Source: a virus. Taken from it: a stretch of 64,000 nucleotides of DNA. The notes beneath the pieces were generated by a model. It was given only the letters and a program-made list of their open reading frames with translations. It was not told the DNA's origin and made no database searches. Every line of letters begins with the position of its first letter. Within the stretch, counting starts at the first letter, position 1. The stretch lies in the IMG/VR virus record IMGVR_UViG_3300009156_000026, positions 44,691-108,690 of that record. One strand, written 5' to 3'. The position numbers were made by a program, and so were the translations under genes. Below are positions 1 to 64,000 of this stretch, in pieces.

Positions 1-1
1 G

Positions 2-343
2 CCAGGGATGCCCCCTGGCATGGGTCCCGGAGGACCCGTTGGGATGGGGCCTGCGGCCGGGCCACCCATCGCGCCGGAGCTCCTGGCGGCCCTGCGGGCC
101 ACCCGTCCAGGGCTCGACAGAACGCAGGGTCTGCCGCCCGGCCAGGAAGGCGCCATGGACCAGGAGCGGTACCCCCAGAAGGGGGCGGCTGCTCCCAACC
201 TGCCGGGCATGCAGGGCTCGAAGCTCGGCAAGGCCAGTTCGGTCGACTCCCAGGCTGGCGGCGTGATCGCGGCGCAGTTGCGAAAGGCCGCAAAAGCCTA
301 CCACTCCAAGCGGCGGGGCCCGGCCGTCCCGAGCGGGTTGTGA
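2..343 (+). CDS. C-terminal part of a structural protein entering from the left edge
   Basis: The frame is open from the window edge to a TGA at 341-343, so the ATG at 8 is probably internal. The visible tail is Pro/Gly/Met-rich for about 25 residues. It then becomes mixed and ends in a basic helix-like stretch (AAQLRKAAKAYHSKRRG). Position upstream of head-type genes would fit the tail of a portal or terminase protein, but nothing in this fragment identifies it. The next gene starts 3 nt after the stop. Confidence 0.55.
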   Translation, partial: PGMPPGMGPGGPVGMGPAAGPPIAPELLAALRATRPGLDRTQGLPPGQEGAMDQERYPQKGAAAPNLPGMQGSKLGKASSVDSQAGGVIAAQLRKAAKAYHSKRRGPAVPSGL

Positions 344-346
344 CCG

Positions 347-850
347 ATGGTCTTCTCCGGCTTCGCCTCACCGTCCGCCCTCGCTCGAAGAGAGATCCTC
401 GGCTACGCCGCCAAGGAAGCGGCCCAGTTCGGCACCACCGTCCGTGGCGTCGTCGACACTTTCTTCGCGGGCAAGCCGCGCCCGGGGCTGCTCGCGTTCC
501 TGGAGCGGATGCAGGCCGTCTCGGGGCTGCCGCCGGCCGAGACGATGGCGCTGGTCTCGCGCTACTGGGACCCCGAGGAGATCGAGCCGGCCGACCTGCT
601 GGTGGTCCTGGAGCAGCTTGTCGCGACCAACGCCCTGCCGACGCCCGAGCAGGCCCGCGAGCTCGTCGAAGCCTCGCAGCGGCTCTCACGGAGATCCCGC
701 ACCCACGCCCGCCTCGTCAAGGCCGCCCAGGCGGCGCACGACGCCGAGGTGGCGCTCACCTCGACTGATCCGCCACCCCTGCCGCCGCCGACCCAGCACG
801 CCGTCCGCGCTCGATCTGTCCAGCGCTACTCCGGCCTGAGGGCACGCTGA
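347..850 (+). CDS. Hypothetical head-region protein, 167 aa
   Basis: The predicted protein is largely helical for its first 130 residues. It has an acidic segment (WDPEEIEPADLL) followed by a Leu-rich helix, and ends in a basic, Pro-rich tail (PPPLPPP then RARSVQRYSG). The ATG lies 3 nt after the previous stop, and its own TGA overlaps the next start in an ATGA junction, so the three genes are probably translationally coupled. I do not recognise a family. A frame opening at 340 overlaps it but is Arg-rich and shadow-like, so this frame was chosen. Confidence 0.7.
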   Translation: MVFSGFASPSALARREILGYAAKEAAQFGTTVRGVVDTFFAGKPRPGLLAFLERMQAVSGLPPAETMALVSRYWDPEEIEPADLLVVLEQLVATNALPTPEQARELVEASQRLSRRSRTHARLVKAAQAAHDAEVALTSTDPPPLPPPTQHAVRARSVQRYSGLRAR

Positions 851-1791
851 TGAGCGTCGGCGGGCTGCCAGAAGCGCTCCCCTCGTCGGTGGTCCGTGGG
901 CTGGTGGACCGGCTGATCACGCCCGTGGGTCAGCCACCCACCAGCCCACCGGGTCCAGGTCCCGTCCCAGGCACCGAGCCCGGAGGGCCCGTCGGTGGGC
1001 CACCCGCTGGTGGGCCTCCCCCAGGGCCCCCGCCGGGCGGGCCGCCGCCGGGTCCTCCGCCCGAGAACCCGCAGCAGTCGGGCGGTCCCGAGAAGCCGGC
1101 CACGGGCCCGGGTGAGCAGCCCTCTGACGGCCTCGACGACGATCAGGCCGAGGCGATGCAGTTGCTGCTGGCCGACCCGAAGGTCAGGCAGCAGGTCGCG
1201 GATCTGGCCAAGCGGGCCTCAGGCGAGGACAAGGGCAAGCCGAAGTCGCAGATGGACCCGAACCGTCGGCTGATGCTGGCGCAGGGCTGGAACAGCTACG
1301 TCGGGTCGCTGGCGCTCCAGATGAACGCCGCCCGCTCCCAGAGCCCGGGCGCCTCGAAGGCGTCGGACGAGAACCTGCTGCTGGTCTACTGGATGACGCC
1401 GATCGCGCCCTGGTCGGACGACGAGGAGCCGTTCCCGATCCCGCTCTCTGACATCGACGAGTACGCCGATGCGGTCCGCGTCCAACTCGTCAGGCAGGGC
1501 TGGACCGACGTCGACAAGATCGAGGACCAGACCACCAGAGAGTGCTTCCCGCTCCGCGAGACCCTAATCAAGAGCGGGCGCGACTGGGCCGATCAGGTCG
1601 ACTTCACCGACCAGATGGTCGAGCTCACCGACAGGTGGCTGCGTCGGTACGGGAAGCTGCCCGAGCCCGACCTGACGGTGCTGGCCCGCACCCGCCAGGG
1701 CCGAGGTGATCCCGAATCGCAGGCCCGGGACACCGATAGCTCGCCGTACCCGCCGGGTGGGGTGCCCAGTCCGAACCTCGGGATGCCGTAG
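850..1791 (+). CDS. Hypothetical Pro/Gly-rich head-region protein, 313 aa
   Basis: The start ATG overlaps the previous TGA. Residues 25-75 are a Pro/Gly linker (repeated GPPPGGPP units). Residues 90-130 are acidic and helical. The folded-looking part is residues 135-275, with aromatic and acidic segments such as LLVYWMTPIAPWSDDEEPF. The last 35 residues are again polar and Pro-rich. No family was recognised. Low-complexity linkers like these recur in most virion genes of this phage. It is the last gene before a 340-base gap. Confidence 0.75.
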   Translation: MSVGGLPEALPSSVVRGLVDRLITPVGQPPTSPPGPGPVPGTEPGGPVGGPPAGGPPPGPPPGGPPPGPPPENPQQSGGPEKPATGPGEQPSDGLDDDQAEAMQLLLADPKVRQQVADLAKRASGEDKGKPKSQMDPNRRLMLAQGWNSYVGSLALQMNAARSQSPGASKASDENLLLVYWMTPIAPWSDDEEPFPIPLSDIDEYADAVRVQLVRQGWTDVDKIEDQTTRECFPLRETLIKSGRDWADQVDFTDQMVELTDRWLRRYGKLPEPDLTVLARTRQGRGDPESQARDTDSSPYPPGGVPSPNLGMP

Positions 1792-2015
1792 CTGGGATCT
1801 CAGGCTCGGACAAGGCAAAGCCCCCGTCGTCGGCGTCCCGAATACCCGTGCGACAGGGGCCTTACCACACCCCCTCAGGCCGGAGACCCATCCAGCCGTG
1901 CAAGCCACGCATGAGCGCGAGACAGGTGAGGTCATTCCGACTGTACCTGACCGTTTCCGCTGCGTCAAGGATCGCAGCCGCTGCTGCGCGCCACGACCAT
2001 CGCTGCGGTCCCGCA

Positions 2016-2035
2016 TTTGTGGCGGTAGCTTGTCG
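2016..2035 (+). promoter_or_regulatory. 20-nt intergenic repeat, copy A
   Basis: The sequence TTTGTGGCGGTAGCTTGTCG is identical to 39180-39199, and a diverged copy starts near 25263. All three copies lie in gaps in front of + strand transcription units. No canonical -10 box follows at the right distance. It could be a phage-specific promoter or another transcription signal. Confidence 0.5.
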
Positions 2036-2057
2036 ATTTCGTCTCGTGCAAGGTCAC

Positions 2058-2121
2058 CCCTAGCGGGTCCCCAGGCAGGTCCAGGCTCCGCCTGACCAGA
2101 CCTGCCTGGGAGCCCTAGCGG
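2058..2121 (+). repeat. Compound hairpin element H1 with direct repeats
   Basis: Outer arms CCCAGGCAGGTC (2070-2081) and GACCTGCCTGGG (2099-2110) pair perfectly. Inside is CAGGC-TCC-GCCTG (2082-2094), followed by a 4-nt one-sided bulge (ACCA). The 9-nt sequence CCCTAGCGG occurs at 2058-2066 and again at 2113-2121. The architecture matches elements at 50357, 51593 and 54922. It may be an mRNA structure, a terminator-like hairpin or a small mobile repeat. Confidence 0.6.
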
Positions 2122-2133
2122 AGGGCCGGCGCG

Positions 2134-4368
2134 ATGTACTCGACGGGTTGGTACCAGCCGGGCGGCGGCTTCTCGGAGCCGCCAATCGGGCCCCAGCCCG
2201 AGCCGCCCAGAGTCGACGAGCCCACCACGCCACCAGGGGCTGGTGGGGGTGGCTACCGCCCGCCGGGCAGCCCGGGTGTCGGGGGAGGAGGCGGCGTGAC
2301 GACTCCAGGTCAATACAACCTGACCGACCTGATGAACCTGATGCGCCAGCTTTCGCCGCTCCAGGCGGGCGCTGGATCCGATGAGCTCAACCGCGCCTAT
2401 CTCGCGGCCCAGGCCCAGCAGAACGCCGCCCTCCTTGGTCAGAGCGTCCAGTTCCTGAACCAGGACCAGACCAACCAGATGCGGATGATGGAGCTCATGG
2501 GCCAGAGCGGGGGCGTCCCGACCGACGCCGCCCAGCGCTGGAGAAGCGAGCTCCTGGCCCAGCAGGGCATCCAGGGCACCCGCCTCCAGCAGGAGTACGC
2601 CCAGTTGATGGGCTACGGGGTCGATGCCCAGGGCAACCTGACCCAGCAGCAGACCCTCGGCGGACGCCAGCAGACCCTGGCCGAGCAGCAGGCCGCCCAG
2701 CAGAACCAGCAGCGGCTGTACGAGCTCATGGGATTTGGCCCCGGCGGCGTGCAGACGCTCGCCCGCGAGCAGTTCGGCAACGAGGTCCAGCAGGCCGAGC
2801 TCCAGCGCCGCCAGCAGATGGCCCTGCTGAACACCCAGCAGAACTTCCAGGGCGCCGAGTCGGCCCAGGAGCGGGCGGCGCGGCTCCAGCTTCAGCGCGA
2901 GCAGCTTCAGTTCCAGGGCGGCGAGTCGCAGCAGGAGCGCGACCTCCGCGAGCGGCTCCAGGCGGGCCAACTGGGCCAGCAGGAGGCGGAGTTCGCCCGC
3001 ACCTACCTGCTCCAGCAGGCCCAAAGCCGCCGCCAGCAGGCCGAGCTCGCCGGCTACATGACCGACGAGAACGGCAACACCACGGGCCAGTTGACCGAGG
3101 CCGCCCGCGCCGCCAGATCCGGCGAGGCGACCCAGCGAGCCGCCCTGGCCGCCCAGCTTATGCAGTCCCCCAAGGACGTCTTCCGGGCCGGTGCCTACTT
3201 CAGAAGCCTGCGTGGCGCCAACCCGGCCGCGATGGGGCTCCAGGGCGGCGGCGTGATGGGCTTCAACTCGGCCGCCGATCGCGCGGCGATCGGCCTCCCG
3301 GGCACGCTGACCCCCGACGACGTCATCAACGCCACGGGCGGAGATCTCTCCCAGCAGGGCGGCGCCACCCAGCAGTTCCAGGCGCTGGGGGCCGTCCCGG
3401 GCGCGGCCGAGGCGCGGGCCCAGGGAGCCTCGGCCGGTACCGGCGCCTCAGCCACCTCGACCGACACCACGGGCGGGGGCTGGGGCAGCGCGAGTGGTGC
3501 CCCAGCCGGCTCGTCAGAAGGCACCAGCACCACCGAGCGCGAGGGCCAGGAGGAGCAGACGGCCGGGCTGAGCCCCGGCGGGCCCGTCGGCTCGGCCGTC
3601 GACCGTCAGCTTGGCGACCTCGGGATGGGCGCGGGCGGGGCCATGGCCGGCCGAGCGCCCGCAGCGGCCACTGCGGCGTCCTCGTCGATCCCGTACATCG
3701 ACCCTCGGGTCTTCGAGGAGCCGGCCATCCAGCAGATGACCAGGGAGCTCCGTCGGATCGGCCGCTCGGATGCCCAGACTGGCGGTGCCGGCCGCGCGCG
3801 GGGTCCATCGGGTCCCGTCGGGCGCGCCGAGCGTCGAGCCGGGACCACGCCTGCCCGCGTCGAGGTCGGGCCGTATCGCTTCGGGGAGCAGTCGGCCAGG
3901 GATCGGCAGGCCGCGACCGAGCGGTTCCTGCGGGGCGTGGCGCTGGTCAACCAGCGCACGAAGGTCCCGGGCATGAGCCCCGGCGGCCCGGTCGACGCGC
4001 CGCTCTGGCCCGATGGCACGGGCGGCACGGCCACCCCGCAGCTTCAAGACGCCGGGTCGCTGGGCGGATCGAGCTTCCAGGCGCCGATCTCCGAGCCGGT
4101 GTCGCTCGCCCAGGCGGCCTCCAGCTTCACGCCGGGCGGGATCGGCTCGGTCGACCCGGCCACCCAGGACTACGCCATGGGGCAGGCGGCGCAGATGGTC
4201 CAGGGCGGGATCGGCAACGTCGCCCCGCAGATCTTCGAGCAGATGAGCAAGACCCAGCGCGGCACCCTCGAAGGCGCCTTCGAGGCGCTCGGCCTCAACC
4301 CCGACGACGTGATGCAGGCGTACGCCCAGACTCGGTTTGCCAACACCGGCAACGTCCTGAGTGCCTGA
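2134..4368 (+). CDS. Gln-rich coiled-coil virion protein, 744 aa
   Basis: The first 60 residues are Gly/Pro-rich. Residues 65-350 are a long Gln/Glu/Arg/Leu-rich region dense in AQQ, QQ and LQREQLQ runs, which predicts an extended coiled coil. Residues 420-500 are Ala/Gly/Ser/Thr-rich linker, and 520-744 alternate linkers with short ordered segments. A phrase P-G-[MG]-S-P-G-G-P-V recurs near residues 475 and 610. The gene sits between head genes and the giant polyvalent gene. The composition resembles internal or ejected virion proteins of podoviruses. That role is inferred, since no catalytic motif is seen. The stop overlaps the next frame. Confidence 0.7.
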   Translation: MYSTGWYQPGGGFSEPPIGPQPEPPRVDEPTTPPGAGGGGYRPPGSPGVGGGGGVTTPGQYNLTDLMNLMRQLSPLQAGAGSDELNRAYLAAQAQQNAALLGQSVQFLNQDQTNQMRMMELMGQSGGVPTDAAQRWRSELLAQQGIQGTRLQQEYAQLMGYGVDAQGNLTQQQTLGGRQQTLAEQQAAQQNQQRLYELMGFGPGGVQTLAREQFGNEVQQAELQRRQQMALLNTQQNFQGAESAQERAARLQLQREQLQFQGGESQQERDLRERLQAGQLGQQEAEFARTYLLQQAQSRRQQAELAGYMTDENGNTTGQLTEAARAARSGEATQRAALAAQLMQSPKDVFRAGAYFRSLRGANPAAMGLQGGGVMGFNSAADRAAIGLPGTLTPDDVINATGGDLSQQGGATQQFQALGAVPGAAEARAQGASAGTGASATSTDTTGGGWGSASGAPAGSSEGTSTTEREGQEEQTAGLSPGGPVGSAVDRQLGDLGMGAGGAMAGRAPAAATAASSSIPYIDPRVFEEPAIQQMTRELRRIGRSDAQTGGAGRARGPSGPVGRAERRAGTTPARVEVGPYRFGEQSARDRQAATERFLRGVALVNQRTKVPGMSPGGPVDAPLWPDGTGGTATPQLQDAGSLGGSSFQAPISEPVSLAQAASSFTPGGIGSVDPATQDYAMGQAAQMVQGGIGNVAPQIFEQMSKTQRGTLEGAFEALGLNPDDVMQAYAQTRFANTGNVLSA

Positions 4369-5356
4369 GATGACCAGCCCGGCCTCGAACCTTCCGAACT
4401 GGCTGATCGACGCGAGCGGCGGGCCCCGATCCGGGCGGGTCCTCGACGACCCGCCGCCCGAGGAGGAGGAGCGACCGATGGCGTTGCCACCGCCCGACGG
4501 GGGACTCCCGCCACTGCCGCCGGATCTCGGGGCCGGGCCCGATCCACTGGCAGCGCTCGCTGGTGGCGCGCCCGGCCTTGGCGGCCCGATGCCGCCGCCG
4601 GGTGGCCCACCGCCGGGTGGCCTGCCGCCCGATGCCGGCGGCTCGTTCCTGCCGCCAGGGCCGCCGCCACCAGGACTCATGCCGCCTCCTGGCCTACCCC
4701 CGGGCGGCGGTCTGGGGCCACCCGGGCCACCCGGGTTGCCGACGGGTGGCCCGGGTCTGGGGCCCCCACCCCCTCTGCCGATGCCGCCGCCGGGCGCCCC
4801 GCTGCCGAACCTGCCGCCCTTGATGAGTCAGGCCCCGCCACCAGGGCCGCCGCCACCGCCGACCGTCGGGGTGGCTGGTGGGACCGCGCCCGGCGCCCAG
4901 GCGCCCGTGATGCATATCGCCAACAGCGTCGTGAACGTTGGCCAGCAGGACGTCCAGACGCAGGGCAATCCGGCCGCGCCCGGCAACGTCAGCGGTGAGG
5001 CTGGTGCTCCGCCAGCCACGGCCGCCCCGACCTCCTTAGCTGACATCCCGTTCGAGGACGTCCCGGCCCCGGGCGCCGGCCCCCCGATGAACCTGCCCGG
5101 CCCGGTCCCCGAGGCGCCGCCGCCCGCCCCCGTGATGGGGCCAGAGCCGTCGGTGCCAGAAGGAGCAACGGCGGGGCCCCTCCCTTCGGGCCTCCCCGCG
5201 TCGCCGCAGGGTGCCCTCGGGATGGCGGCTGCCGCTGCTCCGCCGGATCTTGGCATGCCGCCGGACCTGGGCCCGCCGCCGGATCTGGGGGGTGGGGCTG
5301 CGGCCGAGGCGCCGCTCGGGCCGACCTTCAACCCGCAGAGCGGCACCTACCAGTAG
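4361..5356 (+). CDS. Pro/Gly-rich hypothetical protein, up to 331 aa
   Basis: About half of this protein is proline or glycine, in runs such as PPPGGPPPGGLPP. The only segment that looks ordered is near residues 180-215 (MHIANSVVNVGQQDVQTQG), which could be a short beta element. Three starts are possible. A GTG at 4361 overlaps the previous gene by 8 nt and an ATG lies at 4370. A further ATG at 4478 is preceded by an AGGAGGAGGAG Shine-Dalgarno run and may be the main or an additional start. The function is unknown. It may act as a flexible structural or linker protein of the virion. Confidence 0.6.
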   Translation: MPEMTSPASNLPNWLIDASGGPRSGRVLDDPPPEEEERPMALPPPDGGLPPLPPDLGAGPDPLAALAGGAPGLGGPMPPPGGPPPGGLPPDAGGSFLPPGPPPPGLMPPPGLPPGGGLGPPGPPGLPTGGPGLGPPPPLPMPPPGAPLPNLPPLMSQAPPPGPPPPPTVGVAGGTAPGAQAPVMHIANSVVNVGQQDVQTQGNPAAPGNVSGEAGAPPATAAPTSLADIPFEDVPAPGAGPPMNLPGPVPEAPPPAPVMGPEPSVPEGATAGPLPSGLPASPQGALGMAAAAAPPDLGMPPDLGPPPDLGGGAAAEAPLGPTFNPQSGTYQ

Positions 5357-5365
5357 GGGAGCATC

Positions 5366-6088
5366 GTGGCTGACGAGGATCAGAGCTTCCAAGACGACGA
5401 CGACACCCCGCCGACGGCGATCGTGATCTCCCTGGGACCGCCAGACGAGGTGCCGGTCGAGGTGCCGTCCGAGCCCGGCCCGCCCGTCCACGAGCCGCCG
5501 CCGATGTCGATGCCGACGCCAGAGCCACCCTCGGGCGAGCCCAAGCCGGCGCCGACGCCAGAGCCTGCGCCCGTCACCCCGGGCAACCCGCTCTGGGACA
5601 CCCCGCCGCCGGGTACCCCGGGCACGCCAACGGGGGCCGGCACGCCGCTCGACGAGGGCTTTTACGTCTGGCTCAAGCATCACGGCGTCACCCCTGGCGA
5701 TGCCTCCCAGCGGGCCCGCATGGGCGAGCTCTACCGCAACTACCAGTCGCTGCCGGAGCAGGACCACGCCTACTACCGCGAGGCCGGGCGGGCCGATCCC
5801 GCCAGCCACGCCTTCGACCTCAGCGGCTGGGCCGGGACGCCGGGCCTGCCGGCCTACGACCTGGGACGGAAGGAGCCGCCGCCCGTGGGCCCGCCCGACG
5901 AGGTGCCGCCCGAGGGGCCGCCCGAGGAGCCGGGGCCGCCCGTTCATGAGCCGATCATGATCGGGCTGCCCGAGACCGAGCGCGCGGCGTTCCGCGAGCG
6001 CTACGGCTACGTGCCGACCGAGTACGACTGGGAGGGGCGGCGGACCCGCCGACGGCGCTGGGACGCGACGAGGGGGAGATTCGTCTAA
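5366..6088 (+). CDS. Hypothetical Pro-rich protein with a small ordered core, 240 aa
   Basis: It starts at a GTG 6 nt after a GGGAG site. Residues 1-95 are acidic and then Pro-rich. Residues 97-165 look folded and helical (FYVWLKHHGVTPGDASQRAR and onwards, with several Tyr/Arg/His). Residues 170-190 are another Pro-rich linker, and the final 45 residues are charged and aromatic, ending WDATRGRFV. The UAA stop directly abuts the GTG start of the giant gene, so the two are probably co-translated. No family was recognised. Confidence 0.65.
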   Translation: MADEDQSFQDDDDTPPTAIVISLGPPDEVPVEVPSEPGPPVHEPPPMSMPTPEPPSGEPKPAPTPEPAPVTPGNPLWDTPPPGTPGTPTGAGTPLDEGFYVWLKHHGVTPGDASQRARMGELYRNYQSLPEQDHAYYREAGRADPASHAFDLSGWAGTPGLPAYDLGRKEPPPVGPPDEVPPEGPPEEPGPPVHEPIMIGLPETERAAFRERYGYVPTEYDWEGRRTRRRRWDATRGRFV

Positions 6089-9000
6089 GTGGCCGCCGAA
6101 GAGTGGGAGTACGAGTACGACTATGACCAGCCCGAAGATTCGGGTGAGGACACGTCGTACGAGTACGAAGAGCCCAGCTACGAAGAGCCCAGCTACGAAG
6201 AGCCGGTCTACCAGGAGCCCAGCTACCAGGAGCCCAGCTACGAAGAGGGCGGCGACTGGTACGACGCCTACGCCCGTGGCTACAGCGGCGGCGGCCTTGG
6301 CTACGTCGCACCCGAGGCCGAGCCTGAAAGCTGGTACGACGCCTACGCCCAGGCGTTCAGCCCCCGCGTCGAGCAGCGTCCGACCGACCCGTACGCCTGG
6401 AGCTACAACGAGGGGGGCCGTCCCGAGACGATCGACACCTGGGCCGACGGCCGCCCGATGGACGAGAAGGCGGCCAAGCAGGCCCGGATCTACCGGGTGG
6501 CGCTCGAAAACGGGCTCGACGAGGAGGGCGCACGGGTCCTCGTCGCGGTCACCGAGACCGAGGCGGGACTCTTCGGCGCGCTCGGTGACGGCGGCCAGTC
6601 TCGCGGCCCATTTCAATTCTACGAAGGCGGGCAGATGCCGGCCTTCCGTCAGTGGGTGCAGGCCAACGGCATTCCCGGCGACCCCAACCAGCTTGTCCAC
6701 GACCCCGAGATCGCGACCTCGTTCGCGGCCTCGAACTACCTGGGCGCCGCGATCAAGCGTGGGCAGGCGCAGGGGCTGCACGGCGCCGATCTCGCGACCT
6801 ACGCCCAGCGGACGGGACAGGTCTCGGTCTCTCCCGAGCGGACGGGCGAGAACTACCAGCGCCTGTTCGCCACGGGCGACCCGTACGGCGACGCCATCCG
6901 GGTGGCCCAGCCGTCAGCGGGGGCCCGGGCCCGTGCGAACGCCCAGATCCCGCCCGGGCACTGGGACGGCGACGGCCACGATCACGGCGTCGCGACCCCG
7001 TACACCCAGCAACAGGTCGGCCGTGACGGCTCGGTCTGGCAGATCGCGTTCGACTTCGACCAGCCGTACGCGGACCCGTTCAACCCCCAGATCCCGAACC
7101 ATCGCGGCGTCGACCTCCAGCTAGCCGGGGCGCCCAACGGCGGCGAGAACACCCCGTACACGGCGATGCGCAATGGACGGGTGGTCAAGATCACCAACGA
7201 CCCCCACGGCGGGATCGGGATCATCGTCGACACCGGCGACCCCTCGGCCAGATATGACAGATATTTTCACAACAACGCCGTCAGCGTGCGCGAGGGCGAC
7301 GTCGTCCAGGCCGGGCGGACCAACCTTGGGGTGATCGGTCAGACCGGGAGTCAAGGCTTCCCGCACCTGCATTACGAGGTCAGCCAGAACGTTGACGGCG
7401 ACCCGATGGGGCAGACGATCGACCCCCGTCCGTACCTCGGGCCACCGCCCGGGCGGCCCCAGGCCGCTGTCCGTGCCCAGCCCGGGGCGCCGTGGGACCC
7501 GTACGCCCCGTACGGTGGCGCGCAGCAGCAGCAGCCGCGCGCAGCAGCCGCCGTGGCGGCGCAGCCGAACGTCGTTGAGCTCACGACGCCGTACACCTCG
7601 GGCCGCCGCCAGACCACCGACGGGATCGTGATCCACGCGACCCGTGGCCAGGGCGAGACCCCCCAGGCCGAGTACGAGTGGACGCTGGGCTGGTTCGGGA
7701 AGAACCCGTATCAGGTGAGTGCGAACGCCGTCATCGGCCCTGACGGCCAGATCGCGATGCCCCGCGACTGGGATCTGATCACCCACCACGCGGGCGAAAA
7801 TAATGCGACCAAGTTCGGGATCGAGTTGGCCCAGTCGGCCGCCGACTCGGCTCGCGGGGTGCCGTACACCGACGCCCAGTACGCCTCGCTCGGCTGGCTG
7901 CTCGGGCAGTTGCACCAGCGCTACGGCATCCCGATCGACAGAAGCCATGTGGTCGGGCACGAGGAGCTCGACCAGGGTCGTCGACAGAACAAGACCGACC
8001 CCGGCGAGAACTTCGACTGGGGGCGGGCCCTCCAGCTTGGCGCCCAGCCCCAGCGAGGGGTCCCGGCCCAGCAGGCCACCCAGACGGCCAGGGTCGCTCC
8101 AGCGGCGCCGTACCAGGACGTCGGCGGCACGGCCCCCGGCCGCCCGCCAGCGGGTACCCCGACACCAGCCACGGGCGGCAGCTACACGGTCGGCGGCCGT
8201 CCCGCGACCAGGGAGCAGTACGACGCGGCCGTCGCCAGCGATCGGGAGAGCCGCGACAGGTTCCTGGCCCAGCTTCCAGAGCCCACCCGGAACGCCTACA
8301 CCGAGTGGGAGGCGTTCAGGCGTTCACGGGGCGAGGACCCCAACGACATCCCGGCCTTCCGCGCGCACATCGATCGGCTCGGCGTCGAGAACCCCTGGAC
8401 GGGCCAGGAGCAGCGTAGAGAGCAGGCAAGAGTCGCAAGAGAGCAGTTCGAGGCGTCGCTGCCCGAGACGACCAGGACCCAGTTCCGCGAGTGGGCAGCC
8501 GACCGTGAGGCCCGTGGTCAGGACCTTACCCTGCCGGCCTTCCGCGAGCACCTGGGTGCGCTCGGCGCGCCGGATCCCTGGACGGCCCAGGAGCAGGCCG
8601 CCCGTGCTGCGGCTGCCCGCCCGGCGGCGGCCACACCACCGCCGCCGGCCGGACGGACGGTCTACAGGTTAGCCGGCGGGACCGAGATCTCCGAGGCTCA
8701 GGCGCAGGAGATCGGGCGTCAGAATGCCGCCGCCGAGCGGATCAACGCCGGCTACAACGAGCGGATCGCGGCTGCCCGCGTCGAGCGGGAGCGGCTACGG
8801 ACGTGGCAGGCCCAAAGCGACGCCTACTTCAACGATCCGAACGGCCAGCTTCCCCACCCGGGCCCGAGGCCGAGCACCGAGAACCTCGACTGGCTGGAGG
8901 CCGATGCGGCCAGGGGGGCCGACACGGGTGCCCGCGAGCAGCCGATCACGGTCGTCTCCAGCTACAACGAGCCGGCCTCGGCCGACGAGGTGGCAGCCGC

Positions 9001-12000
9001 CCGCGCCCGCGCCGAGGCCCGCGTCCAGACGGGCGCCCTGACCCGTGAGGCCGCAGCATCGTCGGACCCGCTCGTCCAGGCGGCCCAGGCGGCCCAGGCG
9101 CGATCCACCCAGCTTCTCCAGCAGGTCGAGAACCAGCGGATCCTCGATCGCGAGAGCCCGCTCGACCCCCGCTACATCGCGCTGGTCCGTAGCCAGGAGC
9201 TTCAGCGTCAGGGCGCGATGCAGGAGGGCCCGCTGCCCCAGCTTACCGACCAGGAGATCGCCATGCCCACGATCCGCCCGGCCCAGCCGGAGCGGTTCAA
9301 TCAGGCGATCTACGACTACTACCGCAATCGCGGCTACTCCGAGGAGCAGGCCCGCGCCGAGGCGACCCTGGCGCCGGCCAGAGAAGCCACGATGGAGCCG
9401 CCGTCCCCGAGGGTGATCCAGGCCGATCCCGTCCCCGAGGTCGACCCGAACATCTCGACCTACGAGGCGCTGGCGAACGCTGCGATCCGTGGCACCGCCG
9501 GACTGGCGACCGGGCTCTACAACATCCCCGAGGCGGTCGGCTACTACACGGGTCAGACGTGGCTGGAGGAGGAGTCTAGAGAACGGATCCGTGGCATCCA
9601 GGGCGCCGTCCGTGAGTCGGGGGCGCTGCGTCAGTCGGGCAACCAGTGGTACCAGAGCCCGCTCGGCTTCTTCGAGGGCGCCGCCGAGAACCTGCCCAAC
9701 GTCGCCGCCACCGTCGGCGCGGCGTTCCTGACGGGTGGCGGATCGATCGCCGCGATGGCGGCTGGCGGCGGGGCCCGGGTGGTCGCCCCGCTGCTCGTCC
9801 GTGGCGGGATGGCGGCCTCTCGGGCGGCGCTGGTGGCGGGGTCGCTGGCATCTGGCGGCCAGATGCGCGAGTCGCTCCGTGACGAGGTCGCGGCCGGCCT
9901 GATCAACCAGGAGACGGCCGACTTCGCGGGTGCTGTCGCAGCGGCCACCGAGGCGCTGACCGAGACGGTCATGCCGGGCCTGGACAGGATGGTCCTGCGC
10001 GGCTTCGGCCTCCAGGCCGCCAAGGAGATCGGTCACGAGCTCATCAAGCGCGGCCTGGGCGGCGCGCTCAAGACGGTCGGCGGCGAGATCGTCAACGAGG
10101 CCGGCGAGGAGCTCGTGACCGAGGCGGTCGGGATCGGGACCGACCTCGCCTTCTCGGCCCAGAAGCCGACCATGCTGGAGGCCGCCGAGCGGCTGGCCAC
10201 GGCTGGTGTGATGGGCGGGGCCCTGGGTGGCGCGATGGCCGGCCCGATCACCGCTTCCGGTGCCGTCGTCCAGGCGCTCGAAGGCCGCAGAGAGACCGCC
10301 AACGCTCGCCAGCTTGACGCGGCCTTCGGCAGCCCGGCCGACCAGCTTGCCCGCGACGGGGTCCAGGTGGTGGTCGCCTCACCCGACTTCGGGACCTACG
10401 CCGTCCGCCACATCGACCCGACCAACCCGAACCGCCAGCGCGCGTTCACCCTGAACATCTCCGAGGATGCCGAGGGCAACGCGGTCGTCACCCCGGGCGG
10501 CGCCTATCGCGGCGAGCCGCTGCGGACCATCGACCTCCAGGACCCGACCGCCGATCGGATGCGGGCCGCCCGCAACGCCGGCGCAGCGTTGACCTACCTG
10601 AACCAGCAGGGGGTGATCTCCAACGAGACGGCCTCGGGTGCGATCGAGTCGCTCCAGAAGCGGGCCGAGGCCGCAGCCAGCGGTGCGGCGGTCGCGACCC
10701 AGGCCCGTCCGTCCCGCGAGGCATCCCTGGAGGAGGGGCCCGAGCGCAGCGAGGGGTATATCAAGCCCGACGGCTGGTCCGACGTCGGCACGATCCCCGG
10801 CACCGACCTGCACCTGCGAGCCGCCGACCACCTGCCGCAGCCGCTGGTCTCCCAGATCATGCGGGCCGAGGCCGATCGCGTGATCGCGGCCTCGGTCTCG
10901 GAGCTCACCGACCGCATGGACAAGCGGTCACAGGACCTGGGCATCACGCCGAGGACGATCGTGCGCCGCCTGATGGGCACCTCGCTCTACGGCGCCGGGA
11001 TGATCGCCCAGAACGACAACATCTTCGTCGAGGGGACCCGAAACCGCGAGACCGGCATCGGCACGCTGGGCGGCTTCCAGTTCGATACGGGAGCCATCAT
11101 CTTCGACGCGATCAACGACGCCAAGGAGGCTGGCTACAGCCTCGCCCAGTTCCTCGATCCGAGGGTCGGCGGGCGGTTCCTGGCGGCCAAGATCGCGGAG
11201 GTCGCGGTCCACGAGCCGAGCCACGACGTCAACGCCTACCATGGCGAGCGGTTCCACCAGACGATGACGGCCTACCGTCAGGCGCTGGTTGCGGAGCAGC
11301 GGGCGCTTGAGCCGATCATGCGCGAGCTTGTCTCGTCGGGCGCCGTCGAGCGGTCGCTGGCCCTGCACGCCCAGATGTACCGCGATCATGCCCGCCACTG
11401 GTACTGGCGAGGAAGGGGCCGAGATGTCGCAGCCGAGCTCGCAGCCCGAGATGCCCGACGCGGGACTCCCCTCGGGGGAGCTATTGATGTTCGTCGGCCT
11501 GATAGTCAAGGCGGCCGAGGAGCAAGACCAGCGGCTGCTCGACCTGTACCTGCGGATGGCCGAGGAGTCGGGGCTATCACGCTCCGAGGTCCTGGCCTAC
11601 GCCCTGCGGCGCAGGCCGGGGAACCCGCTACTGGCGTCCCTGAGCTAGGCCCGCCCTCGCCGCTGGTCTCGCGTGAGGCCGCCATGGCCAGTGGCGTCCC
11701 GGTCGAGATGCCGTCCGACCCACGGGTCCAACAGGCGCTCGCCCGCACGCCCGGTATCCAGGTCACCCCAGATGGACTGGTGGTTGATGCGACGCGGTTC
11801 CAGCGACGGGGCAGCGGCGGCGCGCCGTCGCTCTCGGGCAACGTCTACTACGGCGTCTCGGGGCCAGAGACGACCATCGGCGGCGACAACAGCTACTACG
11901 ACCAGCGCGATCGGCTGGTCTACGGTGGGTCCGAGGCCGTCAGGGGTCCGACCGTCCTGCGCCGTCCGTTCGTCGGCACCTCGGGGGCGTTCCACCCGGA

Positions 12001-15000
12001 GGGGGCGCAGACGATTGCCGAGGCGGTGGGTGACCAGGATGCCGCCCGTCCGCTCGCGGTGCTCAATCAGGCTGGCTTCCTGAACACGGCGTCGCCCGAG
12101 GCCAGGGCGGCCATCACCGACGCCATGGAGCAGTACGGGGTCGATCGCGCGATCCCCGAGCGGATCTTCCAGGCGCTTGACAGTGGGCTGATCCGCGAGC
12201 AAGCTGCCCGCTCGAACCTCTCCGAGGCGGTCGCTGGCGAGGCGTTGCGACGGGCCGGCTACGACGGCTACATCAGGCTGAACCCCGACAACACGGTCGA
12301 CTCGATCATGGACGTCAGGGAGCAGACCTACCCGGACGAGGAGGGGCGAACCGCGCTCCATCCGCAGTTCGAGGGCGCAGCACCCGCTGTGACGCGCAGC
12401 GCCGACGGCTACGAGCAGATCGGCATGTTCGACTCGGACGAGGTCCGCCCGTCGAACATGGCCGCCCGCGAGGCTGCACTGTCCCGACCGATCCCGACCC
12501 GTGTCCAGTACCCGCCGGAGGTGGCCCAGCAGCTTCAGGCAGCCGGTCTGGAGCTCCAGCCTGAGCGGGGGCTGGTGGTGCCGATGGCGGCGCCAGCGGC
12601 GGGCGGCGTCGAGGCCGATCGCCGTCCCGATGGCGGCATCAGCTTCACCGAGCTTACGCCCGGCCCAGGTGGGCGCGAGGTCGCCCTGGCCAACCCGATC
12701 ATCCACCAGGGCGGCACGATGGCCACCGATCGGGCGCAGGCGCTGGCCGATCTGCTGGGCGAGGACCCCGGGACGGGCTCCAGGTTAGTCGAAGCGATCC
12801 AGGACGCGATCGCGCAGGACGGCCCGACGACCGAGAACGTCAGAACGATCATGGCCTCGATCGGGCTGGGGGACCCGGATCAGGCGGCGCTGCTGGTCAA
12901 GGCAGCGAGAGGGGATACCGGCCAGGGCTCGGGCAGCTTGGCCAACCACATCGTCTCGCAGATGCTCGCGCACGAGGGGCGGATCCACGGCCACGACGGG
13001 CTTGTGACGCTCGGTCCAGACGGCGCCCCCAGCATCGCTAGCTTCCAGCGGCCCCAGGATACAGCCGACACGGGCTACGTGGTCGACGACGGACAGCTTC
13101 TCTACCGTGGGGAAGCGGAGACGCCTCCGAGCTATCAGGTGCAGGACGGCCAGCTTGTCCACCAGGGCACGGGCTATGAGGTGCAGGACGGCCGCCCGGT
13201 CTACCAGGGCCCGTCGGCCATGGTCCCGAGCATCCGCCCGATGCGCGACGCGGTCGAGGCCGAGATCGCGAAGATGGAGGGTCACCGCACCGAGTCCCTG
13301 GCTCGCGCCGAGCAGAGCGGCGACTCCTGGGGCTACGACGCCAACAACGCCCGGCTGCTGGAGCAGCAGATCGCCCGTCGTCGAGCAGTGCTCGATCGGG
13401 TGGAGAGCCGGGCCCCGCTCGACTTCCCGGGCGTCGAGCCGAGGATCATCGTCCCGGCCGAGGCCGGCGAAGGGGTGACCACCTCGTCCGACTGGAACGG
13501 CGGCGTCCGCGCCTGGGCTCAGATCAACGGCGCCACCGTCCGAGGCGTCCCGATCGACGTGGACGACGAGCGGGTCCCGGACGTGCTGTACCACGCCACG
13601 ACCAACCTACCGGCCGTCCAGCGCTCGGGCATGCTGCGGGCGGGTGGGGTCGGCGGGCTGGGCGGCGACAACCGCGACAACATCGTCTCGCTGACGATCA
13701 GCCGCCCGATTGCCGACGGGATCGCCCGTGACCTCCGTACGGCGATCGACGTGGCGCGCATCCCCGAGCCAGCCACGGTCCAGGTGCCCTGGGAGGACTC
13801 GCGGGGGCGGACCCACTACAGCACCGAGTGGGCCGATCCCGAGGAGTACCAACGCTACCGCGAGGCCGTGATCACCCGCCTCCAGGCGCAGGCCCGGACC
13901 GAGGGCTGGACGTGGGATGCCGAGCACATCTCGCCCACCGCTGCCGGGCGCGACATCTTCAGCACCTACTTCCAGGTGCGCTCGTACCAGACCGACCTGA
14001 AGAACCCGCTGATCTACACCGAGCTCGACGCGCTGCGGCTGATCGACCCCGAGAACATCGGCGTCGTCGAGGTCCCCCGTGACGCCCTCAGGACAGGCGC
14101 GTTACTCACCGACCTGGACCTGGGGAGGAACCACCTCGAAGAGATCAGAAGCTACGGCGACGTCCCGCTCCAGCCCGGGGTACCCACCAGCGGGCCCTCC
14201 GCGATGCAGGGCGAGCTTCCGCCGCCGCCGCCGATCGTCAGGCCCGACCAGCGGTCGTCACAGCCGTTCCCGTCGAACGTGATCATCCCCCGGCAGTTCA
14301 TCGCGCCCGACCTCCGGGCCGGCCCCGAGACCGAGCTTGCCGAGCCGCCGCCCTTCGCAGGCCCCCCGCTGGTGGGTACCGAGGAGGCGATCGACGCGGG
14401 CTGGGCCGGCATCCCGGACCCCAGGACCCCGATCGAGAACCGCGCCGATCTGCACAATCGGCTGGTCCTGACGCGCTTCCTGTCGCAGCGGGAGCTCAAG
14501 GAGATCCTGGGCGAGCGCCCGCAGGACCTCCAGCAAGTCATCGACTTCATGGTCGCCCAGCGCCAGAAGGTGGTCGAGGGACGGCTGCTGCCATCGGACG
14601 TCGCCAAGGCGTACCTGATGACGGTCTCGTCCCAGGGCCAGGGCGCGATCGACCCCCAGATCATCCTGGACAAGACGGGACTGGCGATCCCCGACCACTT
14701 CTTGACCCCCAACCGTGACGGGGTGCGGCAGATCCGCGCCGAGGACGCAGCGGCTGCCTGGATCGCCTCCCCGACGGGTCAGCGGACGCTGGCCCAGCTT
14801 GACCAGGGCACGTTCGACGAGGCCGGCTGGGAGAACGCCGCCTCCATTCGCGCGGCCTTCTCGGACGATCGGCTGAACAACAACAACGTCATGGGGACCC
14901 GTCCCAACAGACGGGGCAGGATCTCGATGCGGGACGTCGTGGCCTTGACTGCCGATCTCAACCAGATCGGGGACAACCCACGGGCGATGGCGGCGGCGGT

Positions 15001-18000
15001 CGAGCGCCTCAATGGGATCGGCCCCCGCAAGACGGGCTTCATCCAGCATCTGCTTGGCTTCGGGGAGATGCCGACCCTCGATGCGCGGGCCTTGAACACC
15101 TGGATCACGGGTCAGGGCGACATCCGAGGGATGGACACCGAGGCCGCCCAGATCGCCCGGCTGATGAACCAGCACTACGCGGCCGACGCGACGGGGATCC
15201 TGACATTAGCCCGGATCATCAGCGGCTACAACCAGCTTCGCCGCTCCGGGTTCGCCCCCGACATCCCGAAGGCCGTCTACAACGCGGTCCTGCACAACTG
15301 GCTCTGGACCCGCATCAAGGGCCATGAGCGCACCTACGCCCCGATGTACGAGGCCCAGGCAGCCCCGGTCGAGCCCATCCCCCAGACCGAGTGGTCGCGC
15401 GACGACTTCGAGACCCGCAACCAGATGATGGAATCCTGGATGCGCGACCCGTACGAGGCCGAGGATCGCGAGCTCGGGCCGTACGATCCCGATGCCCGCG
15501 AGGGCCCGTCCGCCATGGCGGCCGAGATCCCCTCGATCCCAGCCTACCTGCGAGAGCACGCCGTCCCGTTCGCTGGCTACGAGCCGAACACGATCGAGGG
15601 GCGGATGGAGCAGGTGCTGATGGACGCGGCCCGCGCCCAGGGCACCAACCGACCGCAGTTCGAGAAGGGCGAGCTCGGCAAGCTTGAGCCGAAGTTCCTG
15701 CCCAGCCCGACCGCCACCAAGGTCGAGATCAAGAAGAACCCGGACGGCACCAACAAGAAGGACAAGAAGGGCAAGGACGTCTGGGTCGAGAGCAACTACG
15801 GGGTAACGCCAGCCCTGGAAGATCAGCGGGTGGCGCTCCAGCTTGGGCGGCCGGCCTCGCGCTGGTACACCGAGCTTGCCCACTGGGTCTACGAGCGGGT
15901 CGGGCCCGAGGCGTTCGACGAGTTCCGCGTGATCTTCGGGGTGACCTCCGCCCAGACCGAGCCGACCGAGAACATGGCGACGACGTTCGCCGCGATGAAG
16001 ATCGCCCGCGAGATGGCGGCCGAGGGGATCCTCGACGACGCCCACCGCGACGAGTTCCACGCGCGGATGAAGGCGTACCGGATCCCCAGCGTCAGTGAGG
16101 GGGTGGCCAACGTCGAGAAGGACGGCACCCCGAAGATGGTCGGCTTCCGGACCTACACCGAGGGCAAGGGCAAGCAGATCATGGACCTCTACACCACGGG
16201 GTCCGTGACGGTGCAGACGAACGCCAAGACCCCGTCCTACGCTGGCAACATGATCTCGGCCCTGATGGGCGTCTACGACCCGAACGTGACGGTCGACGTC
16301 TGGATGGCGCGGGCCATGAACTACTGGTCGACATCCTGGATGGCGACCTCGGATCAGGCGTACCGCGCATCGCACGCGATCTACAACTGGCTCGCGCGCG
16401 AGGAGGGCATCAGCCCGCACGAGGCCCAGGCCGCGATCTGGTTCCCGATCAAGACCGCCTGGGAGCGGGGCGGAACGGCGATCCGCCAGAAGATCCAGGA
16501 TGGCGATCTGGCTGACGCGCTCCGAGACGCCGAGCAGGCTGGCCTGCTGCGCCCCGAGCTCATCCGTGGCGACCTCGCCGCGATCAACGCCGACGCCCGG
16601 GTCCAGCACGCCTGGGAGCAGCTTGCGCCCGTGATCGCCTCGTCTCCGCTCTCGCCAGGGCAGGCCGAGGCCGGCGTCACCGACATCGTCTACCCAGGCC
16701 AGACCAGAGGCCGAGGCGAGACCAAGGAGCCAGCCCGCCCGGTCGATCGGGCCCAGCGGGCGGCACTCCTGGACGTGGCCGAGGGACAGGCGCCGACGGT
16801 CGGGATCGTGGGGGTCCCTGACCGCGCCGCCCTCGGCTACGCCAACGGCCAGCTTGACTGGCTCGGCCAGCCGCATCAGGTGGTCCCGATCGGGGACGGG
16901 CTGATGGTCCGTCTGGTGGGCGGCAACCTCGACACCGCCCGCTACGTCGCGGCCGAGCTTGGTGAGCGCGCCGGCGCCCCAGCGGTCTCGCTCCAGCTTG
17001 CCTCGACAGAAGGCAACGCGCTCGGCTACGTCTTCTCGTCCTCGGGGGAGGAGCCGATCGAGAAGGCCGATCTGGAGGCGATCTCGGCGCTGGTCGCGGG
17101 GACCGGCATCCCGCTGGTGGCAGATCCCGGCGGCCACTACGTGGCCCTGATTGACTCGCCGTCGGTACCCGAGGAGATCTATAATTCGACGGTCGACGCG
17201 ATCGCCAACCTGGGGATCGCGGGACTTGAACAGGAGGGTTACCGTGGCTGGGCAGAGCATCTCCCTGCGGCCGAGTATCGAGGAACGATTCAAGCGCTTG
17301 GGCATCGGTTCGGCGCCGGCGAGCCACAAGATCTACCAGTCGGGGCCGCAGGTGGTGATCGTGCTGCCGAAGAAGGCGGAGCCGAAGCCCAAGGAGTAGG
17401 CCCGTCGGCCATGGGCGCGGAAGCTCCCTGGGCCGAGGGCTGGTCCCAGCCGACCCCCGAGGAGTTCCTGCGGATCCGCTCCCAGAGCGATCGCGGGGCG
17501 TACCTGTCGGCCTCGGACGTCGACAGTCTCAGGGGCAAGCGGCTCTTCGTCAAGCCGACCGACACGGGTGGCTACGCCGGGTTCGCGCTCGACGAGGACA
17601 ACGACCTCCAGAACGTGTTCAACGTCCCGGGCCCTGACGGCCGGAAGTCGAAGGGGGCCGGGGTCGACGCGATGCTGATGGGGATCAGCCAGGGCGCCGA
17701 CAAGCTGGACGCCTTCGACCCGTTCCTGCCGAAGTATTACCATCAGTTCGGGTTCCGCGAGACGGGCCGCGTGCCGTTCAACGACGAGTACGCGCCCGAG
17801 GGCTGGGACTACGCCAATGGCCGCCCCGACGTGGTCCTGATGACCTGGGACGGCTTCCACAACGGAGAGAGCCCCGATGACGTCCGCGCCAGGGTCGGAG
17901 GACCCAAGACCGAGTGGATCGCCCAGCCTCACGCCCGAACCTTCGACGACTGGGACCAAGCAGCGGAGGTACGCGACGGACGACTCGCTGACCTCCGAGG

Positions 18001-21000
18001 AGGTGCAGTTCCTGGACGAGTGCGTCCCGTTGCTGGGCCAGGACGTGGTGGACCGGCAGTACGGCCTGATACTGGACCAGGGGCGGCAGGTCGGGGAGAT
18101 CTAGCCGGGCCATCAGCCATGGTCGGACGTGAGGCGGCTATCACCACTGGCGTCCCGCTTGACCTGCCGACCCGCCGTGGCTTCTTGCAGGCGGTAGAGA
18201 ATACAGACGGCGCCCAGATCACACCCGACGGCCTCTCGGTCGATCTGATCCGCTGGCAGCAGCCCGAGCAGGTTGGCGCCGAGGCTGGCCAGTCCGCCGT
18301 CTTCTACCTCGCTTCCGGCACGCACGCGCGGGACGTCGACACCTATCGCGGCACCTTCCTGGGCGACTATGGCGGCGACCAGCGGATCGCCGGGCCGTCG
18401 GTCTTTCGTCGGCCGTTCGTGGCGCGGGCGGGCGTGGGTGACGCTGCCATCGCGGCCTACGCTGCGCTCAATGGCCAGGAGGCCACCGATGCGATGCGCG
18501 GCCCGGTGGGTCGGCTCGGGGGCTTCCCGCGTCTCAGCCGCGACGAGGTAGTCGCGCGTACCCGCGATATCTTGACCCGTCACGATGCCGGCCCAGAAGC
18601 CGCCGAGCAGATCGTGGACGCCTACCGCCTGGGTGCTCCGTTGGAGAACGCGGTCGAGGAGCGGATCGTCTCCCACGACTTGCGCCGCCGTGGGTACGAC
18701 TCGGTCATCGGCTACAGCGGGGTCGGCCGCAACGCGCGCTTGACCGAACTGATGGATGTGCGGGAGCGGACCTACCCTGATGAGACGGGGCAGACCGAAC
18801 TGCACCCGCAGTTCGGTCCTGGCCCCTCGGCCATGGCGGCCGAGATCCCAGGCTGGGTACCCGTCAGCGGGATGCCGGACGACCTGCACCAAAGAGTCCT
18901 GTCGGGCAGCCCCCGGCTCCAGGCGGTCGCGGCCGAGAGCACCGCGACCTTGCAGGAAGCCCTGATGGAGGCGCTGGACTCGGACCCGCTGATGACCGAC
19001 GCGGACCGTCAGGTCCTGCACGGCCACGCCAGCTTCTACACCTCCGCGATCGTCGGGCTCGCGACAGAAGATCCCGCCCGCCTGGAGGCGGTCGGGCTTG
19101 ACTACGCATCGGCGGAGCTCGAGCGAGATCGGGCGATCGGGCACCTCGAACGGATCGGACGGCTCGACGCGCTCTACAACGCCGAGGCCGCCTGGGCGAG
19201 CCTGTCCCCCCGTGACGATCCGAGCCAGGGCCGACCATCCGCCATGGCCGGCGAGGTCCCGGTCACGCTGGCCGAGCCGTTCTACTCCAGGCTGACCCAG
19301 GTCGCAGGCGCGTTGCCCGAGATGATCGAGGGCAACCCGGGGCGGCTGGTAAGAGACAAGGCCCGCCCGGAGCGGGTCGTCAGAAGGGCGGCCCAGAACC
19401 CGAACCGCGAGGAGCCGCCGCCCGAGCGCGGCTGGATCATGGCCGAGGACGGAAGCTGGATCGAGCCGGCCCGTGAGGGGTCCGAGCGGATGGTCGAGGT
19501 GACCACGGGCGCCCAGGAGACCATGCGGCGACTCCGCGAGGCCGGGGCCAAGCCGGACGAGCTCGCCTGGACGGGCGTCGAGACGTGGCTGCGCGACCAG
19601 GGCGACGGCCCCATCGACCGGGCCGCGCTGATGGACCACCTCTCCCAGCGGCGCATTGTCGTCGAGGAGATGGTGCTCGGCGGGCGCGAGATCGGGCAGA
19701 TCCACGTCTACCAGGACGGCCCCGAGGAGATCGTCGAGCAGGAGCCGTACGAGGTCGAGGAGGGGTACGAGGACGACGAGGGCAACTACGTCGAGCCGGA
19801 GTACCTGTACGACGACGAGTCCGAGCCGGAGTACCGCTACACCTTCCGGGCGGCCCCCGAGGAGAACGAGCTTGGCGACGAGCTCGTCTACGAGGCGACG
19901 GGCAACGACGACCAGGGCTACTGGGTCACCACGGTCGACGGCGAGCCGATCGGCAACGACCCCGTCGATGACCTGGAACGCGTCGAGCGGGCGATCGGGG
20001 ACCACGCCCGCCTGCGGCTGGAGGAGCCGCTGCCCGAGGGCGTGGCCGGGCCCGTCCAGTTCGAGTGGGAGCCCGGGGATCCGTCCGCCCCGCTGGTCCA
20101 GCCCGGCGGCGAGGAGTACCGGGAGGTGCTGCTCATCCTGCCGTGGCGGGGCCGCGAGGAGCTCGCGCTCTTCGAGCAGGCGGCCGATCGCGCGTCCGAT
20201 GCCTACCACGCGTTCACGGCCGACCACTCCTACGAGGAGCGGGTCGACGACCTCGACCTGCGCCGACAGTCTCTCGAGCTCCTGGATGCGGCCAACCGAG
20301 CCCGTGCAGAGCTCGACGCCAAGCGCGTGGAAGTCGAGCGCCAGCGGTACACCGGCAGCCACTTCACGCAGCCCGGGTCCTACAACCCGGTCGAGAACGT
20401 CGCGGTGCATGTCCGCATGACCACGCGGATCGGCCCCAACGGTGAGCGGCGGGTGTTCATCGAGGAGATCCAGTCGGACTGGCAGCAGCAGGGCCGCGAG
20501 AAGGGGTTCATGCCGAAGTCGGGCCTGCCGAAGGGGTACGCCGTCGAGTTTCGCCCGCCCTCGCGGATCGACCCCACCCAGGCAACCCGGATCGGTGGCC
20601 GCTTCGACAATGCGTCTGGTCGCTACGTGGACGAGACCGTCCTGGAGCCCGGCACCCCCGAGCACGCCCGCCAGATGCGGTCCTACTCGAAGTGGTACGC
20701 CGTGACGCCCGACGAGGCGGCCCGCGACGACGCGGCGTTCGACAGCGAGGCGGAGGCGCGGACGTACCTGGAGCGCCAGATCGCCAAGGACAACCCGCCG
20801 CCCGAGTTTCCGTTCATGCGGACCGAAAGCTGGGCGACCCTGGCGTTCCGACGGATGATCCGCTGGGCCGCAGAACACGGCTACGACCAGATCGCCTGGA
20901 CCACGGGCGCCCAGCAGAACGACCGCTACGGCCCCAGGCGGATCAAGAACCCCGAGGCGCTGCCGAAGTTCTACGACGGGGTGCTGGTCACCGTCGCGAC

Positions 21001-24000
21001 CGACCTCGGCAAGCCGTGGGGGGTCGCTCCCACCAGGAGCCAGATCTCGGTCCACGAGACGGGCCAATTCGGACAGGTCGTCGAGCAGCCCGACGGCTGG
21101 CGGTACACCCTGCCGAACGGCACATCGCTCGGCGGGTACCCCACCCAGGAGGCCGCCCAGGCCGCAGCCGATGCCGAGGCCGAGCGGGCGGGGACAGCGG
21201 AGGCGGTCCACGTCCTGGACATCCCGCCCCAGATGAAGCGCTCGGCGCTCGAAGAGGGCCAGCCGCTGTTCATGGCGGGCGAGATGCCGACGGGCCAGCC
21301 CCCGGGTGACCCCGAGGCGCAGTGGGACCGCCAGGACCCGCAGGACGCGACCGACCCGGCCCTGGCCGAGGCGATCGATCTCGACGGCGCGGTCCAGGAG
21401 ATCGACGACCCGGACGCGTTGCCCAGGACCGACGGCCCCGAGCAAGTCCAGATGATCCTGCCGGGCTTTGACACGGTGCCGATCTCCGACGAGGAGTACG
21501 ACCGCATCGTGGCTGCGCTCGACGCCAACGAGGCTGTCTCAGGCGCCCCGCCAGTGGGGGGCGCGGCCCCGCAAATATCGGCTCCGCCGACATCCCCGCC
21601 ACCAGGACCGCCCGCACCCCCCATCTCGTTCCCCGAAGACGAGCCCGTGCCCGGGGTCCCGAACCTCGGGCCACCGACCGGCAATGAGCCAAACCTCGAC
21701 CAGTTCCCGTCCTGGGCGCAGGCACTCCTGGAGATGGGATCGCTGGTCGAGATGGGCGATCCGAACGTCGGGATGCTGGGCGAGCGAGCGCGGCTGATCA
21801 GAGAAGTCCAGGCCCGCCCGAACGCCGAGGCGATGTCAGCCGCGCAGATCGAGGCGGCTGCCGACAGGATCCTGGCCCAGCGCCGTGAGTTCCGGGCCGC
21901 CAACGAGACCGAGTGGGCCGACGCGATCATGATGATAGCTGCCGGCCCGAACGCCGAGGGCCTGTCCAGGCGAGAGCAGCAGATCCTGGCCGGCGCGATC
22001 ATGCGGCAGTACAAGCTGTTCCAGCGGGCGGCCGATCGGGCCCAGGGCCAGCGGGCTACCCCCTGGTCGGTGGCCCAGATGCTCGACGAGGCCCGCAAGT
22101 TCTCCGCGATCAGGGGACTCGCGATCACGCCAAGAGACCAGTGGGCGATGCTCGACGAGGTCTGGCGCTCGGCACCCGTGACGCAGGGCGCCTCTGGCAC
22201 GCTGGAGGAGTTCCTGGAGGTGAGACAGGCAGCCCAGGACGCCGGCGACACCGACGCCGTGGCGCGCCTTGAGGAGGAGGGGATCGCCAGAGCAAGCGGG
22301 ATGGTCGCACGGACCCGCCCGACGCCGATCGCGGGACGACGCCGAGCGACAGCCGAGGGCGAGCTCGTACGCTACGGACGGACGATGGCGGATCAGGTCC
22401 GTGGCGAGACCACCCCCTCCGAGGCGGCGGCAGCGGCAGCCGCCCCGGACCTGTCGATCCACCCGTGGGAGATCCTCTCGAACGTCCGCTACAACAACAT
22501 GCTCTTGGGTCCCCGAGGCATCTTGAACGACTACGCCTGGAACACGGGCATGCTGTTCGGGAAGATGATGGCCGACCCCTTCTTGCCCGAGACGGGGGGG
22601 CTGGACCCGCGCGCCCGCTGGGCGATCACCAAGGTCGAGGCCGCCGCGATGGCTAGATACCTGCCGCTGGCGATCAGGCGGATGGGGCGGATCCTCTTCA
22701 CGGGTGTCGACACCCTCGAATCCGAGGCCACGGGTGCCCCGCGTAACATCTCCGGGCGGCTCACCCGCCGGATCGAGAACGCCCGCGAGGAGGGCGCGGG
22801 CGAGCGCTCCCCGAAGCTGCTCAAGCTGAAGGCCAGCAAGGTCGGGGCGGTCCTGTTCGCGGAGCTCGCCGGCCGACTCAAGGGGATGGCCGACGTCGGG
22901 ATCAAGCAGATCGCCTGGGGCATGGAGATGAACCGACAGGCCGCGATCCTGGCGTGGCGCGAGGGCGTCCACGAGGTCGACTCCGACGAGTGGCACGAGC
23001 GGATTGCCGAGATCATGGCCGGCAACATCGCGGGACCCAACGCCACCCCAGAGGAGCGCCGGGCGGCGACCGCGACCCACCTCCAGATGCAGAAGAACGC
23101 CCGCCGAGAGGCCGAGCGGACCACCTTCCAGGGCGACATGGGCACCTTCGGACGCAAGCTGGAGCCGATCCAGCGCCACCCCGTGGGCCAGTTCGTCCTG
23201 CCGTTCTTGAAGACGCTCTACCACATCCGTGGCTGGGCCATCGATTTCTCGCCGCTGGGGCTCGCTGGCACCGTCTACGACGTCGCTCGATCAGCCGCCT
23301 ACAAGAAGGTGATGCAGTCCGATCGCGGCCAGCGGATGCTCGGGACCCCGAACATCCCGCTGCCGTTCGGGCAGGCGATCCCGACCCGCAACGCCTTCGG
23401 GATCCTGGGCGGGCCGTACCAGGACGCCTGGAGGGGCACCCAGGTGGGCCCGGGGGTGGCCGACCTCGACCGACGGCTGATGGCGAACATGATCGGCACG
23501 ACCGGCTTCTTCTACCTGCTGGGGCTCGCCTTCGAGGGCGCGCTCTCGGCCAGCGGCCCGCCCGACGATCCGATCGTCTGGTTCGACGAGGAGCTCCCGT
23601 CGGGCGACGCCCGCTCGCTGAAGCGGACGATGCAGGCGACGGGCTGGCGGCCGTACTCGGTCAAGATCCCGTGGCGGGGCCAGGACTACTGGGTCAACTA
23701 CTCGAACTGGGGCCCGCTCGGCTACATGATGGGCGCGGCTGCCGCGATCGGGGAGTCGTACCTGTACGGCGTCTCGGCCGAGAAGAAGCGGCCCTTGACG
23801 GGCAGTCCATTCCCGGACTCCTGGCAGGGCATCCAGGACCTCTGGAACGGGGGCGATGGCGATACCCTGCGGACCGCCCGCCGACGGTTCTTCGGGATGA
23901 TCTCGGACGTGACCTTCCTGTCTGGCATGAGCGACCTCGTCAAGCTGACCGACGCGGCCTGGGATTGGGTGGTCCCGGAGGGGCCAGAGACGCCGAGCAT

Positions 24001-25066
24001 GGCGCTCCGTCGCCAGCACGGGGCCCAGAACGAGATCGGGGCGTGGCTGGGCTGGAACGCCCTCGGGTCGTTCATGCCAGCGGCTGGGCTGACCCGCACG
24101 ATCGCCCAGAGCCAGGACCCATACGCCAGATCCACCGAGTTCGGCGGCATCAGAGAAGGGCTGGCCTACGGCGTGCCGGACCTGGGCCCGGCGCCCGGGC
24201 TGCGGCTGCCGTTCGGCCTGCCGGACCTGCTCGCGACCCAGCAAGGGAGCCCGACTGGGCGACGCTCGGGGCTGGCCATCACGAGAGACGCGCTGGGCCG
24301 CCCGGTCGAGAGCGAGTACAGCGGCGCCTACGCGTGGCTGCCGTTCCGCGCGACCCAGGAGCACCTCGACGACGCCGTGCTGAACACGCTGCTCGACGCG
24401 AAGGTCGGCGCCCCCAGCCCGCCGAGCGAGTTGTTGTACAAGGTCGAGCGGCCGGGCCAGTGGACGCTGGTGGCGATGCCGCAGGCCCTTAGACAGGAGT
24501 TCGCCCGACGGGTGGGCGAGGCCGCCAACGCCCGCGTCCAGGCCGAGATGCAGGCGGTCCCCGAGGCCCAGCGCAAGGCCGACCCTGACGCCTGGAGCGA
24601 TCGGCTGAAGGCGGCGATGAGCGAGACGTTCAAGACGGTCCGCAACGAGATGCAGGACGACCCGGCCGTCAAGGCCCAGCTAGCCGTCTTAGCTCAGGAC
24701 TCCAACAGGACCCGCCCGTTCGAGTCAGCGGCAGCGGTCGACAAGCTGCTCGGCCGCGAGCCCGCAGCGACGCCCGGGGCCACGCCACGGCCGGGCGCAA
24801 CGCCCGTAGCTACGCCTCCGCAGCCAGCCACCGATCCGAACGAGGCCGCCAACCGCGCTCGTCGAGCCGTCGGGCTGCCAGACTTGCCTCCTGGTCAACA
24901 GGCACCCGTGACCGCCCCTGCCACTCCACCAGCGGGTACCCCGACGACGCCAGCGCCCGTCAGGACGCCGTCAGCGACCCAGGCGCCCGCAGCCCCGGCG
25001 GCGACTGATCAGAAGGAAGCGGTGAACAGGTCGCGACGGGCCGTTGGGCTGCCGCCCCTGCCGTAG
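6089..25066 (+). CDS. Giant polyvalent virion protein, 6325 aa
   Basis: One uninterrupted frame starts at a GTG directly after the previous stop, with AGGGGGAG upstream. Visible modules in order: acidic PSYEEP repeats; lysozyme-like, M23 and amidase domains (residues about 145-650); hydrophobic helices (1194-1400); metzincin-like protease (1560-1750); ADP-ribosyltransferase-like (1860-2100 and 2490-2690); HhH glycosylase-like (2790-3080); a second HhH-like region (3170-3490); acetyltransferase-like (3785-3920); a copy of the first ART-like module (4011-4243); a conserved phage domain with EEIQSDW (4390-5065); and a membrane-type C-terminal domain (5450-6105). A Pro/Thr tail carries two RRAVGLPxLP repeats. 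This matches the polyvalent proteins thought to be packaged and injected with phage DNA. Several boundaries carry a GPSAM motif. Three small genes overlap it out of frame, so some linkers may be recent read-through. Individual domain calls are weaker than the overall one. Confidence 0.85.
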   Translation: MAAEEWEYEYDYDQPEDSGEDTSYEYEEPSYEEPSYEEPVYQEPSYQEPSYEEGGDWYDAYARGYSGGGLGYVAPEAEPESWYDAYAQAFSPRVEQRPTDPYAWSYNEGGRPETIDTWADGRPMDEKAAKQARIYRVALENGLDEEGARVLVAVTETEAGLFGALGDGGQSRGPFQFYEGGQMPAFRQWVQANGIPGDPNQLVHDPEIATSFAASNYLGAAIKRGQAQGLHGADLATYAQRTGQVSVSPERTGENYQRLFATGDPYGDAIRVAQPSAGARARANAQIPPGHWDGDGHDHGVATPYTQQQVGRDGSVWQIAFDFDQPYADPFNPQIPNHRGVDLQLAGAPNGGENTPYTAMRNGRVVKITNDPHGGIGIIVDTGDPSARYDRYFHNNAVSVREGDVVQAGRTNLGVIGQTGSQGFPHLHYEVSQNVDGDPMGQTIDPRPYLGPPPGRPQAAVRAQPGAPWDPYAPYGGAQQQQPRAAAAVAAQPNVVELTTPYTSGRRQTTDGIVIHATRGQGETPQAEYEWTLGWFGKNPYQVSANAVIGPDGQIAMPRDWDLITHHAGENNATKFGIELAQSAADSARGVPYTDAQYASLGWLLGQLHQRYGIPIDRSHVVGHEELDQGRRQNKTDPGENFDWGRALQLGAQPQRGVPAQQATQTARVAPAAPYQDVGGTAPGRPPAGTPTPATGGSYTVGGRPATREQYDAAVASDRESRDRFLAQLPEPTRNAYTEWEAFRRSRGEDPNDIPAFRAHIDRLGVENPWTGQEQRREQARVAREQFEASLPETTRTQFREWAADREARGQDLTLPAFREHLGALGAPDPWTAQEQAARAAAARPAAATPPPPAGRTVYRLAGGTEISEAQAQEIGRQNAAAERINAGYNERIAAARVERERLRTWQAQSDAYFNDPNGQLPHPGPRPSTENLDWLEADAARGADTGAREQPITVVSSYNEPASADEVAAARARAEARVQTGALTREAAASSDPLVQAAQAAQARSTQLLQQVENQRILDRESPLDPRYIALVRSQELQRQGAMQEGPLPQLTDQEIAMPTIRPAQPERFNQAIYDYYRNRGYSEEQARAEATLAPAREATMEPPSPRVIQADPVPEVDPNISTYEALANAAIRGTAGLATGLYNIPEAVGYYTGQTWLEEESRERIRGIQGAVRESGALRQSGNQWYQSPLGFFEGAAENLPNVAATVGAAFLTGGGSIAAMAAGGGARVVAPLLVRGGMAASRAALVAGSLASGGQMRESLRDEVAAGLINQETADFAGAVAAATEALTETVMPGLDRMVLRGFGLQAAKEIGHELIKRGLGGALKTVGGEIVNEAGEELVTEAVGIGTDLAFSAQKPTMLEAAERLATAGVMGGALGGAMAGPITASGAVVQALEGRRETANARQLDAAFGSPADQLARDGVQVVVASPDFGTYAVRHIDPTNPNRQRAFTLNISEDAEGNAVVTPGGAYRGEPLRTIDLQDPTADRMRAARNAGAALTYLNQQGVISNETASGAIESLQKRAEAAASGAAVATQARPSREASLEEGPERSEGYIKPDGWSDVGTIPGTDLHLRAADHLPQPLVSQIMRAEADRVIAASVSELTDRMDKRSQDLGITPRTIVRRLMGTSLYGAGMIAQNDNIFVEGTRNRETGIGTLGGFQFDTGAIIFDAINDAKEAGYSLAQFLDPRVGGRFLAAKIAEVAVHEPSHDVNAYHGERFHQTMTAYRQALVAEQRALEPIMRELVSSGAVERSLALHAQMYRDHARHWYWRGRGRDVAAELAARDARRGTPLGGAIDVRRPDSQGGRGARPAAARPVPADGRGVGAITLRGPGLRPAAQAGEPATGVPELGPPSPLVSREAAMASGVPVEMPSDPRVQQALARTPGIQVTPDGLVVDATRFQRRGSGGAPSLSGNVYYGVSGPETTIGGDNSYYDQRDRLVYGGSEAVRGPTVLRRPFVGTSGAFHPEGAQTIAEAVGDQDAARPLAVLNQAGFLNTASPEARAAITDAMEQYGVDRAIPERIFQALDSGLIREQAARSNLSEAVAGEALRRAGYDGYIRLNPDNTVDSIMDVREQTYPDEEGRTALHPQFEGAAPAVTRSADGYEQIGMFDSDEVRPSNMAAREAALSRPIPTRVQYPPEVAQQLQAAGLELQPERGLVVPMAAPAAGGVEADRRPDGGISFTELTPGPGGREVALANPIIHQGGTMATDRAQALADLLGEDPGTGSRLVEAIQDAIAQDGPTTENVRTIMASIGLGDPDQAALLVKAARGDTGQGSGSLANHIVSQMLAHEGRIHGHDGLVTLGPDGAPSIASFQRPQDTADTGYVVDDGQLLYRGEAETPPSYQVQDGQLVHQGTGYEVQDGRPVYQGPSAMVPSIRPMRDAVEAEIAKMEGHRTESLARAEQSGDSWGYDANNARLLEQQIARRRAVLDRVESRAPLDFPGVEPRIIVPAEAGEGVTTSSDWNGGVRAWAQINGATVRGVPIDVDDERVPDVLYHATTNLPAVQRSGMLRAGGVGGLGGDNRDNIVSLTISRPIADGIARDLRTAIDVARIPEPATVQVPWEDSRGRTHYSTEWADPEEYQRYREAVITRLQAQARTEGWTWDAEHISPTAAGRDIFSTYFQVRSYQTDLKNPLIYTELDALRLIDPENIGVVEVPRDALRTGALLTDLDLGRNHLEEIRSYGDVPLQPGVPTSGPSAMQGELPPPPPIVRPDQRSSQPFPSNVIIPRQFIAPDLRAGPETELAEPPPFAGPPLVGTEEAIDAGWAGIPDPRTPIENRADLHNRLVLTRFLSQRELKEILGERPQDLQQVIDFMVAQRQKVVEGRLLPSDVAKAYLMTVSSQGQGAIDPQIILDKTGLAIPDHFLTPNRDGVRQIRAEDAAAAWIASPTGQRTLAQLDQGTFDEAGWENAASIRAAFSDDRLNNNNVMGTRPNRRGRISMRDVVALTADLNQIGDNPRAMAAAVERLNGIGPRKTGFIQHLLGFGEMPTLDARALNTWITGQGDIRGMDTEAAQIARLMNQHYAADATGILTLARIISGYNQLRRSGFAPDIPKAVYNAVLHNWLWTRIKGHERTYAPMYEAQAAPVEPIPQTEWSRDDFETRNQMMESWMRDPYEAEDRELGPYDPDAREGPSAMAAEIPSIPAYLREHAVPFAGYEPNTIEGRMEQVLMDAARAQGTNRPQFEKGELGKLEPKFLPSPTATKVEIKKNPDGTNKKDKKGKDVWVESNYGVTPALEDQRVALQLGRPASRWYTELAHWVYERVGPEAFDEFRVIFGVTSAQTEPTENMATTFAAMKIAREMAAEGILDDAHRDEFHARMKAYRIPSVSEGVANVEKDGTPKMVGFRTYTEGKGKQIMDLYTTGSVTVQTNAKTPSYAGNMISALMGVYDPNVTVDVWMARAMNYWSTSWMATSDQAYRASHAIYNWLAREEGISPHEAQAAIWFPIKTAWERGGTAIRQKIQDGDLADALRDAEQAGLLRPELIRGDLAAINADARVQHAWEQLAPVIASSPLSPGQAEAGVTDIVYPGQTRGRGETKEPARPVDRAQRAALLDVAEGQAPTVGIVGVPDRAALGYANGQLDWLGQPHQVVPIGDGLMVRLVGGNLDTARYVAAELGERAGAPAVSLQLASTEGNALGYVFSSSGEEPIEKADLEAISALVAGTGIPLVADPGGHYVALIDSPSVPEEIYNSTVDAIANLGIAGLEQEGYRGWAEHLPAAEYRGTIQALGHRFGAGEPQDLPVGAAGGDRAAEEGGAEAQGVGPSAMGAEAPWAEGWSQPTPEEFLRIRSQSDRGAYLSASDVDSLRGKRLFVKPTDTGGYAGFALDEDNDLQNVFNVPGPDGRKSKGAGVDAMLMGISQGADKLDAFDPFLPKYYHQFGFRETGRVPFNDEYAPEGWDYANGRPDVVLMTWDGFHNGESPDDVRARVGGPKTEWIAQPHARTFDDWDQAAEVRDGRLADLRGGAVPGRVRPVAGPGRGGPAVRPDTGPGAAGRGDLAGPSAMVGREAAITTGVPLDLPTRRGFLQAVENTDGAQITPDGLSVDLIRWQQPEQVGAEAGQSAVFYLASGTHARDVDTYRGTFLGDYGGDQRIAGPSVFRRPFVARAGVGDAAIAAYAALNGQEATDAMRGPVGRLGGFPRLSRDEVVARTRDILTRHDAGPEAAEQIVDAYRLGAPLENAVEERIVSHDLRRRGYDSVIGYSGVGRNARLTELMDVRERTYPDETGQTELHPQFGPGPSAMAAEIPGWVPVSGMPDDLHQRVLSGSPRLQAVAAESTATLQEALMEALDSDPLMTDADRQVLHGHASFYTSAIVGLATEDPARLEAVGLDYASAELERDRAIGHLERIGRLDALYNAEAAWASLSPRDDPSQGRPSAMAGEVPVTLAEPFYSRLTQVAGALPEMIEGNPGRLVRDKARPERVVRRAAQNPNREEPPPERGWIMAEDGSWIEPAREGSERMVEVTTGAQETMRRLREAGAKPDELAWTGVETWLRDQGDGPIDRAALMDHLSQRRIVVEEMVLGGREIGQIHVYQDGPEEIVEQEPYEVEEGYEDDEGNYVEPEYLYDDESEPEYRYTFRAAPEENELGDELVYEATGNDDQGYWVTTVDGEPIGNDPVDDLERVERAIGDHARLRLEEPLPEGVAGPVQFEWEPGDPSAPLVQPGGEEYREVLLILPWRGREELALFEQAADRASDAYHAFTADHSYEERVDDLDLRRQSLELLDAANRARAELDAKRVEVERQRYTGSHFTQPGSYNPVENVAVHVRMTTRIGPNGERRVFIEEIQSDWQQQGREKGFMPKSGLPKGYAVEFRPPSRIDPTQATRIGGRFDNASGRYVDETVLEPGTPEHARQMRSYSKWYAVTPDEAARDDAAFDSEAEARTYLERQIAKDNPPPEFPFMRTESWATLAFRRMIRWAAEHGYDQIAWTTGAQQNDRYGPRRIKNPEALPKFYDGVLVTVATDLGKPWGVAPTRSQISVHETGQFGQVVEQPDGWRYTLPNGTSLGGYPTQEAAQAAADAEAERAGTAEAVHVLDIPPQMKRSALEEGQPLFMAGEMPTGQPPGDPEAQWDRQDPQDATDPALAEAIDLDGAVQEIDDPDALPRTDGPEQVQMILPGFDTVPISDEEYDRIVAALDANEAVSGAPPVGGAAPQISAPPTSPPPGPPAPPISFPEDEPVPGVPNLGPPTGNEPNLDQFPSWAQALLEMGSLVEMGDPNVGMLGERARLIREVQARPNAEAMSAAQIEAAADRILAQRREFRAANETEWADAIMMIAAGPNAEGLSRREQQILAGAIMRQYKLFQRAADRAQGQRATPWSVAQMLDEARKFSAIRGLAITPRDQWAMLDEVWRSAPVTQGASGTLEEFLEVRQAAQDAGDTDAVARLEEEGIARASGMVARTRPTPIAGRRRATAEGELVRYGRTMADQVRGETTPSEAAAAAAAPDLSIHPWEILSNVRYNNMLLGPRGILNDYAWNTGMLFGKMMADPFLPETGGLDPRARWAITKVEAAAMARYLPLAIRRMGRILFTGVDTLESEATGAPRNISGRLTRRIENAREEGAGERSPKLLKLKASKVGAVLFAELAGRLKGMADVGIKQIAWGMEMNRQAAILAWREGVHEVDSDEWHERIAEIMAGNIAGPNATPEERRAATATHLQMQKNARREAERTTFQGDMGTFGRKLEPIQRHPVGQFVLPFLKTLYHIRGWAIDFSPLGLAGTVYDVARSAAYKKVMQSDRGQRMLGTPNIPLPFGQAIPTRNAFGILGGPYQDAWRGTQVGPGVADLDRRLMANMIGTTGFFYLLGLAFEGALSASGPPDDPIVWFDEELPSGDARSLKRTMQATGWRPYSVKIPWRGQDYWVNYSNWGPLGYMMGAAAAIGESYLYGVSAEKKRPLTGSPFPDSWQGIQDLWNGGDGDTLRTARRRFFGMISDVTFLSGMSDLVKLTDAAWDWVVPEGPETPSMALRRQHGAQNEIGAWLGWNALGSFMPAAGLTRTIAQSQDPYARSTEFGGIREGLAYGVPDLGPAPGLRLPFGLPDLLATQQGSPTGRRSGLAITRDALGRPVESEYSGAYAWLPFRATQEHLDDAVLNTLLDAKVGAPSPPSELLYKVERPGQWTLVAMPQALRQEFARRVGEAANARVQAEMQAVPEAQRKADPDAWSDRLKAAMSETFKTVRNEMQDDPAVKAQLAVLAQDSNRTRPFESAAAVDKLLGREPAATPGATPRPGATPVATPPQPATDPNEAANRARRAVGLPDLPPGQQAPVTAPATPPAGTPTTPAPVRTPSATQAPAAPAATDQKEAVNRSRRAVGLPPLP
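6521..8040 (+). other. Triple peptidoglycan-hydrolase module of the giant protein
   Basis: Three hydrolase-like domains follow the acidic repeat. The first is lysozyme/transglycosylase-like, with TETEAGLFGALGDGG and then SRGPFQF (Glu followed by a GPFQF-type turn). The second is M23 metallopeptidase-like, with H-x3-D in NHRGVD (near residue 338) and HxH in PHLHYEV (near 426). The third is an amidase_2/PGRP-like domain, with putative zinc ligands in IVIHATRG (near 515), SHVVGHEEL (near 622) and KTDPG (near 637). All key residues of the last two appear intact. The likely role is local wall digestion during DNA entry. Confidence 0.75.
10770..11350 (+). other. Metzincin-like metallopeptidase module of the giant protein
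   Basis: The stretch VAVHEPSHDVNAYH fits HExxHxxNxxH, with His1708, Glu1709, His1712 and His1718. This has the spacing of the metzincin zinc site, with Asn in place of the usual Gly. A second His-rich turn (GERFHQ) follows. Polyvalent phage proteins often carry metallopeptidase domains of unknown target, so an attack on host proteins after injection, or self-processing, is plausible. Confidence 0.6.
11424..11648 (+). CDS. Small gene embedded out of frame in the giant gene, 74 aa (first)
   Basis: An ATG at 11424 follows GGAAGGGG at 11411-11418, a good Shine-Dalgarno at 5 nt spacing. The product begins MSQPSSQPEMPDAGLPSGEL, then has a hydrophobic-helical stretch (LLMFVGLIVKAAEEQ) and an amphipathic C-terminal half ending GNPLLASLS. 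I counted G or C at about 67 of 74 third codon positions in this frame, against about 33 of 75 in the giant frame over the same bases. This frame therefore has the codon signature of a real gene, and the giant frame reads an Arg/Gly/Pro-rich shadow here. After its TAG the giant frame resumes with a module starting REAAMASGVP. The function is unknown. Confidence 0.7.
   Translation: MSQPSSQPEMPDAGLPSGELLMFVGLIVKAAEEQDQRLLDLYLRMAEESGLSRSEVLAYALRRRPGNPLLASLS
11660..12400 (+). other. ART-like module 1 of the giant protein
   Basis: This module begins SREAAMASGVP and ends in GYDGYIRLNPDN, followed by DVREQTYPDEEGRTALHPQF. The late G-Y-D-G segment and the Asp/Glu-x-x-x-x-Pro end resemble the C-terminal part of ADP-ribosyltransferase-like domains in phage polyvalent proteins. 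An approximate copy lies at 18119-18815 with the same N- and C-terminal phrases. The enzymatic assignment is tentative because I cannot align an unambiguous catalytic Glu. Confidence 0.4.
13540..14170 (+). other. ART-like module 2 of the giant protein
   Basis: The start VLYHATTNLPAVQRSGML, then GGLGGDN and VSLTISRP, then NIGVVEVPRDALRTGALLTD, follows the YH-T ... S-T ... E order of the diphtheria-toxin-type ADP-ribosyltransferase superfamily. The DarT/RNA-phosphotransferase branch has the same YHxT opening. Target and activity are unknown. Such domains in injected phage proteins could modify host proteins or nucleic acids. Confidence 0.5.
14420..15330 (+). other. HhH-GPD (DNA glycosylase)-like module of the giant protein
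   Basis: The segment LNGIGPRKTGFIQHLLGFGE followed by MPTLDARALNTW fits the helix-hairpin-helix then Gly/Pro...Asp pattern. The Asp is the 25th residue counted from the Leu, the same spacing as in MutY-like glycosylases. A Lys follows the hairpin Gly-Pro. No Cys cluster is seen. A second, weaker region with VTVDVWMARAMNYW (near 16290) has a similar end. A DNA-binding or base-excision role on injected DNA is inferred. Confidence 0.45.
17244..17399 (+). CDS. Small gene embedded out of frame in the giant gene, 51 aa (second)
   Basis: A GTG at 17244 follows AGGAGGG (17232-17238) at 5 nt, one of the best Shine-Dalgarno sites in the window. The product is basic: MAGQSISLRPSIEERFKRLG, a middle part with QVVIVLP, and a Lys/Pro/Glu tail. 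Third-position G/C is 46 of 51 codons in this frame, against 23 of 52 in the giant frame. The TAG at 17397-17399 is followed in the giant frame by the GPSAM boundary motif. The function is unknown. The size and basic charge would suit a small binding protein. Confidence 0.7.
   Translation: MAGQSISLRPSIEERFKRLGIGSAPASHKIYQSGPQVVIVLPKKAEPKPKE
17430..17870 (+). other. Acetyltransferase-like module of the giant protein
   Basis: The order is GGYAGFALDEDNDLQNVFNV, then a Gly-rich KSKGAG, then DKLDAFDPFLPKYYHQFGF, then PFNDEYAPEGWDYANGRPDV. It resembles a GNAT-related domain I know from large phage polyvalent proteins (beta strands, a Gly-rich loop, then LDAFD and the GF turn). The canonical acetyl-CoA Q/R-x-x-G-x-G/A loop is only partly matched, so activity is uncertain. 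Confidence 0.4.
17877..18104 (+). CDS. Small gene embedded out of frame in the giant gene, 75 aa (third)
   Basis: An ATG at 17877 is preceded by GGAGAG (17864-17869) at 7 nt. The first 35 residues are polar and Pro/Ser/Thr-rich. The last 40 (DDSLTSEEVQFLDECVPLLG and onward to DQGRQVGEI) look like a helical domain. About 66 of 75 third positions are G or C. Over the first 28 codons the giant frame also looks genuinely coding (end of the acetyltransferase-like module). Beyond about 17960 only this frame does. The gene thus overlaps the module end in the way two separate phage genes would. The following module begins GPSAMVGREAA. Confidence 0.7.
   Translation: MTSAPGSEDPRPSGSPSLTPEPSTTGTKQRRYATDDSLTSEEVQFLDECVPLLGQDVVDRQYGLILDQGRQVGEI
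18119..18815 (+). other. ART-like module 3, copy of module 1
   Basis: It shares with 11660-12400 the start REAA-x-x-x-GVP-x-x-P, the segment ITPDGLSVD (TPDGLVVD in module 1), VFRRPFV (VLRRPFV), LRRRGYDS (LRRAGYDG) and the end DVRERTYPDETGQTELHPQF. It arose by duplication or by two acquisitions of related modules. The copies differ at most other positions, so the event is old. Confidence 0.5.
19255..21275 (+). other. Conserved phage domain with EEIQSDW in the giant protein
   Basis: The segment opens VTLAEPFYSRLTQVAGALPE, has LAWTGVETWL, a long acidic insertion (EVEEGYEDDEGNYVEPEYLY), then VHVRMTTR and IEEIQSDWQQQGREKGF, then WATLAFRRMIRWAAEHGYD followed by IAWTTGAQQ, and ends IPPQMKRSALEEGQPLF. 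I recognise this as a widespread domain of large phage proteins. Its biochemical role is not known to me. The conserved Glu/Asp/Trp and His-Gly-Tyr-Asp segments suggest an enzyme. Confidence 0.5.
22440..24400 (+). other. Membrane-type C-terminal domain of the giant protein
   Basis: This region contains LSNVRYNNMLLGPRGILNDY, a helical part with ERTTFQGDMG, a hydrophobic segment near 23480-23550 (FFYLLGLAFEGALSASG), then TGWRPYSVKIPWRG and YWVNYSNWGPLGYMMGAAAA. The GWxPYSxKI...Y...P-G order is typical of the C-terminal large polyvalent-protein domain (LPD38-like) of many phages. A role in membrane passage during ejection is inferred. Confidence 0.5.
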
Positions 25067-25172
25067 GTACACGCCTACCATGGGGCCCCTCCCCCACGGT
25101 ATGCTGGGGCACCGAACGTTCCTCCCCTGGACGCGCGGGACGCGATCCATTCTCCCTAATGGTCGCGGGGGA

Positions 25173-25212
25173 CGGCTGCGATGCGGCTGCACCCGGAGCC
25201 GCATCGCAGCCG
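25173..25212 (+). terminator. 15-bp perfect hairpin after the giant gene
   Basis: Arms CGGCTGCGATGCGGC (25173-25187) and GCCGCATCGCAGCCG (25198-25212) pair perfectly around a 10-nt loop. Only a short CTTTG follows, so it is a hairpin terminator of the U-poor type or an mRNA-stabilising structure. Confidence 0.6.
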
Positions 25213-25262
25213 CGCTTTGTACGAACGACGGGGCCCCTCCCTGCATAGCCGGGCCTCCCCGT

Positions 25263-25306
25263 GTTGTGGCGGTTGGTTGTTGACGGCATCTCGGGTATAG
25301 CTGTCT
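25263..25306 (+). promoter_or_regulatory. Diverged 20-nt repeat with a promoter-like sequence
   Basis: TTGTGGCGGTTGGTTGTTG resembles the repeat at 2016 and 39180. Overlapping it, TTGGTT is followed after 17 nt by TATAGC, a plausible sigma-70-type promoter, although the -35 match is weak. The next gene starts at 25329. Confidence 0.4.
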
Positions 25307-25328
25307 CACCTGGACGGGGTGAGGCACG

Positions 25329-33749: not shown

Positions 33750-34661
33750 ATGCCAAGCAAGCAAGCATCGAAGGACCAGACTGCCAGCCCGCTCGGGAGC
33801 CTGCTGGCGGCGGCCGAGGCCCCAGCCGAGCAGGCTCCCCCCGGCTACCCGCCGACGGGGAGCCCCGACACCGACCAGGACGACGACGACCAGGACGACG
33901 TGGAGCTCCCTCCGCCCAACCCGCCGCACGGGGGCACGTCCAGGCGAGGCTTCCTGGGCGCAGCCGCCGCCGTGGTCGCGGGGGCGGCAGCGGCTGCTGC
34001 CCCGCAGGCAGCCGCAGCCGCCCCCGTCGAGGCCCCGGCCCAGGCCAGTGGCATGACCCCGACCATGGAGCAGATGGCGGCGTTCTTCACCCAGCTTATG
34101 GACCAGCGCGACGCCACCATGCTGGCCGAGCTCGACCGCCGAGTCTCGGCCATCCGAGCGGAGCTCCCGGTCCCGAACGGGGTCGCAACCGCGCCGGCCG
34201 AGATGGCCGCCCGGCCCGGCGAGTACCCGCCCGCCGTGGTCTTCCAGCAGCCGACCTACACCCAGCCGGAACAGACCAGGATCCCCGTGGCCCCGGCCAC
34301 CAGCCCCTGGCCACAGCCGGCCCCCGAGGCTATCGTCCAGCCTAGACAGCCACGAATGGTTGCATTTATTCCAAAGGAGGATCCGTACAACCCGCGCCAG
34401 ACGATGTTCCGTGGCTGGGTCAACGGGCGCGAGCTTCGGGCCCGCCGTGGCCAGATCATGATCGTCTCGCTCGGGACGGGCGTCGACTGGGCCAAAAACG
34501 GCCATGGCAACTGCGTGGATATCGCAGCGATGCAAGGTGTCGGCACGGTCGAGCCACTGAACGTGCCCCAGCAGCCCGACTTCAGCCGCCCCAGCAACTG
34601 GGACGGCATGCCGTTGAACAACCGCTCGTCGATCCCGATCCACGGCGGGCTGTACGCCTGA
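33750..34661 (+). CDS. Capsid-region protein with twin-arginine-like segment, 303 aa
   Basis: The first 60 residues are Pro-rich and acidic (TDQDDDDQDD). Then SRRGFLG (Arg65, Arg66) is followed by about 18 Ala/Val residues and AQA sites, which looks exactly like a Tat signal peptide with its h-region and a cleavage-like site, but it is internal rather than N-terminal. Residues 110-135 are a helical segment and 190-303 an ordered domain (VAFIPKEDPYNPRQTMFRGW and onwards) with many aromatic residues. It may be a virion protein with a membrane-inserting hydrophobic segment. Secretion is unlikely unless an internal start is used. The start ATG has only a weak AGGT site. Confidence 0.65.
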   Translation: MPSKQASKDQTASPLGSLLAAAEAPAEQAPPGYPPTGSPDTDQDDDDQDDVELPPPNPPHGGTSRRGFLGAAAAVVAGAAAAAAPQAAAAAPVEAPAQASGMTPTMEQMAAFFTQLMDQRDATMLAELDRRVSAIRAELPVPNGVATAPAEMAARPGEYPPAVVFQQPTYTQPEQTRIPVAPATSPWPQPAPEAIVQPRQPRMVAFIPKEDPYNPRQTMFRGWVNGRELRARRGQIMIVSLGTGVDWAKNGHGNCVDIAAMQGVGTVEPLNVPQQPDFSRPSNWDGMPLNNRSSIPIHGGLYA

Positions 34662-34669
34662 ACTGGTGC

Positions 34670-34718
34670 CCCGGGTGGGCGGGCGCCGCAGCGCCCCTCC
34701 CCAGTCCACCCACCCGGG
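34670..34718. terminator. Hairpin between convergent genes
   Basis: CCCGGGTGGG (34670-34679) pairs with CCCACCCGGG (34709-34718). A smaller stem GGGCGC/GCGCCC lies in the loop. It sits between the stop of the + strand gene at 34661 and the stop of the - strand HNH gene at 34730, so it can serve both directions. Confidence 0.6.
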
Positions 34719-34729
34719 CCCAGACCCTC

Positions 34730-35284
34730 CTACGCGGTTAGGTGAGGACAGATACCGTGGTTCCAGTGACGGCCGGCATTGCAGTTGAAGCAGAGCACGC
34801 GGATGCCCAGGTCGGTGGGGTACCCATGCCTGCGCAGCCAGCCGTACATGACGGCGCCGCCCTGGAAGTTTCCACCGTTCACCCGCTTACGGTGCTCCCC
34901 ACCGTCGTCGTTGACGTGGTCGAGCGTCAGGAACCCGAGGATGCGCTCGTCGCAGCAGGCGCAGCGCGGTGGATCGCCGCCGTAGGCCGTCAGGCAACGC
35001 AGCTTGTCGTGCTGGTGGAACTGGCGCTTCCGCTCGCTACGGCAGGCGCGACAGATGGACAGGAAGCCGGACGAGTGCCGCTTCAGGTCCGTGCTGGGGA
35101 TCCAGTGCTCACGGGTCAGCGGCTTGAGCAGGCCGCAGTCGTTGCAGGGCCAGTCGGCGCCGGCGACCTTCTGTGGCTGATCCAGGAACTGACAGTCCCG
35201 CGAGCAGTAGGCACGCTTGTAGAGCTTGGCGGGCTGGCGGCGAACGGGTTTTCCGCACCGTGAACAGATACACTGGACAGGCAC
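34730..35284 (-). CDS. HNH homing endonuclease, 184 aa
   Basis: The - strand reads against its neighbours. The chosen start is the GTG at 35284, 7 nt after GGGAGGGG. The frame is open far upstream but reads there as a shadow of the next gene. The N-terminal half carries Cys pairs (CICSRC, YCSRDC, CNDC, CRAC). The C-terminal half has RCACCDERILGFLTLDHVND followed by DGGEHRKR, then RVLCFNCNAGRHWNHGICPH, the zinc-stabilised HNH fold with the catalytic DH in LDHVND and the N-x-x-x-H end. Free-standing HNH genes of this type cut a related allele and spread by repair. Inserted between the head and tail genes, it is probably a mobile gene. Confidence 0.85.
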   Translation of the reverse strand: MPVQCICSRCGKPVRRQPAKLYKRAYCSRDCQFLDQPQKVAGADWPCNDCGLLKPLTREHWIPSTDLKRHSSGFLSICRACRSERKRQFHQHDKLRCLTAYGGDPPRCACCDERILGFLTLDHVNDDGGEHRKRVNGGNFQGGAVMYGWLRRHGYPTDLGIRVLCFNCNAGRHWNHGICPHLTA

Positions 35285-35377
35285 CGCGACCCCTCCCAAG
35301 GCTTCGTGGTGACACCCCCGGGCCATCCCAAGTGGCGCCGGGGATTTCTGCGTCCATCGTAGCAGGGGGGTACTGAT

Positions 35378-36886
35378 TTGCCCACCTTGGACGAATATCG
35401 AAGAAGAACACTGGAGGAGGAGGGCGGCGTCCTCGGGGTCCTCCAGACGACCGTCACGCTCGACCCCGACCTGACCGACCGCGACGCCGCCCGATCGGTG
35501 ATCTCCGCCCGTCTCTACGACGATGAGAAGCTGTCGGGCGCCTACGGCAGCCAGTACGTCTGGGTCCCCAGGTGGTCCGACCAGCGGCGGACGCTCCAGC
35601 GCGGCTACCGCGTGCGCTACGCCTCGATCTACAGCCCGCCGGACTCGGGATCGTACCGCCTCCAGTTCTACGGCTACGGCCAGACCCGCGAGATGCCGCA
35701 CGCGACCGCCCCCAGAGCGGTCGAGCAGGAGATCAGGCGGCTGGACCCGGACCTCTCGGGGGTCGACGTCGAGGAGGACCCGCTGGGCCTGCTCCTGCAC
35801 CTCGACTTCCGCGTCGGGGTCGGCGCCACGGCCGGGCGGATGGTCGCTCAGGGCGGCGTCGGGATCGCCCTGGTCAACCGCGACTTCTCGCAGGCGCTGA
35901 CCAGGGGTACACGGATCCTGCTCTCGCCCAGGATGCCGTTCGAGACCGAGGATGAGCTCCTCGGCTTGCATCAGTGCATCAATCTGGCCCTGTCCGACAT
36001 CCGCGAGCCGGATCTCTTGCCGGTGGTCTCGCCGTACCCGTCGACCCAGCGTCCGTCGGTCGTCAGGCTGAGAGACCTCGCGCCCTGGCTGGAAGCGGAC
36101 ATGGTGACGGGCTTCTTCGCCCCGACCGACCACGTCTCGGTGACCTGCTTCCGCCCGCCGTCAAGCGGCACCTACCTGCTCCAGCCCGTGACCGCGATCG
36201 AGTGGTCACCGACCCCGACCCCGCTCGCCTACAACGCCACGGGCGCCGAGATCGAGGCCCAGCTTGCCTCGGTCGGCGCGATCGGGCGGATCCGGGTCGA
36301 GCCGCAGGGCCTCTCCCCCCAGTTCGACCTGATCTGGCAGACGATGCACCATCAGGCGACCTTCCTGGCATCCTCGGGGGCGATCGTCGGCTACTCCTCG
36401 GAGCGGCTCCACGATCCGTACCCGACCTCGATCGCGCCGTCCTACATGGGCGACTTCGAGGCCGACACGTTCAGCGATCCCGGCTACCCGGCCGATCAGT
36501 CCTGGTTCGTCGGCTGCCGCCGTCCGTCGTCGACCCGCATCTGCCCCCAGACCTACCCGTACAAGGCGGACGGCAGCCCCGACCAGAGTAAGGAGCCGAT
36601 CCCCGGCACCTACTGGGTCGAGTCGGTCTCGGGGCTGGTCCACGACCTCGATCAGGCCCGCCCGCCCGTCGAGGTGGTCGCCCCGGCCGCGCTGCGCTAC
36701 GCCTGCATGGCGCTGGCCAACGTCTCGCCGGCCGGCGAGGCCGCCCGCTGGGAGGCCCTGGCCCAGAAGCAGGCGATGCATGCCGCCGCCCGCGTGGTCT
36801 ACGGCAAGCAGCTTCGGCACGGCTACTCGACGCTGGGCCCATCGTGGCCGCCCCTCGACGGCAGCCGGGGGTTCTGGCTGCCGTGA
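35378..36886 (+). CDS. Hypothetical head-tail or tail protein, 502 aa
   Basis: It starts at a TTG 7 nt after CAGGGGGGT. No ATG gives a good alternative without losing the charged N-terminus (LDEYRRRTLEEEGG). The protein looks mainly beta-structured with aromatic residues, such as LQRGYRVRYASIYSPPDSGS, then FYGYGQTREMP, and a C-terminal helix (WEALAQKQAMHAAARVVYGK). It has no linker-like low complexity, unlike the genes upstream of the capsid. Lying between the HNH insertion and a large tail gene, it is likely a connector or tail-tube component. No family was recognised. Confidence 0.7.
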   Translation: MPTLDEYRRRTLEEEGGVLGVLQTTVTLDPDLTDRDAARSVISARLYDDEKLSGAYGSQYVWVPRWSDQRRTLQRGYRVRYASIYSPPDSGSYRLQFYGYGQTREMPHATAPRAVEQEIRRLDPDLSGVDVEEDPLGLLLHLDFRVGVGATAGRMVAQGGVGIALVNRDFSQALTRGTRILLSPRMPFETEDELLGLHQCINLALSDIREPDLLPVVSPYPSTQRPSVVRLRDLAPWLEADMVTGFFAPTDHVSVTCFRPPSSGTYLLQPVTAIEWSPTPTPLAYNATGAEIEAQLASVGAIGRIRVEPQGLSPQFDLIWQTMHHQATFLASSGAIVGYSSERLHDPYPTSIAPSYMGDFEADTFSDPGYPADQSWFVGCRRPSSTRICPQTYPYKADGSPDQSKEPIPGTYWVESVSGLVHDLDQARPPVEVVAPAALRYACMALANVSPAGEAARWEALAQKQAMHAAARVVYGKQLRHGYSTLGPSWPPLDGSRGFWLP

Positions 36887-36921
36887 CACGGGAGCGAGCG
36901 AAGCGAGGGGGCCCGTAGTTC

Positions 36922-39075
36922 GTGAGACGAGTTGCATTAGATGGATATGACATGACCATCGACGGAAGGATTGGCCTCAATCTGTTCCGCGATGGCAAGC
37001 GGCCGGCCGTGCTGGGCGGCAAGTTCGGACCGTCGGAGCAGATGCGCAACCCCGGCGCGCTTGAGCAGGCGGTCGTCCTGGATCGCCTGGACGGCGGGGT
37101 GGGTGCGGTCGAGCGGCAGGTCCCGAACACCTACCCATTAGCGATCGACGGCTGTACGCGGTTCGGACGGGCCTGGACGCCGTCAGGGTACATCACCGAC
37201 CTGCCGCCGCTCGCTCCCTTCGACCTCGTGCCACCCGGCACGATCACCGGGCTGCTGCCGTTTCGAGGGGTGCTGCTGGTCGGGGCGGGGCGGGTCATCT
37301 ACGGGGTTGGCCCCGACGAGCTCGACGTCGCGATCCCGCTCGGGGTGCTGGCGAACCCGAACGAGGTCGTCTGCGACATGGTCGAGTTCCAGGGCCTGTT
37401 GTGCATCGGCACGACCAACACCCTCTCGGGCCAGCCCGGCCACCTGTACATCTGGGACGGGACCGCGCTGGCCTCCGGCACCACGATCGCCCAGCACCTC
37501 TACAAGACGTATCAGGTGATCGACGACCTCGGGTCCTCTCGACTGGTCGGCAACAACACCCTCTTCACGTTCAAGTTCATCGCGGCCACGGACCCGCCGG
37601 GCTCGGTCACGATGATCGACTTCCTGCTCGATGGGTCCAACTGGGTCGGCCCGGCCGGCACCAACGGCTATCAGGTCGGGGACACCTCGGCCCCGATCAC
37701 CAACATCGGTGGCTCCCCGCTGGTCGTCTTCTTCGCCAAGACCGATGGCGTCTACCACGTCGGCCCGGACGGACGGGCCGCCCGCATCGTCGACTGGTCG
37801 GACTCCCAGCACCGCACCAATGGGCAGGTCTTCAAGTTCGCCTACGGTGGGATGTACGCCTCCAACTTCCGCTGGGGGCTGGTCCGTGTGGACGTGGCCA
37901 ACCTCCAAGTCCAATGGCAAACCAACGCCTGTGGGCCCGGCGTCAACCTGCCACGGGTGGTGCCATCGACCGGGCTGGTGACGGCGATCACGCTCGACGG
38001 CGAGTGGATCGTGATCGCCCAGTGGAACGGGCGCGACTCGTACACCTTCTACGCCCGCCCGGTGGAGATCACCGAGCGGGTCGCGATGATCAACATTGCC
38101 TCGCCCCAGGCGTTGAACTGGCACGGGTCCGAGGGGACGTTCTGGGGCAAGCAGGTGACCCAGCTTGAGGTGGTGGTGCTGGGCTCTGGGACAAGCGAGC
38201 GCCCGCTGCTGTTCGTTGGCTGGCAGCGGCCCGACGGGACACCCGGACTCTCGCACGTCAGCCTGCCGAAGCTCGGGACGCCGCTGGAAGACTGGCTCGT
38301 CGGCGGTCCACACCGCTTCCAGCCGTCAAGCTGGCTCTACTTTCCGAGGCAGGACTGGGGCGATGAGCGCGGCGGGCCGTTCGGCGGCTGGGCCAGCGTC
38401 AGAAAAGTCTTCAACAGGTTGGATCTCTCGGCCGACTACCTGGAGCGGTACGCCTGCTGGGTGGACGCCTACATGGCGAACACGGGCGGCCATGGCCTGT
38501 TCTACGACCGCGCGCTCTCCGACGGGGAGGACGGCTACGACCCGCTGCGCCCGACTCTCTGGACGGGGGTCGGGCGGTTCGACGAAGGGGATCGGATCTC
38601 GATGGTCCCCGGCAAAACGATCCAGTCGGGCCTCAAGGCGGCCCTGATGCTCAGGGGCCACTGCGAGCCGAACCACCCGTTTGCGTTCTACGGGGCGAAA
38701 TTGCGCGGCACCCCGATGATTGAGCAGAGCGAGCGGCGGCAGTACCGGGTGACGTTCGGGCGCTCCCGCAAGGCCAACCAGGGCCAGGACCACCGCGAGA
38801 TCTTGTCGATCATGAACGAGATGTGGGCCTTGCAGTGGGCCGACCCGGTCTCGCTCAGCGATCAGTACCGGCTGCCGCTGGTGGTCGATGTCGAGCCGAC
38901 CATGAGCTACGAAGACACCACGGAGCCGAGCACGGGCGAGCCGACCGTCGTCGTCACGTTCACCTGTCGGGTCGTCAGAAGAGGGTTCTTCTGGGGCGCC
39001 GGGTACAGGTGGGGTGGCGAGATCGTTTGGAGCGGCGGCGGCCCGACGATGGGCCCGCCACCGCCGACGGAGTGA
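36922..39075 (+). CDS. Large tail structural protein, 717 aa
   Basis: A GTG start follows CGAGGGGGCCCG at about 10 nt. The protein has repeated beta segments of the kind found in propeller or tube proteins, for example VPPGTITGLLPFRGVLLVGA followed by GRVIYGVG, GLLCIGTTNTLSGQPGHLYI followed by WDG, and TLDGEWIVIAQWNGRDSYTF. The WDG/WNGRD turns recur about every 50-60 residues. The C-terminal third includes YGAKLRGTPMIEQSERRQYR followed by VTFGRSR. It ends Gly/Pro-rich. It is likely a major tail/nozzle-type protein of a short-tailed phage, inferred from position and fold type only. Confidence 0.65.
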   Translation: MRRVALDGYDMTIDGRIGLNLFRDGKRPAVLGGKFGPSEQMRNPGALEQAVVLDRLDGGVGAVERQVPNTYPLAIDGCTRFGRAWTPSGYITDLPPLAPFDLVPPGTITGLLPFRGVLLVGAGRVIYGVGPDELDVAIPLGVLANPNEVVCDMVEFQGLLCIGTTNTLSGQPGHLYIWDGTALASGTTIAQHLYKTYQVIDDLGSSRLVGNNTLFTFKFIAATDPPGSVTMIDFLLDGSNWVGPAGTNGYQVGDTSAPITNIGGSPLVVFFAKTDGVYHVGPDGRAARIVDWSDSQHRTNGQVFKFAYGGMYASNFRWGLVRVDVANLQVQWQTNACGPGVNLPRVVPSTGLVTAITLDGEWIVIAQWNGRDSYTFYARPVEITERVAMINIASPQALNWHGSEGTFWGKQVTQLEVVVLGSGTSERPLLFVGWQRPDGTPGLSHVSLPKLGTPLEDWLVGGPHRFQPSSWLYFPRQDWGDERGGPFGGWASVRKVFNRLDLSADYLERYACWVDAYMANTGGHGLFYDRALSDGEDGYDPLRPTLWTGVGRFDEGDRISMVPGKTIQSGLKAALMLRGHCEPNHPFAFYGAKLRGTPMIEQSERRQYRVTFGRSRKANQGQDHREILSIMNEMWALQWADPVSLSDQYRLPLVVDVEPTMSYEDTTEPSTGEPTVVVTFTCRVVRRGFFWGAGYRWGGEIVWSGGGPTMGPPPPTE

Positions 39076-39147
39076 TGTGACATGCGGCTACCATGAGGGT
39101 GAGGGGTGGGTCGTACGGACTCCCCACCGCCTCCTCACGCACCTGGG

Positions 39148-39183
39148 ACCCGTCGGTTGTGCGGCCGACGGGTTCTTCGTTTG
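39148..39183 (+). terminator. Intrinsic-type terminator after the large tail gene
   Basis: ACCCGTCGG (39148-39156) and CCGACGGGT (39165-39173) pair perfectly around an 8-nt loop and are followed by TCTTCGTTT, a moderately U-rich tail. Confidence 0.7.
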
Positions 39184-39199
39184 TGGCGGTAGCTTGTCG
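39180..39199 (+). promoter_or_regulatory. 20-nt intergenic repeat, copy B
   Basis: It is identical over 20 nt to 2016-2035 and directly follows a terminator, 60 nt before the next gene, the position expected of a promoter element. Both copies are also followed by GGGTCCCC and GCAGGT, at different spacing. Confidence 0.5.
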
Positions 39200-39258
39200 T
39201 CCGGCAATCTGGCAGGGTCCCCGCAGGTGCGCAGCGCTGGCTGCTGCGGAGGGGGACG

Positions 39259-39725
39259 ATGGCCGAGCCGGTCCAGCCCAGAGAAGGGGACGTCGCGTTC
39301 GCGGTCAGTGTTGCGACGCTCTACGACCTGACGATCGGGCGGGTCGCCTGGGACGTCAGGCTGACCCGCTGGAGCTCGCCCGACAAGGCGACGTTGACGC
39401 TGGCGAACAGGACCCCCGGCGGCCCGGTCTTGAACATCCTGCCGTGGGACTTCTACCTGACCCCGCCGGGCCACCCGCTGCCGCCGCCGATCCTGTCGAT
39501 CTCGAACGACGGCATCTCGTCGATGCGGGTCGGCGGCTACATCGACCTGCTGGAGCAGGCGTCGGCGCCGGCTGCCCGGCGGCGGGCTCAGACACGCTGC
39601 GGATGTACTACCAGGGCGACCGTCTCTGGTTCAAGCTCGACGGCGTAGACGACCCGTTCGAGATCCCGATCGGGGAGGCGCCCGGCCCGTCCGCCCGCTA
39701 CGCGTTCTGGATGGGGGGCGGCTGA
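39259..39725 (+). CDS. Tail-fibre-type protein split by an apparent frameshift
   Basis: The ATG at 39259 follows GGAGGGGG. The starting frame reads sensibly to about 39575 (GGYIDLLEQASAP) and then turns Arg/Ser/Thr-rich until a stop at 39648. From about 39585 the -1 frame reads SDTLRMYYQGDRLWFKLDGV and on to a stop at 39725. Joined, they give EQASAP...LRMYYQGDRLWFKLDG, the phrase often seen in phage tail fibres (EQ-x-SAP...LY-x-K-x-G-x-L-x-x-K). No canonical -1 slippery heptamer is present. One lost C in GCTGCCCGG would restore the frame, so a mutation, a sequencing error or unusual recoding are all possible. Confidence 0.6.
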
Positions 39726-39726
39726 G

Positions 39727-40104
39727 ATGCCTGAGTTTCCAGACCGTCTGTGTGACAACGAGCTTTCCCGTCGGCCAGCCGCCAACGCCTACAAGCTGTA
39801 CTACACCGCCACCTCCGCAGCCTACTTCGGGATGGGCGTGGCCAACACCACCACCGGCGACCTGCACGTCTCGGTCTTCCTGATCCCGGCCGCCGAGGTC
39901 GGCTGGTCCGAGCCGTCCGCGCCCCCGCCGTACACCGAGATCGTCAGCCGCAAGCTGATCGAGGCCGACGCCACGCAGAGCGAGCCCTGGGAGATGCCCA
40001 ACTGCGTGCTGCGGAGCGGCGACAAGATCGCCGTCTTCACCGACGTCGTGGGCGCCAACTTCAACGGCCACGGCATCCGCATCACGGGCGACCCGGTCCC
40101 ATGA
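39727..40104 (+). CDS. Hypothetical tail-region protein, 125 aa
   Basis: The start lies 1 nt after the preceding stop and the end overlaps the next ATG (ATGA). The protein is beta-rich and well ordered: AYKLYYTATSAAYFGMGVAN, then TTGDLHVSVFLIPAAEVGW, then CVLRSGDKIAVFTDVVGANF. It resembles small beta-sandwich tail accessory proteins (fibre-associated or baseplate). Located between the split fibre gene and the fibre at 40101. No family name can be given. Confidence 0.65.
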   Translation: MPEFPDRLCDNELSRRPAANAYKLYYTATSAAYFGMGVANTTTGDLHVSVFLIPAAEVGWSEPSAPPPYTEIVSRKLIEADATQSEPWEMPNCVLRSGDKIAVFTDVVGANFNGHGIRITGDPVP

Positions 40105-41597
40105 GCCGTGGCGCGACGCCGTACGCCACCCGTGGGACGACCCTGGCGCTGCCGAAGGGGACGCTGGAGAACCCGGCCCTGCGGCTGGGCGGCGAGCGGC
40201 TGGGCCTCTATCGGGTGGCGCCCGCGCGGCTGGGACTGGGCGTCAACAGGTTCCGCGCCGTCGAGGTGGCCGAGCAGGGCACGATCGTGCGCTCGAACGC
40301 CCCCGGGGCCGGCAACGTCGCCCCGCTGGCGTTTGCTCGCGCCAACCCGACCACCGACGACGGCCAGGAGACGGCGCTCGATAGCTTCGAGGGGACCCAG
40401 CTTCGCGGGCGGCTCGCGCTCTACCGCCAGGAGACGGGCAAGTACGGCTGGCGCCTGTACGGCTCGACGGGCGGGGCACTCACGACCGACCTGACCCTCA
40501 CGGGCGACGGCGACTTGACCACCCGTCGGGACCTCCACGCCGTCCGCGACGTCCGCGCCGACCGCGACCTCGTGGTGGCCGGGGCCGGCTCGGTCACAGG
40601 CCAGTTGACGCTCAATCAGGCGGTCAATCAGACGGCCCTGTCGATCCCGAACGGCAACGCCGTGCTCGGCGGCACGCTGCGGGTCACCGGCATGCTCTCC
40701 GCGAACGGCGGGATCACGCTGCCAGCGGGCGGGCTCTCGATCCCGGCCGGCGGCCTGAACGGCAACGTGATCCAGGCCCGCACGCTGGTGGGTACCCAGC
40801 TTGTCGTCGGCACGCTTGGGTCGAACGAGATCGCCGTCGGCGGCGTCCACGGCAACCGCCTCCAGGGCAACACGGTCACGACCAACGAGATCCAGGACGG
40901 CACGATCCTCGGGAGCGACATCAACGCCGGCACCAGCATCTCGGTCGCCGGGCTGACCGTCGGCGGGCTGGGCGCGACGCTCGGCGGCGTCGTGCGACTG
41001 ACGGGGGCTGGGTACGCCCTCCAGATCGACAACAGCATGAATGTCGGCAGTCAGGTCCTCGCCAACAGCCTGAGCGCGCTGAGCGCCACGCTCACGTCGA
41101 GCGGGGCCTCGGCCCTGGATGTTACCGGCGGCGGCAGCTTCGGCGGCTCGCTCAGGACCAACGGCAACCGCTTCTACCAGCAGGTCTCGGCCAGCGCCGT
41201 CTCCCAGATCATCAGCGGGGTGGTGCCCGGCGAGCGCCAGGAGATCCAGTTGTGGGGCTACAACGCCGGCGTGCAGGCCGTGATCGGGCTCGGGGCCGGG
41301 GCCGGCCAGTACATGGGCGGGTACGGCGACCTGTCGATCTACACCGCGACGGCCGGGGCGCTGCACTTCGGGGTCGCGAGCTCCCGTCGGATGTCGATCA
41401 CGGCCAGCGGCGACGTCAACATCGACGCGCGGCTGTTCACGACGGCCTACATCAGCTTCACGATCCCCGGCTCGCAGTCGATGGTCTTCGACATCTGGGG
41501 CAACACCTGCCTGTCCGCGTCGGGCGGGGCGATCGTGACCTACATGCAGATCCGGGTGGGCGGAAGCTTCTACAAGCTGGGCCTGCACGCCGTCTAA
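40101..41597 (+). CDS. Tail fibre or spike, probable receptor-binding protein, 498 aa
   Basis: After a basic N-terminus, residues 125-350 consist of short Gly/Thr/Asn-rich repeats such as LTGDGDLTTRRDL and LPAGGLSIPAGGLNGN, then VGTQLVVGTLGSNEIAVGGV, which predict a beta-helix or triple beta-fibre. The C-terminal 130 residues form a different, globular-looking domain (SQIISGVVPGERQEIQLWGY, ending IRVGGSFYKLGLHAV), the likely tip. It overlaps the upstream gene by 4 nt. Its position after tail genes and before the lysis cassette fits a host-recognition fibre. Confidence 0.75.
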   Translation: MSRGATPYATRGTTLALPKGTLENPALRLGGERLGLYRVAPARLGLGVNRFRAVEVAEQGTIVRSNAPGAGNVAPLAFARANPTTDDGQETALDSFEGTQLRGRLALYRQETGKYGWRLYGSTGGALTTDLTLTGDGDLTTRRDLHAVRDVRADRDLVVAGAGSVTGQLTLNQAVNQTALSIPNGNAVLGGTLRVTGMLSANGGITLPAGGLSIPAGGLNGNVIQARTLVGTQLVVGTLGSNEIAVGGVHGNRLQGNTVTTNEIQDGTILGSDINAGTSISVAGLTVGGLGATLGGVVRLTGAGYALQIDNSMNVGSQVLANSLSALSATLTSSGASALDVTGGGSFGGSLRTNGNRFYQQVSASAVSQIISGVVPGERQEIQLWGYNAGVQAVIGLGAGAGQYMGGYGDLSIYTATAGALHFGVASSRRMSITASGDVNIDARLFTTAYISFTIPGSQSMVFDIWGNTCLSASGGAIVTYMQIRVGGSFYKLGLHAV

Positions 41598-41625
41598 GTG
41601 CCTGCATCTCAGGCTTGGAGGATCC

Positions 41626-41976
41626 GTGGGCGAGGCGAAACGACGGCGGGAGCGGACGGCGCTGGCTGCGCAGATCGAGCCGTCCGAAGCGGCCTACCTG
41701 CGGCGGGTCCGAGCCCAGACCCAGGAGGCGGCCCGGATCGAGCAGCAGGCGGCCGAGCTCGAACAGCGGGCCGGGACGCTGCGGCGGACGGCGGTCGCGC
41801 TGTACGGGGCGCACGAGTCGTTCGTCGACCACCTGTGTGAGAAGTACGGCCTCGACCCCAAGACCGACCTGATCGATCCCGACACGGCCGCGATCACGCG
41901 GATGCCGGTGCTGGACCTCGACGAGGATGGGCTGCCCGCCGACGGGCAGCCCGTGAACGGGATGGTCAGGCCATGA
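41626..41976 (+). CDS. Small coiled-coil protein with MGEAKRR start, 116 aa
   Basis: A GTG start follows TTGGAGGATCC. The N-terminus MGEAKRRRERT is a phrase seen in many small phage proteins. Residues 20-65 are a coiled coil (RVRAQTQEAARIEQQAAELE). The C-terminus is acidic. Position between the fibre and the holin-like gene suggests a tail or lysis accessory, but the function is unknown. Confidence 0.65.
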   Translation: MGEAKRRRERTALAAQIEPSEAAYLRRVRAQTQEAARIEQQAAELEQRAGTLRRTAVALYGAHESFVDHLCEKYGLDPKTDLIDPDTAAITRMPVLDLDEDGLPADGQPVNGMVRP

Positions 41977-41989
41977 GGGATGCAGCCCG

Positions 41990-42247
41990 ATGATCGACTG
42001 GCCCGGCTGGGTGGAGAAGTTCACGTTGCCGGTCGCGATGCTGGCCGTCGCCACGGTGATCCTCTGGAAGTTCGTCGGGGCGACGCTCGATCGGGTCTTC
42101 AAGCTGTACGAGGCCCGCTTAGCTGCCCTGGAACGGCGCCTCGTGGCCGACGAGGCCCGGATCTCGGCGCTGGAGACCCAGCGCGACGAGCTCGTGATGC
42201 GGCTGCTCCCAAACATCGCCGCCGCACGGGGGGAGACGTCTCCGTGA
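41990..42247 (+). CDS. Holin-like small membrane protein, 85 aa
   Basis: One transmembrane segment (FTLPVAMLAVATVILWKFVG, residues 11-30) is followed by a charged coiled coil (LYEARLAALERRLVADEARI and onward). It directly precedes and overlaps the endolysin gene (GTGA junction), the usual holin position. Single-TM holins with a cytoplasmic coiled coil exist. An anti-holin or a membrane-anchored structural protein is the alternative. Confidence 0.6.
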   Translation: MIDWPGWVEKFTLPVAMLAVATVILWKFVGATLDRVFKLYEARLAALERRLVADEARISALETQRDELVMRLLPNIAAARGETSP

Positions 42248-43650
42248 AAGCGCTGATGACCAGCACCCCCGTCGTCTCGGGCGCCCCGCCCCACTACGAC
42301 TGGACCTACCCGTCGATCCTCCAGAATCACGACTGGGATTGTAGCGAAGAATCGACACGATGGTGCCTGTTCGCCTACGGGAGGACGCCAGACGACGCCT
42401 GGATGGAGTCGTCGATGATCGCGGCTGGGGTGATCTCGCCCGAGGCCGGCTGTCTCGACGCGACGGGTGCTGGCTTGGCTCAGTGGGTCAACGACCAGTA
42501 TGGCGAGTACGGGTATCTGGCCTCGAACGAGCCGACGGTCTCCTTCGACGCCGTCATGGCCGAGGCGCGGACCCACAAGCACCCGCTGGCCATGGGCGGG
42601 CGCGCCTTTTACCACTGGGTCGGGGTGCGTGGCTACGACCCGGTGATGGACCGTCTCATTCTTGCGAACCCAGCCCCCGGGTACAAGGGCATCTACCAGA
42701 CGATGACCCGCCAGGAGTTCGAGAACCTGGGCGGATTTTCGATGTTGCGGGTCACCCACCCCGAGGCCGAGAGCGGCGGCGGAGTGGTTCCCAGCACCTT
42801 GCCTGGGGGGATCGACGTAAGCTCGCACCAGGGCTACGTCGACTGGACGGCCGTCCGCAACGCCGGCGCGGCCTTCGGCTGGAGCAAGGCCACGGGCGGG
42901 GCGTGGTACAAGAACCCGACCTTCTCCGCCAACTGGGCCGGCATGCAAGCGGCCGGCCTGAAGAAGGGCGCCTACCACTACGCGTTCGAGCCGTCTGGCC
43001 AGCCGTTCCCAGGCCCGGGCCCCGAGGCGGAAGCCTCCTACTTCCTGGACACCGTGGCCCCGCTCGGCCTGAGCCAGGGCGACATGTTGTGCCTGGACAT
43101 CGAAGAGGGCGCAGGCGACGTCGCGCGCTGGGCGCTCCAGTGGTGCGAGCAGGTCGAGAAGCTGGTCGGCTTCGCCCCGATGCTCTACTCGGGGGCGTGG
43201 TTCACCGACCAGCACGGCTTCGCTCAGGTCCCCGACCTGAAGCGGTACCTGCTCTGGCAGGCCGCCTACCAGTCGACGATGCCGGCCCCCGCTGCCCCCT
43301 GGGACACGATCTCGATGTGGCAGTTTACCGACTCGGCCACGGTCCCGGGGGTCTCTGGCGGGGTCGACGGCAACTGGTTCAACGGCAGCCTCCAGGACCT
43401 CCAGGCCCTCGGCAAGCCCGGCCAGGGGCCGTCTCCTGAAGACCCCTACCTGCCGTGGCGGGGCCTGATCGGCTCCGGGATCTTAGACATGATGGAGGTC
43501 GACGGTACGCTGCCGGCCTCTTCCAAGAGTACGTGGCTCCCGCTTGGGACCTCGCCCGCCGACGTCGAGTCGGTGATGGGCCAGAACGGGGTCACCTACA
43601 ACTGGACGGTCTCGACGACCAACCAGGGCTTCCGGTACCGGCCGGAGTGA
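42244..43650 (+). CDS. Endolysin: papain/C39-like domain plus GH25 lysozyme, 468 aa
   Basis: The GTG at 42244 overlaps the holin-like stop by 4 nt. The longer frame from 41980 reads a shadow and is rejected. Residues 20-165 resemble a cysteine peptidase of the C39/papain type (QNHDWDCSEESTRW with Cys32, YHWVGVRGYD with His near 124). Residues 188-400 are a GH25 muramidase: GIDVSSHQGYVDWTAVRNAG, KKGAYHYAFEP, and LDIEEG with the Asp/Glu pair (near 284-286), ending in a WQF and DGNWFNG segment. The C-terminal 70 residues may bind the wall. It cleaves the glycan backbone for lysis, with a possible peptidase activity. Confidence 0.85.
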   Translation: MKALMTSTPVVSGAPPHYDWTYPSILQNHDWDCSEESTRWCLFAYGRTPDDAWMESSMIAAGVISPEAGCLDATGAGLAQWVNDQYGEYGYLASNEPTVSFDAVMAEARTHKHPLAMGGRAFYHWVGVRGYDPVMDRLILANPAPGYKGIYQTMTRQEFENLGGFSMLRVTHPEAESGGGVVPSTLPGGIDVSSHQGYVDWTAVRNAGAAFGWSKATGGAWYKNPTFSANWAGMQAAGLKKGAYHYAFEPSGQPFPGPGPEAEASYFLDTVAPLGLSQGDMLCLDIEEGAGDVARWALQWCEQVEKLVGFAPMLYSGAWFTDQHGFAQVPDLKRYLLWQAAYQSTMPAPAAPWDTISMWQFTDSATVPGVSGGVDGNWFNGSLQDLQALGKPGQGPSPEDPYLPWRGLIGSGILDMMEVDGTLPASSKSTWLPLGTSPADVESVMGQNGVTYNWTVSTTNQGFRYRPE

Positions 43651-43655
43651 GTGGG

Positions 43656-44405
43656 ATGGCGATCATGACCGACCGTCATGCCACCCACCTGGGGCGCCGG
43701 GTGATCGTCGACTCCCGCGACCTCTGGTACCTGCTGGCCGATCAGGCGCCTGAGGTCTTCACGCAGCCGCTGGCTACCCGTGGGCGGGTCGTCTTCACGC
43801 AGCCCCCGGCTACCCGTGGGCGGGTCCTCCGTGGCCCCGTCTACGACCAGGGCAGCCATCCATGGGCGGTCTCCTGCGCGCTCCTGGCCAACCTGCACGC
43901 CTCGCCACGGAAGATCGGCGTGCCAAGAACCCCGACGGTCGAGATCCTCGACCGCCTGATCCGCGAGATCGAGGGGGCCACTGGCCCGTCGGTGACCGTG
44001 CGATCGGGCTGCAAGGCGCTCAAGCGGCTGGGCCTGATCACGGGCTACGCCTGGAGCTACGAAGCGTCCGAGGTCAGGGACTGGCTGCTCTCTGGCCGTG
44101 GGATTACCCTGGGCCTGGACTGGTACGAGATGATGGACCAGCCCGACGAGCAGGGCCTGATCCGCGCCTGGGGGCGGCCGGCTGGTGAGCACGCCGTGTT
44201 CGCCTTCGGCTACGACCTGCTGACTGACACGGTGCTGCTCCAGAACAGCCGTGGGCCCGACTGGGGCGGCTGGTCGACGAGGCCGGGCCGCCGCGACTTC
44301 CGAGGCTGCGCGCGGCTGCCGCTGAGCGACCTCAACAAGCTGCTGGTCGACAACGGCGAGGCCGTCGCCCTGGCCAAGAATCCGGACTGGCGAGGCATGC
44401 CATGA
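43656..44405 (+). CDS. Papain-fold (C1-like) protein with atypical active site, 249 aa
   Basis: The ATG lies 5 nt after the endolysin stop. The fold markers of C1 peptidases are present: VYDQGSHPWAVSCALLANL near residue 63, EHAVFAFGYDLLTDTVLLQN near 178 with the His, and NSRGPDWGG with the Asn. The cysteine that should precede the first Trp (C-W in papain) is Pro (HPWAV), and the only nearby Cys is 4 residues later. The protein is therefore either inactive or uses a displaced Cys. Residues 34-57 are two 12-residue repeats. A wall-peptide or tail-associated role is inferred from the neighbours. Confidence 0.6.
   Translation: MAIMTDRHATHLGRRVIVDSRDLWYLLADQAPEVFTQPLATRGRVVFTQPPATRGRVLRGPVYDQGSHPWAVSCALLANLHASPRKIGVPRTPTVEILDRLIREIEGATGPSVTVRSGCKALKRLGLITGYAWSYEASEVRDWLLSGRGITLGLDWYEMMDQPDEQGLIRAWGRPAGEHAVFAFGYDLLTDTVLLQNSRGPDWGGWSTRPGRRDFRGCARLPLSDLNKLLVDNGEAVALAKNPDWRGMP
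43755..43826 (+). repeat. 36-nt tandem duplication in the papain-like gene
   Basis: Two copies (43755-43790 and 43791-43826) differ at two bases and encode VFTQPLATRGRV and VFTQPPATRGRV. It is a recent in-frame duplication in a linker before the papain-like domain. Confidence 0.85.
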
Positions 44406-46654
44406 GGCTGGGCGTCTGTATCGGCGGGTCCGTCCTGACGCCGGACTGGCGCGTCGAGGCGCTGGGCGGGACGGCCGTCTCGTTCCCGCTCGGGCCGCCC
44501 GACGAGGAGGTGGCCGGGTACCTGGAGTGGTTCCGAGGGAAGGGCCACGACGTCCTGGCGGTCCTGGGGCCACGGGCGATCGTCGAGCCCGGCGACTGGC
44601 GGGCCTCGGCCAGGGCCGCGCTCGGTCGGCTCTCCGGGCTCGTCGCGGAGGGGCTGGTCACCCAGGTCGCGCTGGGCTACGAGCCGGACGACGGCTGGCC
44701 GGGCGACCCGATGAGCGACGACCCGCTGGTGCTGCCGCGCGGCGGGGTCGGCTCCTGGGTGCTGTCGACCGCCGACCTGGGCGAGCTCGTCCACCGGGCC
44801 CGTGAGCAGCTTGGCCAGCGGGTGCCGCTCTTGCTGGGTGGGCTGGTCTCGGGCCGTCCCGAGTGGCTATCCCGGCTGGATCTCGCGGCGGTCGACGGCG
44901 TGCTGATCCACCCGTACGCCGAGCAGGACCTGGGGGCCCTGCTCGACGGCGTCGCCTCGGAGATCGCGGCCCAGGGCCTCACGGGACGGGTCTCGATCGG
45001 GATCGGGGAGCTCGGCCGATCGGACCACGTCCTCAGACGGGGCGCGATCGCTGACTGGTACGCGCGAGTCCTCCCGGAGCTTGCCCAGCGTGGCGACGTC
45101 GCGGCCTGCTTCGTCTGCTGCGACTCCGACCTGACCCAGGACGGCTACGGCCTGTTCGACGCCCAGGACCGCGCCAAGCCGGCCGTCGCGAGCGTCTTCG
45201 AGATAGCCAAGCGACTGGTCGGCCCGGGATCCGAAGCCTCCCCCGGCAGCCCGCTGGTGGGCCTCCAGCCAGAGCCGGTGTCCGACGAGCCCGATGAGCC
45301 CGATGAAGACCTGCCCTGGCCACGGAGTCTGGCCCTCTCGCCCGAGGAGATCGGACGGGCGCTGGGGCCGCCCGCCGGCGGGGTGCTGGAGGTCGACAGC
45401 ATCGTCGCTGTCTGGCCCGAGGCCGGCCCCCACCTCGCGCTCTACGACGTCGACCGCGAGCCGTCCCCCGCCGTGGCCCTGGTGGCGGCGATCTGGGTCG
45501 GCACCGACGGGACCTTTCGTCCCTCAGCCGAGGACGGCCGCTACGATCGCTGCGAGCGCCTGTACGGCCGAGGGACCCAGACCGGCCTGATGCTGGGCAA
45601 CCGCCACCATGGCGACGGCCATCGGTTCCGGGCCCGTGGGCTGGTGCCGATCCGTGGACGGGCCGCCTACGAGCGGTACGGCGACCTGCTCGGGTTCGAC
45701 CTCGTTGCAGACCCGGACCTCCTGCGGGAGCCGGCGATCGCGATGGCGGTAGCTTGCGCCCTGTTCGAGGCGAACGACCTGTGGGCGGCAGCAGCGAGAG
45801 GCGACTACGCCGCCGTCAGGCGAACGATCGACCCGGGCCTGAACGGGTACGCGGCGTTCCTGGGGGCCGTGCAGCGCCTCTGGGCGATGATCGATCGCCA
45901 GGGCGACGAGGCGGCCGAGCTCGATCAGCCGGCCCTGGCGGGCGTCTACGCACGGGCCCAGGCGATGGTCGGGCAGCCGTATCAGCTTGGCGGCGCCCGT
46001 CCGGCCGGGTTCGACTCGGGCGGGCTGGTTGCCTGGGCCTACCTGACGGCCTCCGGCACCGACCTGCCGATCGACCCCGACGCGATCGCCGGCTGGTCGC
46101 AGCCGATCGGCCCGGAGGCTGCCCGTCCGGGCGACCTCGTGCTGTACCAGTACGGCGACCCGTCCCGTGGCGGGGCCGGCTACGCCCACATCGCGATCGT
46201 GACCGAGCGTCCAGATCTGGTCCTCGATAGCCGGGTCGGGCTGGGGGTCGGGACACGGGCGCACGTCCAGGGTGCGGTCAGGCGGTACCGACGGGTCTTC
46301 ACCGACGCCCAGCTACGACAGGCAACGACAGAAAGCGACGAGGCGATGTGGAAAGAGCGCTACGAGGAGGCGATGGCTCGGGTCGGTGAGCTCGCCGGGC
46401 AGATCGATCTGGAGCGCGCCAAGCTGAACGCGGCGATGCCGATCGTGGCCAGACCGGCCGACTCGGCGGTCAAGGCCGAGCACGTCGAGTACGGGCAGGC
46501 GATGGAGCGCTGGCAGGGCCACATGGTGGCGATGCTGGAGGATCGTGACGTCGGGCTCATGCGGATCGCGGCCCAGATGCAGGCGCTGCCAGACGCCCTG
46601 GCGACCACACCAGGGCCACAAGTGGACACAACGGGACAGGAGACGTCTCCATGA
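44402..46654 (+). CDS. Multidomain wall-hydrolase-like protein, 750 aa
   Basis: The ATG overlaps the previous stop. Residues 1-285 look like a TIM-barrel glycosidase (LAVLGPRAI, VDGVLIHPYAEQD, VSIGIGELGRSDH with candidate Glu). Residues 300-500 resemble GH19 lysozyme/chitinase (LMLGNRHHGDGHRFRARGLV followed by PIRGRAAYERYGDLLGFDLV and ADPDLL). Residues 510-635 are an NlpC/P60-like domain (GQPYQLGGARPAGFDSGGLV). Its catalytic Cys is replaced by Ser539 (FDSGG in place of FDCSG), while the His region GYAHIAIV remains. The tail is a coiled coil. It is probably a tail-associated or lysis-helper protein, partly non-catalytic and perhaps wall-binding. Confidence 0.65.
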   Translation: MRLGVCIGGSVLTPDWRVEALGGTAVSFPLGPPDEEVAGYLEWFRGKGHDVLAVLGPRAIVEPGDWRASARAALGRLSGLVAEGLVTQVALGYEPDDGWPGDPMSDDPLVLPRGGVGSWVLSTADLGELVHRAREQLGQRVPLLLGGLVSGRPEWLSRLDLAAVDGVLIHPYAEQDLGALLDGVASEIAAQGLTGRVSIGIGELGRSDHVLRRGAIADWYARVLPELAQRGDVAACFVCCDSDLTQDGYGLFDAQDRAKPAVASVFEIAKRLVGPGSEASPGSPLVGLQPEPVSDEPDEPDEDLPWPRSLALSPEEIGRALGPPAGGVLEVDSIVAVWPEAGPHLALYDVDREPSPAVALVAAIWVGTDGTFRPSAEDGRYDRCERLYGRGTQTGLMLGNRHHGDGHRFRARGLVPIRGRAAYERYGDLLGFDLVADPDLLREPAIAMAVACALFEANDLWAAAARGDYAAVRRTIDPGLNGYAAFLGAVQRLWAMIDRQGDEAAELDQPALAGVYARAQAMVGQPYQLGGARPAGFDSGGLVAWAYLTASGTDLPIDPDAIAGWSQPIGPEAARPGDLVLYQYGDPSRGGAGYAHIAIVTERPDLVLDSRVGLGVGTRAHVQGAVRRYRRVFTDAQLRQATTESDEAMWKERYEEAMARVGELAGQIDLERAKLNAAMPIVARPADSAVKAEHVEYGQAMERWQGHMVAMLEDRDVGLMRIAAQMQALPDALATTPGPQVDTTGQETSP

Positions 46655-46875
46655 GCGTGGGCGCCCGTCGTCTGGTGCGGACGGAGCTCGTCTCGCGGGC
46701 GCGGGGCGATGGCTGGCGGCTGGGTGTCGCCTACGGGCACTGGCCCCCGTGCAGCGTGTGTGCCCGGCGGTTCGGTGAGGGCGAGGTGCTGCTGTTCCGA
46801 GCTCGAGACCAGCGCCTGCTCTGCATCGGCTGCGCGGCGGCCAGCAGCCTGACCGACGAGGAGGTGCTGTCCTGA
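46651..46875 (+). CDS. Small zinc-binding protein, 74 aa
   Basis: The ATG overlaps the upstream stop (ATGA). Two Cys pairs (CSVC near residue 34 and CIGC near 58) could bind one zinc. The first 30 residues are basic. The function is unknown. It is short, ordered and in a tightly coupled series with the next gene (TGATG). Confidence 0.65.
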   Translation: MSVGARRLVRTELVSRARGDGWRLGVAYGHWPPCSVCARRFGEGEVLLFRARDQRLLCIGCAAASSLTDEEVLS

Positions 46876-47138
46876 TGGCCAGAGTGAGCAAGCGCTGGCG
46901 GCTGGACATGTACGTCGATCCCACCCCGAGCCCGCCGCCCAGAGAGCACGTCGAGGAGGCGATGTACGCGCTCGGCCTGGAGGTCCGCTCGGCCGAGGTC
47001 GAGCAGATCGTGGACAGCCCGCTGGGCGGTGTCCTGGTCGCCCTGGTCAAGCATCTAGCCAGACGGGGCAGCTACGTGGCGGTCGAGCTCGACGGGCCCA
47101 GCCTGCTCGACGACGCGATGGGGCTCGACCCCGGCTGA
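46875..47138 (+). CDS. Hypothetical small protein, 87 aa
   Basis: It starts on the last base of the previous stop. The protein has a basic start (MARVSKRWRLDMYVDPTP), a helical middle and a beta-hairpin-like end (LARRGSYVAVELDGPSLLDD). Nothing marks a known family. Confidence 0.6.
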   Translation: MARVSKRWRLDMYVDPTPSPPPREHVEEAMYALGLEVRSAEVEQIVDSPLGGVLVALVKHLARRGSYVAVELDGPSLLDDAMGLDPG

Positions 47139-47149
47139 GGGAGGACGTC

Positions 47150-47347
47150 ATGACACGCCTGACGAGCAAAGCCAGGAAGAAGATCAAGGGCAGTAATTTC
47201 GCGCTGCCTGGACGTCGCTATCCAATTCACGATCGATCTCATGCGGCCAATGCGTTGGCCAGGGTATCGCAGCATGGATCGTCGGCAGAAAAAGCGAAGG
47301 TTCGCTCGGCGGTTCGTAGGAAATACCCGAACATGGGCAAGAAGTAA
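47150..47347 (+). CDS. Small basic protein of DUF6582-like type, 65 aa
   Basis: The sequence TSKARKKIKGSNFALPGRRY followed by PIHDRSHAANALARVSQHGS and ending VRRKYPNM matches a small family common in phages and bacteria (R-L-T-x-K-x-R-K-K...FALPG-x-R-x-YPI-x-D-x-x-H-A-x-N-A-L-A-R-V-x-Q). Its role is unknown. The gene is visibly poorer in GC than every neighbour, a sign of recent transfer. It has a GAGGACG site before ATG and is the last + strand gene. Confidence 0.7.
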   Translation: MTRLTSKARKKIKGSNFALPGRRYPIHDRSHAANALARVSQHGSSAEKAKVRSAVRRKYPNMGKK

Positions 47348-47389
47348 TTTCGATCTAGTTACGCGCTAGCTCGCCTCGGTCCTGCTGCG

Positions 47390-47641
47390 TCAACGGAAGA
47401 GCGCGCCGTACACCCAGAGCCAGGGGCCAAGCAGCCACCCAATGCCCTGGGCGAAGTAGGCCGGCCCGGCCCAGCCCGTGAGGTCTGCGATCCCCAACAG
47501 GACCGCTGCGAGCAGCATCAAACAGATCGGGAAGCCGACCAGCAGCATGAAGATGGCGCGGAAGAGCGTGCCACCTGCGTCGTCGTCGTAGCGGGTGGGC
47601 ACGGGTAGCTGATGCTCAGGGGGCAGATCGGTCCAGGTCAT
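47390..47641 (-). CDS. Small membrane protein, 83 aa
   Basis: The start ATG at 47641 follows GGGAGACCC. A longer frame upstream is a shadow. After a Pro-rich N-terminus, residues 26-55 and 60-83 form two hydrophobic helices (FMLLVGFPICLMLLAAVLLG and WLLGPWLWVYGALF). It is the last gene of the leftward block. Overlap with the upstream gene suggests coupling. A membrane role, such as a lysis or exclusion helper, is possible. Confidence 0.6.
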   Translation of the reverse strand: MTWTDLPPEHQLPVPTRYDDDAGGTLFRAIFMLLVGFPICLMLLAAVLLGIADLTGWAGPAYFAQGIGWLLGPWLWVYGALFR

Positions 47642-47837
47642 GGGTCTCCCTCGGGGTGGTCTCGAATGCGGCCTCCTGGCCTGCGGCCTCGACGGCCGCC
47701 CAGGAGAGCAGGCTCGCCAGTTCCCTGGCTTCGGTTGGGGTGAAGATGGCGATGCCGGTCGGCAGCACACACTGGACCTCGCCTCGGCGTCGTGCGATGT
47801 CGTAGCCGGCGTAGATCTTCGGCAGGGTGTCGGTCAT
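47616..47837 (-). CDS. Hypothetical small protein, 73 aa
   Basis: The start follows GAGGAGCCGTC. The protein has a short beta hairpin (KIYAGYDIARRRGEVQCVLP) then a helix (TPTEARELASLLSWAAVEAA). It shares this T-P-x-x-A-R-E-[IL]-A layout with the next upstream protein (TPAKAREIAAFLVEAA), so the two may be paralogues. The function is unknown. Confidence 0.65.
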   Translation of the reverse strand: MTDTLPKIYAGYDIARRRGEVQCVLPTGIAIFTPTEARELASLLSWAAVEAAGQEAAFETTPRETHDLDRSAP

Positions 47838-48199
47838 GACGGCTCCTCGGGATCCCCCTGGTCGAACGCCACGGCGCGACGGGCCTCCGCGCGCGAGCGC
47901 TGGTCGATCAGCGCCCGCTTCTCTCTGAGCATGCCCAGGAAGCCGCCCTTCATCTGATCGTCGGCGTCCATCTCGTCGAGCACCAGCATCAGCGCCTCGT
48001 CGCCCTCGGCGGCCCCGGCCGCCTCGACCAGGAACGCGGCGATCTCACGGGCCTTGGCCGGGGTGTGCTGGGTGACCATCGTGTTGCCCTGGCCGTCGGT
48101 CGAGGACATCACGACGAGACCGCGCTTGGTGTTCTGGCCATAGATCGCGATGACCTCGACGCGGGCGTCAGGGTTGAAGGTCGGCTCAGATGCGTCCAT
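47834..48199 (-). CDS. Hypothetical protein, 121 aa
   Basis: The ATG at 48199 follows TGGAGTTC and overlaps the dnaB end. The N-terminal half is a beta region ending in TQHTPAKAREIAAFLVEAAG, similar to the next downstream protein. The C-terminal half is acidic and helical (LMLVLDEMDADDQMKGGFLG). The frame upstream of this ATG reads Arg/Ser-rich and is rejected. Confidence 0.6.
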   Translation of the reverse strand: MDASEPTFNPDARVEVIAIYGQNTKRGLVVMSSTDGQGNTMVTQHTPAKAREIAAFLVEAAGAAEGDEALMLVLDEMDADDQMKGGFLGMLREKRALIDQRSRAEARRAVAFDQGDPEEPS

Positions 48200-49565
48200 C
48201 GAGGTAGAACTCCACGCCTCGGAAGCGGGTGGTCTCCGGGTTCCAGGGTAACGTGATGTCGCCGGTCTGGCCGTTGCGGTTCTTCTCGACCTGGAGGTCA
48301 GCGAGGTCACCCTTCTCGGTGTCCGGCTTGTACATCTTCTCTCGGGAGAGCATCAGGATGACGTCGGCGTCCTGCTCAAGCGTGCCCGACTCCCGGAGGT
48401 CCGACATCAAGAGCCGCTTGTCGGCCCGCTGCTCGACGGAACGGTTCAACTGGCAGAGCGCGATCACCACCACGTTGAGCTCGGCTGCTAAGGCTGCGAG
48501 GCCGTTCGAGATCGCGCTCATCCGGGCGACCGCGTTCTCGCCCAGGCCCGTCATCCGCTGGATGTGGTCGATCACCACGAAGTCCAGCCCGCCGACGGTG
48601 GCCGACAGGCGTCTGGCGCGGGACTTGATCGAGGCGACCGTCTGGGTGCGGCTGTCGTCCCACCAGATCTGGAGGTTGGCAAGCTGGCCCAGCGCCCGTC
48701 CCAGCGACTGGCTCTGCGCCTCGGACAGGCCACCCTGGCGGAACTTCGTCAGGGGCACCCCACTCTGTCCGCTAAGCTGGCGGCGCAGCATCGCTCCCGT
48801 CGACATCTCCAGCGAGAAGAAGGCGGCCTTGAGGTCCCCGAACGCGAGCAGGCTGTCGGTGATCAGGCTCAGCACCAGACTCGACTTGCCGGATCCCGGG
48901 CGGCCCGCGAGGTAGACGAGCTCGCCTCTTGTAAAGCCGCCGTCGAGCAGACGGTCCAGGTCCTTGAAGGTGGTCGGCAGGATGCCGCTCTCGGTCAGCG
49001 AGCGCCGCTCGGGCGAGATCTGGGCGCCCAGCCGTTCGAGCTCGGCCTGCAAGGCTTGCTCCTGCGAGACCAGCCGATCGCCCGCCAGGGGCGCACGGAC
49101 CTCGGACAGAAGCTGCTCGGCCCGCTCCAGCATCTGCTCGATCTCAAGCTGGTTGGCGAAGCCCATCGTGGCGATCGTGCCGCCGATCGACATGATCTGT
49201 CTGGCTGCCGCCATCACGGCGATCAGGCGGGCGTAGCTCTCGGCGTGGATCGGGGTCGGGACCGCCCCCAGGAAATCGGCCACGTAGGTGGTGCCGCCTG
49301 CGGCCAGAAGCGCGCGGCTGCGGTCAAGCTCGTCGATCAGGGTCAGGTAGTCGACGGGCTCGCCTCGGTCGTCGAGCGCGACCATCGCGCGGAAGATGAT
49401 CTCGTTCCGTTCGAGGTAGAAGTCGGTCGGGCGGACGAGGTCGCGGACGCGCAGGATGACGGCGCGGTCCAGCAGGACCGATCCCAGGACGGCCGCTTCG
49501 GCCTCCAGGTTGTGGGGCGGCAGCCGCTCGGGCTGGCCCTGGAAACGCAGGCGCTCACTCACCAT
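48186..49565 (-). CDS. dnaB: Replicative DNA helicase, DnaB family, 459 aa
   Basis: It unwinds DNA at the phage replication fork. The N-terminal domain begins PHNLEAEAAVLGSVLLDRAV. The Walker A motif is AGRPGSGKSS (near residue 218). A conserved segment is KAAFFSLEMSTGAMLRRQLS, and Walker B-type residues are in LDFVVIDHIQRM. ALCQLNRSVEQRADKR, followed by LRESGTLEQDADVILMLSRE, and a final VEKNRNGQTGDITLPW follow the DnaB order. Length is normal. The start at 49565 was chosen because GAGGAGACC precedes it and the residues before it are not family-like. The helicase overlaps an XRE-regulator gene upstream. Confidence 0.93.
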   Translation of the reverse strand: MVSERLRFQGQPERLPPHNLEAEAAVLGSVLLDRAVILRVRDLVRPTDFYLERNEIIFRAMVALDDRGEPVDYLTLIDELDRSRALLAAGGTTYVADFLGAVPTPIHAESYARLIAVMAAARQIMSIGGTIATMGFANQLEIEQMLERAEQLLSEVRAPLAGDRLVSQEQALQAELERLGAQISPERRSLTESGILPTTFKDLDRLLDGGFTRGELVYLAGRPGSGKSSLVLSLITDSLLAFGDLKAAFFSLEMSTGAMLRRQLSGQSGVPLTKFRQGGLSEAQSQSLGRALGQLANLQIWWDDSRTQTVASIKSRARRLSATVGGLDFVVIDHIQRMTGLGENAVARMSAISNGLAALAAELNVVVIALCQLNRSVEQRADKRLLMSDLRESGTLEQDADVILMLSREKMYKPDTEKGDLADLQVEKNRNGQTGDITLPWNPETTRFRGVEFYLDGRI

Positions 49566-49932
49566 GGCGGGGTCTCCTCGGCGTGGGGGTGGATGGGTCT
49601 CGCCGCAGAGCATACTGCGAAGCCGCACGCGCGTGCAGGAGCTCCAGCAGCCCGACCGTGCCCATGATCTCCTCGGCCAGTCGCTGCCAGTCGAGCAGCG
49701 GTGCGGATCCGCAGAGGTACAGGAAGCGGTCGGTCTCTAGGTCGTCGAGCTCCAGGGCGCGGGCTAGCTGGAGGGCCGGCCTCGGCCGTAGCTGGGTGAT
49801 GAGGCCGGCCTCGATATCTCGGACGTCGGTCGACGACTTCGAGGAGGTGCGGTGGGCAAGCTGGTTCGGGGACAGGCCCAGCCGGGTGCGGTGGCGGGCC
49901 ATGAACGAGCCCAGCGTGTCGGGCTCGCTCAA
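49555..49932 (-). CDS. XRE-type HTH regulator, 125 aa
   Basis: Residues 8-65 form a Cro/CI-type helix-turn-helix (FMARHRTRLGLSPNQLAHRT, then DVRDIEAG, then LARALELD). The C-terminal half is helical. Its end overlaps the dnaB start and its start overlaps the next upstream gene (ATGA), so it is in an operon with dnaB and a second HTH gene. It may control the early operon or lysis-lysogeny. Confidence 0.75.
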   Translation of the reverse strand: MSEPDTLGSFMARHRTRLGLSPNQLAHRTSSKSSTDVRDIEAGLITQLRPRPALQLARALELDDLETDRFLYLCGSAPLLDWQRLAEEIMGTVGLLELLHARAASQYALRRDPSTPTPRRPRHGE

Positions 49933-50339
49933 GGCTCGGGCTCGGTCGGCTCAGTGGTCGCCAGGGCTTGCCGCAGGACGTCGGCCATCGCGCGGTGGGT
50001 CGCGGCCGAGACCGCAGCCGGCAGGTCGGCCGCAAGCTGCTCGAAGGCGACCTGCCAGTCGATCCGTCCGGCGAGGCCGAAGGCGTGGAGCAGCCGATCG
50101 CCCTGGTCGAGGTCGAGCTCCAGGGCGGCGGCCAGCCGCAGCACGACGGTGCGGGACGGCGAGTGGCTCCCGAGCCGCCGCTCGATCCTGTTGATGTAGG
50201 CCGGATCGACCCGTGCTCGAATCGCAAGCTGGTTCTGGGACAGGCCGAGCTCGACCCGGTACCGGCGCACCATCGCGGCGGGGTCTGGCGCTGCGCGGGC
50301 CAGCCGAGCCACGGTCGAGAACGCGACGGGCTGCGTCAT
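49929..50339 (-). CDS. XRE-type HTH regulator, 136 aa
   Basis: The helix-turn-helix (RYRVELGLSQNQLAIRARVD followed by PAYINRIERR, then VLRLAAALELD) lies at residues 26-78. The C-terminal half (DQGDRLLHAFGLAGRIDWQV) shares its D-x-D/L-F pattern with the adjacent HTH protein, so the two may be paralogues. The ATG follows GAGGAGGCCGCC and overlaps the previous stop. The compound hairpin H2 lies 18 nt upstream of its start. Confidence 0.8.
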   Translation of the reverse strand: MTQPVAFSTVARLARAAPDPAAMVRRYRVELGLSQNQLAIRARVDPAYINRIERRLGSHSPSRTVVLRLAAALELDLDQGDRLLHAFGLAGRIDWQVAFEQLAADLPAAVSAATHRAMADVLRQALATTEPTEPEP

Positions 50340-50680
50340 GGCGGCCTCCTCGGGTCCCCAGAGGGACCACCCGAAGGGTACCCGGTCCCTCTGGGAGCCC
50401 TCGGGGGGCTGACCTGGGGGCGGGCTCTGAGGATGCCGATGCGGGCACCCTCGATGTCGTGGCAGGCGCTGAGCACGTCGTCGCGGATACTGGCGAGCGC
50501 CTGCCGACGGGCCATGTCGATCAGCCAGTCGGGGTCGAGCGGCTCCTCGCCGTCGAGGTCCTCGGCCAGCGTGCGCAGCGTGGTGGAGAGCCGATCAAGC
50601 TGGACGTTCGTCCAGGCGAGTCGCTGGGCGAACGCCTGATCGCTCTCGGACAGCCCGTCAGTGGGCACCCTGGCAGTCAT
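50336..50680 (-). CDS. Hypothetical helical protein, 114 aa
   Basis: Residues 10-85 are helical and charged (SDQAFAQRLAWTNVQLDRLS, then DIEGARIGILRARPQVS). The last 25 residues (GTGYPSGGPSGDPRRPP) are coded by the hairpin element H2, so the C-terminus was probably altered by its insertion. The TGA overlaps the following ATG. The function is unknown. Confidence 0.6.
   Translation of the reverse strand: MTARVPTDGLSESDQAFAQRLAWTNVQLDRLSTTLRTLAEDLDGEEPLDPDWLIDMARRQALASIRDDVLSACHDIEGARIGILRARPQVSPPRAPRGTGYPSGGPSGDPRRPP
50348..50405 (-). repeat. Compound hairpin element H2 with direct repeats
   Basis: Arms CCCAGAGGGACC (50357-50368) and GGTCCCTCTGGG (50384-50395) enclose ACCC-GAA-GGGT and a 4-nt bulge (ACCC). 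CCTCGGG flanks it at 50348-50354 and 50399-50405. It lies in the 3' end of a gene. Confidence 0.6.
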
Positions 50681-50855
50681 ACTCGCACGGTCCCATCAGC
50701 ACGGCCGCCAGGAAGGTCAGGGTCAGCATGTCGGCCTCGTCGGCAAGCTCGCGGGGGATCTCGGGGAGCTCGCGCTTGAGTTGCATGCGCACGGCGGACG
50801 TGGCAAACCTCGCGTTCTTTTGGTCACGGCGCATGCTCACAGCGGGGCTGGACAT
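50658..50855 (-). CDS. Hypothetical protein, 65 aa
   Basis: The ATG at 50855 follows GGAGGCG. The product is basic at first (MSSPAVSMRRDQKNARFATS) and helical later (EADMLTLTFLAAVLMG), ending in a short CEYDC pair. The RBS and MSSP start resemble those of the 26-aa gene at 60019-60099. It overlaps the next gene's start by 23 nt. The function is unknown. Confidence 0.55.
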   Translation of the reverse strand: MSSPAVSMRRDQKNARFATSAVRMQLKRELPEIPRELADEADMLTLTFLAAVLMGPCEYDCQGAH

Positions 50856-51023
50856 GGGGCGCCTCCAGACTCGGGCTACCGCACGGTGGGACCGCCACAC
50901 CCGGCACTGCGGCCGATGGGCGCGGCGCGCTCTCTCCCGGTTCAGTGTGCCGGTGGGCGTGGCGACGGGCAAGGGTCATCTGTCGCTACGCCCGTGGTAC
51001 CAGTGCGCCCACACCAGCCTCAT

Positions 51024-51569
51024 CTACATATCGTCCAGGATGTCGTCGAGCACGTCCCCGACCACCGCGTCGTCCGGCAGCGGCGCCAGCTTCCGCTCGG
51101 CAAGCTCGAAGAACCGCTTGTGCAGCGCCGAGTCGACCTCGCGCCCTCGGTACATCTCACGGACCAGTTGGACGTCCTTCTTGTTGAGGTCCTCGACTCT
51201 GAGCCAGAGACCCTCGCGATCGGGGCTGACGGGCAGGCCGTACTGGTCGACCTCGCCATCGGCTGCGCCGTGCTCGACGCAGAAGATCCGTCGCAGCCGC
51301 AGCTTCTCGCCGGACTGCCCGATCAGCAGCCAGCGTCGGTTCTTGAAGCTGGACTGGACGTAGTAGTACAGCCCCTGGTCGAGGATCTGGCCGACCCGTT
51401 TGCGGTAGGCGGGCTGGAACATGTCGTTCGGCTCTGACGGCAGCCGCGCGTACTTGGCGAGCTCCTTCTGGGCGGCCTTGGTCTTGATGCCGTGCCGCCA
51501 CGCCCCGGCCTCGACGCGGGTGATCAGTCGCTCCATCGCCGGCTTGTAGTCGCCGTAGTCCCGCCGCAC
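51024..51569 (-). CDS. Hypothetical protein, 181 aa
   Basis: A GTG start follows GGGAGGCTGTC. The N-terminal part is helical and basic (AMERLITRVEAGAWRHGIKT and KAAQKELAKYARLPSEPNDM). The middle is beta (GLYYYVQSSFKNRRWLLIGQ) with an EKLRLRRIFCVEHGAADGE segment. The C-terminus is acidic (DDAVVGDVLDDILDDM). No known family was recognised. About 170 nt downstream (50856-51023) carry no gene I can support. Confidence 0.6.
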   Translation of the reverse strand: MRRDYGDYKPAMERLITRVEAGAWRHGIKTKAAQKELAKYARLPSEPNDMFQPAYRKRVGQILDQGLYYYVQSSFKNRRWLLIGQSGEKLRLRRIFCVEHGAADGEVDQYGLPVSPDREGLWLRVEDLNKKDVQLVREMYRGREVDSALHKRFFELAERKLAPLPDDAVVGDVLDDILDDM

Positions 51570-51582
51570 GACAGCCTCCCTG

Positions 51583-51643
51583 TTAGCGGGTCCCCATGAA
51601 GATCGTGTCAGGCGAAGCCTGGATCTTCATGGGATCCTTAGCG
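51583..51643 (-). repeat. Compound hairpin element H3 with direct repeats
   Basis: Arms CCCATGAAGATC (51593-51604) and GATCTTCATGGG (51622-51633) enclose a 4-nt bulge (GTGT) and CAGGC-GAA-GCCTG. TTAGCG flanks it (51583-51588, 51638-51643), the right copy containing the stop codon of the upstream gene. The apex contains GCGAAGC, known to form an unusually stable DNA hairpin. Confidence 0.6.
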
Positions 51644-52624
51644 ACGCCGTCTCATGGTCATGGGCGAGCCACCCCGCTGGTGGGTACCCCGGGTTGGGTC
51701 AAGGATCGGAGACGCCTCCGTGTCGATGGGTGCGCGGGCCCGCGCCGTCGTCGGAGCGAGGCGCTGCACGGGTGCGCCCGTGCCGTTGGACGACGGGCTG
51801 GTCGGCGGGGTCGGGACCCGTGAGGTGGTCTCCTCGATCACGCGATCGAACGTCGCCGCGTCGATCTTCTCCCAGCGCCGCATGAAGAAGCGCCCGAAGT
51901 CCTGGCTGCGCTTGGCGCCGAGCCCGTGCTGCTGGGCGTACCGCCAGAGGTCGATCCACTTGTCGTGCCCCAGGCGGTCTCGGAGCGCCATCACCACGAA
52001 CGTCACGGTCGGCCGCTCGGAATACTCGTAGTACCCGAGCGCCGAGCGGGGGCCCTGCGGGCCGACGACGTGCTGGACCGACAGGTCGATGCCGGTCGGC
52101 TCGCTCATCCCGAGCGGGATGTTCAAGGGCTCGATCGAGATCGTCTCGATCAGGTACGACCTGGGGGACTTGCCTCGGGTCTGCTTGGTCTCGCCCGTCT
52201 TCTTGTCGGTGGTGGTCTTGCCGCCCCAGCCGATGTTGTCCCACGGCCAGAGGATGTTGCACGACTCGCGCAGCATCGCCTTGACCTGCCGCGACTCGAT
52301 GTAGATGCCGAAGCGGGGGTCGCGCTTGAAGACGGTCGTCTGGGACTTGGCGGCGATCGCCTCGGCCGCCTCGCGCAGGCTCTTGAAGGTCCGCTCCTCG
52401 CCGGGGAAGAGCTCGTCGACATCGACCCCGATCTCCTTGAGGGTGGTCAGGCCGAGGTCGTAGATCTCCTGCTGGCGGGAGACCCCCAGGTTGCGCATCA
52501 GCCACTGCTCGATGAGGCGTGCGTCCGAGGGGATGCCAGCGACGAGGCGGTCGCGAAACTCCAGGGTGGCGACGTAGTACGAGAAGAGCTCCGACGGCTG
52601 GTCGTCAAAGATACCGCGCTGCAT
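51638..52624 (-). CDS. Hypothetical protein with RAMP-like glycine loop, 328 aa
   Basis: The ATG at 52624 follows AAGGAG. A longer open frame upstream is Arg/Pro-rich and rejected. Residues 105-190 include RDPRFGIYIESRQVKAMLRE, and a basic stretch TKQTRGKSPRSYLIE. Near residue 245 lies HGLGAKRSQDFGRFF, resembling the glycine-rich loop of Cas5/6/7-type RAMP proteins (G-x-G-x5-G-x-G-x, one Gly replaced by Asp). The last 60 residues are Pro/Ser/Thr-rich. There is no CRISPR array nearby, so an RNA-binding fold without CRISPR function is the most one can suggest. The family is not certain. Confidence 0.5.
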   Translation of the reverse strand: MQRGIFDDQPSELFSYYVATLEFRDRLVAGIPSDARLIEQWLMRNLGVSRQQEIYDLGLTTLKEIGVDVDELFPGEERTFKSLREAAEAIAAKSQTTVFKRDPRFGIYIESRQVKAMLRESCNILWPWDNIGWGGKTTTDKKTGETKQTRGKSPRSYLIETISIEPLNIPLGMSEPTGIDLSVQHVVGPQGPRSALGYYEYSERPTVTFVVMALRDRLGHDKWIDLWRYAQQHGLGAKRSQDFGRFFMRRWEKIDAATFDRVIEETTSRVPTPPTSPSSNGTGAPVQRLAPTTARARAPIDTEASPILDPTRGTHQRGGSPMTMRRRR

Positions 52625-52857
52625 GATCGGCTCCTTGGACTGGTCGGGGCTGGCCCGGGAGGATTGAGGGTGTACCGGCCCGGCCTGTCGAGGTGGCATG
52701 GCGAGGGGTGGCCGAGTCTGTCTTGGCTGGGGGGGTCGGCGTGGTCCGGCTCGGCTGGGGTGGGGCAGGGGCAGCCTGGAACGATGCGGTCCGACCTGGA
52801 ACGTCGCTCGGGCGAGGGCGGCGGCGTGACGCGGCGACACGAGGTGGCATGTGGTCC
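52625..52857 (-). other. 232-base gap, no gene seen
   Basis: No coding frame in the - direction has a plausible composition. The + strand is very G-rich from about 52700 to 52800, with several GGGG runs spaced by a few bases, and could form a G-quadruplex (the - strand transcript would be C-rich). Nothing else is recognised. Confidence 0.4.
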
Positions 52858-53460
52858 TCAGCCTGCAACCTGCTGAGCGCCGTCGTCGCCGTCCTGCTGC
52901 GGCGGGATCGGCTGGTTGGCGCAGATCGCCTGGAACATCTCCTCCAGGCGGTCGGCACTGTGGCGGTCCCCGATCTGCTCGCCGGCCTGCATGATCGTGT
53001 CACACTCGCGGAGCAGCCTGATGCGGCGCTCCTCGGCGTCCCGACGCGTCATCCGCGCGGCGATCGCCAGCGGGATCTGCTCCTTGGTCAGCGCCATCAG
53101 CTTGACGTGGCGGCCGTCGACGTACTCGGTGTGGTTGAGCCAGCGCAGGCGGTTCTGCTGGCCCAGCCGGCCTCGCCGCATCTGCTCGCGGATCGACCAG
53201 GGCGCAGGTGACGGCGGGGCCGCCGCAGCCGTCGCTGCGGCCTTGGCCTGCTGGGATCGGAGCCGCTGGCGGCCGAGCACCTGCATCCCTTCGCTGTAGA
53301 CCAGGGTGTACAGCGTCTCGGTCACGTAGGCGTCCAGGAGCAGCTTGTCGGCTCGGATGTCGGCCGTGATGTCGGCCGCGATGCCCGGTAAGGTGAAGTC
53401 GTCAAGCGGCTCGAAGCGGTCCTCGAACCGCTTGCTGATAAGCTGCCGGGTCGTGGTCAC
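52858..53460 (-). CDS. Hypothetical protein, 200 aa
   Basis: A GTG start follows GAGGAGG. The N-terminal region is ordered (RFEDRFEPLDDFTLPGIAAD, then LLLDAYVTETLYTLVYSEG). An Ala/Pro linker follows, then a basic helix (REQMRRGRLGQQNRLRWLNH) and a helical tail. It could be a small replication or DNA-binding protein, but there is no diagnostic motif. Confidence 0.6.
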   Translation of the reverse strand: MTTTRQLISKRFEDRFEPLDDFTLPGIAADITADIRADKLLLDAYVTETLYTLVYSEGMQVLGRQRLRSQQAKAAATAAAAPPSPAPWSIREQMRRGRLGQQNRLRWLNHTEYVDGRHVKLMALTKEQIPLAIAARMTRRDAEERRIRLLRECDTIMQAGEQIGDRHSADRLEEMFQAICANQPIPPQQDGDDGAQQVAG

Positions 53461-53627
53461 GGGCGTCCTCCTCTAGGAGTGGAGCCTTATGACGAGCACG
53501 AGAGGTCGTGCTAATCAGCATTATCATGACCAGGACGTGCCGGTGAGTCCATACCCCCCCAGCACATGACCCCAGAAGTCATCCCCGGCAGGCTGCAACA
53601 GTCTGCGGTCTCGTCCGCTGGCGTGCG
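53461..53627 (-). promoter_or_regulatory. 167-base gap, AT-richer leader
   Basis: No gene is seen. A short inverted repeat AGCACGA/TCGTGCT (53495-53512) and an AT-rich pocket containing GATAAT (reverse of 53520-53525) stand out against the GC-rich surroundings. This may be a promoter for the leftward gene at 53460. The -35 match is poor. Confidence 0.3.
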
Positions 53628-53813
53628 CTAGCGTGCGCCGGCGTGCGAGCTTGCAATCTTCTTGAGCACCTCAAGGTGGGCCCCGATGTCCTCCAGGAAG
53701 ACGCCAAGCGCCTCGATCTGCTCGTCGGCCTGCTCGTCCAGGCTCCTCGGGTCGTCGGGCTCCGGCTTGTCCAGGAACGTGACCGCTACGATGTACTCGA
53801 CGTACGGCGCCAC
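53628..53813 (-). CDS. Hypothetical small acidic protein, 61 aa
   Basis: A GTG start follows GAGGAGGGAG and lies just after the previous stop. Residues 1-13 are a beta strand (APYVEYIVAVTFL), then an acidic helix (LDEQADEQIEALGVFLEDIG). The function is unknown. Confidence 0.6.
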   Translation of the reverse strand: MAPYVEYIVAVTFLDKPEPDDPRSLDEQADEQIEALGVFLEDIGAHLEVLKKIASSHAGAR

Positions 53814-53814
53814 C

Positions 53815-54162
53815 TCACGCTCCCTCCTCGTCCAGCTTCTTCAGGTCGCGGCGGGTGGACTCGGCGCTCCGCCCGGCCTCACGGTACGTGATCAGGCAGA
53901 AGCCGCCAGCCACCCCGGCGATGAAGCAGGTTGCGCCCAGGACCCACGGCTGGTTGGCGTCGAACCAGACCCAGAGCAGGCTCCAGGTGACCGCCCAGAT
54001 CATCATGATGAGCGCGCGGCGGCGGGTGGCACCCGTCAGCTTGAGGTGCCGCAGCATCAGGTCGCGGAGCTCCCGTGTGCGCGTCTCGGGCCACGACGGA
54101 GACGTCTCCTGGGCGTCTCGGGCGGCGGCGTGGATGGTGCCGTTGCGACGCTGGCCCGTCAT
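53815..54162 (-). CDS. Two-TM membrane protein, 115 aa
   Basis: The start overlaps the next gene's end by ATGA. A basic N-terminus is followed by two hydrophobic helices (ALIMMIWAVTWSLLWVWF and WVLGATCFIAGVAGGFCLI) and a charged C-terminal helix. It is probably inner-membrane. The role is unknown. Superinfection or anchoring functions are possible. Confidence 0.65.
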   Translation of the reverse strand: MTGQRRNGTIHAAARDAQETSPSWPETRTRELRDLMLRHLKLTGATRRRALIMMIWAVTWSLLWVWFDANQPWVLGATCFIAGVAGGFCLITYREAGRSAESTRRDLKKLDEEGA

Positions 54163-54884
54163 GCGTCGTCGTCCCCGACGAGCTCGAAGACCAGCCCGTC
54201 GAGCTCGTCGGGCTCACGGGCGTGCTCGACAGACTGGGTAAGCTGGGTCCCGGTCTCCTGGACCCGCGCCAAGTCTTCCGCGTCCAGCTTCCTGACCGCG
54301 TTCAGGGCTACCCGCTGGCGGGCTCCCAGCCGATCGACCTCGGCCCGGTGTCTGACGTGCTCGTCTCGGAGAGCCTGGGTCGCCTGACGGAGCCGCTCAA
54401 GCTGGGTCAGCGTGGGGAGATACACCTCGGTCGCGGTGCGGACCCGGTGGACGATCCACGGACGGCGTCCGTACGGCGCGCTGGTGGTGGCGCGGGCGAC
54501 CTCCTCGGGGACCCGGATCACGAACGGCTCGCCCCGTCGGGGGTGGTGCTCGATGACGGTGCAGGGGATGACCACGACGAGATCCTCGTCGTCGGCGGCC
54601 TGCTCGTCGATCGAGAGCAGGCACGCCTCGACCGGGATCACCAGGGCGCGGGCCCGGACTCGGGCGACGATCGAGGCGAAGTCGGCAGATCTGAGCTCCG
54701 AGGTCGAGCCCTTGCCCTCGACGCCCGAGATCTGGGCCGTGAACTGGGCGGTCAGCGGGCGGAAATAGATCGGGACGCCGAGCTCGGTATGCACCAGCAC
54801 GACGTCGGCCTGGGGGTCGATCGGCAGATCGGTGGCCTCGCCCGCGTAGGGCTCTGGGTAGTAGGTGTGCGGCTTAGACGACAC
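54159..54884 (-). CDS. Hypothetical protein, 241 aa
   Basis: The chosen GTG at 54884 follows GAGGAGACC, starting SSKPHTYYPEPYAGEATDLP. The first 115 residues look beta-rich (ADVVLVHTELGVPIYFRPLT, VVVIPCTVIEHHPRRGEPFV). The C-terminal third is a coiled coil (LTQLERLRQATQALRDEHVR). The end has an acidic DDDA. It overlaps the SWIM gene by 11 nt. No family was recognised. Confidence 0.6.
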   Translation of the reverse strand: MSSKPHTYYPEPYAGEATDLPIDPQADVVLVHTELGVPIYFRPLTAQFTAQISGVEGKGSTSELRSADFASIVARVRARALVIPVEACLLSIDEQAADDEDLVVVIPCTVIEHHPRRGEPFVIRVPEEVARATTSAPYGRRPWIVHRVRTATEVYLPTLTQLERLRQATQALRDEHVRHRAEVDRLGARQRVALNAVRKLDAEDLARVQETGTQLTQSVEHAREPDELDGLVFELVGDDDA

Positions 54885-55242
54885 TGTCGGGGGTCTCCTC
54901 TGGTGGGGGTGGTGGTGGGTCCCCATGACGGTCGCCCGAAGGGCACCCGACCGTCATGGGATCCCGTGGCGGCGGCTGATGCCTCAGGATGAGCGCCTCG
55001 ATCCTGAGGTAGATGGTGACCGCACGGCGATGTTTGCACGGCTCGCCCTGGCTGTAGGTCGACCAGGGGCAGGTACAGGAGATGCGGCTGACGGTGTAGG
55101 TCGTGCCGCCCGAGGCCGGCAGCCGCCAGAGATGCGCGCCCGTGGGACCCACAAACGGCTCCCAGGACTCGCAGCCACCCAGCACCTCCAGCACCGACTC
55201 GGCCGAGGCTGGGGTCCGGGGAGGCCGCGCCCGCGTGCTCAC
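54874..55242 (-). CDS. SWIM-type zinc-finger protein, 122 aa
   Basis: Residues 45-82 read TTYTVSRISCTCPWSTYSQG followed by EPCKHRRAVTIYLRIEALI, the C-x-C...C-x-H zinc site of SWIM domains, which bind DNA or proteins. An N-terminal beta-rich part precedes it. The last 25 residues (DPMTVGCPSGDRHGDP) are coded by hairpin element H4, as in the gene at 50336. The start overlaps the upstream gene's stop (ATGA). Confidence 0.7.
   Translation of the reverse strand: MSTRARPPRTPASAESVLEVLGGCESWEPFVGPTGAHLWRLPASGGTTYTVSRISCTCPWSTYSQGEPCKHRRAVTIYLRIEALILRHQPPPRDPMTVGCPSGDRHGDPPPPPPEETPDSVV
54912..54972 (-). repeat. Compound hairpin element H4 with direct repeats
   Basis: Arms CCCATGACGGTCG (54922-54934) and CGACCGTCATGGG (54948-54960) enclose CCC-GAA-GGG and a 4-nt bulge (CACC). 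GTGG[TC]GG flanks it at 54912-54918 and 54966-54972 (one mismatch). It lies in the 3' end of the SWIM gene. Confidence 0.6.
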
Positions 55243-55559
55243 GTCACGCCAAGCTGCTTGAAGGCGGCGAGCAGCCGTTCCTGGGTCTCGGGGTCGCTCG
55301 GCTCGGCCTCGTCGATCACGACGTCAGCGACCCGGCGGAGCTTCAGCGGGATCCGCACGCCGGGCCGGGCCACCAGGACGATCGGCTTCTCGTAGAGCAG
55401 CATCATCCCGAGCGAGGTCGCGAACTGGACCTCCTGGGCGCCGCCACTCCCCTGCTCGTAGAGGGCCAGGAACACCCTCGACGACAGAAGCTGGGGCATC
55501 ACCCGAGCGCGGAACCGCTCGCTGTAGTCGGCCCAGGCGCGGTCCTGTCTGGTCGGCAT
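55239..55559 (-). CDS. Probable Rossmann-like protein (deoxyribosyltransferase-type), 106 aa
   Basis: The start ATG at 55559 follows AAGGGTGGG; the longer frame upstream is a shadow. The sequence SSRVFLALYEQGSGGAQEVQ, then FATSLGMMLLYEKPIVLVAR and VADVVIDEAEPSD resembles the nucleoside 2-deoxyribosyltransferase-like fold, where a Glu in QEVQFA precedes a conserved Lys-Pro-Ile strand. TIR-like proteins share this pattern. The identity is moderate, and a role in nucleotide salvage or signalling is speculative. Confidence 0.45.
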   Translation of the reverse strand: MPTRQDRAWADYSERFRARVMPQLLSSRVFLALYEQGSGGAQEVQFATSLGMMLLYEKPIVLVARPGVRIPLKLRRVADVVIDEAEPSDPETQERLLAAFKQLGVT

Positions 55560-55683
55560 CCTGCCCACCCTTCTGTCGAGCCCGGAGTCTGAAGCTGCGC
55601 CACTTGACGTCGGTGACGGCGTACGTCGCCGCCAGGAAGAAGACCGCGATGAGCAGCAGGATCGCTGCGTCCTCACGGCTCAT
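55324..55683 (-). CDS. Small membrane protein overlapping the next gene, up to 119 aa
   Basis: The ATG at 55683 follows AGGAGGG and overlaps the previous stop (ATGA). Residues 6-24 are a transmembrane helix (AAILLLIAVFFLAATYAVT). After about residue 42 the frame runs over the following gene and becomes Arg/Pro-rich, so the long C-terminal part is a read-through of overlapping bases. The authentic protein may only need its first 40 residues. Confidence 0.5.
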   Translation of the reverse strand: MSREDAAILLLIAVFFLAATYAVTDVKWRSFRLRARQKGGQDADQTGPRLGRLQRAVPRSGDAPASVVEGVPGPLRAGEWRRPGGPVRDLARDDAALREADRPGGPARRADPAEAPPGR

Positions 55684-56042
55684 AGGCGCTCGCCCTCCTG
55701 GGGATGCTGCCCGCTCCCAGCAAGCGCTGCGACCAGCGCGTCGTCCATGTACAGCGGCTCACGGCCCGTCGCATCGAGCCGCCGATCGTGCTCGGCTCGG
55801 GCCAGACACGGCTCACACTGCCGGCAGTCGCCCGGGAACCACAGGAGCGGGTTCGTTCTGTCGATCGGGATCTTCTCCGGGTTGTGGCACGGCTTCGTGC
55901 TGGGTCCCGAGTCCTCGGTCTCGAACAAGATCTCAACGGGCCCGCCCGCAAGGTCGGTCGCCTGGGCCTCATGGAACCAGTCCGGAAGCTGGACGAGCTC
56001 CTCGTCCGAGACGGCCCGATGCATGCAGACCGTGACGTTCAT
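55680..56042 (-). CDS. Hypothetical zinc-binding protein, 120 aa
   Basis: The chosen ATG at 56042 (MNVTVCMHRAVSDEELVQLP) has only a weak purine-rich site; an ATG at 56117 is the alternative. A C-x2-C-x2-C cluster (DCRQCEPC, near residue 83) with a preceding His (KPCHNPEK) could bind zinc. The remainder is beta/alpha mixed. The function is unknown. Confidence 0.55.
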   Translation of the reverse strand: MNVTVCMHRAVSDEELVQLPDWFHEAQATDLAGGPVEILFETEDSGPSTKPCHNPEKIPIDRTNPLLWFPGDCRQCEPCLARAEHDRRLDATGREPLYMDDALVAALAGSGQHPQEGERL

Positions 56043-56219
56043 CCGGAAAATTCTCTCGCGGGAGGCATCTCCAGCCGGGCCCAGGCAGCGTCGCAGCAAC
56101 GCCCAGGATTCAGCCATCGTCTGCGACGTCCAGAGCGGCGTCGCCAGCCTACCACCTCGGAGGGGAGATTGCCTGCTGATGGAGACGAGCCACACGGGCC
56201 GTCCACGCATGGCGTCACT

Positions 56220-56357
56220 TCACTTGTTGAGACTGAGTCCGATAAGGATGCCACCAGGGAGCTCGACATCGGGCAGCACGAAGCGGTCGGCGCGGGTCAG
56301 CGGGTGGGCCATAGCCTGGGCCCGCATCTGGGCGAACTGGCGATCAAGGCGACTCAT
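56220..56357 (-). CDS. Small hypothetical protein, 45 aa
   Basis: It starts at an ATG at 56357 behind GAGAGGAGC. It begins MSRLDRQFAQMRAQAMAHPL and has a hydrophobic end (LPGGILIGLSLNK). It overlaps the end of the methyltransferase gene by 14 nt in another frame, and stop and start lie in the same dense leftward series. The function is unknown. Confidence 0.55.
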   Translation of the reverse strand: MSRLDRQFAQMRAQAMAHPLTRADRFVLPDVELPGGILIGLSLNK

Positions 56358-57033
56358 CAGGTGCTCCTCTCTGAGCCAAGTGCTCCTGGAGTCGGGCGCC
56401 CAGGTAGCGAGTGTAGGCCGGCGGCACGGCCTGACTGAGCTCCTCTCGTGTCATCCAGTCCAGGCCGCCCATGGCTTGGTGCTGGATGCTGAGCGGGATG
56501 CGGCGAACGCCGATCTCGACCGTCGATCGGAGGTTGGTGCGGTTGGTGGCCTGGGGGAAGCGCGGCCGTTGCCATGCATGGTTGCAGGGCGGCGCCACTG
56601 TTGGCCAGCTTGTCTCGAACCAGCGGTGCCGCCTGACGTCGAGGTCGAACGCCGATCCACACAACTGGATCGGGTCACGCAGCGGAGATCTCGGCACGTT
56701 CTCGATGATGTAGGGCAGGCCCAGCGCCAGCAGGGTCTCTCTGAGCGGGCCGATCAGGTCCGGGTAGCCCTCGCCCACCCCCTGGCCACGGCGGCGGTAG
56801 GCCGACCACGTCTGGCAGGGCGGCGAGGCGTGGACGGCCGCTGGACGCGGCAGCGCGCCCGAGGCGATCTCGGTCAGGATCTCCCGCACGTCGGCCAGGA
56901 AGAAGCGGGCGCCGGGGTAGCGGGGCTGCGGGACGATGTCGACGCCCCAGACCTCAAATCCAGCGTCCATGTAGCCACGGGCCGCCCCGCCAGCCCCGCA
57001 GCAGCCGTCCAACAGGAGTGGTGGGCTAGCCAT
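56344..57033 (-). CDS. DNA cytosine-5 methyltransferase, 229 aa
   Basis: It probably methylates phage DNA at cytosine C5 to resist host restriction. Motif I-type segment LLLDGCCGAGGAARGYMDAG, motif IV ASPPCQTWSAYR with the PCQ catalytic Cys, motif VI IIENVP and RRHRWFETS are seen. The C-terminal part includes QAMGGLDWMTREELSQAVPP followed by AYTRYLG. It is shorter than typical Dcm enzymes, with a small target-recognition region, as in many phage versions. It is in an operon with overlapping small genes. No cognate endonuclease gene is adjacent. Confidence 0.85.
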   Translation of the reverse strand: MASPPLLLDGCCGAGGAARGYMDAGFEVWGVDIVPQPRYPGARFFLADVREILTEIASGALPRPAAVHASPPCQTWSAYRRRGQGVGEGYPDLIGPLRETLLALGLPYIIENVPRSPLRDPIQLCGSAFDLDVRRHRWFETSWPTVAPPCNHAWQRPRFPQATNRTNLRSTVEIGVRRIPLSIQHQAMGGLDWMTREELSQAVPPAYTRYLGARLQEHLAQRGAPDESP

Positions 57034-57051
57034 CAGCGGGTCCCCCGCGCG

Positions 57052-57399
57052 TCACGGCGGCGTGACACAGATCCGCCGCGTGCCGGTGATCGCCAGGGCC
57101 TCGCCCCGGGTCCAGGCGGCGATGTCGATGTGGCCGGGGCCCAGCCGTCCGCGATCCGCGATCCGATAGCTGCCGAACCCCTCGACCTCAACCTGGGAGT
57201 CGATCGGGATATCCCAGCCAGCAGCCGCGATCGCCTCGTCGGTGTAGATCGACGTGCCATCGAACGTGCGTGAGGAGTGGTCGGTCCTCACATAGCCTGT
57301 GACAACCCCCGCGTAACAGTAGCTGCCGGCTTCCGCCGTCCTCGGCGTCATAGTCCCCAGCGCCAGTGCCAGCATGATGGTGGCTCTCCGCAAAGGCAC
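57052..57399 (-). CDS. Exported 3D-domain-like protein, 115 aa
   Basis: The GTG at 57399 begins a signal-peptide-like region (PLRRATIMLALALGTMTPRT followed by AEA), then GSYCYAGVVTGYVRTDHSSR. A core of SIYTDEAIAAAGWDIPIDSQ, then FGSYRIADRGRLGPGHIDIA resembles 3D/RlpA-type beta-barrel domains, in which Asp residues line a wall-active site. It may act on host wall or be part of the lysis system, although it sits in the early block. Moderate confidence. Confidence 0.55.
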   Translation of the reverse strand: MPLRRATIMLALALGTMTPRTAEAGSYCYAGVVTGYVRTDHSSRTFDGTSIYTDEAIAAAGWDIPIDSQVEVEGFGSYRIADRGRLGPGHIDIAAWTRGEALAITGTRRICVTPP

Positions 57400-57406
57400 C
57401 TCACTC

Positions 57407-57586
57407 TCACGAGGCTCGCCGTTGGGCCGGGCCTCTTTCTGCGGGCTCGCGGCGGCGGCGGTGCTCGTCGCAGCGGGCGTCTCGCGCTCTTGTAAACTTG
57501 CCACACACGTACAGCTTGCCAGGGCCAAGCTCGACGATCGCCTCGCAGCCCCGTCCGCGCTTCCAGGATCGCGCTCGGATACCCAT
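57407..57586 (-). CDS. Small zinc-binding protein, 59 aa
   Basis: The ATG at 57586 follows GTGGAGGAGC. The sequence GIRARSWKRGRGCEAIVELG, KLYVCGKFTRARDARCDEH has Cys14, Cys28, Cys39 and His42, a plausible zinc site in a basic protein. The long frame upstream of the ATG is a shadow. The function is unknown. Confidence 0.55.
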   Translation of the reverse strand: MGIRARSWKRGRGCEAIVELGPGKLYVCGKFTRARDARCDEHRRRREPAERGPAQRRAS

Positions 57587-57691
57587 AGGCTCCTCCACGA
57601 ACGGCGGAGCCTCTCCTCGCTCCGCTCGGCCTCTCCGCGTCGCAGCAGCATACGCTGCGCGCCGCACCCGCTGCTGCGGGCCATGGGCGTG

Positions 57692-57712
57692 GGTCGCCCT
57701 TATGGGGCGACC
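57692..57712 (-). terminator. Hairpin at the end of the ParB-like gene
   Basis: GGTCGCCC (57692-57699) and GGGCGACC (57705-57712) pair perfectly around a 5-nt loop that contains the TAA stop. It may be a terminator or a regulatory structure. Confidence 0.4.
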
Positions 57713-58758
57713 GCCTCGACGTCTCGGGCGTGCGCCATCACGCTCCGGGTGGCTCGTTCGTAGATCGCCTCGGCCGTCTGGTCCTCGGGCTCCGAGCCCG
57801 GGATGTGGGCGCCGTTGCCATACAGGAAGATGGTGCTCCGTCCGTCGTATGGGGTGCCGGCGATCCTGATCGGGGCCCACTCGCCCTGGTGGGTGGGCGC
57901 GGCCCGTGCGAACGAGATGTCGCGCCCCTCGAAGTAGGCGTTCCAGCAGGCTGCCGTTCTGCGTTCCATCGCCGGGTAGTCTCGGACCGTCGAGGTCGAC
58001 ATCTCCGACAGGTACTGCCGCAGGATCCAGTCGGGCTGGCCGCGTCTGAGGCCGTCGTTGGCGGCGACCGACCGATAGAACGCGCCCGCCTGCTCCGGCT
58101 GGAACCGCGCTGCCACCAGGGCGACCGAGAAGATCGGCGCGTTGGTCAACCGTTTGGCGGGTGGGTCTGGCTCGTGGCCGGTATGCAGGGCGGCGAACAG
58201 GACCCGCGCGTGCTCGGCCCAGTCCATCAGAAACGGCAGGCGAAACTGGATCGTGTTGGGCAGTCGGCCATACCGTTGGTATAGAAATCCGGCGCTGATG
58301 ATCGGCGCCGTCCGCGCGACCGTGTCCTGGGCAGAGAGGCCGAACCCAAGCTGCCCCTCCAGGTCAAATCCCCGCAGCATGTCCTTGGTCTGTCGGACGC
58401 GGTGCGCGTCCATCACGCTGTACTCTTTGGCGACGTCCTGCATCGTGGCGACGTCGACCACGGTGACGATGAACGGTACCTCGGTCCCGCCCTGGATGAC
58501 CGCCGTGAGGCGAGTGTACCCATTCATGAGGTAGGCGTGGCCGTCGGGGGTGCGCGCAAAGCGGAGCTCTGAGAGCCGCCAGAGGCCGCCTGCCATCTCG
58601 TTCTGGTACAGGCGAACTCGCAGGCTGTACAGGCTGCGCTGGGCCGAGAACTGGCACTCGTTGAGCCAGCGGCGGGCGAGGTCCGGGCCGACCATCATGG
58701 CGCCAGTCTCGACCTGGGGCACGGCGGGTGAACGAACGAGTCCAAGGAACAGATCCAT
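57700..58758 (-). CDS. ParB/sulfiredoxin-fold-like protein, 352 aa
   Basis: The ATG follows GGGAGGTC. Residues 25-115 include a short segment AHAYLMNGYTRLTAVIQGGT-like around YLMNGYTRLTAVIQGG, followed by VPFIVTVVDVATMQDV, then MDAHRVRQTKD. The G-x-x-R-L-x-A...P-F-x-V pattern is that of ParB-type nucleotide-binding proteins and relatives. The remainder is helical and lacks a clear HTH. It may work in DNA binding, CTP/ATP binding or replication control. Family membership is moderate. Confidence 0.5.
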   Translation of the reverse strand: MDLFLGLVRSPAVPQVETGAMMVGPDLARRWLNECQFSAQRSLYSLRVRLYQNEMAGGLWRLSELRFARTPDGHAYLMNGYTRLTAVIQGGTEVPFIVTVVDVATMQDVAKEYSVMDAHRVRQTKDMLRGFDLEGQLGFGLSAQDTVARTAPIISAGFLYQRYGRLPNTIQFRLPFLMDWAEHARVLFAALHTGHEPDPPAKRLTNAPIFSVALVAARFQPEQAGAFYRSVAANDGLRRGQPDWILRQYLSEMSTSTVRDYPAMERRTAACWNAYFEGRDISFARAAPTHQGEWAPIRIAGTPYDGRSTIFLYGNGAHIPGSEPEDQTAEAIYERATRSVMAHARDVEAVAP

Positions 58759-58815
58759 CTGACTGTGACCTCCCTGTCGGCGTCCGAGGATCCTACCTCG
58801 TGACGCAGTCGTGAC

Positions 58816-58851
58816 GCAGCAGCCGGCACGGCGGGGCGTACCGGCTGCTGC
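58816..58851 (-). terminator. 11-bp hairpin between leftward genes
   Basis: GCAGCAGCCGG (58816-58826) and CCGGCTGCTGC (58841-58851) pair perfectly around a 14-nt loop, 6 nt after the stop of the upstream leftward gene. No U-run follows on the - strand. TGACGCAG occurs twice next to it (58801-58819). Confidence 0.5.
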
Positions 58852-58856
58852 GCCTG

Positions 58857-59471
58857 CTAGTTACGCCGCGCGCAGGCGGCGTCTCTCAGCCGCTGGAGCT
58901 CGGCGTTCGCCCGGACCAGCCGCCTGACGGTGGCCATGTCGACGAAGAGCGGGTTGAACCGCGACGGCAGGTTGACCCCCCGATCGCCCTCCCAACGATC
59001 GAGGCGGAACGTTCGGGCTCTGGACTCCGGGTCAACGTCGATCCGCCAGGAGTGGTAGCGCTGCGGCTCGCCCTTGACCTCCCCGAGCAGCGTCAGGGTG
59101 TCGAAGCGGTCGGGGTGCTGGCTGGGACGCACCTCAAGCGGCGGCGGGCGGATCGGACGGCCGTCCGCATCGGCGGCCAGCATCTCGGGCGTGGCGGGGA
59201 GCTCGACCATCCACGACTCGAAGCAGACGGCTGCCTTGATGGCGTTGGTGGCGTAGACCAGCACGCGGGCCATGTCGGACGGCTCGGTCTCATGGGTGAG
59301 AAGCTGGAAGGCACCGATGTCGCCGTCGGCGTCGGCCACCACCAGGGTCGGCACACGGAGCTCCTCATCCTTGGCCACGGCGTAGGCGGCGGCCAGGGCA
59401 AGCTGCATCAGCGTGGCCAACAGCGGGTCGTCGGTCGGGGGCTTGAGCTCGGGCAGGTCTGGCGTACCCAT
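58857..59471 (-). CDS. Hypothetical protein, 204 aa
   Basis: The ATG overlaps the previous TGA (TGATG). The N-terminal part reads LLATLMQLALAAAYAVAKDE then a beta segment (LVVADADGDIGAFQLLTHET) and a helix (SDMARVLVYATNAIKAAVCF). The C-terminal third has FDTLTLLGEVKGEPQRYHSW followed by RIDVDPESRARTFRLDRWEG. It resembles small phage proteins of unknown function. No motif for an enzyme is visible. Confidence 0.65.
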   Translation of the reverse strand: MGTPDLPELKPPTDDPLLATLMQLALAAAYAVAKDEELRVPTLVVADADGDIGAFQLLTHETEPSDMARVLVYATNAIKAAVCFESWMVELPATPEMLAADADGRPIRPPPLEVRPSQHPDRFDTLTLLGEVKGEPQRYHSWRIDVDPESRARTFRLDRWEGDRGVNLPSRFNPLFVDMATVRRLVRANAELQRLRDAACARRN

Positions 59472-60022
59472 CAGCGGGCTGCCTGGGCGCGGCGATCCTG
59501 CTCGCCGCCCTCGTGGTCACGGGCCAGCCGCCACGCCTCGGCCTGGGTCACCACCACTCTAGAGATCCAGGCGCAGACGCAGCGGCAGGCGTAGCCTCGG
59601 CCGACCCAGGCGTCCTCGGCCTCGACCACCAGGACCCGGTGGACGCTGTCCGGGACCGCCTGGAGCCTCCTGGGGGGCGCTGGGGCCACGGCGGGCGATC
59701 TGCGGGCTGCGGGCGCAGCGGCTGGCTGCGGGGCCGCTACGGGGCCAGCAATCAGCTTCTGGACCCGCGCCACCATCGGCACCCACAGCTTGGTCTCGAT
59801 CGTCTCGGCCAAGCTGGCCTCGGGATCGACAGGGCCGCTGCCGAGCTCCTCGGCCAGAAGCTGGAGCAGCGCGATCGCGTCGACCCGCTCCTGCATGGCC
59901 GCCTCGCGCTCGCGGGCGAACTTCTTCTCGGCACCCTCAAGCTCGATCTGGCGCTCCTTCAGGCGGACGCGCGTTCTGTCGAACGAGTGGCGGATGCGCC
60001 GCTCCTCGGCCTTCGTCGTCAT
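59471..60022 (-). CDS. Hypothetical coiled-coil protein, 183 aa
   Basis: The ATG at 60022 overlaps the stop of the 26-aa gene (ATGA). Residues 5-65 are a coiled coil (RIRHSFDRTRVRLKERQIEL), residues 90-130 an Ala/Pro linker, and the C-terminal 50 residues contain CRCVCAW and a helix. The function is unknown. Confidence 0.6.
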   Translation of the reverse strand: MTTKAEERRIRHSFDRTRVRLKERQIELEGAEKKFAREREAAMQERVDAIALLQLLAEELGSGPVDPEASLAETIETKLWVPMVARVQKLIAGPVAAPQPAAAPAARRSPAVAPAPPRRLQAVPDSVHRVLVVEAEDAWVGRGYACRCVCAWISRVVVTQAEAWRLARDHEGGEQDRRAQAAR

Positions 60023-60099
60023 GGCTGGGCCCCCGTCGGAGCGCAGCAGCGGGCGCAGCGGGCGCACGACAGCACGGTCAGATGATCGGGACTGGACAT
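60019..60099 (-). CDS. 26-aa Cys-rich peptide gene
   Basis: An ATG at 60099 lies behind AGGAGG at 7 nt, and its TGA overlaps the next ATG (ATGA). It encodes MSSPDHLTVLSCARCARCCA then PTGAQP, with Cys at residues 12, 15, 18 and 19, a zinc-knuckle-like spacing. Its RBS and first residues resemble the gene at 50658-50855. It may be a true miniprotein or a leader that couples translation to the next gene. Confidence 0.5.
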   Translation of the reverse strand: MSSPDHLTVLSCARCARCCAPTGAQP

Positions 60100-60118
60100 G
60101 GACGGGCCTCCTGTTCTG

Positions 60119-60149
60119 ATAGTAGCCGGGACTCCCGACTAGCGGTCAA
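60119..60149 (-). promoter_or_regulatory. Possible leftward promoter
   Basis: On the - strand TTGACC (60144-60149) is followed after 19 nt by TACTAT (60119-60124), then the RBS of the 26-aa gene. The gap 60100-60178 has no gene. The spacing is long for sigma-70, so it is tentative. Confidence 0.4.
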
Positions 60150-60178
60150 TACCAGCGTCACGAAACGGTCAGACTGGG

Positions 60179-60469
60179 TCACATCAGGTCGTAGTGTTGC
60201 AGTTCTTCCTTGCTCAGGAGGGTATCACGGGGGGCCTGGGCCAGCCTGACGCGGCGCTCGTTGCTCATGGCGTTGAGCGCCTCAGCGCCGAGCATCGTGC
60301 TCTGTACGCCGCCGCCGGGGTTGCAGCCCGTGACGTGGGCCCGCTTGATCGCGGCGATGAGCGCTGAGCGTCGGCCGTCCTCGTCGGTCGGCTCTGGGCC
60401 GGGGACCTCGACCAGGGCGACGCCCAGGAAGCCCTGGTCTGATGCGAACGACAGCCAGAACAGTGGCAC
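60179..60469 (-). CDS. Hypothetical protein, 96 aa
   Basis: The GTG at 60469 follows GAGGGGGTCTGAG. The protein starts PLFWLSFASDQGFLGVALVE, continues with a helix (GRRSALIAAIKRAHVTG) and a middle segment (NPGGGVQSTMLGAEALNAMS), and ends polar. No family was recognised. The longer frame upstream is a shadow. Confidence 0.6.
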   Translation of the reverse strand: MPLFWLSFASDQGFLGVALVEVPGPEPTDEDGRRSALIAAIKRAHVTGCNPGGGVQSTMLGAEALNAMSNERRVRLAQAPRDTLLSKEELQHYDLM

Positions 60470-60470
60470 C

Positions 60471-61001
60471 TCAGACCCCCTCGATCCGGCGGCGGGCGCC
60501 ACGGGCTGCGCCGATGCCGCCCGGCTTGCCACGATACCGAGGCGACGTCTGCGGGCGGGTCCGCTTGACGCGCGGCTCGGGGCGGCCCAGCGAGCGCCAC
60601 TTCTCGACGAGCTCGTCGAGACTGAGGAAGCGGCCCCCGTACGAGTAGCCGCCGTTGATCTCGGGGATGCCATCCGGGGGGTCGGCGTCGGGGCGGAAGG
60701 CGGCGCGGGACTGCGCCCAGGCGCGGATCAGCGGGAGCTCCTCGGGGGTCAGCGGGTGGCGTGGGACGGCGGCGATGATCGGCACGCGTGGCCTCCGCTT
60801 GGGGGTGAGGGGCGGATCCGTCTCGGGCGTCTGGCCGGCGCGGGCCAGGACGTCGTGGTACTTGTCGGGGTGGGCCTCCTCGACGTGGCGCCCGAGGTCG
60901 TAGCGGGCGCGCAGGTGGGTCATCCGCTTCTCGGTCACGAAGGCGCAGTAGCGGCAGCCAAGCTGGGTCGGGAGTGGGTCTCCTCCACCTGTGAACGGCA
61001 T
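60471..61001 (-). CDS. C2H2-like zinc-finger protein, 176 aa
   Basis: The ATG follows AGAGGAGACCCC. Residues 16-46 read CRYCAFVTEKRMTHLRARYD followed by LGRHVEEAH, a C-x2-C...H-x4-H arrangement like a single C2H2 finger. A basic Pro-rich part follows and a helix (LSLDELVEKWRSLGRPEPRV). The C-terminal 30 residues are basic. Possible DNA-binding. Confidence 0.6.
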   Translation of the reverse strand: MPFTGGGDPLPTQLGCRYCAFVTEKRMTHLRARYDLGRHVEEAHPDKYHDVLARAGQTPETDPPLTPKRRPRVPIIAAVPRHPLTPEELPLIRAWAQSRAAFRPDADPPDGIPEINGGYSYGGRFLSLDELVEKWRSLGRPEPRVKRTRPQTSPRYRGKPGGIGAARGARRRIEGV

Positions 61002-61020
61002 GGGGTCTCCTCTGGGGGTG

Positions 61021-61431
61021 TTACTGCTTGGACTGGTGGTCTCGGATCACCTGCTCGTACTCGTCGGCCGCTCGGCGCAACAGGTTGGGCACGAGCGCGG
61101 CGCCCGACGGCGAGATCGTCTCTGGTGCGCCCGGGTCCTCGTACGCGACCAGCCAGCCGCTGTTCATGATCCGAAACGCTTCGAGCGCCAGGATGGCGGC
61201 CCGGCAGAACGAGAAGTCGGTCGAGCCGCAGGCGTAGCTGCCGCGATCCTCCTCCGCCACGAACCGCATGACGTAGTCGTGGGCCTCCTGGTCGAGGTCG
61301 AGCTCCTGGTACGGCACCGTGATGCTGCCGAGGCCGTCGCCGGGCGCGGACGGGCGGTACTTGAGCTCGGCCATCATCTTGTACGCCTCGACGAGGCGCT
61401 GGTACTTCTTGCGGGTTGGCACGTACGGCAT
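61021..61431 (-). CDS. Hypothetical protein, 136 aa
   Basis: The ATG at 61431 follows AAGGAGACCC. The sequence begins MPYVPTRKKYQRLVEAYKMM and has a helical region with YACGSTDFSFCRAAILALEA. It ends in a charged helix (ADEYEQVIRDHQSKQ). Two Cys about 8 residues apart may be structural. No family is assigned. Confidence 0.6.
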   Translation of the reverse strand: MPYVPTRKKYQRLVEAYKMMAELKYRPSAPGDGLGSITVPYQELDLDQEAHDYVMRFVAEEDRGSYACGSTDFSFCRAAILALEAFRIMNSGWLVAYEDPGAPETISPSGAALVPNLLRRAADEYEQVIRDHQSKQ

Positions 61432-61450
61432 CAGGGTCTCCTTCGGGTGG

Positions 61451-61801
61451 TTACTCCGGGCTACCCACGGGCGGGTCACCAGGATCGTCTGCTGGCGGGT
61501 CCGGGATGTTCGGGATCGTGATCTCGGCCGGCGGGACCTGGGCCGGCGCCCAGTCGTCGCCACTCGGGGCCACCTGGAGCCACTGAAGCCACGCCTGCAT
61601 CAGTGGGATCGCGGCCTCGATCGGGACGTAGGCGACTGGCTTGCCCTGGTGGGTGTTGTAGCGGACGTCGTGGAACAGGGTGGCCAGAGCATCCCCGAGC
61701 GCCGTGGCTGCTCGAAGCTGCACCAGCATCCGCACCCGTGACCTGTTGTCCGGGATGCTTCCAGATTCGTCATGGTGATCACAACTCTGAACGACCGTCA
61801 T
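61451..61801 (-). CDS. Hypothetical protein, 116 aa
   Basis: The ATG at 61801 overlaps the upstream stop. It starts MTVVQSCDHHDESGSIPDNR, has a helix (VRMLVQLRAATALGDALATL) and a beta/helix part with YVPIEAAIPLMQAWLQWLQ. A Pro/Asp-rich tail follows. The function is unknown. Confidence 0.55.
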   Translation of the reverse strand: MTVVQSCDHHDESGSIPDNRSRVRMLVQLRAATALGDALATLFHDVRYNTHQGKPVAYVPIEAAIPLMQAWLQWLQVAPSGDDWAPAQVPPAEITIPNIPDPPADDPGDPPVGSPE

Positions 61802-62019
61802 GCCGTCGGCTCCTTGGGCAGCGCGGGGAACAGCCCGCGCAGGAGCGCCGCCGCCTGCGGCAGCATCAAGCAATAGTGGATCTGGTCCCCGAACGGCAGC
61901 GCGACCACGGCCGGGTGGGACCCGTCCGACAGGGTGACCGCCTGAGCCTCGCGCTCGGCCTCGGCTCGATCGAGGGTGCCGTACTCGTGATACGCGCGTT
62001 GGAACGCGGCCTCGTCCAT
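61798..62019 (-). CDS. Hypothetical protein, 73 aa
   Basis: The ATG at 62019 follows GGGGGGTCTG and is shared with the previous stop (TGATG). It is helical (MDEAAFQRAYHEYGTLDRAE) then beta (VALPFGDQIHYCLMLPQAAA). The upstream extension of this frame is Arg/Ser-rich and rejected. Confidence 0.6.
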   Translation of the reverse strand: MDEAAFQRAYHEYGTLDRAEAEREAQAVTLSDGSHPAVVALPFGDQIHYCLMLPQAAALLRGLFPALPKEPTA

Positions 62020-62177
62020 CAGACCCCCCACTGTCCGTGTGTGAGGCCCAGCGCGATCAGGACCACGCCGAGCAAGGCGAATGGCCAGCCGTCCGCGTGC
62101 TCGTGGACGGCGCGGGAGATGCCGTAGCCGCAGAGCAGCCCGCCACCGAGGCCCAGGAAGAGGCTGGTCAGGTTCAT
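62019..62177 (-). CDS. Small membrane protein, 52 aa
   Basis: An ATG at 62177 encodes MNLTSLFLGLGGGLLCGYGI and a second hydrophobic stretch (WPFALLGVVLIALGLTHG), so two short TM helices joined by a polar loop with His/Asp. TGATG overlap with the next gene. It is below the usual annotation length. Confidence 0.6.
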   Translation of the reverse strand: MNLTSLFLGLGGGLLCGYGISRAVHEHADGWPFALLGVVLIALGLTHGQWGV

Positions 62178-62179
62178 CC

Positions 62180-62527
62180 TCAGGCCCGCCCGATCCTGGA
62201 TGTCTGGGCCGCGCCGTGGGCATGTCCCGGCTCGTCGCAGTCGTGCGGGATGACGGCCGACATGATCTGCGCGGTCTGCTGCATGATCGCGAGCGCGCCG
62301 AAGAAGCCGGACTGGAACAGCGAGCGCGCGATGTCCGGGTTCTCCTTGAGCAGCAGAGCCAGCGCCTCGGCGTGCGCAACGCCGGCGTGCTCGGCCAGCT
62401 TGCCGTTGGCGATCCCGAGCTCCAGCGCCTGCTTGAACTGGTCCCAGGCGAAATCGAGCCCGAGCTCGAACCCGTCGACCTCAGCCTCTCGGCGTTTCTT
62501 CTGTCGTGCTGTCTTCTGTCGCGCCAC
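62180..62527 (-). CDS. Hypothetical helical protein, 115 aa
   Basis: The GTG at 62527 follows TGGAGGG. After a basic N-terminus (ARQKTARQKKRREAEVDG) the protein is helical (ELGLDFAWDQFKQALELGIA, HAEALALLLKENPDIARSLF) and moderately hydrophobic, then polar. Possible membrane association. The function is unknown. Confidence 0.55.
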   Translation of the reverse strand: MARQKTARQKKRREAEVDGFELGLDFAWDQFKQALELGIANGKLAEHAGVAHAEALALLLKENPDIARSLFQSGFFGALAIMQQTAQIMSAVIPHDCDEPGHAHGAAQTSRIGRA

Positions 62528-62738
62528 GGCTTCCCTCCAGTGAGTCCAGGCTCTGCTCCATCCGCGCCCAGGCGGCCCGATCGGCCTCGTCGAACTGCTC
62601 GCACTCAGGGTCGCAGGGCCCATGCTCCAGCCCGGCGATCACCATGCAGCCGCACGCAGCGCGGGCGTCGCCAGGACAGTGGTACTGGCCGAGCGGCATC
62701 CCCAGGTACTGGCGGGGGTCATGCGCGCAGCGGGTCAT
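62481..62738 (-). CDS. Cys-rich hypothetical protein, 85 aa
   Basis: The ATG at 62738 overlaps the next gene's stop (ATGA). Eight Cys/His-dense residues (TRCAHDPRQYLG, YHCPGDARAACGCMVI, HGPCDPECEQF) suggest one or two zinc sites. The C-terminal 40 residues are acidic and polar. The function is unknown. Confidence 0.6.
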   Translation of the reverse strand: MTRCAHDPRQYLGMPLGQYHCPGDARAACGCMVIAGLEHGPCDPECEQFDEADRAAWARMEQSLDSLEGSRGATEDSTTEETPRG

Positions 62739-63322
62739 GCCTCGGCTTCCAGTTCCAGAAGCTGGAGCGCCAGCTTCTTGGCCTCGCCCATCACGTAGCC
62801 GACGTCGCGGTAGACCCGCCAGGGGTCGGTCGACTCCAGCCTGTCGAGCACCTTGGACGGGATGCCAAGCTGCTCGAACAGGTGCCGTCGGGCCGGCTGG
62901 ACGTCCCAGGCGTGGGCGCAATCGCCGCCGATCCACCATACCTTCTCGGGGCGCCCGGGCTGGGCGACGTGGCAGACCCCCAGCACCTCGATGAGCTCCG
63001 GGTCGTCCGTGTTCTCCTGGCAGGGTGCCGCGTAGGTGACGCCGCCGTGGGCGTCCAGGCTCGGCAGGTTGTCGTGATCGACACCGTAGCAGGGGTGCCC
63101 CTCCGGCACCCCCACGTAAAAGCAAAAATGCCCGTACTCCGAGTGGCGGACCACGAGGCAGTCAAGCAGGGTCGAGCGATCGACCCACTGGACCTTGTCG
63201 GGCTCGTCGTCCCACGGGCCACGGCCCCACTCCGTCTTGTCGATCCAGTGGAACACGCGATCGGTCTGGACACCGTTGATCTCAGTCCCCAGGCTCAGCA
63301 TGAACGCGATCGGCTCGCCCAT
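62735..63322 (-). CDS. Conserved phage protein of unknown function, 195 aa
   Basis: The start ATG at 63322 follows AAGGAGGTG. The sequence has GPWDDEPDKVQWVDRSTLLD, CYGVDHDNLPSLDAHGGVTY followed by AAPC, and EKVWWIGGDCAHAWDVQPAR. I associate this combination with a protein found in actinobacterial phages and prophages, of unknown function, with several His/Asp/Cys that could bind metal. It is in an operon with the Cys-rich gene. Confidence 0.65.
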   Translation of the reverse strand: MGEPIAFMLSLGTEINGVQTDRVFHWIDKTEWGRGPWDDEPDKVQWVDRSTLLDCLVVRHSEYGHFCFYVGVPEGHPCYGVDHDNLPSLDAHGGVTYAAPCQENTDDPELIEVLGVCHVAQPGRPEKVWWIGGDCAHAWDVQPARRHLFEQLGIPSKVLDRLESTDPWRVYRDVGYVMGEAKKLALQLLELEAEA

Positions 63323-63363
63323 GGGCACCTCCTTCTCCCCGGCCTATCGTCTGCATAGGGTTG

Positions 63364-63576
63364 TCACCATGCGGCGGCGCAGGCGTCAATGCACGCACGG
63401 CAGTGCTCGTCGTTGGTGCGGATGCCGATCTTCGGGTAGTAGCGTCCCGTCAATCCGCACGCCGCCGTGGCCTCCTGTCTCGTCGTTGGGCCGGGCTCAA
63501 ACGTGACCCAGTGATACACGGGGTGAGGGTCGGGGTGGATCGCAGGATGCGCCCACTCAGTCCGTCGCTGGGGCAT
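63364..63576 (-). CDS. Small zinc-binding phage protein, 70 aa
   Basis: The ATG follows GGAGGAGACG. Residues include ATAACGLTGRYYPKIGIRTN followed by DEHCRACIDACAAAW, with Cys at about 40, 59, 62 and 66, like a small family seen in phages of high-GC hosts. Preceding residues are Pro/His-rich. Possible zinc site. The function is unknown. Confidence 0.6.
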   Translation of the reverse strand: MPQRRTEWAHPAIHPDPHPVYHWVTFEPGPTTRQEATAACGLTGRYYPKIGIRTNDEHCRACIDACAAAW

Positions 63577-63621
63577 CGTCTCCTCCAGGAAGCGGCCGAC
63601 CTATGCGTGAATATGTCCGGC

Positions 63622-63873
63622 TCAGCCGAGCGCCTGTTGATACTCGAAGATCAGGGAGTGAGCGGTGCACTCGTCGGCAGCGCCGCAGCGGCAGGGTGCC
63701 GCCTGGATGAAGGGGTAAGCCCGGATGACCCAGGCCGAGAGGCGCTCGTTCTCGGCTGCTAACTCAGCAATCCTGGCGTCACGCTGGGCGATGATCGACC
63801 TGTCGATTGCGATCCAGCGGTCACGGTCGGCAACCTGCTGCTGGAGCCACGCACACCGTTCTCCCCAGTCCAT
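63622..63873 (-). CDS. Coiled-coil protein with C-terminal Cys/His cluster, 83 aa
   Basis: The ATG follows AGGAGGGC. Residues 1-50 form a coiled coil (RDRWIAIDRSIIAQRDARIA) and the C-terminal part has APCRCGAADECTAHSL, a possible zinc ligand set. The function is unknown. Confidence 0.6.
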   Translation of the reverse strand: MDWGERCAWLQQQVADRDRWIAIDRSIIAQRDARIAELAAENERLSAWVIRAYPFIQAAPCRCGAADECTAHSLIFEYQQALG

Positions 63874-63876
63874 CGC

Positions 63877-64000
63877 TCAGCCCTCCTGCTCCAGTTTGTC
63901 CAGATCACGGAAGCACGACTCGCAGAAGTCCAGGACACTGAAGCCATCGCCGGCAACGTCCTGCCGCCACGTCTCGGGCAGGACATCCCGCACCTCGTAC
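63877..64000 (-). CDS. C-terminal part of a Cys-containing protein entering from the right edge
   Basis: Only the last 40 residues are inside the window: YEVRDVLPETWRQDVAGDGF then SVLDFCESCFRDLDKLEQEG before the TGA at 63877-63879. A CESC pair suggests a zinc ligand. The start is beyond the window edge. Confidence 0.5.
   Translation of the reverse strand, partial: YEVRDVLPETWRQDVAGDGFSVLDFCESCFRDLDKLEQEG

Follow-up and report, generated by a model that had tools for sequence, protein, structure and literature searches.

A phage gene carried in two reading frames, probably broken by an ordinary insertion or deletion

The window, meaning the whole stretch of DNA that was analyzed, is 64,000 nucleotides long and covers positions 44691 to 108690 of the 108,690-base virus record IMGVR_UViG_3300009156_000026, whose source is an uncultured, GC-rich bacterial virus (phage). 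Its recognizable genes include one for the major head protein (31890 to 32993; PHROG 1357) and two lysis-type genes, one encoding a GH25 domain (frame 41980 to 43650) and the other an NlpC/P60 domain (44402 to 46654). Between the head and lysis-type genes lie two genes without a family (35378 to 36886 and 36922 to 39075), the frame-broken gene that is the subject of this study (39259 to 39725), a gene for a protein of 125 amino acids on the plus strand (39727 to 40104, beginning at ATG 39727 and identified from the list of open reading frames and from its codon signal), and another gene without a family (40101 to 41597), the product of which is possibly fibre-like. The neighbors at 36922 to 39075, 39727 to 40104, and 40101 to 41597 gave no family match in Pfam or PHROGs, the lysis-type genes come next, and no tape-measure gene was recognized near the frame-broken gene. 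Ahead of the GH25 gene, 41990 to 42247 encodes a small protein that contains a hydrophobic segment and looks holin-like by eye; for the GH25 protein itself, the codon signal points to a start near 42235 to 42256 and not at 41980. Elsewhere in the record, upstream, a stretch of 57 residues (L003:13415-13585) resembles residues 223 to 277 of the protein encoded at 40101 to 41597 (39% identity, E value of 1e-5).

From ATG 39259, which is preceded by a good Shine-Dalgarno sequence (CGGAGG/GGAGGGG, 5/6), frame A reads ...GGYIDLLEQASAPAARRRAQTRC... and reaches a stop codon at 39646 to 39648. Frame B, one base back from A, reads ...AGSDTLRMYYQGDRLWFKLDG...FWMGGG and stops at 39723 to 39725, one base before ATG 39727 of the next gene; a stop abutting the next ATG is the pattern expected for a natural gene end. 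Third-codon-position GC is 0.87 to 1.00 in frame A up to about 39570 and then 0.90 to 0.97 in frame B, and the codon score of A is strongly negative past 39580. The 5' part of the gene (39259 to 39573, plus strand) accordingly comprises 105 codons of frame A up to the switch region, marked by the Shine-Dalgarno sequence, by third-position GC, and by a codon score that is positive in A only. The 3' part (39576 to 39725, plus strand; ...GSDTLRMYYQGDRLWFKLDG...FWMGGG) is marked by third-position GC and by a codon score that is positive in B only, and the out-of-frame tail of A (AARRRAQTRCGCTTRATVSGSSSTA and neighbors; 39574 to 39648, plus strand) is without codon signal.

The two frames were compared with a three-periodic codon model, for which the training set consisted of other long open reading frames of the record, both open reading frames of the frame-broken gene being left out of the final set. 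Over 39259 to 39722, the model gave 44.3 nats for A followed by B, versus -3.7 for A only and -29.6 for B only. Allowing one switch gains 48.0 nats, which is far beyond chance, the maximum being 9.7 among 399 equal-length windows drawn from intact genes outside the giant open reading frame described below. When the likelihood was evaluated for all junctions, the 95% interval for a net -1 switch was 39554 to 39592 (plus strand), with 39559 as the best single position. An earlier note on this DNA had proposed a -1 frame change at 39560 to 39660, and both reading frames, the third-position GC, and the codon model confirm it. When all 108.7 kb of the record were scanned, this was the sole gene-to-gene frame change outside the giant open reading frame to combine a large overlap with the lack of a well-placed start. 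Because the switch gain exceeds the intact-gene null and because B ends directly before the next ATG, 39259 to 39725 is by far best described as a single gene that runs in two frames. The hallmark of an indel-broken gene or of a consensus error, namely, a single gene's codon signal spread over two frames, the second of which lacks a start signal, is present here.

Read as two overlapping genes, the same DNA would encode a 129-amino-acid protein ending at 39648 and a separate 40-amino-acid protein beginning inside A at ATG 39603. This ATG lies in frame B and is the only start codon of B near the junction, and orphan frame transitions commonly stem from overlapping genes (PMC3711429). However, ATG 39603 has no Shine-Dalgarno sequence (best match of 3/6), in contrast to ATG 39259 (5/6) and most of the neighbors, and the overlap would amount to 46 nucleotides, above that at the other gene junctions of the record, where other same-strand frame changes start close to the upstream stop. 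The codon score over 39603 to 39648 is -12.5 for A versus +5.6 for B, and B is ahead of A by 3.8 nats already in the 22 nucleotides that precede ATG 39603. On this evidence, a pair of overlapping genes is very unlikely.

The switch interval contains a GC hairpin on the plus strand (39563 to 39584), identified by DNA folding, in which the stem CG-G-CGCCGG/CCGGCG-G-CG (6 bp, a G.G mismatch, and 2 bp) encloses the loop CTGC. By DNA fold, this hairpin ranks in the top 0.1 to 0.15% of 30-nucleotide windows and is one of the 43 loci in the 64 kb that reach -12 kcal/mol or lower. An imperfect 8-bp tandem repeat, CCGGCTGC/CCGGCGGC, with 7/8 bases equal, occupies 39568 to 39583 on the plus strand; a period-8 repeat of such quality occurs in 1.8% of random 39-nucleotide intervals. 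The hairpin and the repeat were spotted post hoc, and the chance of each coincidence is on the order of 1 to 2%. Both are indel-prone contexts that make an indel plausible, and they cannot tell a mutation from a consensus error. Illumina errors have been reported at inverted repeats and at GGC, but indel errors are rare in such data, at about 3-5e-6 per base (PMC4787001). The earlier note had suggested that a C was lost from the C-rich stretch GCTGCCCGG. An indel in a C/G-rich stretch does offer the simplest cause, but the loss of a single C at that site is unproven, because the junction can be placed only within 39 nucleotides and because a change by one 8-bp unit of the imperfect repeat gives a net -1 shift, the same as losing one base.

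A -1 direction and a strong hairpin at the junction would also suit programmed -1 ribosomal frameshifting, by which A and B would be fused during translation with the hairpin acting as the stimulator, and the PRFect authors report phage frameshifts that are annotated yet have no known motif (PMC10885494). The slip site, however, is absent. It had been noted earlier that no canonical slippery heptamer is visible, and this holds for the A-frame heptamers from 39541 to 39600, all of which fail: after a -1 slip, they match at best 2/3 plus 1/3 bases of the two codons, and the tRNAs could not re-pair. Homopolymers are at most 3 bases long from 39541 to 39660, and the eight -1 motifs of PRFect (PMC10885494) are absent at the junction; the patterns were read from the motif names, all except "threethree" and "threetwotwo" needing runs of at least 4 and those two being absent by inspection. 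The hairpin at 39563 to 39584 sits on the junction itself, with no slip site upstream, and not a few nucleotides 3' of one. The fold of the 101-nucleotide RNA around the junction is no better than that of shuffled sequences (z of 0.79), and the gene is not in a recognizable tail-assembly-chaperone position. Programmed frameshifting thus appears highly improbable. Transcriptional slippage was rejected, there being no homopolymer longer than 3.

In ribosome bypassing of the T4 gene 60 type, the ribosome would hop from CCG 39568 to the identical CCG 39576, 8 nucleotides away, across the hairpin loop. The codons are matched, have the right spacing, and lie in the two hairpin arms; a matched codon pair at suitable spacing, however, is found in 66% of random 39-nucleotide stretches of ordinary genes of the record. 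In T4 gene 60, a stop codon follows the take-off codon, whereas the take-off codon CCG 39568 is not followed by a stop codon. Bypassing is exceedingly improbable here. Recoding that joined A and B in translation, whether by a -1 shift in the absence of a slippery site or by a short CCG-CCG hop across the hairpin, would amount to a decoding signal of an undescribed kind, and we give that prospect a very small chance. Should reads reveal a fixed and conserved shift, the locus would represent a recoding site without a known slip motif in a virion gene.

The identity of the gene was examined by comparison with known sequences. The earlier note had taken the joined sequence to form a known fibre phrase, which the searches do not support: neither half matched PHROGs, Pfam, or phage genomes above chance, the joined A-plus-B sequence had no match in Pfam or PDB, no relative of either half was found in the viral contigs and genome contigs scanned, and the 108.7-kb record contains no internal paralogs of either half. 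The label "tail-fibre-type" for 39259 to 39725 is unproven and derives from position and neighborhood alone. An AlphaFold2 single-sequence model of the 129-amino-acid open reading frame was unusable (pLDDT of 41). When relatives of the halves and of the neighboring genes were sought in viral contigs, genome contigs, and phage records, a single relative, IMGVR_UViG_3300015200_000003 (56,965 bases), was found, by way of the head protein. This sister phage is collinear with the record at about 70% DNA identity (mostly about 65 to 78%), and its contig stops at the equivalent of about 38014, inside the homolog of 36922 to 39075 and about 1.2 kb before the frame-broken gene.

Frame changes of another kind occur within the giant open reading frame (6089 to 25066, plus strand), which encodes 6325 amino acids with Amidase_2 and M23 domains. 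The whole-record scan also flagged three short stretches of it in which the codon signal switches to the +1 frame and then returns, the giant frame being uninterrupted throughout. Nested frames, each with a plausible Shine-Dalgarno sequence and its own stop, lie on the plus strand at 11424 to 11648 (ATG 11424), 17244 to 17399 (GTG 17244), and 17877 to 18106 (ATG 17877). Host-frame stops are suppressed when a GC-rich gene contains another gene nested at +1, and for this reason the openness of the giant frame is not in itself strong evidence. These stretches are likely to be nested genes in the linkers of a giant phage protein. A giant open reading frame (about 6,500 codons) is present in the sister phage as well and has four stretches of this +1 type. 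The first nested peptide is conserved between the two phages, with its relative frame unchanged (40% over 52 residues, E value of 1e-6). Because it is conserved, this stretch is not the type of sequence error contemplated at 39559. Two segments of the giant protein, at 11650 to 12000 and 18110 to 18433, are paralogs of each other with about 41% identity, and each immediately follows a nested gene.

For the frame-broken gene, we assign a probability of roughly 0.86 to the reading that 39259 to 39725 is one gene broken by an ordinary indel, whether a genuine mutation of recent date or an error in the consensus. On this reading, the uncultured phage has in its virion/tail module a gene of about 150 codons, the frame of which is broken by one net -1 indel (3n-1 bases) within 39554 to 39592. 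The change, at the GC hairpin overlapping the imperfect 8-bp repeat, could be a genuine mutation that arose recently in the phage population sequenced, or it could be a consensus error, and translation of the DNA as it stands would be expected to yield a 129-residue protein with its last 24 or so residues scrambled. We infer that the event was recent and non-programmed and that it arose through slippage, mis-copying, or mis-reading at the hairpin/repeat structure. Codon bias is undiminished in the B half as far as the stop that abuts the next gene, and the break is therefore young or not real. If it is an error, it would not simply be background noise, because Illumina indels are rare and because the record has no other such break outside the giant open reading frame. 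A phase-variable gene was considered and rejected, the longest homopolymer being 3 and the switch having just two imperfect 8-bp copies. The frame-broken gene is probably ordinary. If an indel or an error is responsible, the relevance of the locus is limited to annotation, and 39259 to 39725 should be treated as one interrupted gene and not as two open reading frames.

Three known systems offer comparisons. Phage tail assembly chaperones of the gpG/gpGT type, in which the -1 shift is programmed, resemble this locus in belonging to a phage virion-gene region and in the direction of the shift, but here there is no X_XXY_YYZ or related slip site, no recognizable adjacent tape-measure gene, and no relative that shares the arrangement. 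T4 gene 60 is similar in that matched codons flank a hairpin loop; it differs from the present case, which has no stop after the take-off codon, a spacing of 8 nucleotides, and a codon match that is likely by chance. Antonov et al. (2013) attribute orphan singleton frame transitions to gene overlaps (33%) and otherwise to sequencing errors or indels (PMC3711429), and the switch at 39559 is a transition of this type. It shares with the orphan class of GeneTack (PMC3711429) a single codon-signal switch in an otherwise normal gene, with no homolog that has the same switch and no recoding motif, whereas it is distinguished from that class by a 3' half that keeps its full codon bias and by a site that consists of a hairpin and an 8-bp repeat instead of a long homopolymer.
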